In this document: positions 1-64,000 of the stretch, one piece after another
Layout of the letters: each line of letters starts with the position of its first letter
Numbering within the stretch: the stretch's first letter is position 1
The notes under the pieces: generated by a model
Databases searched by the model: none
What the model was told of the DNA's origin: nothing
The model's input: only the letters and a program-made list of their open reading frames with translations
Made by a program: the position numbers and the translations under genes
Source: Ureibacillus manganicus DSM 26584
GTDB taxonomy: Bacteria; Bacillota; Bacilli; Bacillales_A; Planococcaceae
Reading direction: 5' to 3'
Assembly (NCBI RefSeq): GCF_000772945.1
Contig: NZ_JPVN01000007.1
Location: 1 to 64,000, forward strand
DNA: 64,000 nucleotides

Positions 1-47
1 ATGGTAGTTGGGGGCTTCCCCCTGTGAGAGTAGGACATCGCTTCGCA
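1..47 (+). rRNA. rrf: 5S ribosomal RNA, 3' end (truncated by window)
   Basis: The first bases match the conserved 3' third of Bacillales 5S rRNA, including the helix around GGGGGCTTCCCCC and the GTGAGAGTAGGAC block. The 5' two thirds lie outside the window. The 3' end is placed near base 47 by comparison with the usual length after GTAGGAC. A terminator follows at once, so this is probably the end of an rRNA operon. Confidence 0.9.
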
Positions 48-52
48 ACTTG

Positions 53-79
53 ACACCACTAATTGTAGTGGTGTTTTTT
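53..79 (+). terminator. Rho-independent terminator of the rRNA operon
   Basis: A perfect 9-bp stem (ACACCACTA at 53-61 with TAGTGGTGT at 66-74) has a 4-base loop and runs into six T residues. Confidence 0.9.
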
Positions 80-202
80 ATACTCCAAAAATGCAATTAA
101 ATTTTGTAAGTTAAAGCGTTTCTAACCACATCTACAACCATACCTTCAAATAACTTCACACCAAATCTTTCAGTCTAGTATCTCTCTCCATTAAAATACA
201 AT

Positions 203-1147
203 TCACTCCACATCCTCTAATATCTTCAAAGTTTCTTTTATAAACAATTCTTGCATCAAACCATTATTTAAAGCAATTCCAAGCTCTACACGATCGAAGC
301 GAAATGCTCGAATGATTGCTTTTAATTGAGGTGTATAAATTTCTTCTAAAGAAGTTAAAGGCCGTTCTTTTGTATAAGAGTTCAAAAATAATTGAAAGCG
401 TTCATGCTCATTTAGTTTTCCTGTGTATGGTGCATGCCATGCGTGGTAAACTGCTACAGCAATACATTCATTTAAGTAAACTTCATTACCTGCAAGATTA
501 AAGTCAAATATTGCTAATGATTCATCTGGTAGTTGAATCATGTTATAATAGCAAAAATCCCCTTGTACTGCACCTTGTGGCAACCTCATCCAAACTTGTT
601 GTAAATTATATCGATACTCGTTGAAAAGTGATTCGATTTTAGTAAAAAGAGGATGTAAGTTAAAATGTTTTTTAAATTCTAAAAAACTTAATTCATTCTC
701 ATCATAATCTCCAAGTGCATCTGATAGATTACCACCGAATAGACTCCAAGATGTTGCGTTTGTAAATAAGTTTGGCAATTTCATAGATAATCGATGTTGA
801 ATACCTAATAAACTTCCAATATCAATGATTTCTTTATCTGTAATAACTTCTAACGGTTTTCCTGGTAGGCTTTGTTCCAACGAAAAAATCTTATCCATGT
901 ATTGAACAGTGTATGTGCCATAACTAGATTGTATATATTGAGTAACATTGAAACCTTGATCATTTAGAAGATTAGCAAATGTACAGCAAGCCTCCCAGTA
1001 TGTTTTATCTGCAGGTTCGCCTTTTAAATAATATGTATGAGCAGTTTCAATCCTAGCTAATAAACGATCATTGTTCCGAAGAACTTTCACTGTTTTTGGG
1101 TTGATGTAATAATTATTACATATCTCGATAATTTTTTGATGATCCAT
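203..1147 (-). CDS. Aminoglycoside phosphotransferase-fold kinase, substrate unknown
   Basis: A cytosolic kinase-like protein of about 314 residues. Near residue 200 it has a variant of the APH catalytic loop, VQGDFCYYN, in which the usual His of HGDxxxxN is Gln. A metal-binding IFDFNLAGNE stretch follows. These features place it in the APH/choline kinase/homoserine kinase-like superfamily. Family members phosphorylate hydroxyls on drugs, sugars or amino alcohols, and the substrate here cannot be read. The start at 1147 is preferred over 1156 because GAGGA lies 9 bases before it; at the upstream ATG the ribosome site would abut the codon. The gene stands alone, antisense to the rRNA operon, with no partner to suggest a role. 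Confidence 0.75.
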   Translation of the reverse strand: MDHQKIIEICNNYYINPKTVKVLRNNDRLLARIETAHTYYLKGEPADKTYWEACCTFANLLNDQGFNVTQYIQSSYGTYTVQYMDKIFSLEQSLPGKPLEVITDKEIIDIGSLLGIQHRLSMKLPNLFTNATSWSLFGGNLSDALGDYDENELSFLEFKKHFNLHPLFTKIESLFNEYRYNLQQVWMRLPQGAVQGDFCYYNMIQLPDESLAIFDFNLAGNEVYLNECIAVAVYHAWHAPYTGKLNEHERFQLFLNSYTKERPLTSLEEIYTPQLKAIIRAFRFDRVELGIALNNGLMQELFIKETLKILEDVE

Positions 1148-1293
1148 AATTGTCATTCCTCACATAAGTTTTCAATTAAGTTTCTTCATATATTATTAGA
1201 TATTATATAAATGCTTGAAAAACCCTTTATTAATTTGATTTTTCTTTTGATACCCATTATTCTACTAGCTAATGAGAATGAATTTTATTTTCG

Positions 1294-1680
1294 TTACCGA
1301 TACTTATTTAGTGGATGTTTGGACAGATGTTGTTCACGTAATTTTTTCATTTCATATAATTTTTGAGAAACAAATATTAATATAAAGCTAAATAAATATG
1401 CCAAGCTTGTAACGCCGAACATAGAAAAAATTCCAGGTGTAAAGTATACATATAAACTAATAGGTAAAGACCAAATAAAGGAAATTAGTAATAAAGGAAG
1501 TTTAGTTTTTACAGATGCAAATATTGCTACACAAGCTGGAAGAAATAACATTACGAATGTAATAAATGTTGGTGTATTACCTGGTGGAGCAAAGGGATTA
1601 ATAAATACAAAGATGAACCATAAGATGCTACTAGTTATTCCGGAAATAATACCTAATAAGATTCCAAACTTACGAATGAC
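1294..1680 (-). CDS. Small multi-span membrane protein, 5' end damaged or non-canonical
   Basis: The frame is open from 1680 to the stop at 1294 (about 128 codons) and encodes roughly four hydrophobic segments with a basic C-terminus. The first in-frame ATG is at 1551, but the 43 codons before it also read as good membrane protein (for example KFGILLGIISGI), so translation probably starts upstream. No ATG, GTG or TTG exists in that upstream part. A strong AAGGAG lies just before an ATG at 1683, which is in another frame and meets a stop after four codons. Either a one-base frameshift follows the original start or the rare ATT codon at 1677 is used. I do not recognise the family. Confidence 0.5.
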   Translation of the reverse strand, partial: VIRKFGILLGIISGITSSILWFIFVFINPFAPPGNTPTFITFVMLFLPACVAIFASVKTKLPLLLISFIWSLPISLYVYFTPGIFSMFGVTSLAYLFSFILIFVSQKLYEMKKLREQHLSKHPLNKYR

Positions 1681-1750
1681 TCATCAACTCCTTATGCAAA
1701 ATACATCACTATTAAATATATATATTCGGACAAGTCATTTAATATACAAG

Positions 1751-1784
1751 AAAAAAGTTGACTCTACTTATTAGTAGAATCAAC
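1751..1784 (-). terminator. Rho-independent terminator after the PepSY operon
   Basis: On the minus strand GTTGA-x-TCTACT pairs around a 4-base loop with its complement, with one internal mismatch, and is followed by six T residues (A-tract at 1751-1756). It sits 17 bases past the stop of the last gene. Confidence 0.85.
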
Positions 1785-1800
1785 TCTTATAGATTATTAA

Positions 1801-2409
1801 TTAATCGTCAATCTCATTGTCATCATCGTCATTGTCATCATTGTCATCGTCATCATCGTCGTCATCATCATCGTCATCATCATCGTAACGATCATCATCG
1901 TCATCATTTTGATTTGGTATAGACTTTGATGATAGTGTTGAAGTTGGTTGTTGTATAGGTTGAATTTTTTCTGTTTGAATGCTCGTTTTGTTTGAATTTG
2001 ATTTTTGCACTACGGCATCAGTATTCGTGTTATGGTCGTCATCGTAACGGTCAATCTCGACTAGCTCGACTTTTACTTGATTATCCATTGTATTATTTGT
2101 AACTTGTTTCTGGTCATCTAAATCGTCTTTATGTTTTTTTACCAAATCTCCAGTAATTGCATCGAATTTTAGCTCATATTCGGCATTTTCTGTTACAATT
2201 TCTATTTCGTAATACTTTTTGTTTCCTTCTTTTTCTACTTCTACTTCTACTTCACGTATCGTTCCGTTCACTTCTGTTAATGCCTTTTCCTTTATTTGCT
2301 CAATGGATAATTCACTAGCAGATCCAACTAGGCTTCCACCTGCTACTGTAATTATTCCGCCTATTCCCATAACACCTAAAAGTGCAGGTATTAAAATTAT
2401 TTTTCGCAT
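1801..2409 (-). CDS. PepSY-domain exported protein with poly-aspartate tail
   Basis: About 202 residues. The N-terminus is a signal peptide or anchor (MRKIILIPALLGV...), followed by one PepSY-type domain over roughly residues 35-95 (EQIKEKALTEV..., ...KFDAITGDLV). A low-complexity linker leads to a tail of about 38 residues that is nearly all Asp and Asn. The start at 2409 is supported by AAGGAGAG seven bases upstream. It is last in an operon with a second PepSY protein and a two-component system, the arrangement of B. subtilis ykoGHIJ, so it may be an extracytoplasmic accessory or target of that system. The Asp tail could bind divalent cations; this is inference. It is encoded by a (GAY)n tract that could change length by slippage. 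Confidence 0.8.
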   Translation of the reverse strand: MRKIILIPALLGVMGIGGIITVAGGSLVGSASELSIEQIKEKALTEVNGTIREVEVEVEKEGNKKYYEIEIVTENAEYELKFDAITGDLVKKHKDDLDDQKQVTNNTMDNQVKVELVEIDRYDDDHNTNTDAVVQKSNSNKTSIQTEKIQPIQQPTSTLSSKSIPNQNDDDDDRYDDDDDDDDDDDDDDNDDNDDDDNEIDD

Positions 2410-2529
2410 GTCATATCTCTCCTTAATCATTTGATACTTTTATCTTACAAGTCAAAAATGAAAAGAATCGGAGAGTAAGATTAGAAATTGATGAGAATCT
2501 ATTTATTTCATTCTCTTTGAAGTTTCTGA

Positions 2530-3312
2530 CTAATCGTCATCATTTTCTACCTCATCAAGATCATCATCATCATTTTCATCATCCTCATCAATATCGTCGT
2601 CATCATCATCGATATCCTTTTGAACGCGAGTAACAGAAAGTACTTTTCCGGAGATAGCATGGATTTCAATCTTTGCCTTTTGCTGTTCATTTTCAATCTC
2701 TACTAAATAAAAACCACCATCACTAGAAGGTTCAAAAACAATATATTGAACACTGCCTTTGAATTGGGATAATGCAATTTGTTTTGCTTTATCACTAGAT
2801 ATTGCTGTAACGGTAGGTTCAGTAGGAGTTTGTTCTTTAACCTTTTCAGAAACAATCTCACCCGTTTCTGCATTAACTACAACAGTTTTTAAGGCCTCAT
2901 TTTCAATAAGTTCCACTATATACTGTGGTGTTGTTCCATTCATTTGCAGCTTAATCGTGTTAATTGTACCTTTCATTTTTGAATTTAATAAAGTTCGAAT
3001 TTCACTTTTTGACATAATGTACTTAGAATCTGAACTATCTACTTTTATAAAATCAATAAAATTTCCCGTTTTTGAATCGAACGCAATATTGTAAATGGTA
3101 TTATGGCGGTTAAGTGTAAAGTGGTAAATATCATTTTTTTGCTCAAATGAATCAACTTTTCCACTATATAGAGCTTCTAACCGCTCTGCTACATCTTGGA
3201 TAGAGTGTTCTTCTGGTTCAGAGAAACGATCTTGGATCTTCGAAAGAACAACGAAAGACACTATTAGTAGTAAGGCAACTAAACCTAACATCCATTTTGT
3301 ATAGTTCGTCAT
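2530..3312 (-). CDS. Membrane-anchored PepSY-repeat protein with acidic tail
   Basis: 260 residues: an N-terminal transmembrane anchor (about 8-25), then three PepSY-like units (around 38-92, 98-160 and 170-235), each ending in a signature such as DSKTGNFI, NAETGEIV or AISGKVL. The last 28 residues are almost all Asp and Glu. The start overlaps the histidine kinase stop by 4 bp (ATGA), so the two are translationally coupled. PepSY domains are known as extracytoplasmic modules often linked to peptidase inhibition or signalling. Here one could tune the neighbouring kinase, but this is not shown by the sequence. Confidence 0.82.
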   Translation of the reverse strand: MTNYTKWMLGLVALLLIVSFVVLSKIQDRFSEPEEHSIQDVAERLEALYSGKVDSFEQKNDIYHFTLNRHNTIYNIAFDSKTGNFIDFIKVDSSDSKYIMSKSEIRTLLNSKMKGTINTIKLQMNGTTPQYIVELIENEALKTVVVNAETGEIVSEKVKEQTPTEPTVTAISSDKAKQIALSQFKGSVQYIVFEPSSDGGFYLVEIENEQQKAKIEIHAISGKVLSVTRVQKDIDDDDDDIDEDDENDDDDLDEVENDDD

Positions 3313-4679
3313 TGGCTATCCACCTCGTTTCTATCGGAGAAATTAATAGGTACCATTAATGTAAAAGTGGTCCCAACATTTACTTCACTTTCAACTTTAA
3401 TATTAATGTGAAGTAAATCTGATAATTCTTTTGCAATGGCTAAACCTAACCCGGTCCCACCAGTCTTTCGATTTCGATCCTCTTTTACACGGTAAAAACG
3501 GTCAAACAAATGGGGGAGTTGATCTTCTTGGATACCTACACCAAAATCTTGAATCGCAACAGAAACATAGTCATTTTCAACCATAGTCTTAAGGATGATT
3601 TTTTCATCACTATATTTTCTAGCATTATCCAATAATATATAGAGAAGTTGCTTTAATCGTTGTTCATCTGTATTTATGGTTAGTGAAGGTTCTATTTGTA
3701 ATTCGAAATCTAGATTGTAAGCTTGCTTCAGTTGTAAAGTTATATTTTCGAGCAATTTACTAAAGTTTATTTTTTCTATATTAAGGGAAACATGCTCCTT
3801 ATTTTTGGCAAGTTCAAGCATTTGTTCAATTAATTCTTTCATTCGATTGGATTCACTGACAATCGCACTTAGCGCTTCGTTTGCTATTTTTTCATTTGTA
3901 AATCCTCGTCGAAGTAACATTTTTGCATAGCTATCAATTACAGTTAATGGTGTTTTAAACTCATGAGATGCATTCGACACAAATTGCTGTTGCTTCAAGT
4001 AATTTGTTTCTAGTGCTTCCATCATGTGATTGAAAGTTCGACCAATTTCAGCAAGTTCATCTTTACCTGCTATTGATTCATCAATTTTTTCATAAGTTCC
4101 AGAAGTACTACTTTTCCTCATAACCTGATTTAACTTATCTAATGGTTTTAAAATAATACTGCTTAGAACCATATTCGACAGAATAATAGGAATAGCCACT
4201 AAAATTGTCACGGCGATTAGTATTAACTTCAGTAAATCCCTATTGTAAGCAAGGTCATTTAAAGGTTGAATTAATTGAAAATTTACTACATTACCATCAG
4301 TCCAAATTGAGGGTAGTTCAATCATAATAGTGGGGATACCCTTTACTTCTTTGATTGCGAATTGTTCATTACTACCATTCTGAAATTCAACAGGTTCATA
4401 TAATGGAGATTCAACTGATGTTATTTGGATTCCATTGTCGTTGATCACGTGAATTGCTCCGTTAGATGGAATATATGTGCGTAAAACCATATTGGGATCA
4501 GATACTTCTTGAAATTGGTTGAAGGTTGTCACTAGTTCCTCGCCACGTAGAACTAATTGTTTAAATTCAGTATCAATCGATAATTGTTCATATAGTTTAT
4601 AAACACCGATGTTCACTATCACAATCAATACAAGCATTAGCATAGTAGTGAAAATATGAATTTTCGTTCTAAGCTTCAT
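3309..4679 (-). CDS. Sensor histidine kinase, HAMP type (YkoH-like)
   Basis: 456 residues. A transmembrane helix at about 8-30, an extracytoplasmic region to about 148, a second helix at 150-172 and a HAMP linker to about 226 precede the H-box ASHEFKTP with phospho-acceptor His239. The N-box has Asn352 in LLDNARKYS, and the ATP lid holds DFGVGI and GGTGLGL (407-413). All catalytic motifs are intact. It overlaps the regulator stop by 11 bp and the downstream PepSY gene by 4 bp, so the operon is tightly coupled. The PepSY neighbours suggest a cell-envelope or metal signal, by inference only. Confidence 0.92.
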   Translation of the reverse strand: MKLRTKIHIFTTMLMLVLIVIVNIGVYKLYEQLSIDTEFKQLVLRGEELVTTFNQFQEVSDPNMVLRTYIPSNGAIHVINDNGIQITSVESPLYEPVEFQNGSNEQFAIKEVKGIPTIMIELPSIWTDGNVVNFQLIQPLNDLAYNRDLLKLILIAVTILVAIPIILSNMVLSSIILKPLDKLNQVMRKSSTSGTYEKIDESIAGKDELAEIGRTFNHMMEALETNYLKQQQFVSNASHEFKTPLTVIDSYAKMLLRRGFTNEKIANEALSAIVSESNRMKELIEQMLELAKNKEHVSLNIEKINFSKLLENITLQLKQAYNLDFELQIEPSLTINTDEQRLKQLLYILLDNARKYSDEKIILKTMVENDYVSVAIQDFGVGIQEDQLPHLFDRFYRVKEDRNRKTGGTGLGLAIAKELSDLLHINIKVESEVNVGTTFTLMVPINFSDRNEVDSQ

Positions 4680-5385
4680 AAGTTGGCTCCTTTAATACAT
4701 AGCCGACACCACGAACTGTATGAATAATTGGGGCTGAGTTAGCAGTATCTAGCTTTTGACGAACATAACGAATATAGACATCTACCACATTTGTATCTCC
4801 GTAGTAATCATAACCCCATACTGTCTCTAAAATTTGCTCACGAGATAACACCTGTTTTGGATGCTTTAATAAGAATAAGAGCAAGTCATATTCTCTAGGT
4901 GTAAGGTCGATTAATATTCCATGATAGTGAACTTCACGAGTTTGCTCATGGATTGATAGCTGATGGTAAACTGTAAGATGTACGTCCTTTTCTTTGTCTT
5001 CTCTTACTTCTTTTCTCAATTGGGCAAACCTTAAATTTGCACGTATTCTTGCGATTAGTTCTTCGAATTCGAATGGCTTTGTAACATAGTCATTTGCACC
5101 AAGGTCGAGTCCTTTCACCTTATCCTCTAAGTCACTTTTGGCTGTAAGTAAGATGACTGGAGTAGTTTGTTCTGTTGTTCGAATTCGTTTAAGCACATCA
5201 AGACCATGCATTTCGGGCAACATTAAATCAAGAAGGACTAAATCAAAATTACCTTCTCTATATTTGATCAAACCTTCTGTACCTGTATGTGCAACATCAG
5301 TCAAATACCCTTCAAACTCAAGCTCTAATTGTAGAACGCGGGCAATATTTTCTTCATCTTCTATGATTAATATTTTTTGCTCCAT
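4669..5385 (-). CDS. OmpR/PhoB-family response regulator (YkoG-like)
   Basis: 238 residues. The receiver domain has acidic residues at positions 9-12, phospho-acceptor Asp53 in LLDLMLP, Thr81 and Lys103 in VTKPF. The C-terminal winged helix includes LTPREYDLLLFLLKHP and VWGYDYYGDTNVVDVYIRYV, typical of OmpR-class DNA-binding domains. It is first in the minus-strand operon with its cognate kinase and two PepSY proteins, and probably controls that operon among other targets. No clear direct repeat operator was found upstream. Confidence 0.93.
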   Translation of the reverse strand: MEQKILIIEDEENIARVLQLELEFEGYLTDVAHTGTEGLIKYREGNFDLVLLDLMLPEMHGLDVLKRIRTTEQTTPVILLTAKSDLEDKVKGLDLGANDYVTKPFEFEELIARIRANLRFAQLRKEVREDKEKDVHLTVYHQLSIHEQTREVHYHGILIDLTPREYDLLLFLLKHPKQVLSREQILETVWGYDYYGDTNVVDVYIRYVRQKLDTANSAPIIHTVRGVGYVLKEPTYEA

Positions 5386-5597
5386 TGATCACTCACTCGC
5401 TTTAATCTATATTTGTTTTGGAATTTTGAATTGTCGATTTACTTATGTAAAATCATACACAAAAACAATTAGAATTTGATGAGAAATAGCACTTTGATTT
5501 GAACAATTTTGCGAAATGTCAGCTAAGTACAATGAAACTCACTTTTAATTCTTTGTGGACATGTTATATTAATATAAATATCGAAAGGATTAGAACT

Positions 5598-5786
5598 ATG
5601 TCGAAAAAACAAGTTTGGTTTGAAGTTGAAGAAAATGAAACGATTGAACAATGTTTAGATCGTATGCGAAGTGAAGGCTATATGCCAATGGGGCGTAAAG
5701 AAGAACCTGTATTTCATATTGTAAATGGAGAACCTACATATCTACGTCAAAAAATAAAATTTAAAGGTGTATTAGTAGGTGAATAA
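5598..5786 (+). CDS. NETI-motif small protein (YebG-like)
   Basis: 62 residues beginning MSKKQVWFEVEENETIEQCLDRM. The Asn-Glu-Thr-Ile block that names the Pfam NETI family is visible. GAAAGGA lies seven bases before the ATG at 5598; the longer open frame upstream has no ribosome site and is not used. In B. subtilis the homologue yebG also lies just before purE, so the neighbourhood is conserved. Function is unknown. The gene ends 15 bases before the PurR operator of the pur operon, outside that control. Confidence 0.9.
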   Translation: MSKKQVWFEVEENETIEQCLDRMRSEGYMPMGRKEEPVFHIVNGEPTYLRQKIKFKGVLVGE

Positions 5787-5801
5787 AGAAAGTTGTGGCT
5801 A

Positions 5802-5845
5802 AAAACCGAACAATACTGTTTTCTGAAAATTTATCGTTCGCATTT
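5802..5845 (+). promoter_or_regulatory. Paired PurR operator (two PurBoxes)
   Basis: The first box, AAAACCGAACAAT at 5802-5814, fits the PurBox consensus AWWWCCGAACWWT exactly. The second, inverted box at 5833-5845 has the GTTCG core and two or three mismatches. The boxes are 18 bases apart, close to the spacing known for PurR operators in B. subtilis. They end just upstream of a sigma-A promoter, so PurR would repress pur operon initiation, with PRPP as inducer (known biology). Confidence 0.85.
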
Positions 5846-5850
5846 TTCCA

Positions 5851-5879
5851 TTGATTTTCTGTTTAGACCTTGTTAAAAT
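5851..5879 (+). promoter_or_regulatory. Sigma-A promoter of the pur operon
   Basis: The -35 TTGATT (5851-5856) and -10 TAAAAT (5874-5879) are separated by 17 bases. A TGT just before the -10 gives an extended -10 element. It lies directly downstream of the PurR boxes and upstream of the riboswitch leader. Confidence 0.8.
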
Positions 5880-5941
5880 GATAAGGCAAAGCAAACAAAA
5901 CAATCATATAATCTTTGTTAAGTAGTTTACCTTCTTAACAA

Positions 5942-6014
5942 TTCCCACATATATGCTAGAGAATAAGGCTCTAGTGTTTCTACCCGGTACCGTAAATTCC
6001 GGACTATGCGGGAA
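5942..6014 (+). promoter_or_regulatory. Purine riboswitch, guanine/hypoxanthine class
   Basis: P1 pairs 5942-5949 with 6007-6014, with one mismatch. P2 is CTAGAG/CTCTAG with loop AATAAGG, J2/3 is TGTTTCTACC, P3 is CCGG/CCGG and J3/1 reads ACTATG. These are the conserved aptamer elements. The discriminator base in J3/1 is C, so guanine or hypoxanthine rather than adenine is the expected ligand. A strong terminator 70 bases downstream forms the expression platform, giving premature termination of pur mRNA when ligand is bound. Confidence 0.92.
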
Positions 6015-6083
6015 AGCGAACTTAACGACAGCGTTATGAATGTGAGAATTATTTTGGAGTCACTTTTCATAACTTACTATTAC

Positions 6084-6141
6084 TGTCCTCAAGTAATCTG
6101 CTTTCTAACGCGTAGAATGTAGATTATTTGGGGACATTTTT
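6084..6141 (+). terminator. Riboswitch-controlled terminator ahead of purE
   Basis: A 16-bp stem (6084-6099 with 6121-6136, two G-U pairs) is followed by T residues. It lies between the guanine aptamer and purE, and is the OFF-state attenuator. Confidence 0.88.
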
Positions 6142-6170
6142 GTTTAGAAAATTATTAAAGGAGCGAGATC

Positions 6171-6659
6171 ATGAATCCTAAAATTGGTGTGATCATGGGC
6201 AGTTCAAGTGATTGGGAAACAATGAAACACGCATGTGATATTTTAGAAGAATTAAACGTGCCATATGAAAAGAAAGTTGTTTCAGCCCACCGAACTCCAG
6301 ATTTAATGTTTGAATATGCAGAAAACGCACGTTCAAGAGGTATCCAAGTAATTATTGCAGGAGCTGGAGGCGCAGCCCACTTACCAGGAATGGTTGCAGC
6401 CAAAACGACATTACCTGTCATCGGTGTACCTGTACAATCGAAAGCATTAAATGGATTAGATTCATTATTATCCATTGTCCAAATGCCAGGTGGCGTACCA
6501 GTTGCAACTGTTGCTATTGGTAAAGCAGGCGCAACAAATGCAGGATTACTTGCTGTACAGATACTATCAACTACTAATGAAGATTTAGCCAATAAACTTG
6601 ATGCTAGACGGGAATCGATTAAGCAAAAAGTTTTAGAAAGTACAGGTGATCTACTGTGA
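6171..6659 (+). CDS. purE: N5-carboxyaminoimidazole ribonucleotide mutase
   Basis: 162 residues, usual for class I PurE. It converts N5-CAIR to CAIR in de novo purine synthesis. The glycine-rich GSSSDWETM near residue 9 and [10 protein letters not shown] near 40 form the conserved active site, and [14 protein letters not shown] is also typical. It is the first gene of the pur operon, preceded by AAAGGAGCG, and overlaps purK by 4 bp. Confidence 0.97.
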
Positions 6660-7780
6660 CAAGAATGATTTATCCTGGTCAAACAGTTGGTATTATCGGT
6701 GGTGGCCAGTTAGGACGTATGATGGCTCTTTCAGCAAAAGAAGCAGGATTTAAAATTGCTGTATTAGAACCGTCTATTGATTCGCCATGTGGCCAAATAG
6801 CGGATATTCGAATTGTGGCTCCTTATGATGATGAAGCTGCATTAGAAGAATTAGCAGAAGTAAGTGATGTCATTACATATGAATTTGAAAATATAGATTA
6901 CGAAGGTTTAAAACGGCTTACAGAAATAGCTTATGTACCCCAAGGTGCGGAGCTTGTACGAATTACACAAAATCGAGTAACAGAGAAAGAAGCAATCGTA
7001 AATGCAGGATGTCCTGTAGCTCCATACATTGTTGTCAATACGTATGAAGAATTAGTGGAACAGATTAATACAATTGGCTATCCATGTATCGTAAAAACTG
7101 CGCGCGGTGGATACGATGGGAAGGGTCAGCAAAGACTAAACAGAGAAGAAGATTTATCTTTAGCAAAAGGATTAATCGAACATTCACAATGTGTTGTTGA
7201 AAGTTTTGTACCTTTTAAAATGGAAATCTCTTGTATTGTTCAAAGAAATGGCTATGGTGAAACGTATTGTCTTCCAGTTGGTGAAAATATTCATGTTAAC
7301 CACATTTTGCATGAAACGATCGTACCAGCTCGTATAACAAGCGAAACATTGAAAAGAGCAGAAGATGCTGCATCAAAAATTGCTGATCAATTACAACTTA
7401 TAGGGACTTTAGCAGTGGAAATGTTTGTTCTAGAGGATGGTCTAATTGTTATTAACGAGTTAGCACCTAGACCACATAATTCAGGCCACTATTCAATAGA
7501 AGCATGTAATATCTCACAATTTGGACAGCATATTCGTGCTGTTTGTGGATGGCCACTTAGGGAACCAAAACTTTTAATGCCCGCTATAATGGTGAATGTA
7601 TTAGGGCAACACGTGATGCCACTAAGTAATTCGATTTCAAAAAATCCAGATTGGTCTATACATTTGTATGGTAAAGCAGAAGCTAAAGTCAATCGTAAGA
7701 TGGGACATGTTACAATAATGACGAATAATGTTGAAGAAACATTAGTCGAAGTCGAAAAATCTGGCATTTGGTCGGAATAA
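6656..7780 (+). CDS. purK: 5-(carboxyamino)imidazole ribonucleotide synthase, ATPase subunit
   Basis: 374 residues with an N-terminal [11 protein letters not shown] nucleotide-fold motif and an ATP-grasp domain ([30 protein letters not shown]). It makes N5-CAIR from AIR, bicarbonate and ATP, the step before PurE. The start is a GTG overlapping the purE stop (GTGA), supported by AGGTGA six bases upstream. An ATG three codons later is too far from the ribosome site. Confidence 0.97.
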
Positions 7781-7795
7781 AAGGGAGAACGAATT

Positions 7796-9091
7796 ATGAT
7801 CGAACGTTACACACGTCCTGAAATGGGCGCAATTTGGACAGAAGAAAACAAGTTCAAAGCTTGGTTAGAAGTTGAAATTTTAGCTTGTGAAGCTTGGGCA
7901 GAACTTGGTGTTATACCAAAAGATGATGTAGCATTACTTCGCCAAAAAGCGTCATTTGACATTAACCGTATATATGAAATTGAACAAGCAACACGTCATG
8001 ACGTAGTAGCCTTCACGCGCGCAGTTTCTGAAACATTAGGTGAAGAACGAAAGTGGGTTCATTACGGTTTAACTTCTACAGACGTTGTTGATACAGCTCT
8101 TTCTTACTTGATAAAACAAGCAAACACAATTATTCGAAAAGATCTTAATAACTTTATCGATATCTTAACTGAAAAAGCAAAAGAACATAAATATACAGTA
8201 ATGATGGGGCGTACACATGGTGTACATGCTGAACCAACAACATTTGGTTTGAAACTTGCATTATGGCTTGAAGAAATGAAACGTAACTTAGAACGTTTTG
8301 AAGCAGCAACAAAAGTGATCGAAGCTGGTAAAATTTCCGGAGCTGTTGGTACTTATGCAAATATAGATCCATTCGTTGAGCAATACGTATGTGAGCAACT
8401 TGGTTTAATAGCAGCACCAATATCAACACAAACATTACAACGTGACCGTCATGCACAATACATGTCTACATTAGCATTAATTGCAACTTCAATTGAGAAG
8501 TTTGCTACAGAAATACGTGGTCTTCAAAAATCAGAAACACGCGAAGTTGAAGAAGCATTTGCAAAAGGACAAAAGGGTTCATCTGCAATGCCTCATAAAC
8601 GTAATCCAATTGGTTCTGAAAATATGACTGGTATGGCTCGTTTAATTCGCGGATATATGTTAACAGCATATGAAAACGTATCTTTATGGCATGAACGCGA
8701 TATTTCTCATTCATCTGCAGAACGTGTCATCTTACCAGATGCAACAATCGCATTAAACTATATGTTAAACCGTTTCGGTAACATCGTGAAAAACTTAACT
8801 GTATTCCCTGAAAATATGAAACGTAACATGGACCGAACATTCGGCTTAATCTATTCACAACGCATTCTACTTGCACTAATTGACAAAGGATTAGTACGTG
8901 AAGATGCTTACGATACAGTTCAACCATTAACAGCTCGTGCGTGGGATGAACAAATCCAGTTCCGTACGTTAGTTGAGGCAAATGAGAAAATTACTTCTCT
9001 ATTATCACAAGAAGAAATAAATGATTGCTTCGATTACAACTATCATATTAAAAATGTTGATATGATTTTTGATCGACTTGGTTTAAATTAA
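7796..9091 (+). CDS. purB: Adenylosuccinate lyase
   Basis: 431 residues of the fumarase/aspartase superfamily. The signature [15 protein letters not shown] (around 261-275) carries the mobile catalytic loop. TSTDVVDTA and [10 protein letters not shown] are the other conserved blocks. It catalyses two steps: SAICAR to AICAR, and adenylosuccinate to AMP. AAGGGAG lies eight bases ahead, and the gap after purK is 15 bp. Confidence 0.97.
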
Positions 9092-9107
9092 TTCAGTTTG
9101 TATATAT

Positions 9108-9128
9108 GCAGAGGGGTAAGCCCTCTGC
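9108..9128 (+). other. Perfect intergenic hairpin between purB and purC
   Basis: GCAGAGGG (9108-9115) pairs with CCCTCTGC (9121-9128) around loop GTAAG. No T-tract follows, so it is not an intrinsic terminator. The purC ribosome site and start follow within 20 bases. It may stabilise a processed mRNA end or modulate purC translation (inference). Confidence 0.6.
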
Positions 9129-9147
9129 AATCAATGGGGGCAAACGT

Positions 9148-9858
9148 ATGAATAAAGGTCAACTTTTATATGAGGGTAAAGCGAAACGTCTATACGAAAC
9201 AGAACAAACGGATATTTTGTTCGTGGAGTACAAAAATAGTGCAACGGCCTTTAATGGCGAAAAGAAGGCTGAGATAGATGGTAAAGGTTTATTAAATAAT
9301 AAGATTTCGACAATAATTTTCGAAAAATTAAAAGAACATGGAATTGACTCACATTTTGTTAAACGTGTATCTGACCATGAGCAAATAGTCCGAAAAGTTG
9401 ACATTATTCCAATTGAAGTCGTAATACGTAACATTGCCGCAGGTAGTTTTGCAAAGCGACTAGGCTTTGAGGAAGGCACTCTACTAGAACGTTCAATTGT
9501 TGAATTCTATTATAAAGACGATGCATTAGGTGATCCATTTATTAACAATGAACATGTCGACATATTAGGAATTGCAACAAAGGCTGAAGTAGAAGCACTT
9601 TATGAACTAGGTTTGAAGATTAATAGCGTTCTTCAACCAATCTTTGAAGAAATAGGTGTAATTCTAGTAGATTTCAAATTAGAGTTTGGCCGTGACAAAG
9701 ATGGCAACGTTCTACTCGCTGATGAAATTTCACCAGATACTTGCCGCCTTTGGGATGCACAAACAAAGCAAAAGCTAGATAAAGATGTATTCCGTCGCGA
9801 TTTAGGTAGTTTAATAGAAGTATATGAAATTATTCTTGCTAGACTTGGAGGAAAATGA
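9148..9858 (+). CDS. purC: SAICAR synthase
   Basis: 236 residues starting MNKGQLLYEGKAKRLYET, the canonical PurC N-terminus. The open frame extends upstream through the hairpin, but start 9148 matches family length. Motifs include RNIAAGSFAKRLG and LVDFKLEFGRD, which bind ATP and substrate. It condenses CAIR with aspartate. The ribosome site is a weak GGGGG. The stop overlaps a possible upstream purS ATG, and the true purS start is 2 bp later. Confidence 0.96.
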   Translation: MNKGQLLYEGKAKRLYETEQTDILFVEYKNSATAFNGEKKAEIDGKGLLNNKISTIIFEKLKEHGIDSHFVKRVSDHEQIVRKVDIIPIEVVIRNIAAGSFAKRLGFEEGTLLERSIVEFYYKDDALGDPFINNEHVDILGIATKAEVEALYELGLKINSVLQPIFEEIGVILVDFKLEFGRDKDGNVLLADEISPDTCRLWDAQTKQKLDKDVFRRDLGSLIEVYEIILARLGGK

Positions 9859-9860
9859 AA

Positions 9861-10109
9861 ATGACTAAAGTAAAAGTTTTTGTAACATTAAAAGAAAGTG
9901 TATTAGATCCACAAGGTGCAGCAGTACAAGGATCGTTAGCTAAGATGGGTTACGGTGAAGTAGCAGATGTAAGGATTGGTAAATACTTAGAATTAACAAT
10001 TTCTGAAACGACTCGTGATATTGATAGCGTAGTAAAAGAAATGTGTGAAAAGCTCCTTGCAAACACAGTTATTGAAGATTACCGCTTTGAAGTTGAGGAG
10101 GAAAACTAA
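9861..10109 (+). CDS. purS: FGAM synthase subunit PurS
   Basis: 82 residues, the small subunit that holds PurQ and PurL together in Gram-positive FGAM synthase. The motif [14 protein letters not shown] and the ending [13 protein letters not shown] are diagnostic. Two ATGs lie six bases apart. The second (9861) is preferred because GGAGG is nine bases from it but only three from 9855, and it gives the usual M-x-KVKV start. Confidence 0.95.
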
Positions 10110-10111
10110 TC

Positions 10112-10789
10112 ATGAAATTCGCAGTACTCGTTTTCCCTGGGTCAAACTGTGATATCGACATGTATCATGCGATAAAAGATGAACTAGGTGAAGAAGTAGA
10201 ATATGTTTGGCATGACGCAACTGACTTAAGTGAATTTGATGGAATCTTAGTACCAGGAGGATTCTCTTACGGAGACTACTTACGTTGTGGTGCTATGGCT
10301 AATCAGTCAAATGTAATGGTAGAAGTAAAAAAAGCTGCGGCAGAAGGAAAACCAGTACTAGGTGTATGTAATGGATTCCAAATTTTAACGGAGGCTGGTT
10401 TACTTCCAGGAGCATTACTTCGAAATGTAAATTTAAAATTCATGTGTCGTACAGTTCAATTAAAAGTTGAAAATAATAATACATTATTTACAAATCAATA
10501 TGAGCAAGGTGAAATCATTAATATTCCAATTGCACATGGAGAAGGAAATTACTTCTGTGACGAAGAAACTCTAGCAAACTTAAAAGCTAACAATCAAATC
10601 GTATTCACATATTCAGGCGAAAATCCTAATGGTAGCTTAGAAGATATTGCAGGAATTATAAACGAGCAAGGAAACGTACTTGGTATGATGCCGCATCCTG
10701 AACGTGCTGCGAACGAAATACTTGGAAGTAGCGACGGTCTAGCATTATTTAAATCAATTGTTAAACAGTGGAGGGAACAACATGTCTAA
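10112..10789 (+). CDS. purQ: FGAM synthase, glutaminase subunit
   Basis: 225 residues of the class I glutamine amidotransferase fold. The nucleophile is Cys in GVCNGFQIL (near 86), and the catalytic His and Glu lie in [11 protein letters not shown] near 196. It supplies ammonia to PurL with PurS as bridge. The start is two bases after purS, and the stop overlaps purL by 8 bp, consistent with translational coupling of a fixed-ratio complex. Confidence 0.97.
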
Positions 10790-13007
10790 ACTAGAACCAA
10801 CAGCAGAGCAAATTAAAGAACAAAAGCTTTATGCTGATATGGGGATGTCAGATGAAGAGTTTGAACTAGCATGCAACATAATAGGACGTATTCCAAACTG
10901 GACTGAAACAGGGCTTTTCTCTGTTATGTGGTCTGAACACTGTTCATATAAAAACTCAAAACCAGTATTACGTAAATTCCCTACAAAAGGCCCTCAAGTA
11001 TTACAAGGACCTGGTGAAGGTGCAGGGATTGTAGATATTGGTGACGAGCAAGCGGTTGTATTTAAAATGGAATCTCATAACCACCCTTCAGCAATCGAAC
11101 CTTACCAAGGTGCTGCAACAGGTGTAGGCGGTATTATTCGTGACGTATTCTCAATGGGTGCTCGTCCAATCGCAATGTTAAACTCTTTACGTTTCGGTGA
11201 ACTACAATCCGAGCGTGGTAAATATTTATTTGAAGAAGTTGTAGCTGGTATTGCTGGATACGGTAACTGTATCGGAATTCCAACTGTAGGTGGAGAAATT
11301 CAATTTGACCCATGTTACGAAGGTAACCCATTAGTAAATGCTATGTGTGTTGGATTAATCGACCACAAAGATATTCAACGTGGTATTGCAGCTGGTGTAG
11401 GTAACACAGTAATGTACGTTGGTGCAAAAACAGGACGTGATGGAATTCACGGAGCAACATTCTCATCAGAGGAATTGAGCGAAGATTCAGAAGAAAAACG
11501 CGCAGCTGTGCAAGTTGGAGATCCATTTATGGAAAAACTTCTTCTTGAAGCTTGTTTAGAAGTTGTAAAGTCAGATGCTCTTGTTGGGATTCAAGATATG
11601 GGAGCGGCTGGTCTTACATCATCATCAGCAGAAATGGCTTCAAAAGCTGGTACAGGTGTAGAAATGAACCTAGACTTAGTACCACAACGTGAAACAGGAA
11701 TGACAGCTTATGAAATGATGCTTTCAGAGTCACAAGAGCGTATGTTAATCGTCGTAAAGCATGGTCGCGAAGAAGAAATTAAAGCGATTTTCGATAAGTA
11801 CGGCTTAGATGCTGTAGCAATTGGTCGTGTTACAGACGATAAAATGCTTCGTTTACTACACAATGGTGAAGTTGTAGCTGAGGTTCCAGCTGATGCATTA
11901 GCAGAAGATGCACCTGTGTATCATAAACCATCAAAAGAGCCTGCATATTTTGCTGAATTCCAAGCAATTGAAAATGTTGAGCCAGAAGTTGCGGACTATA
12001 AAGAAACATTAACAGCTTTATTAAAAGCACCAACTGTTGCTTCGAAAGAATGGGTTTACGATCAATATGATTACCAAGTTCGTACAAATACAGTTGTTGC
12101 ACCTGGATCAGACGCAGCGGTTTTACGTGTGCGCGGTACAAACAAAGGTCTTGCAATGACAACAGACTGTAACTCTCGTTATATTTATCTAGATCCTGAA
12201 ACAGGCGGTAAAATTGCAGTAGCAGAAGCAGCTCGTAATATCGTTGTATCAGGTGGTGAGCCACTTGCAATTACAGACTGCTTAAACTTTGGTAATCCAG
12301 AAAAACCAGAAATCTTCTGGCAATTAGAGAAAAGTGCTGACGGGATTTCAGCTGCTTGTACAGCATTAAATGCACCAGTTATTGGTGGTAACGTATCACT
12401 TTATAATGAACGTTCGGGTGAAGCAGTTTACCCAACTCCAACAATCGGTATGGTTGGATTAGTAAAAGATTTATCACATGTGACAACACAAGAAGTGAAA
12501 AATGCAGGTGATGTCATTTATTTAATCGGTGATTCGAAAACAGAATTCGGTGGATCTGAGTTACAAAAACTAATTCACGGTAAAATTTTCGGTCAAGCAC
12601 CAAGCATTGATTTAGATGTAGAAGCTGCACGTCAAAAAGCTATTCTATCTGCAATTCGCTCAGGGTTAGTAGAATCTGCACATGATGTTTCTGAAGGTGG
12701 AGTTGCTGTTGCTTTAGCAGAAACAACTTTCTCTGCGAAAGATTTAGGCATTTACGTAACACTTGAAGGTTCTGCAGTTACTGCTTTATTCAGTGAATCA
12801 CAATCACGTTTTATCGTAACAGTAAAAGAAGAAAACGCTGGTGAATTTGAAGATATTATTCCAGAAGCAAAGAAAATCGGTGTCGTAACAGATGATGCAA
12901 AAATTACAATCAACGGTGACGCTGGTGTTCTTGTTGAAGGGACAGTGGAGGAATTCCGTTCTGCTTGGAAAGGAGCAATTCCATGCTTGGTGAAATCAGA
13001 GGCTTAA
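10782..13007 (+). CDS. purL: FGAM synthase, synthetase subunit (small type)
   Basis: 741 residues, the short PurL that needs PurS and PurQ. It converts FGAR to FGAM with ATP. Visible motifs are [11 protein letters not shown] with the catalytic His, [22 protein letters not shown] and the second-half glycine-rich [10 protein letters not shown]. The start at 10782 follows GGAGGG by six bases. An extension to 10758 would run through the ribosome site. It overlaps purF by 25 bp. Confidence 0.97.
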
Positions 13008-14407
13008 ATGAAGAATGTGGAGTATTTGGTATATGGGGACATGATGCAGCAGCCCATTTAAGTTATTACGGGTTACATGCACTACAGCACCGAGGTCAAG
13101 AAGGTGCAGGTATTGTTGCAACTGATGGAGAGTTTCTAAAAGCTGTTAAAGGTGAAGGTCTTGTTAATGAAGTATTTAATGAGGAAAAACTAAAAAGTGC
13201 TAAAGGTAACGCGGCAATTGCACATGTTCGCTATACAACTGCTGGTGGTGGCGGAATCGATAACGTTCAACCGTTATTGTTCCGTTCATCAACGGGTACA
13301 TTAGCCATTGCTCATAATGGTAATTTAGTTAATGCAAATCACTTAAAAGGACATCTAGAACGTTCAGGGAGTATATTCCACTCCACTTCCGATACAGAAG
13401 TTGTTGTCCATTTAATCAAGAAAAGTAAAAAACCTCGTTTCCTAGAGCAAGTAAAAGAGGCGTTATCTTTACTAAAAGGTGCTTTTTCTATATTAATACT
13501 ATCAAAGGACCGAATGCTCGTTGCTCGTGATCGAAATGGATTACGACCACTTTCTATAGGGAAATTAGGTGATTCTTGGGTTGTTGCCTCTGAAACAAAT
13601 GCCTTTGATTTAATTGGTGCTGAATATGTTCGTGATGTTGAACCTGGAGAACTTTTAATTATTTCTGATAAGGGAATCGAAGAAGATCGTTTTGCTGCAA
13701 TGGAAAAACGTTCGATGTGTGCAATGGAATATATCTATTTCGCACGTCCAGATTCAAACATTGACCAAATCAATATTCATATGGCACGTAAACGTATGGG
13801 AAAACAATTAGCAAAAGAAATTGGACATATAGAAGCAGATGTGGTGACAGGTGTTCCAGACTCATCGATTTCAGCAGCAATTGGTTTTGCAGAAGAAAGC
13901 GGAATACCATACGAATTAGGATTGATCAAAAATCGTTACACTGGGCGAACTTTCATTCAGCCAACGCAAGAATTACGCGAGCGTGGTGTGAAAATGAAGT
14001 TGTCTCCTGTGGTGCAAGTTGTTAAAGGAAAGCGTGTAGTAATGGTGGATGATTCAATTGTACGTGGAACTACTTCACGTAGAATTGTAAGAATGTTAAA
14101 AGAAGCGGGAGCAAAAGAAGTTCACGTTGTAATTTCTTCACCTCCATTAGCAAATCCATGCTTTTATGGAATTGATATTTCATCAGATGAGGAATTAATT
14201 GCTACTGGAAGAACAGTTGATGAAATTTGTGCAGAAATCGGTGCTGACACATTAACATTTTTATCTCCAAATGGATTAGTTGAAGCGATCGGTCGTCCAT
14301 TTGAGGATGAAACACGAGGTTTATGTTTAGCTTGCTTTACTGGAAATTATCCAACTGAAATATTCCCTGATACTGTCTTACCACATGAAAAAGAACTTAT
14401 TCGTTAA
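12983..14407 (+). CDS. purF: Amidophosphoribosyltransferase
   Basis: 474 residues. It makes phosphoribosylamine from PRPP and glutamine, the first committed step. The start [15 protein letters not shown] gives an 11-residue propeptide before catalytic Cys12, as in B. subtilis. Cys residues in [14 protein letters not shown] and CLACFTG fit the four ligands of the regulatory 4Fe-4S cluster. [14 protein letters not shown] is the PRPP-binding loop. AAGGAG is eight bases upstream. The start lies inside the purL 3' end. Confidence 0.97.
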
Positions 14408-14451
14408 AAGAATTCTTAGTGTAGTGTAGGATTCATTTTAATGATTGGGAT

Positions 14452-14478
14452 ATGAGCGTGGGGCGTAACTGCGCTCAT
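14452..14478 (+). other. Intergenic hairpin between purF and purM
   Basis: ATGAGCG (14452-14458) pairs with CGCTCAT (14472-14478) around a 13-base loop. No T-run follows. It resembles the hairpins in the purB-purC and purN-purH gaps and sits about 40 bases before purM. Confidence 0.5.
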
Positions 14479-14517
14479 AGTTCCAAGGCGAAATTGATTA
14501 AATAGGAGAGAAAGTAC

Positions 14518-15573
14518 ATGTCAAAAGCATATGAACAAGCAGGCGTTAATATAGAAGCTGGCTATGAAGCAGTAAAACGTATGAAATCTCACGTAGAGCG
14601 CACAAATCGTTTAGGTGTGATGGGTACTTTTGGTGGCTTTGGTGGCATGTTCGACTTATCAACACTTAATCTAAAAGAACCTGTTCTTATTTCAGGTACT
14701 GATGGTGTTGGAACAAAATTAAAGCTAGCATTTATGGTCGACAAACACGACACAATTGGTATTGACTGTGTTGCAATGTGTGTGAATGATATTGTTGCGC
14801 AAGGTGCAGAACCATTATATTTCTTAGATTATGTTGCGGTAGGTAAAGCAGAGCCTTCCAAAATTGAACAAATTGTAAAAGGCGTTGCAGATGGCTGTGT
14901 TCAATCAGGAGCAGCTTTAATCGGTGGAGAAACTGCAGAAATGCCTGGTCTTTACGAGGAAGATGAATACGATCTAGCTGGCTTTGCTGTTGGTGCAGCT
15001 GAAAAAGCTAATATTGTAACTGGTGAAAAAATTATTGCTAGGGATGTTCTAATTGGTTTAGCATCTAGTGGAGTTCACTCAAATGGATATTCATTAGTTC
15101 GCAAAATCGTATTTGCAGATAACGGATTTACGACTGATCAAGTTGTTGAAGGATATGAAGATTTAGGACCAATCGGAGAAGCCCTTCTTACACCAACTAA
15201 AATTTACGCAAAACCTGTTCTTGAAATTTTAAAAGAAGTTGAAGTTCACGGAATGGCCCATGTTACAGGTGGAGGCTTCTATGAAAACTTACCACGCATG
15301 ATGCCAGAAGGGCTTGCAACTGAAGTTGAAATAGGTTCTTGGCCAGTACTTCGTATTTTTGAGTTGTTAAAGGATAAAGGACGCCTAGCAGACAAAGATT
15401 TATATAATGTTTTTAACATGGGTATTGGATATGTACTTTCTGTTCCAGAAAAAGATGCAGAAAAAGTAATTGAAATTGCTGAAAAACATGGTGAAAAAGC
15501 TTATAAAATTGGTCGTGTAGTGAATGGTGAAGGTGTAATTTTTAACGGTTCTCATGATGGGAGTTTAGTGTAA
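14518..15573 (+). CDS. purM: AIR synthase (FGAM cyclo-ligase)
   Basis: 351 residues, a relative of PurL. It closes the imidazole ring of AIR using ATP. The N-terminus [31 protein letters not shown] and [11 protein letters not shown] are family signatures. GGAGAG precedes the ATG. The stop overlaps the purN start by one base (TAATG). Confidence 0.97.
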
Positions 15574-16139
15574 TGGCAACAAAGATTGCAATTTTCGCTT
15601 CTGGTAGCGGAAGTAACTTCCAAGCAATCCAAGAAGCAATTGAACGTGGTGAGCTAGATGCTAAAGTAGAGGTTGTTGTAACTGATCGACCCAATGCATT
15701 TGTTGTAACGCGCGCTGAAAACTTTGGGATCCCAGTACATACTTTTACTGCAAAAACATACGAATCAAAAGAAGCATACGAAACTGAGATTGTCACGTTA
15801 CTACGTGATAAAAATGTAGAATGGATTGTGTTAGCTGGTTATATGCGATTAATTGGAGACACTCTATTGTCCTCTTATACGAACCGTATAGTGAACATCC
15901 ATCCTTCGCTATTACCTTCATTTCCAGGAAAAGATGCAATCGGTCAAGCATTGGCACACGGCGTAAAGGTAACAGGGGTTACAGTGCATCTAGTCGATGA
16001 AGGTATGGATACTGGTCCGATTCTAGCCCAAGCAGCTGTTGAGGTAGTCGATGGCAATCGGGAGGAAACAGAAACTCGTATTCATGCATTAGAACATGAG
16101 CTTTATACAAAAACTTTGAAACAATTATTTGAAAAATAA
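15573..16139 (+). CDS. purN: GAR transformylase (10-formyl-THF dependent)
   Basis: 188 residues. It formylates GAR. Conserved blocks are [13 protein letters not shown] at the N-terminus, [12 protein letters not shown] with the catalytic Asn and His near 107, and [15 protein letters not shown] with catalytic Asp near 145. Stop-start coupling with purM makes co-translation likely. Confidence 0.97.
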
Positions 16140-16159
16140 TAAATGAGATCTTAGAAAAT

Positions 16160-16176
16160 GTACGCCTTGCGCGTAC
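16160..16176 (+). other. Short hairpin between purN and purH
   Basis: GTACGC pairs with GCGTAC around a 5-base loop, with only a weak T-rich stretch after it. It is the third short stem found in a pur intergenic gap. Confidence 0.4.
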
Positions 16177-16222
16177 TCTTTGCTTAATTTGGTTAATTTT
16201 ATTGATATGGAGGACGCATCAC

Positions 16223-17749
16223 ATGACTAAACGTGCACTTATTAGTGTTTCGAATAAAGATGGTATTTTAGATTTTGCAAAAGAATTAGTAGCATTAGGT
16301 TATGAAATTTTATCAACTGGTGGTACGAAAAAAATGCTTCAAGACAACGATGTTCCTGTAACAGCTGTTGATGAAGTAACGAAATTCCCAGAGATTTTAG
16401 ATGGTCGTGTGAAAACATTGAATCCTTTAATCCATGGCGGTTTATTAGGGAAATTTGACGACCCTTCTCATAAAGTACAAATGGAACAACACGGAATTGA
16501 GCCAATCGAAATTGTCTGTGTTAACTTATATCCTTTTGTTGAAACAATTTCAAAGCCTGATGTAACATGGGACGATGCAATTGAAAATATTGATATCGGT
16601 GGTCCAACAATGTTGCGTTCTGCTGCAAAAAATCATCAATATGTGACGGTAATTGTCGATTCAAATGATTATGCAAAAGTACTGGAAGAGTTAAAAGCAA
16701 CTGGTGCAACAACAATTGAAACTCGCCGTAAACTAGCGGCTAAAGTTTTCCGTCATACAGCAGCATACGATTCTTATATTTCAAATTACTTAACAGAAGA
16801 AGACTTCCCTGAGAACTTAACAATGACGTATGAGCTAAAACAAACGTTACGTTATGGAGAAAACCCTCATCAAAAAGCAGCTTTCTACCAAAAACGTTTA
16901 AGTTCAGATTTTTCATTAGCTTATGCAACACAATTACATGGTAAAGAATTATCATATAACAACATTCAAGATGGAAACGCAGCCCTTCAAATCGTTAAAG
17001 AATTTAACGTTCCTGCTGCTGTTGCAGTAAAACACATGAATCCATGTGGTGTTGGTACAGGTGAAAACATCGAAGCAGCATTTGATAAAGCGTACGAAGC
17101 AGACCCAACGTCTATCTTTGGTGGTATTATTGCTTTAAACCGTGAAGTAGATGTTGCAACAGCAGAGAAATTAAGTGGTATTTTCCTAGAGATTATTATC
17201 GCTCCATCATTCACAGATGAAGCGTTAGAAATTTTAACGAAAAAGAAAAACATTCGTTTAATGTCAATCAACTTTGCTCAAGAAAAACAAGACAAATTCA
17301 AAGTTGTATCTGTTGAAGGTGGCTTACTAGTTCAAGAAGATGATCAATATGGTTTTGATAATGCAGAGATCAAAGTTGTCACTGACCGAGAACCTACTGA
17401 AGAAGAGTGGGAAGCGTTAAAACTTGGTTGGGCAGTTGTAAAACATGTGAAGTCAAATGCAATTGTTGTAAATGACGCTCATATGACTTTAGGTGTCGGT
17501 GCTGGACAAATGAATCGTGTTGGAGCAGCAAAAATTGCTTTAGAACAAGCTGGTGAAAAGGCAATAGGTGCAGTATTAGCTTCAGACGCATTCTTCCCGA
17601 TGAGCGATACAGTAGAAACTGCCGCAGCTGCTGGTATTAAGGCAATTATCCAGCCTGGTGGTTCTATTAAAGACCAAGACTCTATTGACAAAGCAAACGA
17701 ATTTGGAATCGCGATGGTGTTTACTGGAGTTAGACATTTTAAACATTAA
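16223..17749 (+). CDS. purH: Bifunctional AICAR transformylase / IMP cyclohydrolase
   Basis: 508 residues. The N-terminal cyclohydrolase begins [22 protein letters not shown] and contains LSTGGTKK and [13 protein letters not shown]. The C-terminal transformylase contains [14 protein letters not shown] and [13 protein letters not shown]. It catalyses the last two steps to IMP. The start at 16223 follows TGGAGGA by seven bases; the longer frame from 16202 would place that ribosome site inside the gene. Confidence 0.97.
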
Positions 17750-17760
17750 TTAAAAATGAG

Positions 17761-17787
17761 CGCTCGTCTTTGGTGAGGCGAGCGTTT
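17761..17787 (+). terminator. Probable terminator after purH
   Basis: A 10-bp stem (17761-17770 with 17775-17784, including G-U pairs) with loop TGGT is followed by only three T residues. It is likely partial, since purD downstream normally belongs to the operon. Confidence 0.5.
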
Positions 17788-17808
17788 CGTCTAGTCTATT
17801 AGTTGTGC

Positions 17809-17939
17809 GCACGTATTTCGTGAAAACACGCACGTAAAGTGAGGAAATCCGCACGTAAACACGATGGAATCGCACGTAACAAAGGAAATTTCGCACGTAA
17901 TAAGAAATGCGCCGGTAAATCGTGCAATCTCGCACGTAA
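17809..17939 (+). repeat. Seven short repeats GCACGTAA phased at 21 bp
   Basis: Copies begin at 17809, 17830, 17851, 17872, 17893, 17911 and 17932. Steps are 21, 21, 21, 21, 18 and 21 bases. The sixth copy is degenerate (GCCGGTAA). Between cores the sequence varies but often contains GGAAAT just before the next core. The array fills the purH-purD gap. A 21-bp period equals two helical turns, so all cores face the same side of the DNA. Function is unknown. Confidence 0.85.
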
Positions 17940-18007
17940 CAGGAGTAACTTTTCTCCCAAAAATAAAGATTCGTACTAAAATAAATTAATTATAAGGAGG
18001 AACCCAT

Positions 18008-19264
18008 ATGAACATCCTCGTAATTGGTAGTGGCGGCCGTGAACACGCTATCGCGAAAAAATTTAGTATTTCTCCCTCTGTGAAGAATGTTTATGTAGCA
18101 CCGGGGAATGACGGAATGCGCGATTGTGCAGAAATCTTACCAATCGATGCCCTGAATTTTCAGGAACTCGCAAGTTTCGCAAAGGAAAACAAAATCGACC
18201 TTACATTTGTTGGGCCGGAACAGCCATTAGCAGAAGGTATTGTAGATTATTTTCAAAACGAGAACTTGACTATTTTTGGACCAACAAAGGCAGCAGCAAA
18301 AATTGAAGGTTCAAAATCATACGCAAAACAAATTATGGAAAAGTACAATATTCCAACAGCAACTTATGAAACATTTACAGATGCAAAATTAGCGATTCAA
18401 TATATTAAACAAAACGGTGCACCAATTGTTGTTAAAGCTGATGGCCTTGCCGCTGGAAAAGGTGTGGTTGTTGCCATGACTGAGCAAGAGGCAATTGACG
18501 CAATCGAAGACATGATTGGAAATCAACGTTTTGGTGAATCGTCTTCACGCGTAGTAATTGAGGAGTTTTTAGATGGAGAAGAATTCTCTTTCATGTCTTT
18601 TGTACATAAAGGACAAATCTATCCAATGGTAATTGCACAAGATCATAAACGTGCATATGACGGCGATAAAGGGCCAAATACTGGAGGAATGGGAGCTTAC
18701 TCACCAGTCCCACAAATTTCAGAAGAAATAGTATCAAAAGCATATATTGATATTGTCGAACCGACAGTAAAAGCTATGGAAGAAGAAGGTGTATCTTTTA
18801 CAGGAATTTTATATGCTGGGTTAATACTCACAAAAAATGGCCCAAAAGTTATCGAATTTAATGCTCGATTTGGTGACCCAGAAACACAAGTCGTTCTTCC
18901 GAGAATGAGTTCAGATTTTGGTTTATTTATGAAAGCATTAATGGAAGAAAAAGAGTTTGATTTACAATGGTCAAATGAGGCTATGTTGGGAGTCGTTATA
19001 GCAGCAGAAGGATATCCAGGAGATGTTGAAAAAGGTAATACACTACCTAACTTAACTAACCTAAGTGAAAGCTATGATGTCTATCATGCTGGAACAAAAT
19101 TAGTGGATGAAAAATATGTTGGTAATGGTGGACGAGTACTCTTAGTTGCAACTAAAGCGAACACGCTAAAAGAGGCGCAAGATCGAGTGTATGAAGGTTT
19201 AAATCAAGAAGTTTGGGACAAATTCTTTTACAGAAAAGATATTGGTTGGCGCACATTTAAATAA
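18008..19264 (+). CDS. purD: Phosphoribosylamine-glycine ligase (GAR synthetase)
   Basis: 418 residues of the ATP-grasp type. It joins glycine to phosphoribosylamine. Motifs are VIGSGGREHAI at the N-terminus, VVKADGLAAGKGVVVA for ATP binding, GPNTGGMGAYSP and EFNARFGDPE. A near-perfect TAAGGAGGAA lies before the ATG. It is the last gene of the pur cluster but is separated from purH by a hairpin and the 21-bp repeat array, so its expression may partly uncouple. Confidence 0.97.
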   Translation: MNILVIGSGGREHAIAKKFSISPSVKNVYVAPGNDGMRDCAEILPIDALNFQELASFAKENKIDLTFVGPEQPLAEGIVDYFQNENLTIFGPTKAAAKIEGSKSYAKQIMEKYNIPTATYETFTDAKLAIQYIKQNGAPIVVKADGLAAGKGVVVAMTEQEAIDAIEDMIGNQRFGESSSRVVIEEFLDGEEFSFMSFVHKGQIYPMVIAQDHKRAYDGDKGPNTGGMGAYSPVPQISEEIVSKAYIDIVEPTVKAMEEEGVSFTGILYAGLILTKNGPKVIEFNARFGDPETQVVLPRMSSDFGLFMKALMEEKEFDLQWSNEAMLGVVIAAEGYPGDVEKGNTLPNLTNLSESYDVYHAGTKLVDEKYVGNGGRVLLVATKANTLKEAQDRVYEGLNQEVWDKFFYRKDIGWRTFK

Positions 19265-19328
19265 GGTGTTAGGCACTCACACAACTTTTGTTTCTCAAAA
19301 TTGTATGAGTGCCATGCACCATTTTTTT
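19265..19328 (+). terminator. Strong terminator at the end of the pur operon
   Basis: GGCACTCA (19272-19279) pairs with TGAGTGCC (19306-19313), extended by outer GGTG/CACC pairing, and is followed by seven T residues. Confidence 0.92.
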
Positions 19329-19330
19329 AT

Positions 19331-19672
19331 TTAGCTAGGATTTGTGGCTGCTTGACCACTACTAGAAGTACCCGAAGAACTTGATTGTCCTCCTTGGTTT
19401 TGATAATTCTCATTAAATGCTTTCATTAATGTTTCCCCATCCATGAATTCATCAAAAGTAGAAGTAACTGCATCTTTCACATTTGAATTAATCAGTGCAG
19501 TTAATGGACAATATAAGAAAATCCCTTCTGCAACCTTCATTGCTCCTGCAGCTACTAAAGCAAAACCTAACCCTTTACTATCACGTGCTAAGTGCGCTGT
19601 CCCCATCGCAGTTAAAGCAACACCACACATTAATCGCCCAAAGCCATTACGTTCTGAAATATTTTCTTCCAT
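19331..19672 (-). CDS. DUF2892 (YgaP-like transmembrane) protein
   Basis: 113 residues beginning MEENISERNGFGRLMCGVAL. Two hydrophobic segments at about 13-30 and 35-55 (GLGFALVAAGAMKVAEGIFLYCPL) match the DUF2892/YgaP membrane domain without a rhodanese partner. The C-terminal 40 residues are polar, ending in a Ser/Gly/Gln-rich tail. The start at 19672 has GGGAGA eight bases before it; the ATG nine bases upstream touches the ribosome site. It converges with purD. Function is unknown. Confidence 0.75.
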   Translation of the reverse strand: MEENISERNGFGRLMCGVALTAMGTAHLARDSKGLGFALVAAGAMKVAEGIFLYCPLTALINSNVKDAVTSTFDEFMDGETLMKAFNENYQNQGGQSSSSGTSSSGQAATNPS

Positions 19673-19868
19673 TTGTAACATCTCCCTTCATGAAGTAACA
19701 TAAATATTCCTATAGAAATACTTCAATTTAAAATTTTGCTGTGATACGATAATATAAACAAAGTTTGCGTAAAATAATATGACGCAATATTTTTGCAAAG
19801 TTAGTATGTGCGTATATAATGTGATTAACAAGTTTAAATTTTTGGAAAATTGGAAGGGAGTGTAATAA

Positions 19869-21599
19869 ATGATGGAACCTACGTGGAAAATTGAAGAAAT
19901 ACGTAATCAAATTGCGGTAATTGATGGCCAAGCATCACCCACCATAGTGTTGAAAAATGCGAGGTATTTACATAGCATGCTGAAAACATGGATTTCAGGA
20001 AATATTTGGATTTCTGGAGATCGAATTGTTTATGTTGGCAGTAAAATGCCTCTTAATCTAACTAATACCGAAGTCGTTGAATTAGATGGCAAGTCGGTTG
20101 TACCTGGTTATATTGAACCGCATGTACACCCATTCCAGCTCTATAATCCGCATTCCTTTGCAGATTTTGCCACGCAAACGGGTACAACTACATTCATTGC
20201 CGATAATATGACTTTTATGTTATCACTTCCAAATAAGAAAGCGTTTGCAATTATCGAACAATTGAAGAAGTTACCTTTCAACTTTTATTGGTGGGTAAGA
20301 TTTGATTCGCAAACCGAATTAGAAAACGAAGATGAAGTATTTACAAATAAGTCCGTTTTTGAATGGTTGGGCCGAAATGACACGATCCTTGGTGGCGAAC
20401 TAACAGGATGGCCGAGATTACTTAGTGGTGACGATCAAATGCTTTACTGGATACAATCGGCTAAAGCAAAAGGGAAAAAAATTGAAGGACATTTTCCTGG
20501 AGCATCCGAGAGAACGCTTGCTAAGATGCGTTTATTTGGAGCAACTGGCGACCATGAGTCGATGACTGTTGAAGATGTGGAAAAGAGAATTCTGCAAGGT
20601 TATGCAGTCACGTTAAGATATTCTTCCATTCGACCTGATTTACCAGATATACTAAAAGGGATTATAGAAAAAGAGTTAAATATATTTGATCATTTAATGA
20701 TGACTACTGATGGGTCAACTCCTAGTTTCCATAAAGATGGGATAATGGATTTGTGTGTTAAAATTGCATTAGATTCAGGAGTAAATCCTATTGATGCTTA
20801 CAATATGGCTTCATACAATGCTGCGCGTTATTATAATATGGATCATTTACATGGATTAATAGCTCCTGGTCGCTTTGCAACTCTTAATATATTAACAGAT
20901 GAATATAATCCAACACCAGAATCAGTGTTATCTAAGGGAATTTGGTTAAAACGCAATTTTGAAAAAGTGAATGCTTTTACTCCATTTGATTGGAGCAATT
21001 TTGAACCGCTAAATATTTCGTATGATATTACAGATAATGATTTCCAGTTCTCGATGCCGATTGGTATTGAAATGGTAAATGATGTAATTACAAAACCTTA
21101 TCGTATTAGTGTAAAACTAAAGGAAAGCGAATTATCAACAACACATGATGAATGTTTGCTAGTATTGATTGACCGTAATGGTAAATGGCGTGTGAACACA
21201 ATGCTAAAAGGATTCGCTACTCATGTAAAGGGATTTGCTACCTCTTATTCTAATACAGGTCATATTATTCTAATAGGTAAAAGTATTAAAGATATGAAAA
21301 AAGCCTTTTTAGAAATGAAGAAATTAAATGGTGGAATTGTTTTAGTAGAAAATGAAGAAGTAATTGCATCGATTCCACTCACTATTGGTGGAACGTTATA
21401 CGATGGACCAGTTGAAGAATTAATCGAAAAAGAAACTGCGCTAAAATCAGCATTAAAGGATCGAGGCTATCATCATACAGATGCGATATATACGCTTTTA
21501 TTTTTACAATCAACTCATTTACCGTATATTCGTATAACTCCTAGAGGCATATTCGATGTTTTAAAGAAGCAAGTAATGTTACCTGCTGTTATGCGCTAA
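19869..21599 (+). CDS. Adenine deaminase-like amidohydrolase (YerA family)
   Basis: 576 residues. The N-terminal region holds the metal-binding EPHVHPF motif near 87, followed by an amidohydrolase barrel and a C-terminal adenine deaminase domain (GGTLYDGPVEELIEKE). It aligns in organisation with B. subtilis YerA, a paralogue of adenine deaminase AdeC, which makes hypoxanthine from adenine. Whether this paralogue deaminates adenine is not proven by sequence. The position after purD and before yerB matches B. subtilis. The ribosome site is GAAGGGAG, eight bases before the ATG. Confidence 0.88.
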   Translation: MMEPTWKIEEIRNQIAVIDGQASPTIVLKNARYLHSMLKTWISGNIWISGDRIVYVGSKMPLNLTNTEVVELDGKSVVPGYIEPHVHPFQLYNPHSFADFATQTGTTTFIADNMTFMLSLPNKKAFAIIEQLKKLPFNFYWWVRFDSQTELENEDEVFTNKSVFEWLGRNDTILGGELTGWPRLLSGDDQMLYWIQSAKAKGKKIEGHFPGASERTLAKMRLFGATGDHESMTVEDVEKRILQGYAVTLRYSSIRPDLPDILKGIIEKELNIFDHLMMTTDGSTPSFHKDGIMDLCVKIALDSGVNPIDAYNMASYNAARYYNMDHLHGLIAPGRFATLNILTDEYNPTPESVLSKGIWLKRNFEKVNAFTPFDWSNFEPLNISYDITDNDFQFSMPIGIEMVNDVITKPYRISVKLKESELSTTHDECLLVLIDRNGKWRVNTMLKGFATHVKGFATSYSNTGHIILIGKSIKDMKKAFLEMKKLNGGIVLVENEEVIASIPLTIGGTLYDGPVEELIEKETALKSALKDRGYHHTDAIYTLLFLQSTHLPYIRITPRGIFDVLKKQVMLPAVMR

Positions 21600-21612
21600 A
21601 GGGGATAGAATT

Positions 21613-22671
21613 ATGTGGAAAAAAGGACTGTATTGTGTTGTAGCAACAACTTTATTACTTGCTGCATGTGGGAGTGAAGACGAAGCAACCGAACAAAGTG
21701 ATCCCCCTAAGCAAGAAGAAACTGTGCAACAGGAAGAATCTAAAGTAGAAGAAGTTCAATTGCCTTATATAACACCATTTACTGGGGAACGTGTGGAAAA
21801 TGAAATTACGATGCGTCCAATCATTGTAACTATTAATAATCACCCTCAAGCTAGACCACAAGCTGGTCTTGCTTCGGCTGATGTTGTTTATGAAATGCTA
21901 GCAGAAGGAGATGTGACACGATTCTTAGCACTTTTCCAATCTGACATACCAGAAAATATAGGGCCAGTTAGAAGTGCCCGTGATTACTTTATTGACATCG
22001 CGGTAGGACTTGATGCGTTCTACATTGCTCACGGATACAGTCCAGAGGCACATACTATGTTATTTAGTGGTGTGATTGATAATGTCAACGGAATGCAATA
22101 TGATGGAACTCTGTTTCACCGTTCCAAGGACCGTAAAGCACCTCATAACTCCTATATTTCAGGTGATAATGTAAAAATAGCGGCCGAAAAAGTAGGCGCT
22201 TCACTTCTCTATCAAAAAAAAGTATCGTATACTTATTATGAATCTGACGAGGATGTTAATATAGGTTTACAAACAAATAATATTGAAGTGAATTATAGCA
22301 AAAATGGTCAGTTCAATAGTGTTTATTCGTATAACTCTGTTGATAAGACCTATTCAAGGCAATCAGGAAACGATGAAACAGTTGATGATTTAACTAATCA
22401 GCCTATCGCCATATCTAATATTTTAATTTTTGAGATGGATCATAAGATTATCGATAGTGTTGGTCGACGAGAAATCGACATAACAAAAGGTGGTAATGCT
22501 TATGTCTTCCAAAACGGAACAATGCGAGAAGTGCTATGGGAAAATCGTGATGGTGTATTAAAAGCAGTTGAAGGAAACGGTAGTGAAGTGAAATTAGTTC
22601 CTGGAAAAACTTGGGTCCATTTTGTTCCATCTTACCCTGGAATTGAGTCTTTTGTTACCTATACACAATAG
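21613..22671 (+). CDS. yerB: DUF3048 lipoprotein YerB
   Basis: 352 residues with a lipoprotein signal peptide (lipobox LLAAC, Cys19), an acidic Gln/Glu-rich spacer, then the DUF3048 domain with ARPQAGLASADVVYE and GPVRSARDYFIDIA. It is exported and anchored by lipid on the outer face. Its cellular role is not known. It lies 13 bases after yerA and 20 before yerC, in the conserved B. subtilis order. Confidence 0.9.
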   Translation: MWKKGLYCVVATTLLLAACGSEDEATEQSDPPKQEETVQQEESKVEEVQLPYITPFTGERVENEITMRPIIVTINNHPQARPQAGLASADVVYEMLAEGDVTRFLALFQSDIPENIGPVRSARDYFIDIAVGLDAFYIAHGYSPEAHTMLFSGVIDNVNGMQYDGTLFHRSKDRKAPHNSYISGDNVKIAAEKVGASLLYQKKVSYTYYESDEDVNIGLQTNNIEVNYSKNGQFNSVYSYNSVDKTYSRQSGNDETVDDLTNQPIAISNILIFEMDHKIIDSVGRREIDITKGGNAYVFQNGTMREVLWENRDGVLKAVEGNGSEVKLVPGKTWVHFVPSYPGIESFVTYTQ

Positions 22672-22691
22672 TAATGAAAGGATGAGACATT

Positions 22692-23009
22692 ATGCAAATA
22701 GAGAAAATTCGTGGTCATCAAACAGATCAATTATTTAAAGCTGTTCTTGAATTAAAAAACCTAGAAGAATGTTATGAATTCTTTGATGATCTATGTACAA
22801 TAAGTGAAATTCAATCACTTGCGCAACGATTTGAAGTAGCGCACCTTCTTCGCTTAAAAAAGACGTATGAAACGATTAAGAAAGAAACTGGAGCGTCGAC
22901 AGCTACCATTTCACGCGTAAGACGTTGCTTCGACTATGGGAACGATACATACGACAAAATGTTAGGTCGCTTGTACCCAGATGAAAAGCCTTTTCAAGCT
23001 TCAAAATAA
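22692..23009 (+). CDS. yerC: TrpR-like DNA-binding protein YerC
   Basis: 105 residues of the YerC/YecD Trp-repressor-like family. The helix-turn-helix region is SEIQSLAQRFEVAHLLRLK followed by GASTATISRVRRC. Members are small helical DNA-binding proteins whose ligand and targets are poorly known. It closes the yerABC group, and a terminator follows seven bases later. Confidence 0.88.
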   Translation: MQIEKIRGHQTDQLFKAVLELKNLEECYEFFDDLCTISEIQSLAQRFEVAHLLRLKKTYETIKKETGASTATISRVRRCFDYGNDTYDKMLGRLYPDEKPFQASK

Positions 23010-23015
23010 ACTATG

Positions 23016-23056
23016 ACCATCTAACAGTAAACTCACTGCTTAGGTGGTTTTCTTTT
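23016..23056 (+). terminator. Terminator after yerC
   Basis: ACCATCTAACAG pairs with CTGCTTAGGTGGT with a one-base bulge, followed by a T-rich run (TTTTCTTTT). Confidence 0.75.
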
Positions 23057-23179
23057 GGTAAATATTAAACCAACATTACGTAGATTATAATATGCGACTT
23101 CTTTTCGCTTTTAGATAGTTTAGGATATACTTGTAATCGAGAAAAAGATTGTTTGAACGAATGAGTAGGTGGGAATGAA

Positions 23180-23872
23180 ATGGATTATAAAAATTGGAGA
23201 CATGTGTTTAAAATAGACCCTGCAAAAGAAATATCTGATGAGTCATTAGAGAAGATTTGTGAGTCAGGAACTGATGTTATATTAGTTGGTGGGACCGACG
23301 GAGTAACAATTGATAATGTAATTGATAAACTCGTAAGAATACGCCGTTTCACAGTGCCAGTAGCATTAGAAATCTCTAACATAGAATCAGTGACACCGGG
23401 ATTTGATTATTATTTAATTCCTTCTGTATTAAACAGTACAGAAACAAAATGGGTGAAGGATTTACATCATGAAGCTATAAAAGAATACGGGGACATTCTT
23501 GTATGGGACGAACTGATTGCTGAAGGTTACTGTGTTTTAAATTCTGATTGTAAAGTGGCAAAGGAAACAAAAGCCCAAACAGATTTAACGGAAGAAGATG
23601 TTATTGCATATGCTCGTTTAGCAGAAAGCTACTTTAAGTTCCCTATTTTTTACCTAGAATATAGCGGAACATATGGGGATCCAAAAATGGTTTCAGCGGT
23701 AAAAGGAGTTGTGAATGACGCAAGAGTATTTTATGGTGGCGGAATTTCATCACCAGAACAAGCAACTGAAATGGCAAAAATTGCGGATACGATTATTGTA
23801 GGAAACATTATTTATGAAAATTTAAACCAAGCATTAAAAACGGTAAATGCTGTGAAAAGTATTTCAATTTAA
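23180..23872 (+). CDS. pcrB: Heptaprenylglyceryl phosphate synthase
   Basis: 230 residues of the GGGP synthase-like TIM-barrel family. It transfers heptaprenyl diphosphate to glycerol-1-phosphate (known for Bacillus PcrB). Motifs are WRHVFKIDPAKEI at the N-terminus, LVGGTDGVT, YLEYSGTYGDP and FYGGGISS for phosphate binding. It lies directly before pcrA, as in Bacillus and Staphylococcus. Confidence 0.95.
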   Translation: MDYKNWRHVFKIDPAKEISDESLEKICESGTDVILVGGTDGVTIDNVIDKLVRIRRFTVPVALEISNIESVTPGFDYYLIPSVLNSTETKWVKDLHHEAIKEYGDILVWDELIAEGYCVLNSDCKVAKETKAQTDLTEEDVIAYARLAESYFKFPIFYLEYSGTYGDPKMVSAVKGVVNDARVFYGGGISSPEQATEMAKIADTIIVGNIIYENLNQALKTVNAVKSISI

Positions 23873-24056
23873 AGCTGATTAATGATTGACATTATAGTAT
23901 AATATAGAACAGGTGTTTGTATTGATTTTATTTTGAATTAATAGAGTTAAATATAATTAATGCATAGGTCGTTGACACAGATTACGTAGAACAATATTTA
24001 ACTAACGCTACAAAATCTGGTCCTCGCAAAACCGTAAATGATAAAGGTGGTGCATC

Positions 24057-26312
24057 ATGGAACAATTAACTAAAAACTTATTAAACGGTATGAACCCTGA
24101 ACAAGCAGAAGCAGTGAAAACGACAGAAGGACCACTTTTGATCATGGCTGGGGCAGGTTCTGGAAAAACAAGAGTGTTAACACATAGAATTGCTTATTTA
24201 GTCGTTGAAAAAGAAGTCTATCCATCGAAAATCTTAGCAATTACATTTACAAATAAAGCAGCTCGTGAAATGAGAAATCGTATAGATGGCTTACTTGGTG
24301 CAGGAATATCAGAAAGCATGTGGGTATCTACATTCCACTCAATGTGTGTAAGGATCTTACGTAGAAATATTGACCGTATAGGCATTTCTAAAAGTTTCTC
24401 CATATTAGATTCTGCGGATCAATTGTCTGTGGTGAAAAATGTATCTAAGCAATTGAATATAGATTCAAAACGATTTGAGCCGCGTGCAATTTTAAATGCT
24501 ATTAGTTCGGCAAAAAATGAATGTATTACAGCAGATCAATATCAAGCAAATAGTAATCCTAACAACCCCTATGAGAAAGTTATTGCACAAGTCTATGAAG
24601 GATACGAAAAACGCCTTCTCAAAAACCAATCCCTCGATTTTGATGATCTTATTATGACAACTATTCGATTGTTTGAACGAGTGCCTGAAGTATTAGAGTA
24701 TTATCAAAATAAATTCCAATACATTCACGTGGACGAATATCAAGATACCAACCATTCACAATATAAACTAGTTCAAATGCTAGCAAAAAAATTTAAAAAT
24801 ATCTGTGTAGTGGGTGACTCAGATCAGTCGATTTATCGTTGGCGTGGAGCCGACATCGGAAATATATTATCCTTTGAAAAAGATTACCCAAATGCAAAGG
24901 TTATTTTGCTAGAGCAAAACTATCGATCGACAAAACGTATTTTAAAAGCCGCAAACGATGTTATTGAAAATAATGAGAGCAGATATCCTAAAAAACTACG
25001 AACTGATAATGTAGATGGGGACAAAATTAAGCTCTTTAAATCTGGAAATGAACAGCAAGAGGCGCAATTTGTTGTAAAAACGATTAAAGAGCTAATGGAA
25101 AAAGAAAACCGTTCTTTAGATGATTTTGCAATTCTTTATCGTACTAACGCACAGTCACGTGTGATGGAAGAAGTACTTGTAAAATCAAATATTACTTACC
25201 AAATCGTTGGCGGAACAAAATTCTATGATCGTAAAGAAATTAAAGATTTATTAGCTTATTTACGTTTGATTGCAAATAATGATGACGATTTATCCCTTGC
25301 TCGAATTATTAACGAGCCGAAGCGTAATATTGGTGCTACCTCCTTTGAAAGAATGGCAACGTATGCAATTGAACAAGATCGTTCTATCTTCGATGCTATG
25401 AACGAAGTAGTATTCATGGGCTTAACACCAAAAGCAATGAATGCAGTTGAGAAATTCCGGGATCTAATTGCTGGATTTACTAAAATGCAAGAATATCTTT
25501 CCGTTACAGAACTTGTAGAACAAGTAATAGATAAAACGGGTTATCGCGAAATGCTTCAAAATGAAAAAACGATTGAATCAGAAAGCCGTTTAGAAAACAT
25601 TGAAGAATTTTTATCTGTTACAAAAGCCTTTGAAGAACGCAGTGACGAGAAATCATTAATAGCCTTCTTAACTGATTTAGCATTAGTAGCAGATATCGAT
25701 TCACTTGATAAGGATGATACTTCAAAAGGAAGCATTATTTTAATGACGATGCACTCCGCGAAGGGGTTAGAATTCCCAGTTGTCTTTATCATCGGTATGG
25801 AAGAAAATATTTTCCCACATTCTCGTTCGCTTGATGATGCAGCAGAAATGGAAGAAGAACGCAGACTTGCTTATGTTGGAATAACGCGTGCAGAAGAAAG
25901 ACTTTACTTAACTTGTGCACAGTCAAGAACGTTATATGGACGTTCAAGCTTCAATGCACCTTCAAGATTTTTACGTGAAATTTCGGACGAAATAATTGAG
26001 CAAATTACATTAGCAAACGCCCGCCCTGAAGCGGACAGACTTCCATTTGGAGCCGGTCGTAACAGTAGAGAGTATAGTCACCGCAGAACCATCGGCAATG
26101 TTCAATCAAAATCTCAAGTTTCAAGTCTCGAGTCAACGGGTGGAGACCAAATGGATTGGAAACTTGGTGACAAAGCGATTCATAAAAAGTGGGGTACAGG
26201 TACCGTTGTTAGTGTAAGAGGAAATAACGATGATTTAGAACTAGATATTGCTTTTCCAGAATTAGGTGTGAAGCGTTTATTAGCTAAATTTGCTCCTATT
26301 ACAAAAGGATAA
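24057..26312 (+). CDS. pcrA: ATP-dependent DNA helicase PcrA (UvrD/Rep, SF1A)
   Basis: 751 residues. All SF1 motifs are present: [18 protein letters not shown] (I), VDEYQDTN (II), [14 protein letters not shown] (III), LEQNYRS (IV), [14 protein letters not shown] (V) and [17 protein letters not shown] (VI). The C-terminus carries the Tudor-like RNA-polymerase-binding region ([16 protein letters not shown]). It is an essential 3'-5' helicase for repair and for rolling-circle replication. Ribosome site AAGGTGG. LigA follows after 31 bases. Confidence 0.98.
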
Positions 26313-26319
26313 TTAGTAG

Positions 26320-28347
<2,028 letters not shown>

Positions 28348-28361
28348 AGGAGTTTCAAATA

Positions 28362-29525
28362 ATGAACCGTTTTCGCTGGCTTCCTTCAATCGTTGTATTA
28401 ACAATGCTAGCAGCCTGTGTTCCTTCTCCTGAAGAAGACACAGAAGTTCTTCGAGACGAAACAGAAGAAGTTGAAACAACGATTATCCCCAGTATGCAAT
28501 TAGATGAAAGTTACTATAAAACGCTAATTCCTTATAAAGAGAGCGCTAGCAGGGGGTTAGTTGTTTCAAATTTATATACTAAATATGATATTAATGAAGT
28601 AGAACTAGGACTAATGCGTCTTTCGCAAAATGCATTTAGTACAGACGAGTTCTTCTTTCAAGAAGGACAATATTTAGATGCAAATACTGTAAGTAATTGG
28701 CTTCTCCGTGAAAATCAAAATGCAAAGAAAGATCCTTCTCTATGGGGGCTAAATCCTTCAAACTTAAATGAGTCTGATGTAGAAATGGACCCTGTAACAC
28801 GAGCGAAGGAAGCACCAATTTATCTTGCACATATTGTAGAGCAAAACTATTTAAAAAAAACTGATGACAATAAAGTCGGACTTGGCGGAGTTTCAATTGG
28901 ACTGGCACTAAACTCAATTTACTACTATCAAAAAGAGCAGTACGGTGAATATTATCAAGAGCCAATCCCAAATGACGTCATGGTACAAAAAGGAAAGGAA
29001 ATTGCTGAGGAAGTAATTACAAGATTGCGAGCGCGTCCTGAACTAAGTGATGTACCAATTATTATCGGACTTTTTGAACAGAAAGCAAGAAACTCAATTG
29101 TACCAGGTACTTATTTTGCATATAGTGTGTCTGAGCAAGGACAAAATGGATTAGGCGATTGGCAATCAATTGATGAGGTTTATGTAACTTTTCCAACGTC
29201 AGCAGAAGGTGACTATTATCGAGAAATGAATACCGCCTTCCAAAACTTTAAACAAGATATCGATAAATATTTTTCTAACTATACAAGTGTAATCGGATCT
29301 GGATATTATCGAAATAAAGAATTACAAGAAATTCAAATCGAGATTCCGATTCAATTTTATGGTACGACAGAGATTATAGGGTTTACACAATACTTGTCTG
29401 GTGTCATTCTCAATCAATTACCAAATGATGTGAGAATAGAAGTAAATATTACTTCCATTAATGGCGCAGAAGCACTTCTAATTAAAGAACCAAATGAAAA
29501 TGAGCCATTTGTTCATATTTATTAA
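28362..29525 (+). CDS. camS: CamS-family sex pheromone lipoprotein (YerH)
   Basis: 387 residues with lipobox LAAC at Cys19. The body matches the CamS family in size and in blocks such as GLVVSNLYTKYDINEVELGLMRLS and IPIIIGLFEQKARNSIVPGTYFAY. In staphylococci the signal peptide of CamS yields the cAM373 pheromone; no such role is known here. It follows ligA by 14 bases, and a hairpin terminator follows it. Confidence 0.9.
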   Translation: MNRFRWLPSIVVLTMLAACVPSPEEDTEVLRDETEEVETTIIPSMQLDESYYKTLIPYKESASRGLVVSNLYTKYDINEVELGLMRLSQNAFSTDEFFFQEGQYLDANTVSNWLLRENQNAKKDPSLWGLNPSNLNESDVEMDPVTRAKEAPIYLAHIVEQNYLKKTDDNKVGLGGVSIGLALNSIYYYQKEQYGEYYQEPIPNDVMVQKGKEIAEEVITRLRARPELSDVPIIIGLFEQKARNSIVPGTYFAYSVSEQGQNGLGDWQSIDEVYVTFPTSAEGDYYREMNTAFQNFKQDIDKYFSNYTSVIGSGYYRNKELQEIQIEIPIQFYGTTEIIGFTQYLSGVILNQLPNDVRIEVNITSINGAEALLIKEPNENEPFVHIY

Positions 29526-29538
29526 ATAAGAGTTAAGA

Positions 29539-29573
29539 AAAACAGTGTAGTCCTTTTCTGGCTATGCTGTTTT
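29539..29573 (+). terminator. Terminator after camS
   Basis: A 12-bp stem with two G-U pairs (29539-29550 with 29562-29573) ends in four T residues within the stem's 3' arm. The rest of the gap to gatC shows no further feature. Confidence 0.7.
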
Positions 29574-29790
29574 CATTTGCCCCCACATATTATTTCTATT
29601 GTTGGTAAATAGGTTTGAAATGTAGCTGAAAATGGCGATAATTAGTAGGTACTATGTAGACGACAAAATGTGATGAAAAAATGAATCATCTAACGCGAAC
29701 TTTCACGTATTTGTTCAAATTTGAGATTTTTTAAAGGAAAAATGGTATTATTATTGATTATTGCCATGTATTAAATTCGGAGGTGTAGAA

Positions 29791-30084
29791 ATGGCAAAAC
29801 TGTCAAAAGAAGAAGTAAAGCACGTTGCACATTTAGCAAGACTTGCAATCACAGATGAAGAAGCAGAAAAGTTTGCTGATCAGCTTGGTAAGATTACAGT
29901 CTTTGCAGAACAACTAAACGAATTAGACACTACGAATGTTGAACCGACTTCGCATGTATTATCTATCGTGAATGTAATGCGCGAGGATGTTGCAGTAAAA
30001 GGTTTAGATCGTGATGTAATGATGTTAAATGTAAAAGAACAAGAAAATGGACAAGTTAAAGTGCCACCAATCTTAGAAGACTAA
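29791..30084 (+). CDS. gatC: Asp/Glu-tRNA amidotransferase subunit C
   Basis: 97 residues starting [20 protein letters not shown], the canonical GatC N-terminus. It links GatA and GatB in the enzyme that converts Glu-tRNA(Gln) to Gln-tRNA(Gln). The start at 29791 follows GGAGGTG by six bases; the open frame upstream is not used. It is first in gatCAB. Confidence 0.96.
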
Positions 30085-30113
30085 CATTAACCGTGAAGGA
30101 GGGACCCCCTACT

Positions 30114-31577
30114 ATGACGTTATTTGAACGTTCAGCAAGAGAATTACAAGAAGGTTTACATAACGGCGAATACACAATCGCTGACTTAACAAACGAAGCG
30201 TTTTCACGAATTGAAAAATTGGATGGAGACGTACAAGCGTTTTTAGCTTTAGATAAAGAAAAGGCACTACAACGTGCAGAAGAATTAGAGACTATCCCTA
30301 CAGGGGAACGTGGTCCGTTATTCGGTTTACCTATTGGGGTAAAAGATAATATTGTGACAGAAGGCCTTGAAACTACATGTGCTTCGAAAATCTTAAAAGG
30401 GTTCATACCTATTTATGATGCAACTGTCGTAAAAAAATTACGCGATGCGGGCATGGTAACAATCGGAAAATTAAACATGGATGAATTTGCAATGGGTTCA
30501 TCAAACGAAAACTCTGCATATAAAACGACAAGAAATCCATGGAACTTAGATTATGTTCCTGGGGGTTCTTCTGGTGCTTCTGCAGCTTCTGTTGCAGCAG
30601 GTGAAGTTCCATTCTCGCTTGGTTCTGATACTGGGGGTTCAATCCGTCAACCAGCAGCATATTGTGGCGTTGTAGGAATGAAACCAACGTATGGACGTGT
30701 TTCACGTTTCGGTTTAGTTGCTTATGCTTCATCACTAGACCAAGTCGGCCCAATTACTCGTACTGTGTATGATAACGCACTTCTACTTGAAGCCATTGCA
30801 GGAGTAGATCCTAACGATTCTACTTCAGCTAATGTTCCAGTTCCGAATTATGTAGCTAACTTAAATGGTGACATTAAAGGACTACGTGTAGCAGTACCGA
30901 AAGAGTTTTTAGCAGAAGGTGTAAGTGAAGAAGTACGCCAATCGATTAAAAGTGCTCTAGATGTATTAAAAGGATTGGGTGCTACAGTGGAAGAAGTATC
31001 ACTTCCTCACTCTAAGTATGCACTAGCAGCATACTATATCCTTGCATCTTCAGAGGCATCATCAAACCTTTCACGTTTCGATGGAATCCGTTATGGTTTC
31101 CGTGCTGAAGGCGTGAAAAACCTAATGGAGCTATATAAAGAAACACGTGCCAAAGGTTTTGGTGAAGAAGTTAAACTTCGTATTATGCTTGGTACGTATT
31201 CGTTATCTGCAGGTACGTATGATGCTTACTACAAAAAAGCTCAACAAGTGCGTACATTAATTAAAGAAGATTACGATAAAGTATTTGAAAACTACGATGT
31301 GATTGTTGGGCCAACTGCACCAACTGCAGCATTTAAAATCAATCAAAATACTCATGATCAATTAACGATGTATGCAAACGACATTTTAACAATTCCAATT
31401 AACTTGGCAGGTGTTCCAGCAATCTCTATTCCATGTGGATTCCACGAAGGTTTACCACTTGGTTTACAAATTATCGGAAAACACTTTGATGAGGAAACAA
31501 TCTATCGCACAGCTTACGCATATGAGCAAGCGACTGACTTCCATAAACAAACTCCTCAAATTTGGGAGGGTAAATAA
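30114..31577 (+). CDS. gatA: Asp/Glu-tRNA amidotransferase subunit A
   Basis: 487 residues of the amidase signature family. The catalytic triad is Lys77 (GVKDNI), Ser152 (PGGSSGAS) and nucleophile Ser176 ([11 protein letters not shown]), spaced as in S. aureus GatA. It releases ammonia from glutamine for GatB. The start follows AAGGAGGG by eight bases. Confidence 0.98.
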
Positions 31578-31579
31578 TT

Positions 31580-33025
31580 ATGAATTTTGAAACAGTCATT
31601 GGTTTAGAAGTTCACGTTGAGCTTAAAACAGAATCTAAAATTTTCTCTCCATCACCAAACCATTTTGGAGCAGAACCTAATACAAATACGTCGGTAATCG
31701 ACCTTGGGTACCCAGGGGTTTTACCTGTATTAAATAAAAACGTTGTTGATTTTGCGATAAAAGCTTCATTAGCATTAAATATGAAAATCAATCAACATAC
31801 GAAATTTGACCGTAAAAACTATTTCTATCCTGACAATCCAAAAGCTTATCAAATCTCTCAATTTGATAAACCAATTGGGTATGATGGTTGGATTGAAATC
31901 GAAGTTCCTGGAACAGAAGGTCAAGAGGGATACACGAAGAAAATCGGAATTACACGTCTTCATATGGAAGAAGATGCTGGTAAATTAACACATGGAGATG
32001 GCTACTCTTTAGTAGACTTTAACCGTCAAGGTACGCCATTAGTGGAAATCGTGTCTGAGCCAGATATCAGAACGCCTGCTGAAGCGTATGCATACCTTGA
32101 AAAAATAAAATCAATTATTCAATATACAGGTGTATCGGATGTTCGTATGGAAGAAGGTTCTCTACGTTGTGATGCGAACATTTCGATCCGTCCTTATGGT
32201 CAAGAAGAATTCGGTACAAAAACAGAGTTGAAAAACTTAAACTCATTTAACTTTGTACGCAGAGGTCTTGAGCATGAAGAAGTACGTCAAGCAGAAGTAT
32301 TAATGTCTGGTGGCGTAATTGAGCAAGAAACTCGCCGTTTTGATGAGAAAACAGGAAAAACTATATTAATGCGTGTTAAAGAGGGAACTGATGACTATCG
32401 TTACTTCCCAGAGCCTGATTTAGTGAATCTTGTTATTGATGATGAGTGGTTAGAGCGCGTACGTCAGTCGATTCCTGAACTACCAGATGCTCGTAAAAAA
32501 CGTTATGTTGAAGAATTGGGCTTAACGGAATACGATGCAAGTGTACTAGTAGTGAACAAACCGATTTCTGATTTCTTCGATGGAATGGTTAATGCCGGAG
32601 CAGATGTTAAATTATCTGCAAACTGGTTAATGGGTGACGTGTCAGCTTACCTAAACGCAGAGCAAATCGAAATTGGCCAAACAAAGCTTACAGCTGAAAA
32701 TCTAGCTGGAATGGTGAAGTTAATTTCTGATGGAACAATTTCTTCTAAGATTGCGAAGAAAGTATTTACTGAGCTTGTTCAAAACGGTGGAGACGCAAAC
32801 GAAATCGTTAAAGCAAAAGGTTTAGTACAAATTTCTGATGCATCTGTATTAGTTCCAATCATTACGAAAATTCTAGATAATAACCCACAATCGATTGAGG
32901 ACTTCAAAAACGGGAAAGACCGTGCAATTGGCTTCTTAGTCGGTCAAATTATGAAAGAAACAAAAGGACAAGCAAACCCACCAATGGTGAACAAAATCTT
33001 GCTTGAAGAGATTAATAAACGATAG
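31580..33025 (+). CDS. gatB: Asp/Glu-tRNA amidotransferase subunit B
   Basis: 481 residues. The N-terminus [25 protein letters not shown] contains the metal-site His. The kinase-like cradle and the C-terminal tail domain (from about 400, [12 protein letters not shown]) are complete. It activates Glu-tRNA(Gln) and transfers the ammonia. It begins two bases after gatA, and a strong terminator follows. Confidence 0.98.
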
Positions 33026-33038
33026 TATTTAATGAATG

Positions 33039-33082
33039 CTCATTTAACAGTTAGGGAAACCTATCAGTTAAATGAGTTTTTT
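33039..33082 (+). terminator. Terminator after gatCAB
   Basis: CTCATTTAAC (33039-33048) pairs perfectly with GTTAAATGAG (33067-33076), followed by six T residues. The following 140 bases to the next small ORF show a minor hairpin (ATCCTCGTAGGAT) and no gene. Confidence 0.92.
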
Positions 33083-33225
33083 ATTTTGTCAGAAAAGAGA
33101 TTTAGTTTTCTTAACTTCATAATGCAACTAATGCTGATCCTCGTAGGATAGTGAACAGTCAAGTTTACTAATCTTAACAAGGATATGGAACGATTAATAA
33201 AGATTATTGAAGGGGCGATTACGTA

Positions 33226-33318
33226 GTGTATAAGACACATGAGAAATGGTTAATTTACTTAAGTTTTGGAGTTGCATTCATTATGCTTTTATCCATCATC
33301 GGTAGACTATTTAGCTAG
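33226..33318 (+). CDS. 30-residue single-span membrane peptide before cydA
   Basis: A GTG-started ORF of 30 residues (VYKTHEKWLIYLSFGVAFIM...GRLFS) with a charged N-terminus and one hydrophobic helix. AAGGGGCG lies about 10 bases upstream. The stop is 11 bases before the TTG start of the oxidase subunit I gene, and the cydA ribosome site AGGAGG overlaps its stop codon, so it is placed to be co-translated. Small single-helix subunits are known for bd oxidases (CydX, CydS). No family was recognised for this one. Confidence 0.5.
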   Translation: MYKTHEKWLIYLSFGVAFIMLLSIIGRLFS

Positions 33319-33329
33319 GAGGATTTACT

Positions 33330-34679
33330 TTGATTAATGAATCAGCAGTATTTTGGAGTCGAGTTTTAACTGAACTTACCTTATCGTTCCACATCATATA
33401 TGCCACTATAGGAGTCGGTATTCCATTGATGATTATGATTGCTCAGTGGGTTGGTTATAAAAATAATGATGAACATTATATCTTACTTGCAAGACGATGG
33501 GCGAGAGGATTTGTAATAACGGTTGCAGTAGGAGTAGTAACTGGAACTGCAATAGGGTTGCAACTTTCTTTACTATGGCCAAATTTCATGCAACTTGCCG
33601 GTCAAGTGATTGCCTTACCACTATTTATGGAAACTTTTGCATTCTTTTTTGAAGCAATCTTTTTAGGGATTTATTTATATACATGGGATCGGTTTGATAG
33701 TCAAAAGAAACATATGTTACTACTTATACCTGTTGCGATTGGCGCCTCCATGTCTGCCGTATTCATTACAATTGTTAATGCTTTTATGAATGCTCCTCAA
33801 GGATTTGAAATATTAAATGGAGAACTGGTGAACATACAGCCATTAGTTGCAATGTTTAACCCAGCGATGCCAACAAAAGTAGCACATGTATTAGTTTCAG
33901 CTTATATGACGTCAGCATTTATACTTGCGTCAATTGCAGCCTTCAGATTATTAAAAGGATCTAACCATATCTATCATAAAAAGGCGCTCTTTTTGCTAAT
34001 GAAATTAGGACTTATTTTTTCGATTGCAACAGCAATTATTGGAGACTTCTCGGGTAAATATTTAGCGGAATATCAACCGGAAAAGTTAGCAGCAGCTGAA
34101 TGGCATTTTGAAACAGAAGAGGGTGCATCACTTGTACTCTTAGGGTTTTTAAATGCTGAAGAAGAAATAACGTATTCCATTCGCATCCCTTATGCACTAA
34201 GTATCTTGGCATTTGGAAATCCGATGGCGGAAGTAGTTGGATTAGAAGAATTCCCTGAAGATGAAATTCCACCACTCTATATCCATTATTTATTTAACAT
34301 AATGGTGTTTATAGGAATGTTCATGATACTTGTGTCAATTATATACCTGGCAGGAATATGGCGAGCATGGTCCTTTATAAAAGCAAAATGGTTTAGGTGG
34401 GGAATTGTTGCTGGAGGTCCGTTATCAATCATTGCTATTGAAGCCGGTTGGTGGTTAGCAGAGGTGGGAAGGCAACCATGGATTCTCCGAGGAATAATGC
34501 GAACAGAAGAAGGCGCCACAACGAGTGGTCAAGTAGATTTAATGTTTATTCTGTTCTGTTTATTATATTTAGTACTAGGAATCGGCAGTATTGTTGTATT
34601 AAGAAGAATGTTTCGTTCAAATACAATTGAACAAGAAATTGCAGACCGCGAATCTGTAAAGGCAGGTGAAGGACAATGA
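33330..34679 (+). CDS. cydA: Cytochrome bd-type quinol oxidase subunit I (short Q-loop)
   Basis: 449 residues with about nine membrane helices. His21 (LTLSFHIIYATIG) corresponds to the high-spin heme ligand, HVLVSAYM holds a second candidate His, and EVGRQPW is the conserved quinol-oxidase signature. It transfers electrons from menaquinol to oxygen at the membrane. The start is TTG, seven bases after TAGGAGG. It resembles the YthA/Geobacillus-type subclass. It overlaps cydB by 4 bp. Confidence 0.9.
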   Translation: MINESAVFWSRVLTELTLSFHIIYATIGVGIPLMIMIAQWVGYKNNDEHYILLARRWARGFVITVAVGVVTGTAIGLQLSLLWPNFMQLAGQVIALPLFMETFAFFFEAIFLGIYLYTWDRFDSQKKHMLLLIPVAIGASMSAVFITIVNAFMNAPQGFEILNGELVNIQPLVAMFNPAMPTKVAHVLVSAYMTSAFILASIAAFRLLKGSNHIYHKKALFLLMKLGLIFSIATAIIGDFSGKYLAEYQPEKLAAAEWHFETEEGASLVLLGFLNAEEEITYSIRIPYALSILAFGNPMAEVVGLEEFPEDEIPPLYIHYLFNIMVFIGMFMILVSIIYLAGIWRAWSFIKAKWFRWGIVAGGPLSIIAIEAGWWLAEVGRQPWILRGIMRTEEGATTSGQVDLMFILFCLLYLVLGIGSIVVLRRMFRSNTIEQEIADRESVKAGEGQ

Positions 34680-35701
34680 GTTTAGAGATATTGGGAATTA
34701 CAGTATTATGGACTTTTCTATTTGGCTATATCATTGTCGCTTCTATTGATTTTGGAGCAGGTTTCTTTAATGCATATAGTTTACTGACGAATCGATCACA
34801 TATTTTAACAAATATTATTCAACGATATTTATCCCCAGTTTGGGAAGTAACGAATGTATTCCTTGTATTTTTCTTTGTAGGTATCGTTGGATTTTTCCCT
34901 CAAACTGCTTATTACTATGGGACACTTTTGCTCGTCCCTGTCAGTATTTCAATCATTTTACTTGCAGTACGTGGATCTTATTATGCCTTTGAATCTTATG
35001 GCTCAAGGGGTCATAAGGGATACGCTTTTGCGTATGGGTTGTCTGGCTTATTGTTTCCAGCTTCTCTTTCAGTAGTTCTTACAATTTCTGAAGGTGGTTT
35101 TATAGATGTAGTTAATGGTCACCCTGAATTAGATTATTGGAAGTTATACACAAGCCCGTTATCCTGGAGTATTGTTTTATTAAGTGTAGCTGCAGTTCTT
35201 TATATTTCAGCTGTTTTTCTAACTTGGTATGCTTGGAAGGCGAAGGATTTAGAGGCAAGTAACTTAATGCGAAAATATGCACTTATATGGTCAATACCAT
35301 TAATCATAACAGCTGCTGGTATTATTGTGGAATTACGAGATCATAACAAGATTCACTATGAGAATATAGTAAAATTATGGCCTGTTTTTTCCTTATCAGC
35401 ATTGTTATTTTTAGTTACATTATATTTCATATGGAAGAAGCGTAGTTATGGGATATCGGTTGTTCTATTAATTTTGCAATTTGCTTTTGCTTTTTTTGCG
35501 TATGGATTTTCACACTATCCTTATTTGTTATATCCACATTTAACCATTCATGAGGGCTTTACAAATCAAGAAATGGCGATTGCCTTAGTTATCGTATTTG
35601 TACTCGGATTGTGTTTATTAATACCGTCATTATATCTGCTGTTCCGACTATTTTTATTTAATAAAGAATATGTCACAGGTGAAAGAAAAGATCATGCATA
35701 G
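34676..35701 (+). CDS. cydB: Cytochrome bd-type quinol oxidase subunit II
   Basis: 341 residues with about eight membrane helices. The N-terminus ILGITVLWTFLFGYIIVASIDFGAGF is the typical CydB start (the conserved FGYxxxxxxDFGxG). It is the structural partner of subunit I. ATGA overlap with cydA indicates coupling, and the CydS-like ORF follows after 11 bases. Confidence 0.9.
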   Translation: MSLEILGITVLWTFLFGYIIVASIDFGAGFFNAYSLLTNRSHILTNIIQRYLSPVWEVTNVFLVFFFVGIVGFFPQTAYYYGTLLLVPVSISIILLAVRGSYYAFESYGSRGHKGYAFAYGLSGLLFPASLSVVLTISEGGFIDVVNGHPELDYWKLYTSPLSWSIVLLSVAAVLYISAVFLTWYAWKAKDLEASNLMRKYALIWSIPLIITAAGIIVELRDHNKIHYENIVKLWPVFSLSALLFLVTLYFIWKKRSYGISVVLLILQFAFAFFAYGFSHYPYLLYPHLTIHEGFTNQEMAIALVIVFVLGLCLLIPSLYLLFRLFLFNKEYVTGERKDHA

Positions 35702-35712
35702 GAGAGTTAAGT

Positions 35713-35823
35713 ATGAACGATTTTATGATTTTTGTAGCTCCGTTTATAATGGTTATTATTTCCATTATTATTGCATTTATAATAGCACCAATGGATAAAT
35801 CAATAAAAGAGGAAAAGCAATAA
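35713..35823 (+). CDS. cydS: CydS-like small subunit of bd oxidase (36 aa)
   Basis: A 36-residue ORF, MNDFMIFVAPFIMVIISI..., with one membrane helix and a charged C-terminus, preceded by GGAGAG. Length, position just after cydB, and the pattern M-x-x-F-x-I-x-x-AP resemble the CydS subunit seen in the Geobacillus thermodenitrificans bd oxidase structure. That subunit blocks an access path near a heme. The ORF is too short for common gene finders. Confidence 0.72.
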   Translation: MNDFMIFVAPFIMVIISIIIAFIIAPMDKSIKEEKQ

Positions 35824-35980
35824 ATTTATATGAAATCTTTGTGTTTCTATTGTACGCGTAATTGTTGAATAATACTTAATTTCATAAAAATGGATGGAAA
35901 TTCATTAATAAATGAAACATAAAAATTGTTTTTCTTAAAAAGGAAATGCAAAATAGATATATAGGAAGGGGAGATCGAAT

Positions 35981-36544
35981 ATGAAAACAGAACAACAATA
36001 TTTTGAAGAATCAATTTCAATGCAAGAGTATATGGAAAAAATGACGACAAACCTAAAAGAACCAGGCTTTGAAGTATACAATAATTTTAATGTGAACCCA
36101 GAAGATGAAGCGTTTCAACTGTTAAAAGAGAAAAAGCCGCATATTCTTGCCATTACTGAAGATTGGTGCGGTGATGCAATGTTAAATAATGCTGTGATCC
36201 GTAAAATTGCAGAAGAAGCAAACCTTGATATCCGCTGTGCACTACGTGATGCAGATACAGATTTAATTGACCGTTACTTAACTAATGGTGGTCGCGCAAT
36301 TCCAATTTACCTATTCATAAGTGAAGAAGGGGAAGTCATTGGAAAATGGGGTCCACGTGCGCCAGAGTTACAACAAATGGTTATGGACATGAGAGCACAA
36401 TTACCAGATAAAGAAGACCCTCAATTTGCTGACAGACAAAAAGAAATGTATACTTCTATCCAGAAGAAATTTGTCGAAGACCCACAATGTGCAAAATGGG
36501 TGTATGAAGACATGAAATCAGTCATAACGAAAGTATTATCATGA
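35981..36544 (+). CDS. Thioredoxin-family protein with WCGD site
   Basis: 187 residues. A thioredoxin-like fold is suggested by ILAITEDWCGDAMLN with Cys63 and, later, the cis-Pro region GGRAIPIYLFISEEGE. The active site has only one Cys (C-G-D instead of C-x-x-C), so it is not a classical disulfide reductase. Bacillales have many such proteins (Thioredoxin_9 type), possibly linked to bacillithiol or low-molecular-thiol stress, but the role is unknown. AGGAAGGGGAG lies ahead of the ATG. Confidence 0.8.
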   Translation: MKTEQQYFEESISMQEYMEKMTTNLKEPGFEVYNNFNVNPEDEAFQLLKEKKPHILAITEDWCGDAMLNNAVIRKIAEEANLDIRCALRDADTDLIDRYLTNGGRAIPIYLFISEEGEVIGKWGPRAPELQQMVMDMRAQLPDKEDPQFADRQKEMYTSIQKKFVEDPQCAKWVYEDMKSVITKVLS

Positions 36545-36605
36545 TCATATAATACAAAAGAACAATCAGGATTTTACTTTGACTATGTTAAAGGATGAAA
36601 ACAAA

Positions 36606-37520
36606 ATGAAAAGAGCTAGAATCATTTATAATCCAACTTCAGGGAGAGAATCGTTTAAAAAACATTTACCTGAAGTTTTAGAGAAGCTGGAGATTGCGGG
36701 GTATGAAACATCTTGTCATGCAACAACTGGAGAGGATGATGCGAGGCTTGCTGCTGCGGATGCTGTAGAAAGAGGCTTTGACATTATTATCGCAGTTGGG
36801 GGCGATGGTACGTTAAATGAAGTGGTGGCTGGTATAAGTCCCTATGAAAAGCGACCTAAGCTTGGAGTAATTCCAATGGGTACAACAAATGACTTTGCTC
36901 GTGCAGTACACATCCCAAGAAAAATTGAAGAAGCAGTAGACATCATTGTTAAAGGAGATACCATTCCAGTAGATGTAGGATTATTAAATGATGAACGCTA
37001 TTTCATCAACATTGCGGCTGGAGGTCGCATCACAGAGTTAACCTATGAAGTACCAAGTAAAATGAAAACAATGCTTGGACAACTGGCGTATTACATTAAA
37101 GGAATTGAAATGCTTCCATCCATCAATGCAACACATATGCGTATTGAGTACGACGATGAAGTCTTTGAAGGCGATGCAATGCTATTCTTCTGTGCATTAA
37201 CAAATTCTGTTGGTGGCTTTGAAAAAATCGCCCCTGATGCAAGTATCAATGATGGACACTTTACAATGATGATTTTGAAAAAGTGTAATATTGGGGACTT
37301 TATCCGCTTAGCCTCATTAGCACTTCGCGGGGAACATTTAAATGATCCGAATGTAATCTATAAAAAAGCTCGTAAAGTAAAAGTGACATCCGAAGAAACA
37401 GTTCATCTAAATTTAGATGGTGAATTCGGTGGAGATGTACCTGCTTCATTAGTTAATTTAAAACGACATATTGAAGTATTCGTTCCGATTGAAGACATTA
37501 GAGAATTGGATCGAGTGTAA
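36606..37520 (+). CDS. dagK: Diacylglycerol kinase (soluble lipid kinase, DagK)
   Basis: 304 residues starting MKRARIIYNPTSGRESFKK. The catalytic GGDGTLNEVVAG near 66 and GTTNDFARA mark the DAGK catalytic domain. It phosphorylates diacylglycerol released by lipoteichoic acid synthesis, returning phosphatidate to the phospholipid pool. An LTA synthase gene lies 14 kb away. The start at 36606 has AAGGAT nine bases upstream. The dagK-rlmCD order is conserved in Bacillus, with insertions here. Confidence 0.94.
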   Translation: MKRARIIYNPTSGRESFKKHLPEVLEKLEIAGYETSCHATTGEDDARLAAADAVERGFDIIIAVGGDGTLNEVVAGISPYEKRPKLGVIPMGTTNDFARAVHIPRKIEEAVDIIVKGDTIPVDVGLLNDERYFINIAAGGRITELTYEVPSKMKTMLGQLAYYIKGIEMLPSINATHMRIEYDDEVFEGDAMLFFCALTNSVGGFEKIAPDASINDGHFTMMILKKCNIGDFIRLASLALRGEHLNDPNVIYKKARKVKVTSEETVHLNLDGEFGGDVPASLVNLKRHIEVFVPIEDIRELDRV

Positions 37521-37526
37521 AACTGT

Positions 37527-37572
37527 AAAACCTGTATGGCCGGCTATAAGCTCTAAGTCATACAGGTTTTTT
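37527..37572 (+). terminator. Terminator after dagK
   Basis: AAAACCTGTATG (37527-37538) pairs perfectly with CATACAGGTTTT (37559-37570) and the T-run continues. Confidence 0.92.
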
Positions 37573-37656
37573 ATTTTTTAGAAGAAAAGTACTACTCAAG
37601 TAGATCTGATACACATAAAATGTAATGCTATTCATTATATTTTAAAGGAGCATAGA

Positions 37657-38103
37657 ATGTATTCTTTATTGGTTCTAATCCATGTATTAGCTGCAATTAT
37701 TGGTATCGGAGCAACGTTTGTATTTCCTGTACTGATGGCTTCTGTAAAACATCTAACTCAACTAAAGTACACATTGACATTAATGAAAAAGGCTGAATTG
37801 TATCCGAAAATTGGAGGCGTATTTTTATTACTTTCTGGACTCATTATGGGATTTATTAACCCTGTATATTTTACGAAAGTTTGGTTTACAGGGTCACTAG
37901 TTTTGTATGTAGTCATTGAGATTCTAATTTACGGAATTGCGAATCGCAAAATGAAGAAAGTTGTCCCTTTAGTTATGGCGGCAACAGGCGAAGAAATCCC
38001 ACACGAATATAAAGAAGCAGAAAAAGTCTCACAACCCATCCATATGATTGCATCATTAATAGCCATTGTGATAATAGTATTAATGACATTAAAACCTTTC
38101 TAA
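37657..38103 (+). CDS. DUF2269-type membrane protein
   Basis: 148 residues with four hydrophobic helices (about 3-28, 48-68, 76-94 and 126-146). The N-terminus LLVLIHVLAAIIGIGATFVFPVLM has the His-containing first helix typical of DUF2269. Function is unknown. AAAGGAG precedes the ATG, and a small terminator follows. Confidence 0.7.
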   Translation: MYSLLVLIHVLAAIIGIGATFVFPVLMASVKHLTQLKYTLTLMKKAELYPKIGGVFLLLSGLIMGFINPVYFTKVWFTGSLVLYVVIEILIYGIANRKMKKVVPLVMAATGEEIPHEYKEAEKVSQPIHMIASLIAIVIIVLMTLKPF

Positions 38104-38121
38104 ATTGTATTTTAGCTTAGG

Positions 38122-38148
38122 AGAAAAGTTAAACTTTTCTTCTTTTTT
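38122..38148 (+). terminator. Terminator after the DUF2269 gene
   Basis: A 7-bp stem AGAAAAG/CTTTTCT with a 5-base loop is followed by TTCTTTTTT. The rest of the gap to 38402 is AT-rich and shows no gene. Confidence 0.7.
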
Positions 38149-38402
38149 GTTTGTTGAATTTGCTGGAATGTGCATGATATTTTTTAAGAAATGAGTAAGT
38201 CACAAAAATTTCAAATATGGAATTAAATCCCTTTATTTTGTTCGTTAGTTATAGCGAAGTTACATAATTTTTGCAATAATGAAGGTAAGAATAGAAGAAA
38301 GAAAGTAATAAAAATTCAACATTGACGTAGAGAAAAAAGTTGAAATAGCATATTTTTCTTAGCTACATAGAAGGAATATGAAGATGAAAGGAACGATCTG
38401 CT

Positions 38403-39446
38403 ATGACGTTCGGTAAAACAAGGGTAAATCTCTGGTTAGCATTGCTACTTTTAGTATTAGTGAGTAATTGGGTTCTGTACAAAACGAATTTAGGTTCAAT
38501 GATTTTGACAGAAGAAACAAATCCAGTAGTTATTGGCTCTTTACTTGATTTCATCGTAATTGCTCCAATTTTGTTTATGCTATACAAAAAGAAATTTTCA
38601 TGGAAGATGGCAATTGGTTTGATTGCTACAGGTTGTATAGCTGCAAAACTAATTATTCCGGCTAGTTTCCTGCAACCATTTGATGCGATTACATGGACTG
38701 GGATTGGGTTAGAAGCTGCAATTGTTCTATTTGAACTTTCATTAGTCATAACATTTGTTCGATATATGCCAAAGATTAAAGAATCAGTACGAAATAGTGA
38801 TTTACCAAGAGTCTTTTCTTTCCCCAAAGCTGTAGATCAATATGTAACGAAAAACCCTATCATATATGCCATTTGTTCGGAAGTGTTAGTATTCTATTAT
38901 TCATTTTTGAGTTGGAAGAAGAAGCCTTATGAAGGTATAACAATATATAAAAATTCAAGTTTAATCGCTTTTCAAATTATGCTAATTCACGCAGTGATCC
39001 TAGAAACTATTGGCGTTCACTGGATGTTGCACTATATTGGAATTAACCCAATTGTAGCTATAATTATGTTAGTGTTAAATGTGTATACAGTGTTTTTCAT
39101 ACTTGCAGATATTCAAGCGTTGCGTTTAAATCCAATCTACTTCAATCGTGAATCGATTTATCTTTCACAAGGGTTAATGCAACGTGTAGAGATCCAGTTC
39201 GATAATATTGAGGAACTAATTACTGATAAAGAAGTCATACAAGGGAAACTTCCTAAAGGTACTTTATCTTTTGTAGCTAGAGACTTTGAAACAGTGTACC
39301 CTGATGTCATTATCAAACTTAAAAACCCTGTAAAAGCAACACTCATTATGGGATTACAAAAAGAATGTACACAAGTTGCAGTACGTACTGATTCACCAAA
39401 TGAATTTTTAGAAAAACTTCAAAGTGAAATAGAAAAAAAAAAATAA
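38403..39446 (+). CDS. Polytopic membrane protein of unknown function
   Basis: 347 residues. About seven hydrophobic segments lie in the first 245 residues (for example LWLALLLLVLVSNWVLY and LIAFQIMLIHAVILETIGVHW). A cytoplasmic C-terminal domain of about 100 residues follows, reading like a beta-rich PH-type module (ESIYLSQGLMQRVEIQFDNIEEL). Bacillus homologues are sometimes labelled beta-carotene monooxygenase, which the sequence does not support. No enzymatic motif was recognised. It stands alone between two terminators. Confidence 0.7.
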   Translation: MTFGKTRVNLWLALLLLVLVSNWVLYKTNLGSMILTEETNPVVIGSLLDFIVIAPILFMLYKKKFSWKMAIGLIATGCIAAKLIIPASFLQPFDAITWTGIGLEAAIVLFELSLVITFVRYMPKIKESVRNSDLPRVFSFPKAVDQYVTKNPIIYAICSEVLVFYYSFLSWKKKPYEGITIYKNSSLIAFQIMLIHAVILETIGVHWMLHYIGINPIVAIIMLVLNVYTVFFILADIQALRLNPIYFNRESIYLSQGLMQRVEIQFDNIEELITDKEVIQGKLPKGTLSFVARDFETVYPDVIIKLKNPVKATLIMGLQKECTQVAVRTDSPNEFLEKLQSEIEKKK

Positions 39447-39457
39447 ATTAATGAATA

Positions 39458-39494
39458 AAAACCTTCCTATGAAAAAAGTGATAGGAAGGTTTTA
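39458..39494. terminator. Bidirectional terminator between convergent genes
   Basis: AAAACCTTCCTAT pairs perfectly with ATAGGAAGGTTTT (13 bp) around a 10-base loop, with T-runs on both strands. It serves the membrane protein gene on the left and the lipoprotein gene on the right. Confidence 0.92.
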
Positions 39495-39496
39495 TT

Positions 39497-40141
39497 TTAT
39501 CTATATAACTCCGAATCAAATAGCCACAAAGAAGATCCATCATTCCACACTGTACCTGAATTTTGAAGTAAGCGAAGTGAGCTGCCATCTTGTGAAGGGG
39601 CAATGGCCCAATCTGTGCCCCCAGAGCCATTCGATAATATGAGTGCTTCGCCTGGTTCTCCATTAATTTCGCCAGGATTTGAAAGATACCATTTCCCACG
39701 AACAGTTCGATCTTCCCAAAGACCATATGACATTTGATAGGTTCCATTCTCATTAAGGATGATTTGTCCTGCATCTGCACCAGGGGTGAATTCATGTGTT
39801 GCGTATTCATTCGTATTTTCATCATAATAATTTGTAGCTGATCCAGGAATCCAAATATACCAAGTTCCAAAGATCCCGTTGTTCTCCGGTTTTTGTTCTA
39901 CTTGTTTATTTTCCTGATCTAGTGTTTCTTGCTTTCTGTTTGTAGACTGTTTTACATTATTAACTTGAGATACCCCAGTAGATTCTTCTTCCATAGATAT
40001 ATCCGAAGATTCCTCATTTAAATTTGCTATTTTAGCAGGACTAAAGGGAAGCGATTGGTCACCGCAACCTACAATTAAAACGATAGAAAAAATCAAAAAA
40101 GCGAATGGCAAAAGGTTAAATGATTGGCTTTTTCTCACCAC
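39497..40141 (-). CDS. Secreted lipoprotein of unknown function
   Basis: 214 residues. A long signal peptide ends in lipobox LIVGC (Cys26). A low-complexity Glu/Gln/Ser spacer runs to about residue 85, followed by a compact Trp- and Gly-rich domain (GTWYIWIPGSATNYYDE; GQIILNENGTYQM; RGKWYLSNPGEINGE). That pattern recalls small beta-barrel lipocalin-like domains that measure deviation from a template such as NGTY. The start is GTG with GGAG seven bases upstream. It has no operon partner. Confidence 0.7.
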   Translation of the reverse strand: MVRKSQSFNLLPFAFLIFSIVLIVGCGDQSLPFSPAKIANLNEESSDISMEEESTGVSQVNNVKQSTNRKQETLDQENKQVEQKPENNGIFGTWYIWIPGSATNYYDENTNEYATHEFTPGADAGQIILNENGTYQMSYGLWEDRTVRGKWYLSNPGEINGEPGEALILSNGSGGTDWAIAPSQDGSSLRLLQNSGTVWNDGSSLWLFDSELYR

Positions 40142-40433
40142 AAAAACACTCCATTTTATAGTTTCTTTACAATTAACTCAGATTATAACATTACTATATT
40201 ATAGATAATATGCTAAAAGTCACACTTTAGATATGTATTTTTACCTGATAATGTAATATTTGTATGTCAATGTTCTTGTGGGATAGTATTTTGCAATGAT
40301 ACTTCAAATGTTATATGGCTCTATTTATGTCTTGAAAGAAATACCATTACTTATTAAATGGATTCACCATCGCTATGCTACCCTCAATGACGTAATTTTG
40401 CTACAATAGAAACACTGAAATGGAGGACGGAAC

Positions 40434-41798
40434 ATGGCATTACCAGTAAAGAAAAATGATCGAAGAACAGTTTATATAGAAGACTTAACCCATGACGGAA
40501 ATGGTGTAGCAAAGATTGATGGCTATCCGTTATTTATACAAGGAGCACTTCCACAGGAGACAGCTGAAATTCACGTGTTGAAGACGCTAAAGAATTATGG
40601 ATTTGCAAAAATTGTAGATATCATCGAACCATCACCTGATCGAGTGAAAGCACCTTGTATTTATTTTGGAAAATGTGGCGGATGTCAGCTGCAACATCTT
40701 TCATATGAAGGACAATTGAAGTGGAAGGAAAACATGGTAAAGAACGTCATGAAACGAATTGGCAAGATTGACGCACCTGTACTTCCAGTAAAAGGAATGC
40801 AAGACCCATGGAACTATCGTAATAAATCACAAATACCTTTTAGTATGACGGAAACAGGTCCAATTGCAGGATTCTATAAATCAAAAACCCATGACATTGT
40901 TGATATGGAACGTTGTTTAATTCAAGTAAGTGAAGCGGACGCAATTATGGCGACCCTAAAGAAAGAATTGAAGGAAATTGGATTACAACCATACAACGAA
41001 GAATCTCACCAAGGGATGCTTCGTCATGTTGTGGTTCGTAAAGCGCGTGCAACAGGAGAGGTAATGATTGTATTAGTTACAAATAAACATAAATTCCCTC
41101 AGAAAGATGCAGCTATTGAAGTCGTACGTAAACTTGTTCCGAATGTGACATCGATTGTACAAAACATAAACATAGAAAAAACAAACGTTATTCTTGGCAA
41201 TGAAACTTATACACTTTGGGGTAAAGATACGATTGAAGATACAATTGGTGGCGTACGTTTTGAAATATCTGCTCGCTCATTCTATCAAGTAAACCCGGTA
41301 CAAACAGAAGTGTTGTACAAGCAGGCATTAGATTATGCACAGTTAAAAGGTGATGAAACTGTCATTGATGCCTACTGTGGTATCGGGACGATTTCGTTAT
41401 TTTTAGCAGAGAAAGCGAAGCAAGTAATGGGTGTTGAAATCGTAGAGCAAGCTATTGAGGATGCAAAACGTAATGCTGAGTTAAATGGGTTTATGAATAC
41501 GTATTTCGAAGCAGGTCCAGCAGAAGAAGTGATTCCTCGTTGGTATTCGGATGGTAAAGAGGCTGATGTGTTAGTAGTGGACCCACCACGTAAAGGCTGC
41601 GATGAGGCGTTACTCCAAACAATCATTGAGCACAAACCAAAGAGAGTGGTCTATGTTTCTTGTAACCCTGCTACACTTGCGCGGGACTTACGCATTTTAG
41701 AAGACGGTGGATACAAAACAATGGAGATCCAGCCGGTGGATATGTTCCCGCAGACGACACATTGTGAAGCCGTCGCATGGTTGGAGTTAATTAAGTAA
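40434..41798 (+). CDS. rlmCD: 23S rRNA (uracil-5)-methyltransferase, RlmCD/RumA family
   Basis: 454 residues. An N-terminal TRAM domain precedes the 4Fe-4S ligands Cys75, Cys81, Cys84 and Cys161. The SAM-binding region is DAYCGIGTISLFLAE. The catalytic nucleophile is Cys410 in YVSCNPAT, and Glu445 in THCEAVAWLELIK corresponds to the catalytic base of E. coli RumA. In B. subtilis the homologue methylates U747 and U1939. The gene is intact. Its last 10-15 codons are repeated, in degenerate form, three times in the next 12 kb, as if it were an insertion target. GGAGG precedes the ATG. Confidence 0.95.
   Translation: MALPVKKNDRRTVYIEDLTHDGNGVAKIDGYPLFIQGALPQETAEIHVLKTLKNYGFAKIVDIIEPSPDRVKAPCIYFGKCGGCQLQHLSYEGQLKWKENMVKNVMKRIGKIDAPVLPVKGMQDPWNYRNKSQIPFSMTETGPIAGFYKSKTHDIVDMERCLIQVSEADAIMATLKKELKEIGLQPYNEESHQGMLRHVVVRKARATGEVMIVLVTNKHKFPQKDAAIEVVRKLVPNVTSIVQNINIEKTNVILGNETYTLWGKDTIEDTIGGVRFEISARSFYQVNPVQTEVLYKQALDYAQLKGDETVIDAYCGIGTISLFLAEKAKQVMGVEIVEQAIEDAKRNAELNGFMNTYFEAGPAEEVIPRWYSDGKEADVLVVDPPRKGCDEALLQTIIEHKPKRVVYVSCNPATLARDLRILEDGGYKTMEIQPVDMFPQTTHCEAVAWLELIK
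41757..41786 (+). repeat. rlmCD 3'-end repeat, copy 0 (native)
   Basis: The 30 bases starting ACACATTGTGAAGC within the rlmCD 3' end encode THCEAVAWLE. Related copies occur at 44550-44579 (27 of 30 identical), 46514-46543 (26 of 30) and 53496-53525 (23 of 30), all in the same orientation. It is a candidate attL-type core. Confidence 0.8.
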
Positions 41799-41841
41799 TA
41801 CCAAAATAAACATTTTCGATTTCGCTTCCAGATTTAATCAT

Positions 41842-41877
41842 TCTCGGGTTTTCCTGAATAGGAACCCGAGATTTTTT
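41842..41877 (+). terminator. Terminator after rlmCD
   Basis: TCTCGGGTT (41842-41850) pairs with AACCCGAGA (41863-41871), followed by six T residues. The remainder up to 42077 shows no gene. Confidence 0.92.
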
Positions 41878-42077
41878 CGTTCTGGTATTGGTAATCAGAT
41901 AGGATTTATTATTTTATTCTCTATCCCTGCAATTTTATCTAAGTTCATCGATTCTGGTGTTGGGGCTAAAAACGGATTAAAAATTAAACTGAAACTGAAC
42001 TCCGAAGATGTACATTTTTGAAGTGACTAATATTCAGATTCAGTTTACAAAAGGAATAACGTCCTAATATATATTTT

Positions 42078-42842
42078 TTAGCTATTTTCTTTATTTTTTA
42101 CTAAAAAATAGGCAGTGATCCAGGAAGTAACCGGAATAACGAGAGTTACTCCAATTGCTGCACATAAGATTGTAATCAATTCTGCACTAAAAACCTTTGA
42201 ATTCACTATTTCACTTATTGAATAAGATAAATCTTTAAACCATATTAGCAATGCCAAATAGCCACCAAAGAAGGCGAAGAACAGTGTATTTGTACTTGTT
42301 CCTAATATATCTCTTCCAATACTTAACCCAAAACGGAATAATTCATTACGACCAATATGTGGATGATGATACTGCATCTCGCGCATAGGTGATGAAATGG
42401 CAATTGCTGCATCCGTAATAGCTCCAATTGTACTCATGATAATTACTGATACGGCAATTTTCACGAAATCAATTCCAATGTTAAATGAAAACGCCCCAAG
42501 CTCTTCTATTTCCTCTTCACCAAAACCTTGTATCATTGCCTTGTTCGTTATGACCGTTATAAACAAAATCAGGATTACAGTCGTAATAATGGTTGAAAGA
42601 AAGGCAGTCTTTGTTTTTCCGTTAATTTCATTAATATAAAAAAGATTGATACAACTGATCACTACACATGCAGCCAATGTCAACATGACAGGATTAATAT
42701 GTGGATCGTGCATAAAAAAGACAGTTGTCATGATGACGGCAAAGTTTAAAAATATTGCAAAAAAAGACCTTATCCCTTTTCTTCCTCCTATAAGGGACAT
42801 TAATAGGAACAATATCCCTGACAATAACAATAATACATTCAT
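42078..42842 (-). CDS. YibE/F-family membrane protein, short partner
   Basis: 254 residues with about seven membrane helices. The block STIGAITDAAIAISSPMREM followed by GRDILGTSTNTLFFAFFGGYLALLI is the YibE/F signature. The family has no settled function; it is often encoded as a pair, as here. It overlaps the upstream partner by 4 bp. The two genes are the only cargo in the first segment after rlmCD and run against its direction. Confidence 0.85.
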   Translation of the reverse strand: MNVLLLLSGILFLLMSLIGGRKGIRSFFAIFLNFAVIMTTVFFMHDPHINPVMLTLAACVVISCINLFYINEINGKTKTAFLSTIITTVILILFITVITNKAMIQGFGEEEIEELGAFSFNIGIDFVKIAVSVIIMSTIGAITDAAIAISSPMREMQYHHPHIGRNELFRFGLSIGRDILGTSTNTLFFAFFGGYLALLIWFKDLSYSISEIVNSKVFSAELITILCAAIGVTLVIPVTSWITAYFLVKNKENS

Positions 42843-43978
42843 AGTCTTGCCTTCTTTCTATTTACGAAAAATATCGTTGTATAGAGGCCTATTGGTATGG
42901 TTATCACAATACCAATCCCTCCAGCCAGTGCTCTGGCCATTTCCAGCGAAAGGTTTACTGAAATCGTATAACCGAAAGGAGATGCGTTCTTAAAATAGAG
43001 AAGGAGCGTCGGTATCGAACCACTTACATAGGCAAAAAACAAAATATTTGTCATGGTGCCCATAATATCTTTTCCAATTTCCATTCCTGATTTAATAAGT
43101 GCTTGTACTGAAATATTGTTATCTTTCTCATATAATCCAAAAATGGAAGAAGACATGGTAATAGCTACATCCATCACAGCACCTAAAGAACCAATGAATA
43201 AACCGGCCATAAATACCGTCTTATATGGTCGAGTAATAAATTGTAATTCCTCATATCGAAGTCCATTTTCGCCTGTTACCAAAAGAGCTAGGTATGTAAT
43301 TAATAGTGAAATGAAGGTTCCTAGTATGGTCGCAATAATAGCTGCATATGTTTTTTCATTTAAACCATTAACGAGTAACAAAGAAACGACTGTAAATAAA
43401 ATAATACATATACCGCAAATCCATAACAAACTTTGATCTGACTGATGAACATAAATATCCAACGCGAATGATAACAGAGTAGTAGTAAATACTAAACTAA
43501 TAACTGATAATAGCCCCTGCTTTTTTCCTACAAGCAACAATACAAAGACAAATACCCATGCAATAATAACCAAATATTTATCACGTTTGACACCTTGAAT
43601 TGTCCCCGTTCGTTCCTTACCTTCATCAATATTCTGGTCGATTGAAACTAGTAACTCATTACCAACTTCAAACTTATTATCAAGGGCTTTGGATTGTGAA
43701 AATTCATTTATCAAATGAATCTCCATTCCTTTTTCTTCTCCATTTTTCAATTCGGCGATGATATGTTGCGTATATAATACATCTTCATTGTTAATAAGAT
43801 CCTCTACCTTGGTTACATCCTCTATGTTTGTTTTTATGACCTCAGCAATTGGGCGGTCATAAAAGGAATAGTTATTATGAACAAAAAAAACGGAGCCTAT
43901 AAAACAACATATGAGTATGGTGTAAAAAATTTTATGTTTGTAAGTCATTTTTTTATATAGGCTTCTAACAGAATTCAT
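42839..43978 (-). CDS. YibE/F-family membrane protein, long partner
   Basis: 379 residues. One N-terminal helix is followed by an extracytoplasmic region of about 110 residues rich in charged residues, then about seven helices with GSLGAVMDVAITMSSSI and GKDIMGTMTNILFFAYVSG, the same signature as its neighbour. It is probably a membrane complex with the short partner (inference from overlap and family habit). The start at 43978 follows AAAGGAGG by seven bases; the TTG two codons earlier is too close. Confidence 0.85.
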   Translation of the reverse strand: MNSVRSLYKKMTYKHKIFYTILICCFIGSVFFVHNNYSFYDRPIAEVIKTNIEDVTKVEDLINNEDVLYTQHIIAELKNGEEKGMEIHLINEFSQSKALDNKFEVGNELLVSIDQNIDEGKERTGTIQGVKRDKYLVIIAWVFVFVLLLVGKKQGLLSVISLVFTTTLLSFALDIYVHQSDQSLLWICGICIILFTVVSLLLVNGLNEKTYAAIIATILGTFISLLITYLALLVTGENGLRYEELQFITRPYKTVFMAGLFIGSLGAVMDVAITMSSSIFGLYEKDNNISVQALIKSGMEIGKDIMGTMTNILFFAYVSGSIPTLLLYFKNASPFGYTISVNLSLEMARALAGGIGIVITIPIGLYTTIFFVNRKKARL

Positions 43979-44164
43979 TAACAAACCTCCTTTAAAAGTA
44001 ATTGCTATGTAATTTGCGCATTTTGAGTTGTAGAATACTCTACTTCAGCGTGTGTAAATATTTGTGTGTACTAATGAAAATAAGGAGACTGAGTTTATAA
44101 TAAAAACCTGCAAAAAGTGTTAACCGAACCATTGTATCAAAATTAAATATGGTGCTCAAAATGT

Positions 44165-44199
44165 AGGGCCTTCGAAAGAATTGAGGCCCTGATTTTTTT
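44165..44199 (+). terminator. Orphan terminator with no upstream plus-strand gene
   Basis: AGGGCCTT pairs with GAGGCCCT around a 10-base loop, followed by seven T residues. The nearest plus-strand gene upstream is rlmCD, more than 2.3 kb away and already terminated. It may mark a lost gene. Confidence 0.75.
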
Positions 44200-44512
44200 C
44201 GTTGGTTTAAATAGTTGTATGACACAAAATTACAAAAATTTATGCTCAATCATTGGCACGAGGAAGGGGAAATTTGTATGGAATGAAATTTTAATGAACT
44301 ATTAACGATTACGAAGGCGATACAAAAAAACGTTACTAAAAAGATTAAACATCTTTTTCCGTAGATAAAGCTGTTTTAGAAATCACTTGCTTATACAAGA
44401 TGCAAGGTACAATAATTTTCAATTAAATATTGCATTTTAGAAAGCAACATTTTGAGATGAATAAGAAAAATTTGCCTCGACTCTATTGAATTGATTCGAT
44501 GTCTATATAACT

Positions 44513-44594
44513 AAACCCACCAGCAACCTTGTGTTGCCACATACAATCGACACATTGTGAAGCGGTCGCGTGGTTGGAAAGAAATATAATCTAA
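44513..44594 (+). repeat. Degenerate rlmCD 3' end, copy 1
   Basis: AAACCCACCAGCAAC... at 44513 leads to a core at 44550-44579 with 27 of 30 bases identical to the rlmCD end. Read in the rlmCD frame it gives STHCEAVAWLERNII and stops at 44592-44594. A terminator follows 19 bases later. The 35 bases before the core are shared with copies 2 and 3 and only weakly resemble rlmCD. It is a candidate attR-type end of segment 1. Confidence 0.8.
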
Positions 44595-44612
44595 ATGTAA
44601 CAGTGAGAAGAG

Positions 44613-44643
44613 AGCCTTTCCCTTTGGGAGAGGCTATTATCTT
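44613..44643 (+). terminator. Hairpin terminator after rlmCD-tail copy 1
   Basis: AGCCTTTCCC pairs with GGGAGAGGCT (10 bp, one G-U) around a 3-base loop. The trailing T-run is weak (ATTATCTTT). Confidence 0.7.
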
Positions 44644-44822
44644 TGAGTTTTATAATTAATTACTATGAACAAACATTATTAAGGTAACAGTGGTGTAAAA
44701 GTTAGACAAAGTTATCAAAATAAAAGGGATAAAAACTGGATTATCATCTACAACAAATTAATGGAGCAAACATATTCTGTGATACTAGTTATAATCATTA
44801 TGATTAAAGGAGATGGCTTTCG

Positions 44823-46385
44823 TTGGCCCGTACATCATTGGCAACAATGTTAGAGAAAGCATATAATGCTGCTCATGCAGCAATGGAGATAGAAAAAGGT
44901 AAAAATAATGTTATGACTAATCAAAACAATACTTCAAATGAAACTAAGACTAAGGATCTTTTAAAAAAAGGAAAAGAAAAACAATCCCAGGATAGAAAGG
45001 AACGTAAAAATAATCCTAAGGTAGTCATAGTGGGCGCGGGTTTAGCGGGCCTCACTTGTGCTTATCGTCTTAAACAGGAGGGCATAGATGCTACCGTTTA
45101 TGAGGCGAGTAACAGGGCAGGGGGACGCTGTTGGACAAGAAGAGGAGAATTTAAAGAATGTCAGATTGTTGAAAGAGGCGGGGAGATAATAGACACGGAT
45201 CATATAGAAATTCAAGAGCTTGCTAGAGAGCTAGGTCTAGTATTAGATGATTTAATAGAGGCAGAACCAGCGAATACAGAAACTTTTTATTATTTTAATG
45301 GAGGTCCTTATACTGTTGAAGAAGCAACAACGGATTTTTTGGAAATTTACCCCAGATTACAAGAGGATTTGGATGAAGTTGGGGAATATACTCTTTATAA
45401 CCATTATACAAAACGAGGGTTTCAGCTTGATCATATGTCCATCATCGATTATATCAATGAAATAGTTCCAGGCGGTATCCGTTCCAGGTTTGGTGAACTA
45501 TTAGCAGTAGCGTATACTGTAGAATCCGGGGCAGAAGCCTATATGCAAAGTGCGTTAAATCTACTATATTTGTTAGGGAGTGCCCCAAGAGGTTCCTTGG
45601 AAATTTTGGGAGAGTCAGATGGACGATTTAGAATAAGAGATGGTAATGATAAGCTAACTACGATTTTAGCAGAGAAACTTAGCGGCCAAATTGAGTTCAA
45701 CGCAGAACTCATAAAGATTGAACAATATAGAGAAAATCGCATAAGGCTTATCTTCCGAAACCAACAAAGAATGTGGGAAGTTTTAGCGGATAAAGTTATT
45801 ATCACCATTCCGTTTAGCATTTTAAGAAGGTTGGATTATAGAAAGGCAGGATTTAGACGCTTAAAACATATTGCTATCCAAGAGCTTGGAATGGGAGTAA
45901 ACACAAAACTTCATGTACAATTTTTCAATAGGTATTGGAACGAACTTGGGAACAATGGAGAAACATATACAGATACTGGTTATCAAGGTACGGACGAAGT
46001 TTCACGTGCTCAGCCTGGAAAATCGGGGATATTAGTTAACTATACGGGTGGAAGAACTGCAGCAAGACAGTTTGCTACAACAGATAAACAACTAGAGGCC
46101 ATTACATTAGATTTCTTGAGAAATATAGAACCTGTTTTGCCAGGTGGTATTAAGAACTGGAATTCTATTTCAAAAATTGACCACTGGCTCAGTGATCCAT
46201 GGACAAGAGGCTCCTATTCATACTTTAAGGTTGGGCAATATACTAAATTTGCCGGCATAGAGGGGGAACGCGAGGGGAATATTTTCTTTGCAGGAGAGCA
46301 TACATCCATTGATTATCAAGGTTATTTAAATGGAGCTGTTGAAAGCGGAGAAAGAGCTGCTCAAGAGGTGATGGATGATTTATAA
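44823..46385 (+). CDS. FAD-dependent amine oxidase (flavin monoamine oxidase family)
   Basis: 520 residues. After a charged N-terminal extension of about 65 residues comes the dinucleotide motif VVIVGAGLAGLTCAYRL, then YEASNRAGGRCWTRR and, at the C-terminus, the FAD-binding GNIFFAGEHTSIDYQGYLNGAVESGERAA. This domain order is that of monoamine, polyamine or L-amino-acid oxidases, which release aldehyde or keto acid, ammonia and H2O2. The substrate cannot be read. The start is TTG, nine bases after AAAGGAGA. It is the only gene between two rlmCD-tail repeats, so it is probably cargo. Confidence 0.88.
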   Translation: MARTSLATMLEKAYNAAHAAMEIEKGKNNVMTNQNNTSNETKTKDLLKKGKEKQSQDRKERKNNPKVVIVGAGLAGLTCAYRLKQEGIDATVYEASNRAGGRCWTRRGEFKECQIVERGGEIIDTDHIEIQELARELGLVLDDLIEAEPANTETFYYFNGGPYTVEEATTDFLEIYPRLQEDLDEVGEYTLYNHYTKRGFQLDHMSIIDYINEIVPGGIRSRFGELLAVAYTVESGAEAYMQSALNLLYLLGSAPRGSLEILGESDGRFRIRDGNDKLTTILAEKLSGQIEFNAELIKIEQYRENRIRLIFRNQQRMWEVLADKVIITIPFSILRRLDYRKAGFRRLKHIAIQELGMGVNTKLHVQFFNRYWNELGNNGETYTDTGYQGTDEVSRAQPGKSGILVNYTGGRTAARQFATTDKQLEAITLDFLRNIEPVLPGGIKNWNSISKIDHWLSDPWTRGSYSYFKVGQYTKFAGIEGEREGNIFFAGEHTSIDYQGYLNGAVESGERAAQEVMDDL

Positions 46386-46391
46386 GATCCA

Positions 46392-46430
46392 CAAAGAAGA
46401 ACCCCCATTGTTAGTTTGGGTTTTTCTTTG
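46392..46430 (+). terminator. Terminator after the amine oxidase
   Basis: CAAAGAAGAACCC pairs with GGGTTTTTCTTTG (one mismatch) around a 13-base loop. The T residues are inside the 3' arm. Confidence 0.65.
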
Positions 46431-46479
46431 AAGTATGACTCAGTTAATATGAATTTGAATTGTTGACAATTATTAAAAT

Positions 46480-46555
46480 AAACCCATCAGCAACTTGTTG
46501 CCACATACACTCTACACATTGTGAAGCGATCGCATGGCTTGAGTTATCTGAATAA
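46480..46555 (+). repeat. Degenerate rlmCD 3' end, copy 2
   Basis: AAACCCATCAGCAACTTG at 46480 resembles copy 1 upstream of its core. The core at 46514-46543 has 26 of 30 bases identical to rlmCD. In frame it reads STHCEAIAWLELSE and stops at 46553-46555. A strong terminator follows 10 bases later. Candidate right end of segment 2. Confidence 0.8.
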
Positions 46556-46564
46556 ATTTAAATG

Positions 46565-46614
46565 GCTGTACCGAAAAAAACGATTTTGTTTGGATTTTTT
46601 CGGTACAGCTTTTT
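46565..46614 (+). terminator. Strong terminator after rlmCD-tail copy 2
   Basis: GCTGTACCGAAAAAA (46565-46579) pairs perfectly with its complement at 46595-46609, followed by five T residues. The rest to 46699 shows no gene. Confidence 0.92.
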
Positions 46615-46699
46615 CTTTTGCTTTTATAAATCGTGAAAACCTTTTTGATCATGCAGAAAAATATGGTCACAATGGCATTGGATAAGCTATAGTGACCCT

Positions 46700-47575
46700 T
46701 TATACATTTTGAATCAGCTCTATAAAATTTTGGGCAGCTTTGGACAAGCTATGATCTTTGAGCCATATTAATCCGACTGATCCAGTCAAATCGGTTGTGC
46801 CTGATATTCGATAGGCATTTATCGGATATCCCTGAAATCGGTGAAGCAGGGTTTCTGGAACAATTGAAGCAGCAAAGTCAGCTGTAACTAGATCCAACAG
46901 AAGACTAATATCAGAACACTCCCCAACAATAGTAGGTTGTAGTTTGATTCGTGAAAAAGCTTCCAAAATCAGATAATGTACACCTAATCCTTCAGTACTT
47001 GGAAAAAGGAGAGGATACGGTTGAATTTCAGTAAGTGATATTTCTTCATTAAATGATGGATGATCCTTAGATGTAATGAAATAAAATGGCTCATTGCATA
47101 AATGGAGTACAGAAAAATCGTCCAACGGCAGCGGCAAACGGATAATTGCTAATTCAATCATCCGGTCCCTGACTAATTGACAAAGATGCGAGGATTCATT
47201 CTGTTGAATTTTATACGTAATATTCGGGTATTTTTTTTGAAAATGCTTAAACACTTTAGGCAAACCATTGACTGAAAAGGTGTTAACTCCGATTGTAAGC
47301 TTCCCGTTTAAGCCTCTTCCTACTTCCATTACTTCTGATTTTGTTTCTTCCATCAATTGAGTTATTTCCAATGCATTTTTGTATAGCGTACTGCCTGCCT
47401 CTGTTACCTCCAAATATTTTCCGCTTCGCTCGACTAGTTTTGAACCGAGCTCTTTTTCCATCGCTTGCAATTGCTGGCTTAATGGGGGCTGGGACATATG
47501 AAGTCTTTTTGCGGCAGCAGAAATCTTTCTTTCTTCCACAATCGCAATGAAATAGCGCAGTTGCCGAATATCCAT
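46700..47575 (-). CDS. LysR-family transcriptional regulator
   Basis: 291 residues starting MDIRQLRYFIAIVEERKISAAAKRLHMSQPPLSQQL, a classic LysR winged helix. An effector-binding domain covers about 90-291. The start at 47575 has AAAGG nine bases upstream, and GGAAAGGATG overlaps the earlier ATG. It is divergent from the ankyrin lipoprotein and the two deaminase genes, so these are likely targets, with a purine- or pyrimidine-like ligand as one possibility (inference). Confidence 0.9.
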   Translation of the reverse strand: MDIRQLRYFIAIVEERKISAAAKRLHMSQPPLSQQLQAMEKELGSKLVERSGKYLEVTEAGSTLYKNALEITQLMEETKSEVMEVGRGLNGKLTIGVNTFSVNGLPKVFKHFQKKYPNITYKIQQNESSHLCQLVRDRMIELAIIRLPLPLDDFSVLHLCNEPFYFITSKDHPSFNEEISLTEIQPYPLLFPSTEGLGVHYLILEAFSRIKLQPTIVGECSDISLLLDLVTADFAASIVPETLLHRFQGYPINAYRISGTTDLTGSVGLIWLKDHSLSKAAQNFIELIQNV

Positions 47576-47685
47576 TTTGAACATCCTTTCCAATGTATAT
47601 GAAAAACATAAGTATAGATAATTTTTTTAATATTTTTAATATAATTACCCCCATGATAACATTTATATAGGAGGTGCAGAACAGT

Positions 47686-48390
47686 ATGAAGCTGAACGGA
47701 ATTATTACAAGCTTAATTGTAGTTTTGCTTACTGCATGCAGCGCATCGCCAGGCAATGAGAAAAGTTCACCTGTACTAGAAGAAAAGGAGGAATCCCCTG
47801 TGGAACAACAGCTAATTTCTGCAGCAGCACGAGGAGATATAAAAGCCGTTTTAGCATTACTAGAAGACGGGGCGGATATTAATGCAACGGATCATTACGG
47901 AAATACAGCTGTAATGGCTGCAACGCAAAAAAACAATGTAGACACAGTTAAGGTTCTTATCGGACAAGGAGCAGATATAAATATCCGCAATAACAATATG
48001 GATAATGTATTGTTATATGCCGGTGCAGAAGGTTTGCTAGAAATTGTGAAAATTGCTATACAAGCAGGTGCCGATACAACAATTACAAATCGTTTTGGCG
48101 GAACTGCGCTTATCCCGGCTTCAGATCGAGGTCATGTGGATATTGTGCAGGAACTTTTAACTAACTCTGACATAGACGTGGATCACATTAATCACTTGCA
48201 TTGGACCGCACTGCTGGAAGCGGTCACTTTAGGAGATGGAGGGGGAAACTACCAAAAAATTGTACAATTATTGGTTGATCATGATGCTGATGTTAGCATT
48301 GGTGATAGAGATGGTGTTACCCCTTTAGAACATGCAAAAAGACGCGGGTTTAAAGAAATTGAGCTAATTCTAATAAACGGAGGGGCGTAA
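47686..48390 (+). CDS. Ankyrin-repeat lipoprotein
   Basis: 234 residues. The signal peptide has lipobox LLTAC (Cys18) and a short acidic linker, followed by about five ankyrin repeats (for example GDIKAVLALLEDGADINATDHYG; NNVDTVKVLIGQGADINIRNN; GHVDIVQELLTNSDI). It would sit on the outer membrane face and bind a protein partner. AGGAGGTG precedes the ATG at 47686. It shares direction with the deaminase pair and is divergent from the LysR gene. Surface ankyrin lipoproteins are uncommon beside metabolic genes, and no function is known. Confidence 0.85.
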   Translation: MKLNGIITSLIVVLLTACSASPGNEKSSPVLEEKEESPVEQQLISAAARGDIKAVLALLEDGADINATDHYGNTAVMAATQKNNVDTVKVLIGQGADINIRNNNMDNVLLYAGAEGLLEIVKIAIQAGADTTITNRFGGTALIPASDRGHVDIVQELLTNSDIDVDHINHLHWTALLEAVTLGDGGGNYQKIVQLLVDHDADVSIGDRDGVTPLEHAKRRGFKEIELILINGGA

Positions 48391-48500
48391 TCACCCAAGT
48401 TGGGCATATACAAGGATGAGCAAATTAACAATAGGGGTTGTTCATGAATTTTTTACAGAGATATTGATAAAATGAAATTATTTAAAGGGGAGAAATACTT

Positions 48501-49748
48501 TTGACATTATTAATAAAGAATGTGCGTTTGGAATCTGGCTATTTGTATGATCAAACATTTGTCACATCTACCGAAACAAAAATTGTTGATGTTCTAATCG
48601 AAAATGGAAAGTTTGTTAAAATAGCCCCAACAATCGAAGTAGGCGGTGCGGCAGTTGTAGATGCCAAAAACCAGCTTCTCGTTCCATCGTTCAGGGAAAT
48701 GCATACACATATCGATAAAACATACTTCGGTGGCGGGTGGAAAGCACCAACTCCGGCAATAGAAGGAATTTTCACTCGTTTTAAAGAAGAAGCGATTTTA
48801 TTGCCTAAACAATTGGATGTCGCTGAAGAACGGGCACATGCAATGGTAAGGCATTATATTAAAAACGGACATACGCATATTCGCACGCATGTGAACGTTG
48901 ACCCGCAAATTGTGACGAAGCATATAGAAATAGCGAAGCGTGTTTTAGATAGTTATCAAGATCAAATCACGTATGAAATCGTTGCATTCCCACAACATGG
49001 CTTATTACGTAATGGTCATGAATTTTTAACGGTCTTTGAAGAAGCATTGCAAATGGGAGCAACACATATTGGAGGAGTAGACCCTGCTTTAGTAGATCGA
49101 GACAGCGGTGAAGTTTTAAAAACAACTTTTCATTTAGCGCAAAAATACGATTTGGCAATCGATATTCATTTGCATGAACGAAACACATTAGGGGAATTTG
49201 AAATACTGCAAATTGTGAATGAAATCGAACGGCGTTCTTTTAAAAATGAAGTAACACTTAGTCACGCATTCGCATTTGCAGACTTGCCCCAACAATCTTT
49301 AGACAATCTAATAGATCAGGTAGCTGCAAATAATGTTGGAGTGACAACAACGGTTCCAATTGGTGCAGGTCCGATTACACTCCCTGTCAAATATATGTAT
49401 GATCGGGGCGTAAAAGTTTCATTTGGACATGACAGCCTTACTGATCATTGGTCTCCTTTTGGAAGTGGTGATACGATTCAAAAATTAAATCAATTTATAC
49501 AACGTTTTGGATACATTGACGAATGGCATATTGGACAGTCATTGAAATATGCTACAGGCGGATTAACACCATTAAATGAAGCTGGTGAACAGCAATGGCC
49601 GAAAGTCGGCGATACGGCCAATGCGCTGCTTGTCGATGCAGTAAGCTCAGCGCATCTGATTGCAAGACAATGCCCTATTTCGACTGTAATTTCAAAAGGT
49701 AAAATCATTCATGAAAAAGAGATAGAGTTAAAGGGGGAATTCCGATGA
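48501..49748 (+). CDS. Cytosine deaminase-like amidohydrolase, paralogue 1
   Basis: 415 residues of the metal-dependent amidohydrolase superfamily. Metal ligands are His68 and His70 (MHTHIDKT), a His in HLHERN, HAFA, and Asp in GHDSLTDHW. The H-x-H-x-D-K-T motif is that of the CodA-type deaminase group acting on cyclic amidines and N-heterocycles. The start is TTG, eight bases after AAGGGGAG. The stop overlaps the next paralogue (ATGA), so the two probably act on the same or successive substrates. The substrate is not determined. Confidence 0.85.
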   Translation: MTLLIKNVRLESGYLYDQTFVTSTETKIVDVLIENGKFVKIAPTIEVGGAAVVDAKNQLLVPSFREMHTHIDKTYFGGGWKAPTPAIEGIFTRFKEEAILLPKQLDVAEERAHAMVRHYIKNGHTHIRTHVNVDPQIVTKHIEIAKRVLDSYQDQITYEIVAFPQHGLLRNGHEFLTVFEEALQMGATHIGGVDPALVDRDSGEVLKTTFHLAQKYDLAIDIHLHERNTLGEFEILQIVNEIERRSFKNEVTLSHAFAFADLPQQSLDNLIDQVAANNVGVTTTVPIGAGPITLPVKYMYDRGVKVSFGHDSLTDHWSPFGSGDTIQKLNQFIQRFGYIDEWHIGQSLKYATGGLTPLNEAGEQQWPKVGDTANALLVDAVSSAHLIARQCPISTVISKGKIIHEKEIELKGEFR

Positions 49749-50968
49749 TTACATGGCTGCGAAATGTTCGGCTAGAAGTTGGCGAAACAATAAATGAAGA
49801 TGGCAGCATCCAAACCAAAACCGATTTGTTTCATATTCAAGTTGCAAAAGAAGGAGTCATCCAAGCGATTATCCCTGCAACTGAAAATATCACTGATGTA
49901 GATGCTGTTAATATGGAAGGAAAATTAGCGCTTCCTCCATTTAAAGAAATGCATAACCATTTGGATAAAACGTATCTCTCTTTAGGATGGAGGGCTTGTC
50001 GTCCTGTAAAGAATTTATCCGAGAGATTGGCTCTTGAAGCAGCCGAGCTGGAGGAACTTGCAGAAACAGTGGAACAAAGGGCATCAGCCATGATTGAATT
50101 GCACTTGGAAAATGGTGTGAATCATATCCGGACACATGTCAATATTGACCCTTTTATTAAATTGAAAAATTTAGAAGGCGTTAAAAAAGCACTGAAAACC
50201 TATGAGCAATATTTAACTTATGAAATTGTGGCTTTTCCTCAACACGGCATGCTGGCTCATGAAGAAATGCCAAGTTTATTAAGGCAAGCATTGGAAGCAG
50301 GTGCAACAATCTTAGGGGCGCTTGATCCGGCAGGTATTGACAAAAGTATTGAAAAATCATTGCAAATTACGATGAATATAGCCAAGGAGTATGGTGTGGA
50401 TGTCGACATGCATCTTCATGACAGAGGACAAGTAGGCTTCTATACGATGGACAAATGGCTGGATATGACGAAAGAACAAGAATATAAAGGATCCACTTCT
50501 TTTAGTCATGCATTTGGTTTAAGTCAGATGTCGCCACATATGCAAAAACAATTTGCAAAAAAATTAAGCGAGCATGATGTGGAAATTATGTCCACCATAC
50601 CTATTTCTGTAAACTCTCAGCTTATTCCAATTGATATTATGAGAGCGGAAGGTGTTAAAGTGGCTTTAGGTTGTGACGGTTTTTATGATTCCTGGAGCCC
50701 TTATTTTTCTGGTGACATTTTGGAAAAGGTGCACAATTTTTGTAACTATACAGGGAAGTCGAGCGAACGTTCATTACGCCAAAGTTTAAGTTTAATTACT
50801 CAAGGAATAACACCATTGAATGGTAAAGGTGAACAAGTGTGGCCTATGGTTGGAGATGAGGCGAGTTTTGTATTTGTGGATGCCAGCTGCAGCGCGGAAA
50901 CAGTTGCAAGACTACCTAAAAATAGACAGCTGTTGAATAAAGGGAAGATATACAACTCAAAAAAATAG
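49745..50968 (+). CDS. Cytosine deaminase-like amidohydrolase, paralogue 2
   Basis: 407 residues, clearly related to the upstream gene (shared RTHVN-DP, YEIVAFPQHG, SHAFG and WSP-F-SGD blocks). Metal ligands are His70 and His72 in MHNHLDKT, with HLHDRG and Asp in GCDGFYDSW. The Cys in place of His before the catalytic Asp (GCDG versus GHDS) could alter specificity. It is likely a duplicate that diverged, perhaps forming a hetero-oligomer (inference). No terminator was recognised after it. Confidence 0.85.
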   Translation: MITWLRNVRLEVGETINEDGSIQTKTDLFHIQVAKEGVIQAIIPATENITDVDAVNMEGKLALPPFKEMHNHLDKTYLSLGWRACRPVKNLSERLALEAAELEELAETVEQRASAMIELHLENGVNHIRTHVNIDPFIKLKNLEGVKKALKTYEQYLTYEIVAFPQHGMLAHEEMPSLLRQALEAGATILGALDPAGIDKSIEKSLQITMNIAKEYGVDVDMHLHDRGQVGFYTMDKWLDMTKEQEYKGSTSFSHAFGLSQMSPHMQKQFAKKLSEHDVEIMSTIPISVNSQLIPIDIMRAEGVKVALGCDGFYDSWSPYFSGDILEKVHNFCNYTGKSSERSLRQSLSLITQGITPLNGKGEQVWPMVGDEASFVFVDASCSAETVARLPKNRQLLNKGKIYNSKK

Positions 50969-51003
50969 ATTCAAGCAATAATGATTACCTAATTACATTT
51001 ATA

Positions 51004-51288
51004 ATGTATGACACATTTTGTCTTATCGAGAAATGGATAAAAGACCGATACTCCACAGCACTTGAAATCCTTGCAGAAGATACTTTAGCAATCTATACAA
51101 AATCCTATATGTTTTCACATAAACAGTACCCCGTAATTGTTAGACGTAAATCTAGCATTTATGGGTTTTTTTATGAGATTTACTATTGTAAGAAACTATT
51201 CGATGTGTCTATCGTTATTAATATTATCTTGACAGAAACTCAAATAAGTAATAGTATAGACCACCTAGAAAAAACTATTTCACTATAA
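51004..51288 (+). CDS. Unrecognised 94-residue ORF
   Basis: The frame encodes a mixed sequence (MYDTFCLIEKWIKDRYSTAL...) with a moderately hydrophobic stretch near residue 70. No ribosome site is present before the ATG, and no family is recognised. It could be a decayed remnant in the accessory segment or a chance frame; codon content looks protein-like in its first half. Confidence 0.3.
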   Translation: MYDTFCLIEKWIKDRYSTALEILAEDTLAIYTKSYMFSHKQYPVIVRRKSSIYGFFYEIYYCKKLFDVSIVINIILTETQISNSIDHLEKTISL

Positions 51289-51373
51289 TATTATTTTGTT
51301 ATTTTAATAGTTCTAATTCGAACTTAATATAAATCTCGATTTTTAGTTTAACTTATAAAAGGAAGGTGTGAAA

Positions 51374-53326
51374 ATGGGAAATTTAGTATATCGAAAAGAT
51401 AATCTATTAAACAAATTTTTAGGAGTATACTTTTTAGCTGTTTTGATGTTATGGGTTAAAACGTATATCACTCAATTAACACAATTTGATCTAGGTGTAG
51501 AAGGATTCCTTCAACAATTCCTTTTATTAATAAATCCAATAGGATCGGCCATGCTATTTCTAGGATTTTCACTTTTATTTAAAGGAAAGAGGAAATATAC
51601 ATCGTTAGTTGTAGTTTACACTCTTATGTCCATTCTTTTATATGCGAATGTTGTTTACTACCGATTTTTTAATGATTTCATTACGTTACCAACCTTATTT
51701 CAAACACAGAATTTTGGAGATTTAGGCGGAAGTATTCTTTCTTTATTGAAACCATACGATATTTTATTCTTTGTGGATGTATTTGTATTGATTTATCTAC
51801 GATTTTCGAAAAAAATACAAAAAAATACAAGTGAGTTTCGACGCAAGAAAGCAATCTTGGTTATTGCTTTCGCATTAGTAGTATCGGTTATTAATTTAGG
51901 CCTCGCTGAAGCAGATCGTCCACAATTATTAACTCGAGGTTTTGATCGAAACTATATTGTGAAATATTTAGGAATGTATAACTATTCCATTTACGATTCA
52001 GTTGAAACGATGAAGGCCTCATCACAGAGAGCTTTGGCGGATAGCGATGATATTACAGAAGTTATTAACTATACGAAAGCGAACTATGCTGAACCCAATT
52101 CGGAATATTTTGGTGCAGCAAAGGGAATGAACGTCATCTATTTACATTTGGAATCATTCCAAAACTTTATTATCAACTATAAATTAAATGGCGAAGAAGT
52201 AACACCATTTTTAAATTCATTAACAAAAGATTCAAATACATTGTACTTTGATAATTTCTTCCATCAAACAGCCCAAGGTAAAACTTCGGATGCAGAGTTT
52301 ATGCTTGAAAATTCTTTATTTGGTTTACCACAAGGGTCTGCTTTTATTACTAAGGGGCAAAATGAGTATCAATCAGCTCCAGCAATATTAAAAGATAATG
52401 GGTATTCATCTGCGGTATTCCATGGTAACAGCGGAAGCTTCTGGAATCGAAATGAAATTTATAAATCATTCGGTTATGATCATTTCTTTGATGCGAATTA
52501 TTATGATACTAGATCTCCAGTAGATATGGCTGAATATGGTTTGTTGGATAAACCATTCTTTGAACAATCATCAAATCTTTTAAACACTTTACCGCAACCA
52601 TTCTATACGAAATTTATTACAGTGGGTAACCATTATCCATATAATCTAAATCAAAACTTAGCCACAATTGGTAAAGGTAGCACCGGTGATGCGAGCGTGG
52701 ATAATTATTTCCAAACGGCACGTTATGCGGATGAAGCAATTGAACAGTTCTTTACTCAATTAAAAGAATCAGGTTTATACGATAATAGTATGATTATCCT
52801 TTATGGTGACCATTATGGTATTTCAGAAAATCATAATAAAGCGATGGAAAAAGTTATTGGAAAAGAAATCACACCATATGAAAGTGCAAATTTACAACGG
52901 GTACCATTATTTATACATGTTCCTGGAATGAAAGGCGGAGTAAATCATTCTTACGGCGGTCAAGTAGACCTACTTCCAACCTTATTACACCTACTTGGAA
53001 TCGATTCACAAAAGTTCGTTCAATTTGGTACAGATTTATTGTCAGAAGAGCATAATGAACTTGTAACATTAAGAAATGGCGATTTTGTCAGTCCTACGAT
53101 TTCTTCAATAAATGAAAAGTTTTATGATAATAAAACAGGGTTACTATTAGAAGATAGTCAATTAGAATTAGCAAATAGGTTCAAAAAAGAGGTGGCTTTT
53201 AAATTACAATTATCTGATAAGGTCGTGAATGGGGACTTATTGAGATTCTATACGCCAACAGGATTTACACCAGTTGATCCTTCTCAGTACAATTACAACA
53301 AAAATGCAAATATAAAATCTAAATAA
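51374..53326 (+). CDS. Lipoteichoic acid synthase family, sulfatase type
   Basis: 650 residues. Five membrane helices cover about 13-175, then comes an extracellular sulfatase-fold domain. Catalytic Thr304 (QGKTSDAEF) and metal ligands Glu260 (YLHLESF) and Asp479-His480 (LYGDHYG) match LtaS (Glu255, Thr300, Asp475-His476 in S. aureus). It polymerises glycerol-phosphate from phosphatidylglycerol or primes the chain. Which LtaS paralogue role it has cannot be told. The start at 51374 follows GGAAGG by seven bases. It lies inside the third accessory segment. Confidence 0.9.
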   Translation: MGNLVYRKDNLLNKFLGVYFLAVLMLWVKTYITQLTQFDLGVEGFLQQFLLLINPIGSAMLFLGFSLLFKGKRKYTSLVVVYTLMSILLYANVVYYRFFNDFITLPTLFQTQNFGDLGGSILSLLKPYDILFFVDVFVLIYLRFSKKIQKNTSEFRRKKAILVIAFALVVSVINLGLAEADRPQLLTRGFDRNYIVKYLGMYNYSIYDSVETMKASSQRALADSDDITEVINYTKANYAEPNSEYFGAAKGMNVIYLHLESFQNFIINYKLNGEEVTPFLNSLTKDSNTLYFDNFFHQTAQGKTSDAEFMLENSLFGLPQGSAFITKGQNEYQSAPAILKDNGYSSAVFHGNSGSFWNRNEIYKSFGYDHFFDANYYDTRSPVDMAEYGLLDKPFFEQSSNLLNTLPQPFYTKFITVGNHYPYNLNQNLATIGKGSTGDASVDNYFQTARYADEAIEQFFTQLKESGLYDNSMIILYGDHYGISENHNKAMEKVIGKEITPYESANLQRVPLFIHVPGMKGGVNHSYGGQVDLLPTLLHLLGIDSQKFVQFGTDLLSEEHNELVTLRNGDFVSPTISSINEKFYDNKTGLLLEDSQLELANRFKKEVAFKLQLSDKVVNGDLLRFYTPTGFTPVDPSQYNYNKNANIKSK

Positions 53327-53459
53327 TTGAAATTTAGTAGGTAATCCAAGAAGATGTATTTGAATTAAAATGGATATTTTTAGAAGTATGAATATCCTAA
53401 CGTTTTATTGAATTGTCTTATATATTTTAATATTAAGTTAGGAACTAAGTATATACATT

Positions 53460-53534
53460 AAACCCCACAGTACTTATATGTTGCACATACACTGTGCACG
53501 TTTTGAAGCGGTGGCCTGGTTGGAAATAGTATAA
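53460..53534 (+). repeat. Degenerate rlmCD 3' end, copy 3 (most diverged)
   Basis: AAACCCCACAGTAC at 53460 leads to a core at 53496-53525 with 23 of 30 bases identical to rlmCD. In frame it reads FEAVAWLEIV and stops at 53532-53534. A perfect terminator hairpin follows 10 bases later. It is the copy farthest from rlmCD and the most decayed, as expected for the oldest insertion boundary. The rest of 53327-53648 shows nothing else. Confidence 0.75.
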
Positions 53535-53544
53535 ATATATTAAG

Positions 53545-53579
53545 AGAACGAATTTCAAATGTTGAAATTCGTTCTTTTT
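53545..53579 (+). terminator. Terminator after rlmCD-tail copy 3
   Basis: AGAACGAATTTCAA pairs perfectly with TTGAAATTCGTTCT (14 bp) around a 3-base loop, followed by T residues. Confidence 0.92.
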
Positions 53580-53648
53580 GTTTTTTAAAATAGTATTTTA
53601 ATTATTTACGTAAAATATATGTTGAAAAGTGCAAAATCAGCTAACTTC

Positions 53649-54542
53649 TTAAACTGTGATCACTTTTTTTTTGTATATTGATTTGGAAAGTACATCAAAG
53701 ATATTTTGAAGCATTTTGTTGTTAATGTCTTTTCGATGAGCTAAATAAATTGGTGAAGAAATATTAGCAAATTCTTCAATTTGTAATGGAACTATACTGT
53801 TATTATATATTTCTTCAATTATATTTTCTTTAGTGAAATAGCTAATGCCATACCCCTCAATTACAAGCTTTTTTTGAATTTCTACATCATTTGTTCGGAA
53901 TTTAATATTTGCCTTTCTAGCTTCTAAGTAGGTTATAAAAAAATCATTCTGCAAAGTTTCTCGACTAGGTACAATAAAATTCTCGTCTATAATTTTCTCA
54001 AAGGAAATTTTACTATTTCCACTTAAACCTAATTTCTTTCCTGCCACAGTATAGATTGGCTCATCACTTATTAAATGAAATTCCAAGTAATCATTTTCTA
54101 ATAATTCTCTAGTAAAGCCAATTTGAATTTTATTTTCCAATAGATTAGATACTACATCAACATCTTTAATAGCTGTGAAATTATAACAAGTATTATGATT
54201 TAAACTAGTAATGGAGCTGATAACGTTATTGATCATAAAGAGCTTTAAGGAAAAACCATATCCAAAATTGATCGAAGGTTCACTCTTCAATGATTCTATC
54301 TTAGTTAAACTTTCTTGGAAGGATTGCAATATATCTTTGGCGTAATTTAAAAAAATTCCCCCTTCTTGTGTTAGCTGAACTTCTTTTTTCCCCCTAACTA
54401 ATAAGGAAATCCCTAATTCAGATTCCAATTTATTAATTCTGTGTGTGATAGTAGGTTGGCTTAAAAATAGTTTTGCAGAGGCTTTGTTAAAACTTCCACT
54501 TTCAATTACAGCAACAAAAGTACTAATCTGATCCAAATGCAT
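53649..54542 (-). CDS. LysR-family transcriptional regulator
   Basis: 297 residues. The N-terminal winged helix is MHLDQISTFVAVIESGSFNKASAKLFLSQPTITHRINKLE, and an effector-binding domain follows from about 88. It is very AT-rich. It is divergent from the GntR-led operon and shares a 264-base regulatory region with it, so it may co-control the transporter-lyase genes. This resembles CysL/YtlI-type arrangement near sulfur transport genes, which is inference only. Confidence 0.88.
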   Translation of the reverse strand: MHLDQISTFVAVIESGSFNKASAKLFLSQPTITHRINKLESELGISLLVRGKKEVQLTQEGGIFLNYAKDILQSFQESLTKIESLKSEPSINFGYGFSLKLFMINNVISSITSLNHNTCYNFTAIKDVDVVSNLLENKIQIGFTRELLENDYLEFHLISDEPIYTVAGKKLGLSGNSKISFEKIIDENFIVPSRETLQNDFFITYLEARKANIKFRTNDVEIQKKLVIEGYGISYFTKENIIEEIYNNSIVPLQIEEFANISSPIYLAHRKDINNKMLQNIFDVLSKSIYKKKVITV

Positions 54543-54682
54543 TAGAAAGACCCCCTAATAAAATGATTAAAGTTTTTTTTAGTAATAATAAAAATTTCTA
54601 TTATTCAAAATATTATAAAAATTGTATATTGTAGTAACAGAGATAAATTGCATTTTAAAGAGAACACTCATATTAGCTTTAA

Positions 54683-54694
54683 ATTGTATACAAT
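54683..54694. promoter_or_regulatory. Palindromic operator candidate, distal
   Basis: ATTGTATACAAT is a perfect 12-bp palindrome in the LysR-GntR intergenic region. Its TTGTATACAA core recurs 83 bases downstream. Such palindromes are typical targets of FCD-type GntR regulators. Confidence 0.65.
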
Positions 54695-54765
54695 AATACA
54701 CAAAGCAAGGATGGTTTACAACAGAGTTTTGAATATTCAGTAAATATTTTATTTTTTTTCAATAT

Positions 54766-54775
54766 TTGTATACAA
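54766..54775. promoter_or_regulatory. Palindromic operator candidate, proximal to gntR
   Basis: TTGTATACAA is identical to the core of the distal palindrome and lies 31 bases before the gntR start, where binding would block initiation. It is the likely autoregulatory site of the GntR protein. Confidence 0.65.
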
Positions 54776-54806
54776 GTATATAGTTTCAGGAAAGGAAGGG
54801 TATGAT

Positions 54807-55475
54807 ATGCAGCAGATTAGAATGTTAGCGAAGGATAATGCTTATTTAAGTATTAAGGAAAGGGTTATTAGTGGTGAATTAGCTCCAGATCAAGTACTTA
54901 CAGAAGACTTTTTAACAAACCTTCTAAAAATTAGCAGAACACCTCTTCGTGAAGGTATCCAACGATTGGAATTTGAGGAGTTTATTTATAGACAACCAAA
55001 TGGGAGATTTAGAGTTTCCTCAATTTCTAAAGAACATGCAATTGAAGTCTATCAAATGCGTGGCTTAATGGAAGGATTTATCGTTCGAAATGCAACAATA
55101 AAGGCAACTTCAGAGGATATTAAACAATTAGAAAGTATTATCGAAAAAACAAGATTATCTGTTTTAAACAATGATCCCGAAAGTATAGTAGTTTACGGAA
55201 ATGAATTCCATAACCTTCTATATAAAATAAGTGATCTTCAAACACCTACTAAATTTTTAAGTATGCTAAATGATCATTCTTTAAGATATAGAATGCTTAT
55301 ATCTAAAACAGGTGTATGGTATCCCAATACAGTAGAAGAACATCAGACCGTAGTCGACTATATGAAACAAAGAAATTTCGAAGCAGCTGAAATGACTATA
55401 AAACTCCATATTGAAAAGAGTTTAAATTCCCTTTTAAAGAAATTCGACCAAATAAAAATTCAAAAAAAGGACTGA
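54807..55475 (+). CDS. GntR-family regulator, FCD type
   Basis: 222 residues. The N-terminal winged helix contains LSIKERVISGELAPDQVLTEDFLTNLLKISRTPLREGIQRLE. The all-helical FCD effector domain follows (EVYQMRGLMEGFIVRNATIKAT; EFHNLLYKISD). FCD regulators commonly respond to organic or amino acids. Two identical palindromes upstream are probable operators. It is first in a seven-gene operon and ends seven bases before the PLP enzyme gene. GGAAGG precedes the ATG. Confidence 0.9.
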   Translation: MQQIRMLAKDNAYLSIKERVISGELAPDQVLTEDFLTNLLKISRTPLREGIQRLEFEEFIYRQPNGRFRVSSISKEHAIEVYQMRGLMEGFIVRNATIKATSEDIKQLESIIEKTRLSVLNNDPESIVVYGNEFHNLLYKISDLQTPTKFLSMLNDHSLRYRMLISKTGVWYPNTVEEHQTVVDYMKQRNFEAAEMTIKLHIEKSLNSLLKKFDQIKIQKKD

Positions 55476-55482
55476 TTAAAAA

Positions 55483-56685
55483 GTGAGTAATTGTAATTGG
55501 AAAATAGATACAAGAATAATTCATGAAAAGTTAGAACCTGATAAAAAAACGCGTGCAATTGTACCAAGTATTACTCCAGCAGTAGCATACTCATTTTCAA
55601 CTGCTGAAGAAGCAGCAAATGTTGTATCAGGACTTGAAGATGGAATTTATTACGGACGATATGGTAATCCAACGATACGCCAACTTGAAGAAAAAATTGC
55701 TTCCTTAGAATTTGGTGAAGCTGCACTTGCTGTTTCAAGTGGTATGGCTGCTATATCAACAGCACTCCTTTCTTGTTTAAAATCGGGAGACCATGTACTG
55801 GTAACAAAAGATGTATACGGTGGAACGTACAGTTTCTTAACATCATTAGCAGAGAGAATCGGCATTAAATATGACTTTGTTGATTGCACAAATCCTCAAA
55901 ATATTTTAGACGGGGTGTTACCTAATACGAAAGCAATCTATATCGAAACACCATCAAATCCTAATTTAACAATTTTGGATATTGAGAAAATCGCTAAAGT
56001 ATCCAAGAAAATTGGGGTTCCTCTAATTATAGACAATACATTTATGAGTCCTATTTTGCAGAATCCATTATTACTTGGTGCAGACATTGTTGTTCATAGC
56101 GGAACAAAATACATTAATGGTCATGGCGATGTACTATGCGGATTTATTGTTGCAGATGCAGACAGAATCAATATGATGCGAAAAAAAATCATGGGTGATT
56201 TAGGGCAAAATTTAAACGCTTTTGAAGCATACTTAGTGATTCGTGGCTTAAAAACAATGTCTATCCGAATTGAAAAACATTGTTCTAATGCACAAAAGGT
56301 AGCTGAATTTTTAGATTCACATCCGATGATTGAAAAAGTTTATTACCCTGGCCTAGAAAGTCATCCCGGACATGAAATTGCAAAAAAACAAATGAGGGCA
56401 ATGGGGGGAATTGTAAGTTTTGAAGTTAAGGGTGGCATTAATGAAGGAAAAAGATTTATTAACTCACTTGAATTAGCAATGATTTCATTTAGTTTAGGAG
56501 ATCCAGAGACTTTAGTGCAACATCCAGCTTCTATGACACATGCTCAAATTCCGAAAGAAGAAAGGAAGAAGTATGGAATTACAGATGGGCTGATTAGACT
56601 TTCAGTTGGTTTAGAAGATCCACAAGATATTATAAACGATTTAGAGCAGGCATTGAAAAAGGTAGAACTAGCTGCAAGTGTTTAA
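55483..56685 (+). CDS. PLP-dependent trans-sulfuration enzyme (Cys/Met metabolism family)
   Basis: 400 residues of the gamma family of PLP enzymes (cystathionine gamma-synthase, gamma-lyase, methionine gamma-lyase). PLP-binding Lys209 lies in VVHSGTKYINGHGD, with YYGRYGNPT and SSGMAAIST at conserved positions. The residue matching the special Cys of methionine gamma-lyase is Gly114, so a cystathionine-type or other gamma-elimination role is more likely. The start is GTG with a weak ribosome site. Operon context with an amino-acid transporter suggests use of an imported sulfur amino acid (inference). Confidence 0.88.
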   Translation: MSNCNWKIDTRIIHEKLEPDKKTRAIVPSITPAVAYSFSTAEEAANVVSGLEDGIYYGRYGNPTIRQLEEKIASLEFGEAALAVSSGMAAISTALLSCLKSGDHVLVTKDVYGGTYSFLTSLAERIGIKYDFVDCTNPQNILDGVLPNTKAIYIETPSNPNLTILDIEKIAKVSKKIGVPLIIDNTFMSPILQNPLLLGADIVVHSGTKYINGHGDVLCGFIVADADRINMMRKKIMGDLGQNLNAFEAYLVIRGLKTMSIRIEKHCSNAQKVAEFLDSHPMIEKVYYPGLESHPGHEIAKKQMRAMGGIVSFEVKGGINEGKRFINSLELAMISFSLGDPETLVQHPASMTHAQIPKEERKKYGITDGLIRLSVGLEDPQDIINDLEQALKKVELAASV

Positions 56686-56706
56686 TCTCGAGGGGAGGGA
56701 TATGAA

Positions 56707-57459
56707 ATGCTATCTATTAGAGACTTACGGTTGTCATTTAAAGAAAATGAAATTTTAAAAGGAATAAATATTGATGTAAATAAAGGAGATGTTGTGACTT
56801 TAATTGGCCCCAGTGGGACAGGTAAAACAACCTTACTAAGGTGTATTAATTACTTGGAAAAACCAACAACTGGGAGTATTACTTTAGGGGATTTAAATCT
56901 TAACTACGAAAAAATTACCAAGAAGGAAATTTTGACCTTAAGACGAAAAACTGCGATGGTTTTCCAACAATATAACTTATTTAAAAATAAAACAGTTATC
57001 GAAAACGTTATGGAACCACAAATGATTGTACAAAAGAAAAGTAAGATAGAAGCCTACGAAAATAGTGTGGAGCAACTAGATAAGGTTGGTTTAATAGATA
57101 AATTAGAATCATATCCTTCTCAACTTTCAGGTGGACAGCAACAACGGGTTAGCATTGCTAGAGCCTTGGCCTTGAAACCAGAAGTAGTTTTGTTTGACGA
57201 GCCAACTTCTGCACTTGATCCAGAATTGGTTGGAGAAGTGTTGAAGGTAATCGAAGCAGTAGCAAAAAGCGGTATGACAATTGTTCTTGTTACGCATGAA
57301 ATGTCATTTGCACAAAAAATATCTACAAAAATTGTCTTTATGGATAAAGGTAATATTGTAGAAGAGGGCCCACCTAAAGCCATCTTCGAAGATTCTACAA
57401 ATCCACGAACAAAAGAATTTTTAAATCATTTTTATATGAATAAATTACACGTGGTATAG
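56707..57459 (+). CDS. Polar amino acid ABC transporter ATP-binding protein
   Basis: 250 residues. Walker A GPSGTGKTTLLR near 36, Q-loop FQQYNLF, signature LSGGQQQRVSIARAL and Walker B VVLFDEPTSALDPE are all intact. The layout is that of the GlnQ/HisP/TcyN type. It powers uptake together with the binding protein and the two permeases encoded next. GGGAGGG precedes the ATG. Confidence 0.95.
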   Translation: MLSIRDLRLSFKENEILKGINIDVNKGDVVTLIGPSGTGKTTLLRCINYLEKPTTGSITLGDLNLNYEKITKKEILTLRRKTAMVFQQYNLFKNKTVIENVMEPQMIVQKKSKIEAYENSVEQLDKVGLIDKLESYPSQLSGGQQQRVSIARALALKPEVVLFDEPTSALDPELVGEVLKVIEAVAKSGMTIVLVTHEMSFAQKISTKIVFMDKGNIVEEGPPKAIFEDSTNPRTKEFLNHFYMNKLHVV

Positions 57460-57469
57460 GAGGATGTTT

Positions 57470-58306
57470 ATGATAAAAAAGTTCAAAAAAATTCAGTTAA
57501 CGATCTTAGCTTTGGGTGCGGTGGCACTATTAGGTGCATGTGGTAGTGCAGAAGGGACTAGTGGGGGATCAGCAAATGGTGTACGTACAATTGATGTAGC
57601 AGTTCCGCCCGATTCAAAACCTCTGAGTTATACAAATGAAAATGGTGAACTGGTTGGTTATGAAATTGATATTTTAAAAGCAGTAGATGAAAAACTAGAA
57701 GATTACTCATTCAATTTATTGGGTGTTCACGATAGTGCTGCGGAAATTGGTTTAGATACTGGAAAATATCAAATGATTGCACAAGGTTTATTCAAATCAC
57801 CAACGCGTGAGGAAAAGTATTTAATCCCAGAACAACATAACGGTGCAAGTTTAATGCGTGTGTATTCCAATAAAAAATATTCGAATATTAAATCTTTAGA
57901 TGATTTAGTTGGATTAACAATATTTCCTCCATCACCAAGTGGAGGAGTATATAACTTATTAATGGCTCACAATGAAGAAAAACCTGATAAAAAATTAGAG
58001 TTTGCTACATCTGATGCTGGATTTACGGTAGCTGAAAGATTAAAAGATATAGAGAGTGGCAAATACGATGCCTTAGTTTTACCTTCAAATCTGGGAGCGG
58101 CAGACATAATAAAATTACAAAATTTAGAGGTTAATATTTCGGATCCAGTTAAAGTTTTCCCAACATTCTTCATGATCTATAAGTCAGATGAAAACAAAGA
58201 GTTAGTATCGAAGGTTAGCGAGGCTTTAACTGAATTAAAAGACGAAGGCGTACTTTCAAAAATTTCAATTGAATATTACGGTGAAGACGTATTCATTTAT
58301 GAATAA
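57470..58306 (+). CDS. Amino acid ABC transporter substrate-binding lipoprotein
   Basis: 278 residues. A lipoprotein signal peptide has lipobox LLGAC. The periplasmic-binding-protein type 3 fold is visible in DVAVPPDSKPLSYTNENGELVGYEIDILKAV and in VSEALTELKDEGVLSKI. Ligand-contact residues cannot be assigned with certainty. The start at 57470 has TAGGAGG six bases upstream; the ATG at 57464 touches it. The ligand is probably an amino acid or derivative. Confidence 0.92.
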   Translation: MIKKFKKIQLTILALGAVALLGACGSAEGTSGGSANGVRTIDVAVPPDSKPLSYTNENGELVGYEIDILKAVDEKLEDYSFNLLGVHDSAAEIGLDTGKYQMIAQGLFKSPTREEKYLIPEQHNGASLMRVYSNKKYSNIKSLDDLVGLTIFPPSPSGGVYNLLMAHNEEKPDKKLEFATSDAGFTVAERLKDIESGKYDALVLPSNLGAADIIKLQNLEVNISDPVKVFPTFFMIYKSDENKELVSKVSEALTELKDEGVLSKISIEYYGEDVFIYE

Positions 58307-58345
58307 AAGCCTAGTAGCTTAAAGCTACCCTTAGGAGGGGGATAC

Positions 58346-59080
58346 ATGAATATAGGCTATATGATAGAAGTATTTCCAAAATTACTTGCTACCTTACCTA
58401 TTACACTATTAATAATTATAGTATCCGCTATTCTTGGTCTGTTACTAAGCATAGGTGTAACATATCTAAGACTAAAAAACTTAAAAATTCTTGGGCCATT
58501 TTTAGAAATGTATGTTTCATTTATGCGTAGTACGCCAATTCTAATCCAGCTATTCCTTGTTTTTTACGGCTTACCAGTTTTAATGAGAAGTTTAGGGTTT
58601 AATATGGATTTTGGTGCTATAACATCTTGTATTGTTGCGTTAATTGTTTATAACGGTGCGTATTTATCGGAGATTTTAAGACCTGCTTATTTAGCTGTTG
58701 AGAAAGGCCAACATGAAGCTGCTGATAGTCTTGGGTACACACCTTTTGAAAAATTTCGTAAGGTAATACTTCCTCAGTTAACACCAATCGCATTACCGGG
58801 ATTAGGAAATGCTGTCGTTTACTTAGTTCATGACACATCTCTAATCTTCACAATTGGAGTTGTCGATATAATGGGGCAGGCAAAACTAATCTTAGCTAAT
58901 AATTACGGTGAAAATAAAATTGAAATGTATCTAACAATTGCTCTTTTATATTGGCTAGTTTGCTTAGTTTCAGATCGTACTATTAAACTACTTGAACATT
59001 TCACATATCTAAAGAAAATTGAAAGAAAATCAAAGTTTAACAAATCTAAAGTAAATAAAGAGCCAGTATCGATACAATAG
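58346..59080 (+). CDS. Amino acid ABC transporter permease 1
   Basis: 244 residues with about five helices and the HisM/GlnP signature YLSEILRPAYLAVEKGQHEAADSLGYTPFEKFRKVILPQ (the EAA loop). FMRSTPILIQLFLVFYGLP is also typical. It pairs with the second permease. A strongly basic C-terminal tail follows the last helix. GGAGGGGG precedes the ATG. Confidence 0.93.
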   Translation: MNIGYMIEVFPKLLATLPITLLIIIVSAILGLLLSIGVTYLRLKNLKILGPFLEMYVSFMRSTPILIQLFLVFYGLPVLMRSLGFNMDFGAITSCIVALIVYNGAYLSEILRPAYLAVEKGQHEAADSLGYTPFEKFRKVILPQLTPIALPGLGNAVVYLVHDTSLIFTIGVVDIMGQAKLILANNYGENKIEMYLTIALLYWLVCLVSDRTIKLLEHFTYLKKIERKSKFNKSKVNKEPVSIQ

Positions 59081-59123
59081 ACTGAATATTCAGATTAAAA
59101 CATCTTTGAAAGGGGGGAGCCTT

Positions 59124-59819
59124 TTGTTTGATGTAGGTGTTTTCCTTAATGGAATACTTGAAATTTTAAAAGTTGTACCTAGTACACTATTGTTAGCTGT
59201 TATTATTTTGTTACTCGCAATAATGCTTGGCTCAATAATTCACCTTATTGTCCAGCATAAAGTTCCAGTATTATCTCAATTAATAGTGGTTCTTCAATCA
59301 TTTCTTAGAGGAACACCCAATGTTGTACTTCTTTATTTCATGTTTGCAGCATTACCGGAACTCCTTACTATTATTACAGGAAGTTTAGGTATTCCATTCG
59401 ATGCAAACAAAATTAACCCTGTTTTTATTGTAATATTTACTTTTTCAATTACTTTATCAGTTTTCCAGTCTGAGATTATAAGAGGCGCTATATTATCTGT
59501 AGATAAAGGACAGATTGAGGCAGCACATGCCTTAGGATATAGTTTCTGGCAAACATTCACAAAAGTTATTTTCCCTCAAGCCTTGATTGAAGCATTTCCG
59601 GATTTTATGAACTCACTTTTACTTGTTATTAAAGGTCTATCATTGGCGTACTTGTTTACAGTTATGGATATTTTGGGACAAGCCAAACTTCTTGGTGGCT
59701 ATACACAAAGATACCTTGAAGCTTTTGCGGCAGCAGCTTTGATTTACTGGTTGTTATGTATCGTGTTAACGAAATTCGCAAATAAGGTTGAATTTAAAAT
59801 GAGAGAAGGATTCCATTAA
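59124..59819 (+). CDS. Amino acid ABC transporter permease 2
   Basis: 231 residues, a paralogue of permease 1, with FLRGTPNVVLLYFMFAALP and the EAA loop EIIRGAILSVDKGQIEAAHALGYSFWQTFTKVIFPQ. Two unlike permeases with one ATPase is the HisQ/HisM arrangement. The likely start is TTG at 59124, seven bases after a GGGGGG ribosome site; an upstream TTG at 59106 would put that site inside the gene. Confidence 0.9.
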   Translation: MFDVGVFLNGILEILKVVPSTLLLAVIILLLAIMLGSIIHLIVQHKVPVLSQLIVVLQSFLRGTPNVVLLYFMFAALPELLTIITGSLGIPFDANKINPVFIVIFTFSITLSVFQSEIIRGAILSVDKGQIEAAHALGYSFWQTFTKVIFPQALIEAFPDFMNSLLLVIKGLSLAYLFTVMDILGQAKLLGGYTQRYLEAFAAAALIYWLLCIVLTKFANKVEFKMREGFH

Positions 59820-59840
59820 ACATTAATAGGAGTGAATAGA

Positions 59841-60872
59841 GTGAATAAGTTTGAAAGAATAAAAGCAGCATTAAGTCTGGAGGAAGTTGATCAGGTTCCA
59901 ATTAACCTTTGGATGCATTTGTCAGCTGTTGACCAAAATCCTAAAAGTTTAGCTTTAGCTCAAGTTGAATATGCACGTAAATACGATTTTGATTTTATAA
60001 AATTAATGCCATTTGGTTTATATTGCGTAGAAGACTGGGGAGTAGAAGTTGAATATTATAGCCAGGTTAATAAACCACCTGTTGTAAAGAAGTTTGCTAT
60101 AGAAAAAGTAGAAGATTGGGCAAAGCTTGAAGTGTTACCACCTATTTATGGAACTTATGGAAAGCAACTACAACTGTGTAAGTACGTAGCTGCTGAAGTG
60201 AAAAACGAAATTCCTTTTGTACAAACAATCTTCAGTCCATTAACAGTAGCACGTAAATTAGGTGGGGATAGACTTATTTTGGATATGAGAGAAAAACCTC
60301 ATTTAGTTAAAGCTGCTTTAGAAGTTATAACAGAGACGACGATTAACTTTGTAAAAGCAAATATTGAACTAGGTGTAGATGGATTCTTCTTTGCAACCCA
60401 ATGTGCATCGACTGATTTTATGACAAAAGAAGAATATGAAGAATTTGGTGTTCCTTATGATTTAAAAGTTATTGAAAGTTATAAAGATGAGACTTTCTTT
60501 AATATTGCCCATATGCACGGAGATAACATTATGTTTGATACCATTGCAAAATATCCAGTAAACTGTTTAAACTGGCATGATCGTTGGACTTCACCATCAT
60601 TTGCTGAAGCTCGAAAACTTACGGATAAATGTCTATTAGGTGGAATTAGAGAAGTTCCGTATTACGATCAAAATAAGAATGTCATTAAAAATAGTTTGCT
60701 CTTAGACGGAACAATTCCAGAGATTGAAGAACATATCAGAGAATCAATAAATCAAGTGGACGGAAAAGGAATTATTCTTGGTCCAGGATGTGTTGCTAGT
60801 CAAAATATCCCTGAAAAGAACATCTTTGCTGTACGTCGCAGTGTAGTTGAATATACTAAAACTTTAGCTTAA
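59841..60872 (+). CDS. Uroporphyrinogen decarboxylase-superfamily protein, probable methyltransferase
   Basis: 343 residues of the UroD/MtaA/CmuA superfamily. The start is GTG, eight bases after AGGAG. It lacks the N-terminal arginine pocket expected of true HemE. It keeps the C-terminal ligand geometry of the zinc methyltransferases: HMHGDN (His224, His226) stands where MtaA-type proteins have His-x-Cys, and Cys317 lies in GPGCVAS. Members with this site move methyl groups between corrinoids or thiols and small substrates. Its place at the end of a transporter and PLP-lyase operon suggests degradation of a methylated sulfur or nitrogen compound (inference). Confidence 0.8.
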   Translation: MNKFERIKAALSLEEVDQVPINLWMHLSAVDQNPKSLALAQVEYARKYDFDFIKLMPFGLYCVEDWGVEVEYYSQVNKPPVVKKFAIEKVEDWAKLEVLPPIYGTYGKQLQLCKYVAAEVKNEIPFVQTIFSPLTVARKLGGDRLILDMREKPHLVKAALEVITETTINFVKANIELGVDGFFFATQCASTDFMTKEEYEEFGVPYDLKVIESYKDETFFNIAHMHGDNIMFDTIAKYPVNCLNWHDRWTSPSFAEARKLTDKCLLGGIREVPYYDQNKNVIKNSLLLDGTIPEIEEHIRESINQVDGKGIILGPGCVASQNIPEKNIFAVRRSVVEYTKTLA

Positions 60873-60922
60873 AAATTATTTAGAAATTTTCTAATACGCT
60901 ACTAACAATTTTGAGAGTTTTC

Positions 60923-60955
60923 AAAAAGGCAGGTATACATTACTTGCCTTTTTTA
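60923..60955 (+). terminator. Terminator at the end of the transporter operon
   Basis: AAAAAGGCAGGT pairs with ACTTGCCTTTTT (one G-U) and the T-run continues. The following 130 bases are AT-rich without a gene. Confidence 0.88.
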
Positions 60956-61089
60956 ATTGGATGTTTTACATAATCATATTGAGAGTGATGTAATTTAATT
61001 GTGCCCAATGAACTTTTTTCATATGAAATGGGAAAGCAAGTAATTAAAATAATAATTAAATAAAAAGTGACACAATAGAAGGTGATTAG

Positions 61090-61737
61090 TTGAGTGATAT
61101 GTATTTTAAATATGGAGAAACAGAAATAAATTATCTAAAAAAGAAAGATAAGAAACTCGGAGAAGTAATCGATAAGATAGGCCATCTCAACCGTGAAGTT
61201 AATTCAGACTTATTCTCAGCTATTGTTAACACTATTATCGGACAACAAATATCAACCAAAGCTCAAATAACGATTTGGAAGAGAATGAAGGATGAACTGG
61301 GAGAAATAAATGCAGAAACTATTTTGAATGCTGGTGTTGAAAAGATTAAACAATTTGGCACCTCATTTCGTAAAGCAGAATATATCATAGATTTTGCAAA
61401 GAAAGTTAAATCCGGTGAATTTAGACTTGAAGGTATAAATGGTATGACAGATGATGAGGTTATCGCAGAGCTTTCTTCACTCAAAGGGATTGGTGTTTGG
61501 ACCGCCGAAATGATTATGCTTTTCTGTTTGCAAAGGTCAAATGTGTTCAGCTATGGCGATTTAGCGATACTAAGAGGGTTGCGCATGGTTTATCACCATA
61601 AGGATATTGATAGAGAACGGTTTGAGAAATATCGTAAACGCTTCAGTCCTTATTGCAGTGTAGCAAGTCTATATTTCTGGGCAGTAGCTGGTGGTGCCAT
61701 TGAAGGAATGAAAGATTATAAAATCAATAAAAAATGA
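61090..61737 (+). CDS. alkA: DNA-3-methyladenine glycosylase II (AlkA family)
   Basis: 215 residues of the HhH-GPD superfamily. NTIIGQQISTKAQITIWKR, the helix-hairpin-helix LKGIGVWTAEMIM (131-143) and catalytic Asp157 in SYGDLAILRG are clear. It excises alkylated purines. It lacks the N-terminal domain of E. coli AlkA, as do other short Bacillales forms. The start is TTG after GAAGGTG. An ogt gene follows 17 bases later, so the pair forms an alkylation-repair operon. Confidence 0.88.
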   Translation: MSDMYFKYGETEINYLKKKDKKLGEVIDKIGHLNREVNSDLFSAIVNTIIGQQISTKAQITIWKRMKDELGEINAETILNAGVEKIKQFGTSFRKAEYIIDFAKKVKSGEFRLEGINGMTDDEVIAELSSLKGIGVWTAEMIMLFCLQRSNVFSYGDLAILRGLRMVYHHKDIDRERFEKYRKRFSPYCSVASLYFWAVAGGAIEGMKDYKINKK

Positions 61738-61754
61738 TATCAGAGGAGAAAAAA

Positions 61755-62294
61755 ATGTACTACTCGACAAATTACAAATCTCCGGTTGGGGAGATCTTGC
61801 TAGCAAGTGATGAAGTTAACATTATTGGTCTTTGGATTGGCGAGCAGAAATATATTGGAAATACAATGCCAAAAGATATCATCGAAAAAGATGATTTTCC
61901 AATATTACAAGAAGGGCTCACATGGTTGGATGATTATTTTTCTGGAAAAAAACCGAAATAGTCCAGACTGCCTCTTGCTCCGATCGGTGGCGAGTTCAAA
62001 CAGCAGGTGTGGAAAATTCTCACTGAAATACCTTATGGTGAGCTGACAACATACGGTAACATTGCAAAAGAAGTTGCAAAACGTATGGGAAAAGATAGGA
62101 TGTCTGCGCAAGCTGTAGGTGGTGCTGTCGGACACAATCCGATTTCTATCATTATACCTTGCCATCGTGTGGTGGGCTCTAACGGAAGTTTGACGGGTTA
62201 TGCAGGTGGGATTGAGAAAAAAATCAAACTACTAAAGCACGAAGGGACAGATTTGACCGAACTGTTTGTGCCAGTAAAAGGAACAGCACTTTAG
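61755..62294 (+). pseudogene. ogt: Methylated-DNA-protein cysteine methyltransferase, interrupted by amber codon
   Basis: Read in a single frame from the ATG at 61755 (GAGGAGA upstream), the sequence encodes a full-length Ogt of 179 codons except for TAG at codon 69 (61959-61961). The N-terminal domain ends ...YFSGKKPK, then after the stop SRLPLAPIGGEFKQQVWKIL continues with the active-site PCHRV (Cys136) and NGSLTGYAGG. No frameshift is needed. Both halves are well conserved, so the lesion is recent, is read through, or is a sequencing error. Without readthrough the active-site Cys is lost. Confidence 0.85.
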
Positions 62295-62410
62295 AAATAG
62301 TAATTAATAGAAGGAACGGTATTGTTTAAAAAAGGCTATTACGTTTGAACAATCAGATCCTAGAGCGTACATTTGTATTGAAGTTATAGATTACTATTTG
62401 TACTAAAGAG

Positions 62411-62445
62411 AGGCGTTTCTTTAAGAGAGAGAAATGCCTTTTCTT
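62411..62445 (+). terminator. Terminator after alkA-ogt
   Basis: AGGCGTTTCT (62411-62420) pairs with AGAAATGCCT (62430-62439, one G-U), followed by T-rich sequence. A second perfect 8-bp hairpin (AGAACAAG/CTTGTTCT, 62472-62494) follows without a T-run. Confidence 0.8.
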
Positions 62446-62565
62446 ATTGAAGTAAAGGGAAGGTTAGTTGAAGAACAAGTTTTTAGCTTGTTCTAACAAT
62501 CGGGACTTTAATTGAACAGGGAAGGATGTTATTATACTGCAAAATAATTACCTACATTTTTTACT

Positions 62566-63033
62566 TCATTTTTCTAAGATATTTTTTAATGCTTTTTGAA
62601 GTACGTCCACAATGGCAGCAATGATAGCTGTTGCAAAAATACCCATTAGACCGAGTGCTATCGGACCTGCTGCGTCATCACTCGTGAACATTGCATACAC
62701 CCTCAAGTAAACTATTACTAACAAAATTAAGAAAATAATTGTAAAAGAGCATTTTTTTATAACCTTCAAGGATTTAAGGGATAATTCGGAAAAAGCGTTA
62801 TTTTTATCGATATAACTCAATAGTTTAAATGCTTGATACAACGCAACAGAAAACGTAATACATACTCCATACGCACATATTAATAATGGATATATCGAGT
62901 AATCTCCTGGACGCACTATCGAATCTCTTCTGGCTGCTTCAGGCAACAAAAATATACACACGGCAAGTACCGCAATTCCAATAAGAAGAGTAACGACCTT
63001 TAAGAAAAAAGTTGAACCTAGTTTAACATTCAA
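62566..63033 (-). CDS. DUF2975-type membrane protein
   Basis: 155 residues with four helices (about 10-28, 47-65, 92-112 and 123-143). The pattern with YIDKNNAFSELSLKSLKVIKKCS between helices 2 and 3 matches DUF2975. Members are usually encoded beside a small Xre-type repressor; none is seen here. The likely start is TTG at 63033, eight bases after GAGG; a GTG nine bases upstream overlaps the ribosome site. Function is unknown. Confidence 0.75.
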   Translation of the reverse strand: MNVKLGSTFFLKVVTLLIGIAVLAVCIFLLPEAARRDSIVRPGDYSIYPLLICAYGVCITFSVALYQAFKLLSYIDKNNAFSELSLKSLKVIKKCSFTIIFLILLVIVYLRVYAMFTSDDAAGPIALGLMGIFATAIIAAIVDVLQKALKNILEK

Positions 63034-63215
63034 TTGAAGCACCTCACTGATTTAATGATATTGTAAGTTTAGTACATTAATTATTGATTTACAATAAATT
63101 TATTTCGTTTTTCACTAAAGTATTATTGTTTATTATATATAAATTTAATTATTATGTGAGAATCGTAACTTAACAATCGGCCGCTATTCTTGAATAAGAA
63201 GCGGTTGAAATGAAT

Positions 63216-63250
63216 AAAAAAAGCTAGATTCCTAAAAATAGGAACCTAGC
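63216..63250 (-). terminator. Terminator of the tetR gene
   Basis: GCTAG-x-TTCCTA pairs with its complement around loop AAAA, with a T-run on the minus strand (A-tract 63216-63222). A weaker bulged hairpin lies at 63181-63204. Confidence 0.85.
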
Positions 63251-63310
63251 GTATATAATTTCGTAAATTAATAATTAACTATTCATACAACTTATGATTT
63301 CTAAAGTTTG

Positions 63311-63904
63311 TTAAGTCTCGTTTTCTTTTATATAAAATCCTCTTGCAAAGGTATTAAAAATACGTATTAGACGTTCTGTCATATCACTGGGTGTCACATC
63401 AAAATCCTTCGCAATCCAATCCATTATTGTCCCCGCCGTACCATAGGCCATATAGCGTTTTTGGGCGTGGTCATCAACGCTAGTTACTCCGTATTGAATA
63501 TCAAATTTATTCTTAAGTAAATTAAAAATAGCTTCAGGCAATTGTTGGTGAATGTAGGGTAATGTATCTTCTAAAAGTATTAATGTGAAGTAATCACGGT
63601 GATCGTAAATGTAATACAACAATTCGAAGGAGTTTGTGGTCAACTCATTTACTTTCATCTGACTATCGCTTTGGTATTTCGACATGCTGTAATACTGTAT
63701 GGCTTCAAACATTTCATCCATTAATTCTTCTACTAATTCGTATATGTTTTGATAATACACATAAAAGGTTGTTCGATTATATTGGGCATAATCAACCACG
63801 TCCTTCACCGTAACAGCACTAAATCCTTTCTTATGTACCATTTCAATAAATGCCTTTTTTAAGAAACTCTTGGTTCTTAAAGCATGGGTGGAATTGGATT
63901 TCAT
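63311..63904 (-). CDS. TetR/AcrR-family transcriptional regulator
   Basis: 197 residues. The N-terminal helix-turn-helix is KSFLKKAFIEMVHKKGFSAVTVKDVVDYAQYNRTTFYVYYQNIYELVEEL. The C-terminal helical domain resembles TetR_C_33/DhaS-like forms (HRDYFTLILLEDTLPYIHQQLPE). The ligand is unknown. The regulated gene is probably to the right of the window, or it is the DUF2975 gene downstream. GGAGAGGGAAAT precedes the ATG. Confidence 0.9.
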   Translation of the reverse strand: MKSNSTHALRTKSFLKKAFIEMVHKKGFSAVTVKDVVDYAQYNRTTFYVYYQNIYELVEELMDEMFEAIQYYSMSKYQSDSQMKVNELTTNSFELLYYIYDHRDYFTLILLEDTLPYIHQQLPEAIFNLLKNKFDIQYGVTSVDDHAQKRYMAYGTAGTIMDWIAKDFDVTPSDMTERLIRIFNTFARGFYIKENET

Positions 63905-63957
63905 ATTTCCCTCTCCTATTATTCGACAGATTGATTAAAAGTGTTGGTTTCTTCGAC

Positions 63958-63987
63958 ATTATAGCAAATGTTAAGGATTGTGTACAA
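63958..63987 (-). promoter_or_regulatory. Sigma-A promoter of the tetR gene
   Basis: On the minus strand -35 TTGTAC (63982-63987) and -10 TATAAT (63958-63963) are 18 bases apart. TGC just before the -10 gives an extended -10 element. The start codon is about 54 bases downstream. Confidence 0.75.
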
Positions 63988-64000
63988 AGCGTGAAAGCGA

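Follow-up and report, generated by a model that had tools for sequence, protein, structure and literature searches.

Small recombinase-free gene cassettes in tandem behind rlmCD of Ureibacillus manganicus and their shuffling among Planococcaceae

Results

Behind rlmCD of Ureibacillus manganicus DSM 26584, copies of the gene's own 3′ end separate short segments of DNA. We consider it likely that these segments are tandem integrase-less cassettes, stacked at the rlmCD 3′ end by circle-type recombination with a recombinase that acted in trans or belonged to a lost ancestor. The array lies in a 64,000-nt stretch (the window) of a 181-kb contig (C22). The original prediction had described four copies of the rlmCD end; their positions, their common strand (+) and orientation, and their identities to the 30-base gene end (27/30, 26/30 and 23/30 for copies 2, 3 and 4) were all reproduced. 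The features are as follows:

40434–41798, +: rlmCD, the intact insertion target; ORF with Pfam tRNA_U5-meth_tr and TRAM (23S rRNA uracil methyltransferase family)
41757–41786, +: copy 1, the core at the rlmCD 3′ end, from sequence; partial R1 match at 41748–41792
41799–44508, unstranded: cassette 1, YibE/F pair, 42078–42842 (−) and 42839–43984 (−); ORFs, Pfam YibE_F twice
41843–41877, +: terminator-like hairpin 3′ of rlmCD, in the left end of cassette 1; sequence reading only
44509–44593, +: copy 2, arm P_A (44509–44549) and core (44550–44579); R1 80.8 bits, E 2.0e-22 genome-wide
44594–46475, +: cassette 2, flavin amine oxidase (44823–46385); Pfam Amino_oxidase
46476–46556, +: copy 3, arm P_A and core (46514–46543); R1 71.7 bits
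46557–51126, unstranded: cassette 3a, LysR (46700–47593, −), ankyrin (47674–48390, +) and two amidohydrolases (48501–50968, +); Pfam
51127–53455, +: cassette 3b, LTA-synthase-like sulfatase (51368–53326); DNA matches in other genera
53456–53538, +: copy 4, arm P_A and core (53496–53525), the final copy of the array; R1 68.2 bits
53545–53579, +: terminator-like hairpin past copy 4, by-eye comparison; of the type found directly 3′ of rlmCD in loci L011, L015 and L016 and at other copies elsewhere

Copies 2–4 have in common an upstream arm of ~40 bp, 5′ of the core (44509–44549, 46476–46513 and 53456–53495), that rlmCD lacks; each copy therefore spans ~85 bp. We named the arm P_A and modeled it as R1, which recovers copies 2–4, all members of its building set, at genome-wide E-values no higher than 1.6e-18. 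At E ≤ 0.001, a query of 101 bases taken from the rlmCD end matched nothing in the 4.05-Mb genome but itself, copy 2 (1.3e-6) and copy 3 (5.3e-5); copy 4 was recovered with R1 and not with this query. The rlmCD of the window is 96% identical to its Ureibacillus acetophenoni homologue.

Direct repeats of the target gene end flank each window unit, with one exception at 51127. The predicted cargo (YibE/F, amine oxidase and a LysR/ankyrin/deaminase/LTA-synthase block) was confirmed by Pfam, but the third segment, thought to be single, appears to be two fused cassettes, the second of which begins at 51127. This boundary follows the left end that the LTA-synthase cassette has elsewhere; the copy expected ahead of it is absent in the window and has probably been lost. 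Pfam assigns the protein to the sulfatases, and we call it LTA-synthase-like. The ten window proteins scanned with Pfam gave matches to ordinary families, and neither PF07508 nor PF00589 has a match on C22, in line with the prediction that the segments are recombinase-free. Searched as DNA against 261 genomes at E ≤ 1e-10, the amine-oxidase cassette matched six other than its own, over the copy itself only.

Comparison of loci showed that such segments (n = 88, median ~2 kb) are discrete cassettes cut at the copies and common to several genera. The same cassette can occur in several genera in differing order, and what sets a filled site apart from an empty one is a single cassette, with the two sides overlapping briefly at the core. 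The LTA-synthase cassette is found in the window and in five other genomes (G041, G040, G157, G133 and G143); it is the first cassette after rlmCD in one of the genomes, the second in a different one and lies 2.2 Mb into a third. Cassette 3b is ~80% identical in DNA to its counterparts in L116, L174 and L176, where it is bounded by copies. A 2.1-kb cassette of the Na+/H+-antiporter family follows rlmCD in G031 and occupies another site in G157; sixteen further loci each match half or more of a 1.2-kb Dus-like cassette (L027, 13972–15213), not always between copies.

The filled/empty pairs come from genomes other than that of the window and are comparisons between species. L176 and L174 differ by 0.58 and 2.5 kb, with overlaps of 43 and 49 bp and long flanks on both sides; L022 and L023 differ by 1.7 kb (overlap 37 bp, right flank 117 bp); and L010 differs from L011, L015 and L016 by 5.8 kb, with an overlap of 28–29 bp and a right flank of 82 bp only. 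Insertion at the rlmCD 3′ end restores the codons of the gene. Relatives have one of the window's repeat-ended cassettes, and further ones of the kind, at different sites and in a different order; the row therefore appears to be the product of repeated site-specific insertion, with no recombinase encoded in it. Serial insertion at rlmCD had been predicted, and the locus in relatives bears this out, with empty and differently filled sites cut at the repeats. The accompanying claim that repeat decay rises with distance from rlmCD did not hold: of the 13 rlmCD arrays that have two or more copies downstream, identity is non-increasing in four, the window included, and behaves otherwise in nine, and we rejected decay as an age clock.

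Arm-bearing copies occur in at least 58 of the 261 Planococcaceae genomes (the order-wide set comprises the same 261), in four genomes of other Bacilli families and on three Priestia/Mesobacillus plasmids. Including rlmCD ends, R1 matches number 14 in G157, 7 in G150 and 6 in G151. The role of rlmCD as target thus stands, but it is not the sole site: secondary arrays lie at other chromosomal places, and one copy is found 3′ of a RumA-family paralogue fragment. Repeats unrelated to rlmCD speak in part against the original prediction; their units are nonetheless cassettes cut at repeats. No match to P_A was found in phage records or viral contigs, part of this search using the exact degenerate pattern only.

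The right half that adjoins P_A is of several kinds: it may resemble the host's rlmCD end, resemble the end of a serine-recombinase element, or be other sequence. In junctions read by eye, these halves diverge past one same point. Arms joined to HVEC-type right halves are complementary at a mean of 5.9 of 8 positions (18 junctions), against 2.2 for the HCEA type (50 junctions); this palindrome is suggestive and is not used as proof because the sorting rule itself favors complementary bases and because chance matches are among the 35 that the loose scan classed as "other".

Serine recombinase genes are present at rlmCD in some relatives. At nine of ten loci they lie tail-to-tail with rlmCD (six) or a paralogue (three), and three of them are broken or in two frames. 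Other genomes have decayed 3′ ends of such a gene next to rlmCD or next to a copy. Two tail-to-tail elements have candidate right ends 11.9 and 22.7 kb away; both have other arms, and in the stretches fetched P_A was not found as the right arm of rlmCD serine-recombinase elements. P_A is absent from the 40–60 kb fetched from each of G253, G211, G250, G184 and G248. In the stretches fetched, no intact recombinase lies within a P_A-ended cassette or adjoins P_A, and P_A's own recombinase was not found. One rlmCD-targeting element carries Gabija defense genes.

Discussion

The arrangement suggests a cycle of insertion and excision. The left end of each cassette, an rlmCD-like 3′ end with a terminator, would restore rlmCD; one or a few ordinary genes follow, and then the conserved arm P_A, which would join the next core inside the bases ACACA. 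A circular intermediate bearing arm and core could recombine with the rlmCD end, repeated rounds would stack cassettes in a single orientation, and the reverse reaction would free them. The enzyme may be a large serine recombinase of the type that targets rlmCD, either acting in trans or once active in a since-lost autonomous ancestor, and plasmids or other elements may transfer the cassettes. Several results speak against this scheme: in the stretches fetched no intact recombinase accompanies P_A, the two serine-recombinase elements with located right ends use other arms, PF07508 has no match in G157, G150 and G151, and homologous recombination could also produce the host-like left ends.

We consider it rather unlikely that insertions were rare and early and that homologous recombination over ~60–150 bp (common to the copies and to the rlmCD end with its terminator) then spread the cassettes, leaving the arm as a fossil. 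Homologous recombination could yield left ends that resemble, by eye, the host's own rlmCD 3′ end; those of G267 too are host-like and match its own rlmCD-type C-terminus. The copy-rich G157, G150 and G151 have no PF07508 match, and in L202 the rlmCD end is duplicated over 48 codons. However, the arm is conserved though absent from rlmCD, so that homology with rlmCD fails to explain it. The common junction point of the arm with right sides unrelated to rlmCD, and the copies at other sites and on plasmids, argue in the same direction.

Movement by a tyrosine recombinase, either resident Xer or a mobile integrase, is very unlikely. PF00589 matches occur in all eight genomes searched, with 22 in G157, which has no PF07508 match; three copies have a PF00589 gene or fragment 0.5–1.4 kb away. 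These are, however, 3 of the 53 listed copies (distances up to 3 kb counted, weakest PF00589 matches left out), an unconvincing association, and the window's own genome has only three matches, one a 63-aa fragment and none on C22. The genes found at rlmCD, here and in the streptococcal literature (PMC4701971), are those of serine recombinases.

An integron-like system, with the repeat as a folded single-strand site, is hardly plausible, despite the arrays of one- or few-gene cassettes in a single orientation. An alignment of 11 copies has no covarying pairs, and fold z-scores for two copies, on both strands, range from −0.25 to −1.61. Integrons are arrays of small shuffled cassettes in a single orientation; here no folded attC-like site was found, and C22 has no match to a tyrosine integrase (PF00589).

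That the copies resemble the gene end by chance or are static duplicates of it, as the short, degenerate core (30 bp, 23/30 in copy 4) might suggest, is refuted by the E-values of copies 2–4 under R1 (building-set members), by those of copies 2 and 3 with rlmCD sequence alone, and by the polymorphism of cassettes between species.

Among known systems, the closest precedent for the proposed integrase-less cassettes stacked at rlmCD is the ssrA genomic islands of Dehalococcoides. These islands stand in tandem behind one gene's 3′ end with a conserved repeat region of ~85 bp, in which a motif missing from the target gene lies upstream of the direct repeat; sixteen islands have, at attL, a reverse-strand serine integrase gene, and 15 lack an integration module (PMC3146451). 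The tandem placement, the ~85-bp repeat with an arm absent from the target, and the integrase-less units are alike, but the Dehalococcoides target is a tmRNA gene and every repeat lies less than 100 kb from it (PMC3146451). Here, in contrast, the target is a protein gene, the cassettes have a median of ~2 kb and are common to several genera, and copies occur at other sites and on plasmids.

Elements at rumA and rlmCD use the same gene end. In streptococcal ICEs, a serine integrase gene lies at the junction and the C-terminal codons are exchanged (PMC4701971), in agreement with the predicted analogy; Listeria prophages sit between rlmCD and fosX and carry cadmium and antibiotic resistance genes (PMC8386393). 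These elements are large, and the ICEs have their own integrase, whereas the window cassettes have none, nor is there a large serine recombinase on C22. CIMEs are elements that kept attachment sites and lost integration and transfer genes, and they are described as stacking in tandem (PMC5704250). Flanking repeats, presence or absence cut at repeats and integrase-less units are alike, but a decayed CIME would be expected to retain remnants of ICE/IME genes, whereas the window cassettes carry ordinary genes and a common arm, and some cassettes reappear elsewhere, in further genomes, as the same units.

The staphylococcal cassette chromosome (SCC) places tandem cassettes at the 3′ end of rlmH, an rRNA methyltransferase gene, by serine recombinases. 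It differs in using rlmH and ccr; here the target is of the tRNA_U5-meth_tr/TRAM family, PF07508 is absent from C22 and the cassettes are recombinase-free.

The literature searched, mostly outside subscription journals, does not describe cassette arrays of this kind, and integrons are rarely reported from Bacilli. A broader and tentative possibility is that Bacilli have an integron-like exchange run on serine-recombinase rules: a pool of integrase-less cassettes marked by P_A, with rlmCD as the main dock and other sites as secondary ones, carried between families by plasmids, which any visiting rlmCD-type serine recombinase could load, shuffle or unload. The ~85-bp repeat offers a marker for tracing small moving cassettes of ordinary genes throughout Bacilli, and its copies are natural sites for studying the tolerance of serine recombinases to hybrid attachment sites. 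If movement of the cassettes occurs in trans, rlmCD-targeting elements could shuffle the ordinary genes of their hosts as well.

Copies of the rlmCD 3' end share an upstream arm

The repeats lie downstream of a single gene:

40434-41798, rlmCD, intact

As originally predicted, its last ten codons appear again at 44550, 46514 and 53496, with orientation unchanged and with 27, 26 and 23 of 30 bases identical; we refer to the end within the gene as copy 1 and to the repeats as copies 2 to 4. At E <= 0.001, a 101-base rlmCD-end query against all 81 contigs of the genome (4.05 Mb) hit the gene itself, copy 2 and copy 3, and nothing else. Copies 2-4 have in common a further ~40 bp upstream, with the consensus TTAAACCCACCAGCACCNATGTGTTGCCACATACACTC, which is absent from rlmCD and which we named P_A. 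From an alignment of 11 copies, 3 of them the window's, we built a sequence-only model, R1.

Many segments between copies behave as units

We collected 155 R1 matches (E <= 0.01, rlmCD ends included) from 67 loci (loci have L numbers, genomes G numbers); three rows were dropped, and two of the loci duplicate others. The 88 inter-copy segments measure 306-13,238 bp (median ~2,050), and many of them behave as units, or cassettes. A 2.1 kb Na+/H+-antiporter-family cassette lies directly 3' of rlmCD in G031 and at a different site in G157, with 93% similarity from the core into the next copy, and cassettes with a Dus-like tRNA-dihydrouridine synthase and a DinB-family gene occur in several arrays in varying order. 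A DNA-level search of the genomes found no second occurrence of the window's amine-oxidase cassette. In three loci (L114 6429, L121 5936, L127 4797, oriented) a region with a 155-166-aa ORF begins at the identical base after a copy; it is present at L024 17593 without a copy, a possible second kind of junction.

The third segment, between copies 3 and 4, had been described as one block; its cargo stands as described, but it appears to comprise two fused cassettes. Its LTA-synthase-like gene belongs to a common family, and its DNA therefore matches 246 of 261 family genomes; cassette ends accompany the match in a few (G041, G157, G040). The match spans window position 51127 to the copy in G041, and in G157 the left end is at the same position and the match runs into the copy. 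This cassette directly follows rlmCD in G041 and comes second in G040, lies at 2.24 Mb between two copies in G157, and is followed by a copy in G133 and G143. G059 has the left end at 51127 in common, with no copy after the LTA-synthase gene within the fetched stretch. The window has no copy at 51127; from this sequence comparison, the LysR/ankyrin/amidohydrolase and LTA-synthase units therefore seem to have fused through copy loss.

Filled and empty sites suggest repeated insertion

Comparison of relatives' loci bore out the proposal that sites are differently filled or empty, with breakpoints near copies. Both breakpoints lay near copies in 36 filled/empty comparisons; the empty locus showed an overlap in 33 and a small gap in 3. 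Among the clearest are L176 versus L174 (0.58 and 2.5 kb inserts, overlaps of 43 and 49 bp, flanks >1.2 kb), L022 versus L023 (1.7 kb, 37 bp, right flank 117 bp), L027 versus several loci (2.2 kb, 57-64 bp, right flank ~200 bp) and L010 versus L011, L015 and L016 (5.8 kb, 28-29 bp, the right flank being only an 82-bp terminator stretch).

These data fit a model in which circular cassettes that lack an integrase repeatedly insert at the end of rlmCD. A crossover within the core, at ACACA, would let the cassette's left end rebuild rlmCD and its terminator, and P_A would mark each cassette's right end. To the right of the arm lie rlmCD-like ends, other sequence, or sequences that resemble left ends of serine-recombinase elements, which in L120, L126, L124, L209 and L210 come with remnants of the recombinase 3' end. 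In junctions read by eye the right halves part just after ACTCNACACA, and the crossover would therefore be placed there. The main rival, homologous recombination across the shared stretch, could add to the shuffling. Folding tests gave no support to an integron-type folded site.

Serine recombinases adjoin rlmCD in some relatives

The original prediction found no recombinase in the window, and indeed the window's whole 181-kb contig has no PF07508 (serine recombinase) or PF00589 (tyrosine recombinase) match; the six PF07508 matches of the U. manganicus genome are all on other contigs. A gene for a large serine recombinase (PF00239, PF07508, zinc ribbon) stands tail-to-tail with rlmCD in some relatives. 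A close homologue of the one at R. stabekisii rlmCD occurs in 10 of 261 genomes, directly behind rlmCD in 6 and behind an rlmCD paralogue (35-37% identity) in 3; in the tenth, G038, neither gene lies within the fetched 40 kb. Some recombinase genes are damaged (in two frames in G146, interrupted in G175, incomplete in G250), L012, L022, L025, L033 and L027 have a decayed 3' end of this gene beside rlmCD or beside a copy, and L039 has another serine recombinase, distant in sequence, at rlmCD. The R. stabekisii element (L030) also holds GajA-like and GajB-like genes at 18019-20692, a Gabija anti-phage system, with a kinase-like gene and a tyrosine recombinase. Elsewhere, a 28-kb stretch of G154 (C13:708679-736677) has twelve PF07508 matches one after another, all on the same strand.

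The elements of G146 and G163 have R1-like candidate right ends 11.9 and 22.7 kb away, with an arm unlike P_A by eye. For the elements in G253, G211, G250, G184 and G248, the stretches fetched gave no match to P_A. The PF07508 search found nothing in G157, G150 and G151, which have 14, 7 and 6 R1 matches, rlmCD ends counted. The last two results count against a resident enzyme; a recombinase may act on the cassettes in trans, as we infer.

The arm extends across genera, sites and plasmids

R1 matches at E <= 1e-4 occur in 150 of 261 family genomes, including those with an rlmCD-end match alone. Among the 150 matches listed, those starting at model position <=13, and so taking in the arm, come from at least 58 of the 261 genomes and 10 of 19 genera. 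Of 26 named RlmCD loci with at least 9.9 kb of sequence downstream (L033 is outside these 26), 11 have one or more further matches there; among the 11, the arm of L012 is a different one. Genomes drawn from the whole class matched in 21 of 398 cases (E <= 1e-5), 7 of them from outside the family; a match includes the arm in four of the 7 (G267, G390, G493, G596) and is confined to the rlmCD end in at least one of them (G310). Several copies in G267 combine the same arm with an rlmCD-type end of that genome's own; in its L212 (985-1977) and L214 (573-1616), ORFs that we take to resemble YD-repeat/RHS toxin tails precede arm-bearing copies. The arm is also on two plasmids of Priestia megaterium and one of Mesobacillus foraminis. 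A blastn search of 50,697 phage records did not find it, and viral contigs gave no match to its exact degenerate pattern.

Copies distant from rlmCD, single or arrayed, occur in G157, G158, G018 and G035; one of those in G018 is on a 192-kb contig of its own, perhaps a plasmid. Some of these arrays have, at their left end, half a core fused to other sequence (e.g. L115 3364; L117 617, a reversed locus), and in L197 a 0.25-kb unit follows a 171-residue match to an rlmCD paralogue. In L202 of G050 (6323-6466), 48 codons of the rlmCD 3' end are duplicated 220 bp behind the intact gene. On the G157, G158 and G151 chromosomes, all copies among the matches listed are on the plus strand below ~1.84 Mb and on the minus strand above ~2.2 Mb, a pattern that co-orientation with replication would give.

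Relation to known systems

Tandem ssrA islands of Dehalococcoides are closely similar in anatomy to the rlmCD array: some lack integration modules, and upstream of their repeat lies a conserved motif (PMC3146451). CIMEs and accretion are described (PMC5704250), rumA is a target of serine-integrase ICEs (PMC4701971), prophages lie between rlmCD and fosX (PMC8386393), and pneumococcal Tn1207.1 has most of its insertion types (nine) in the rlmCD region (PMC8321556). This kind of arrangement is therefore already known. A Lysinibacillus IME uses a different site, and its integrases are tyrosine-type (PMC13239906). Our open-access literature search returned no report of small cassettes sharing an arm. 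What seems new is that small cassettes carrying ordinary genes have an arm in common, in many genera, at other sites and on plasmids.
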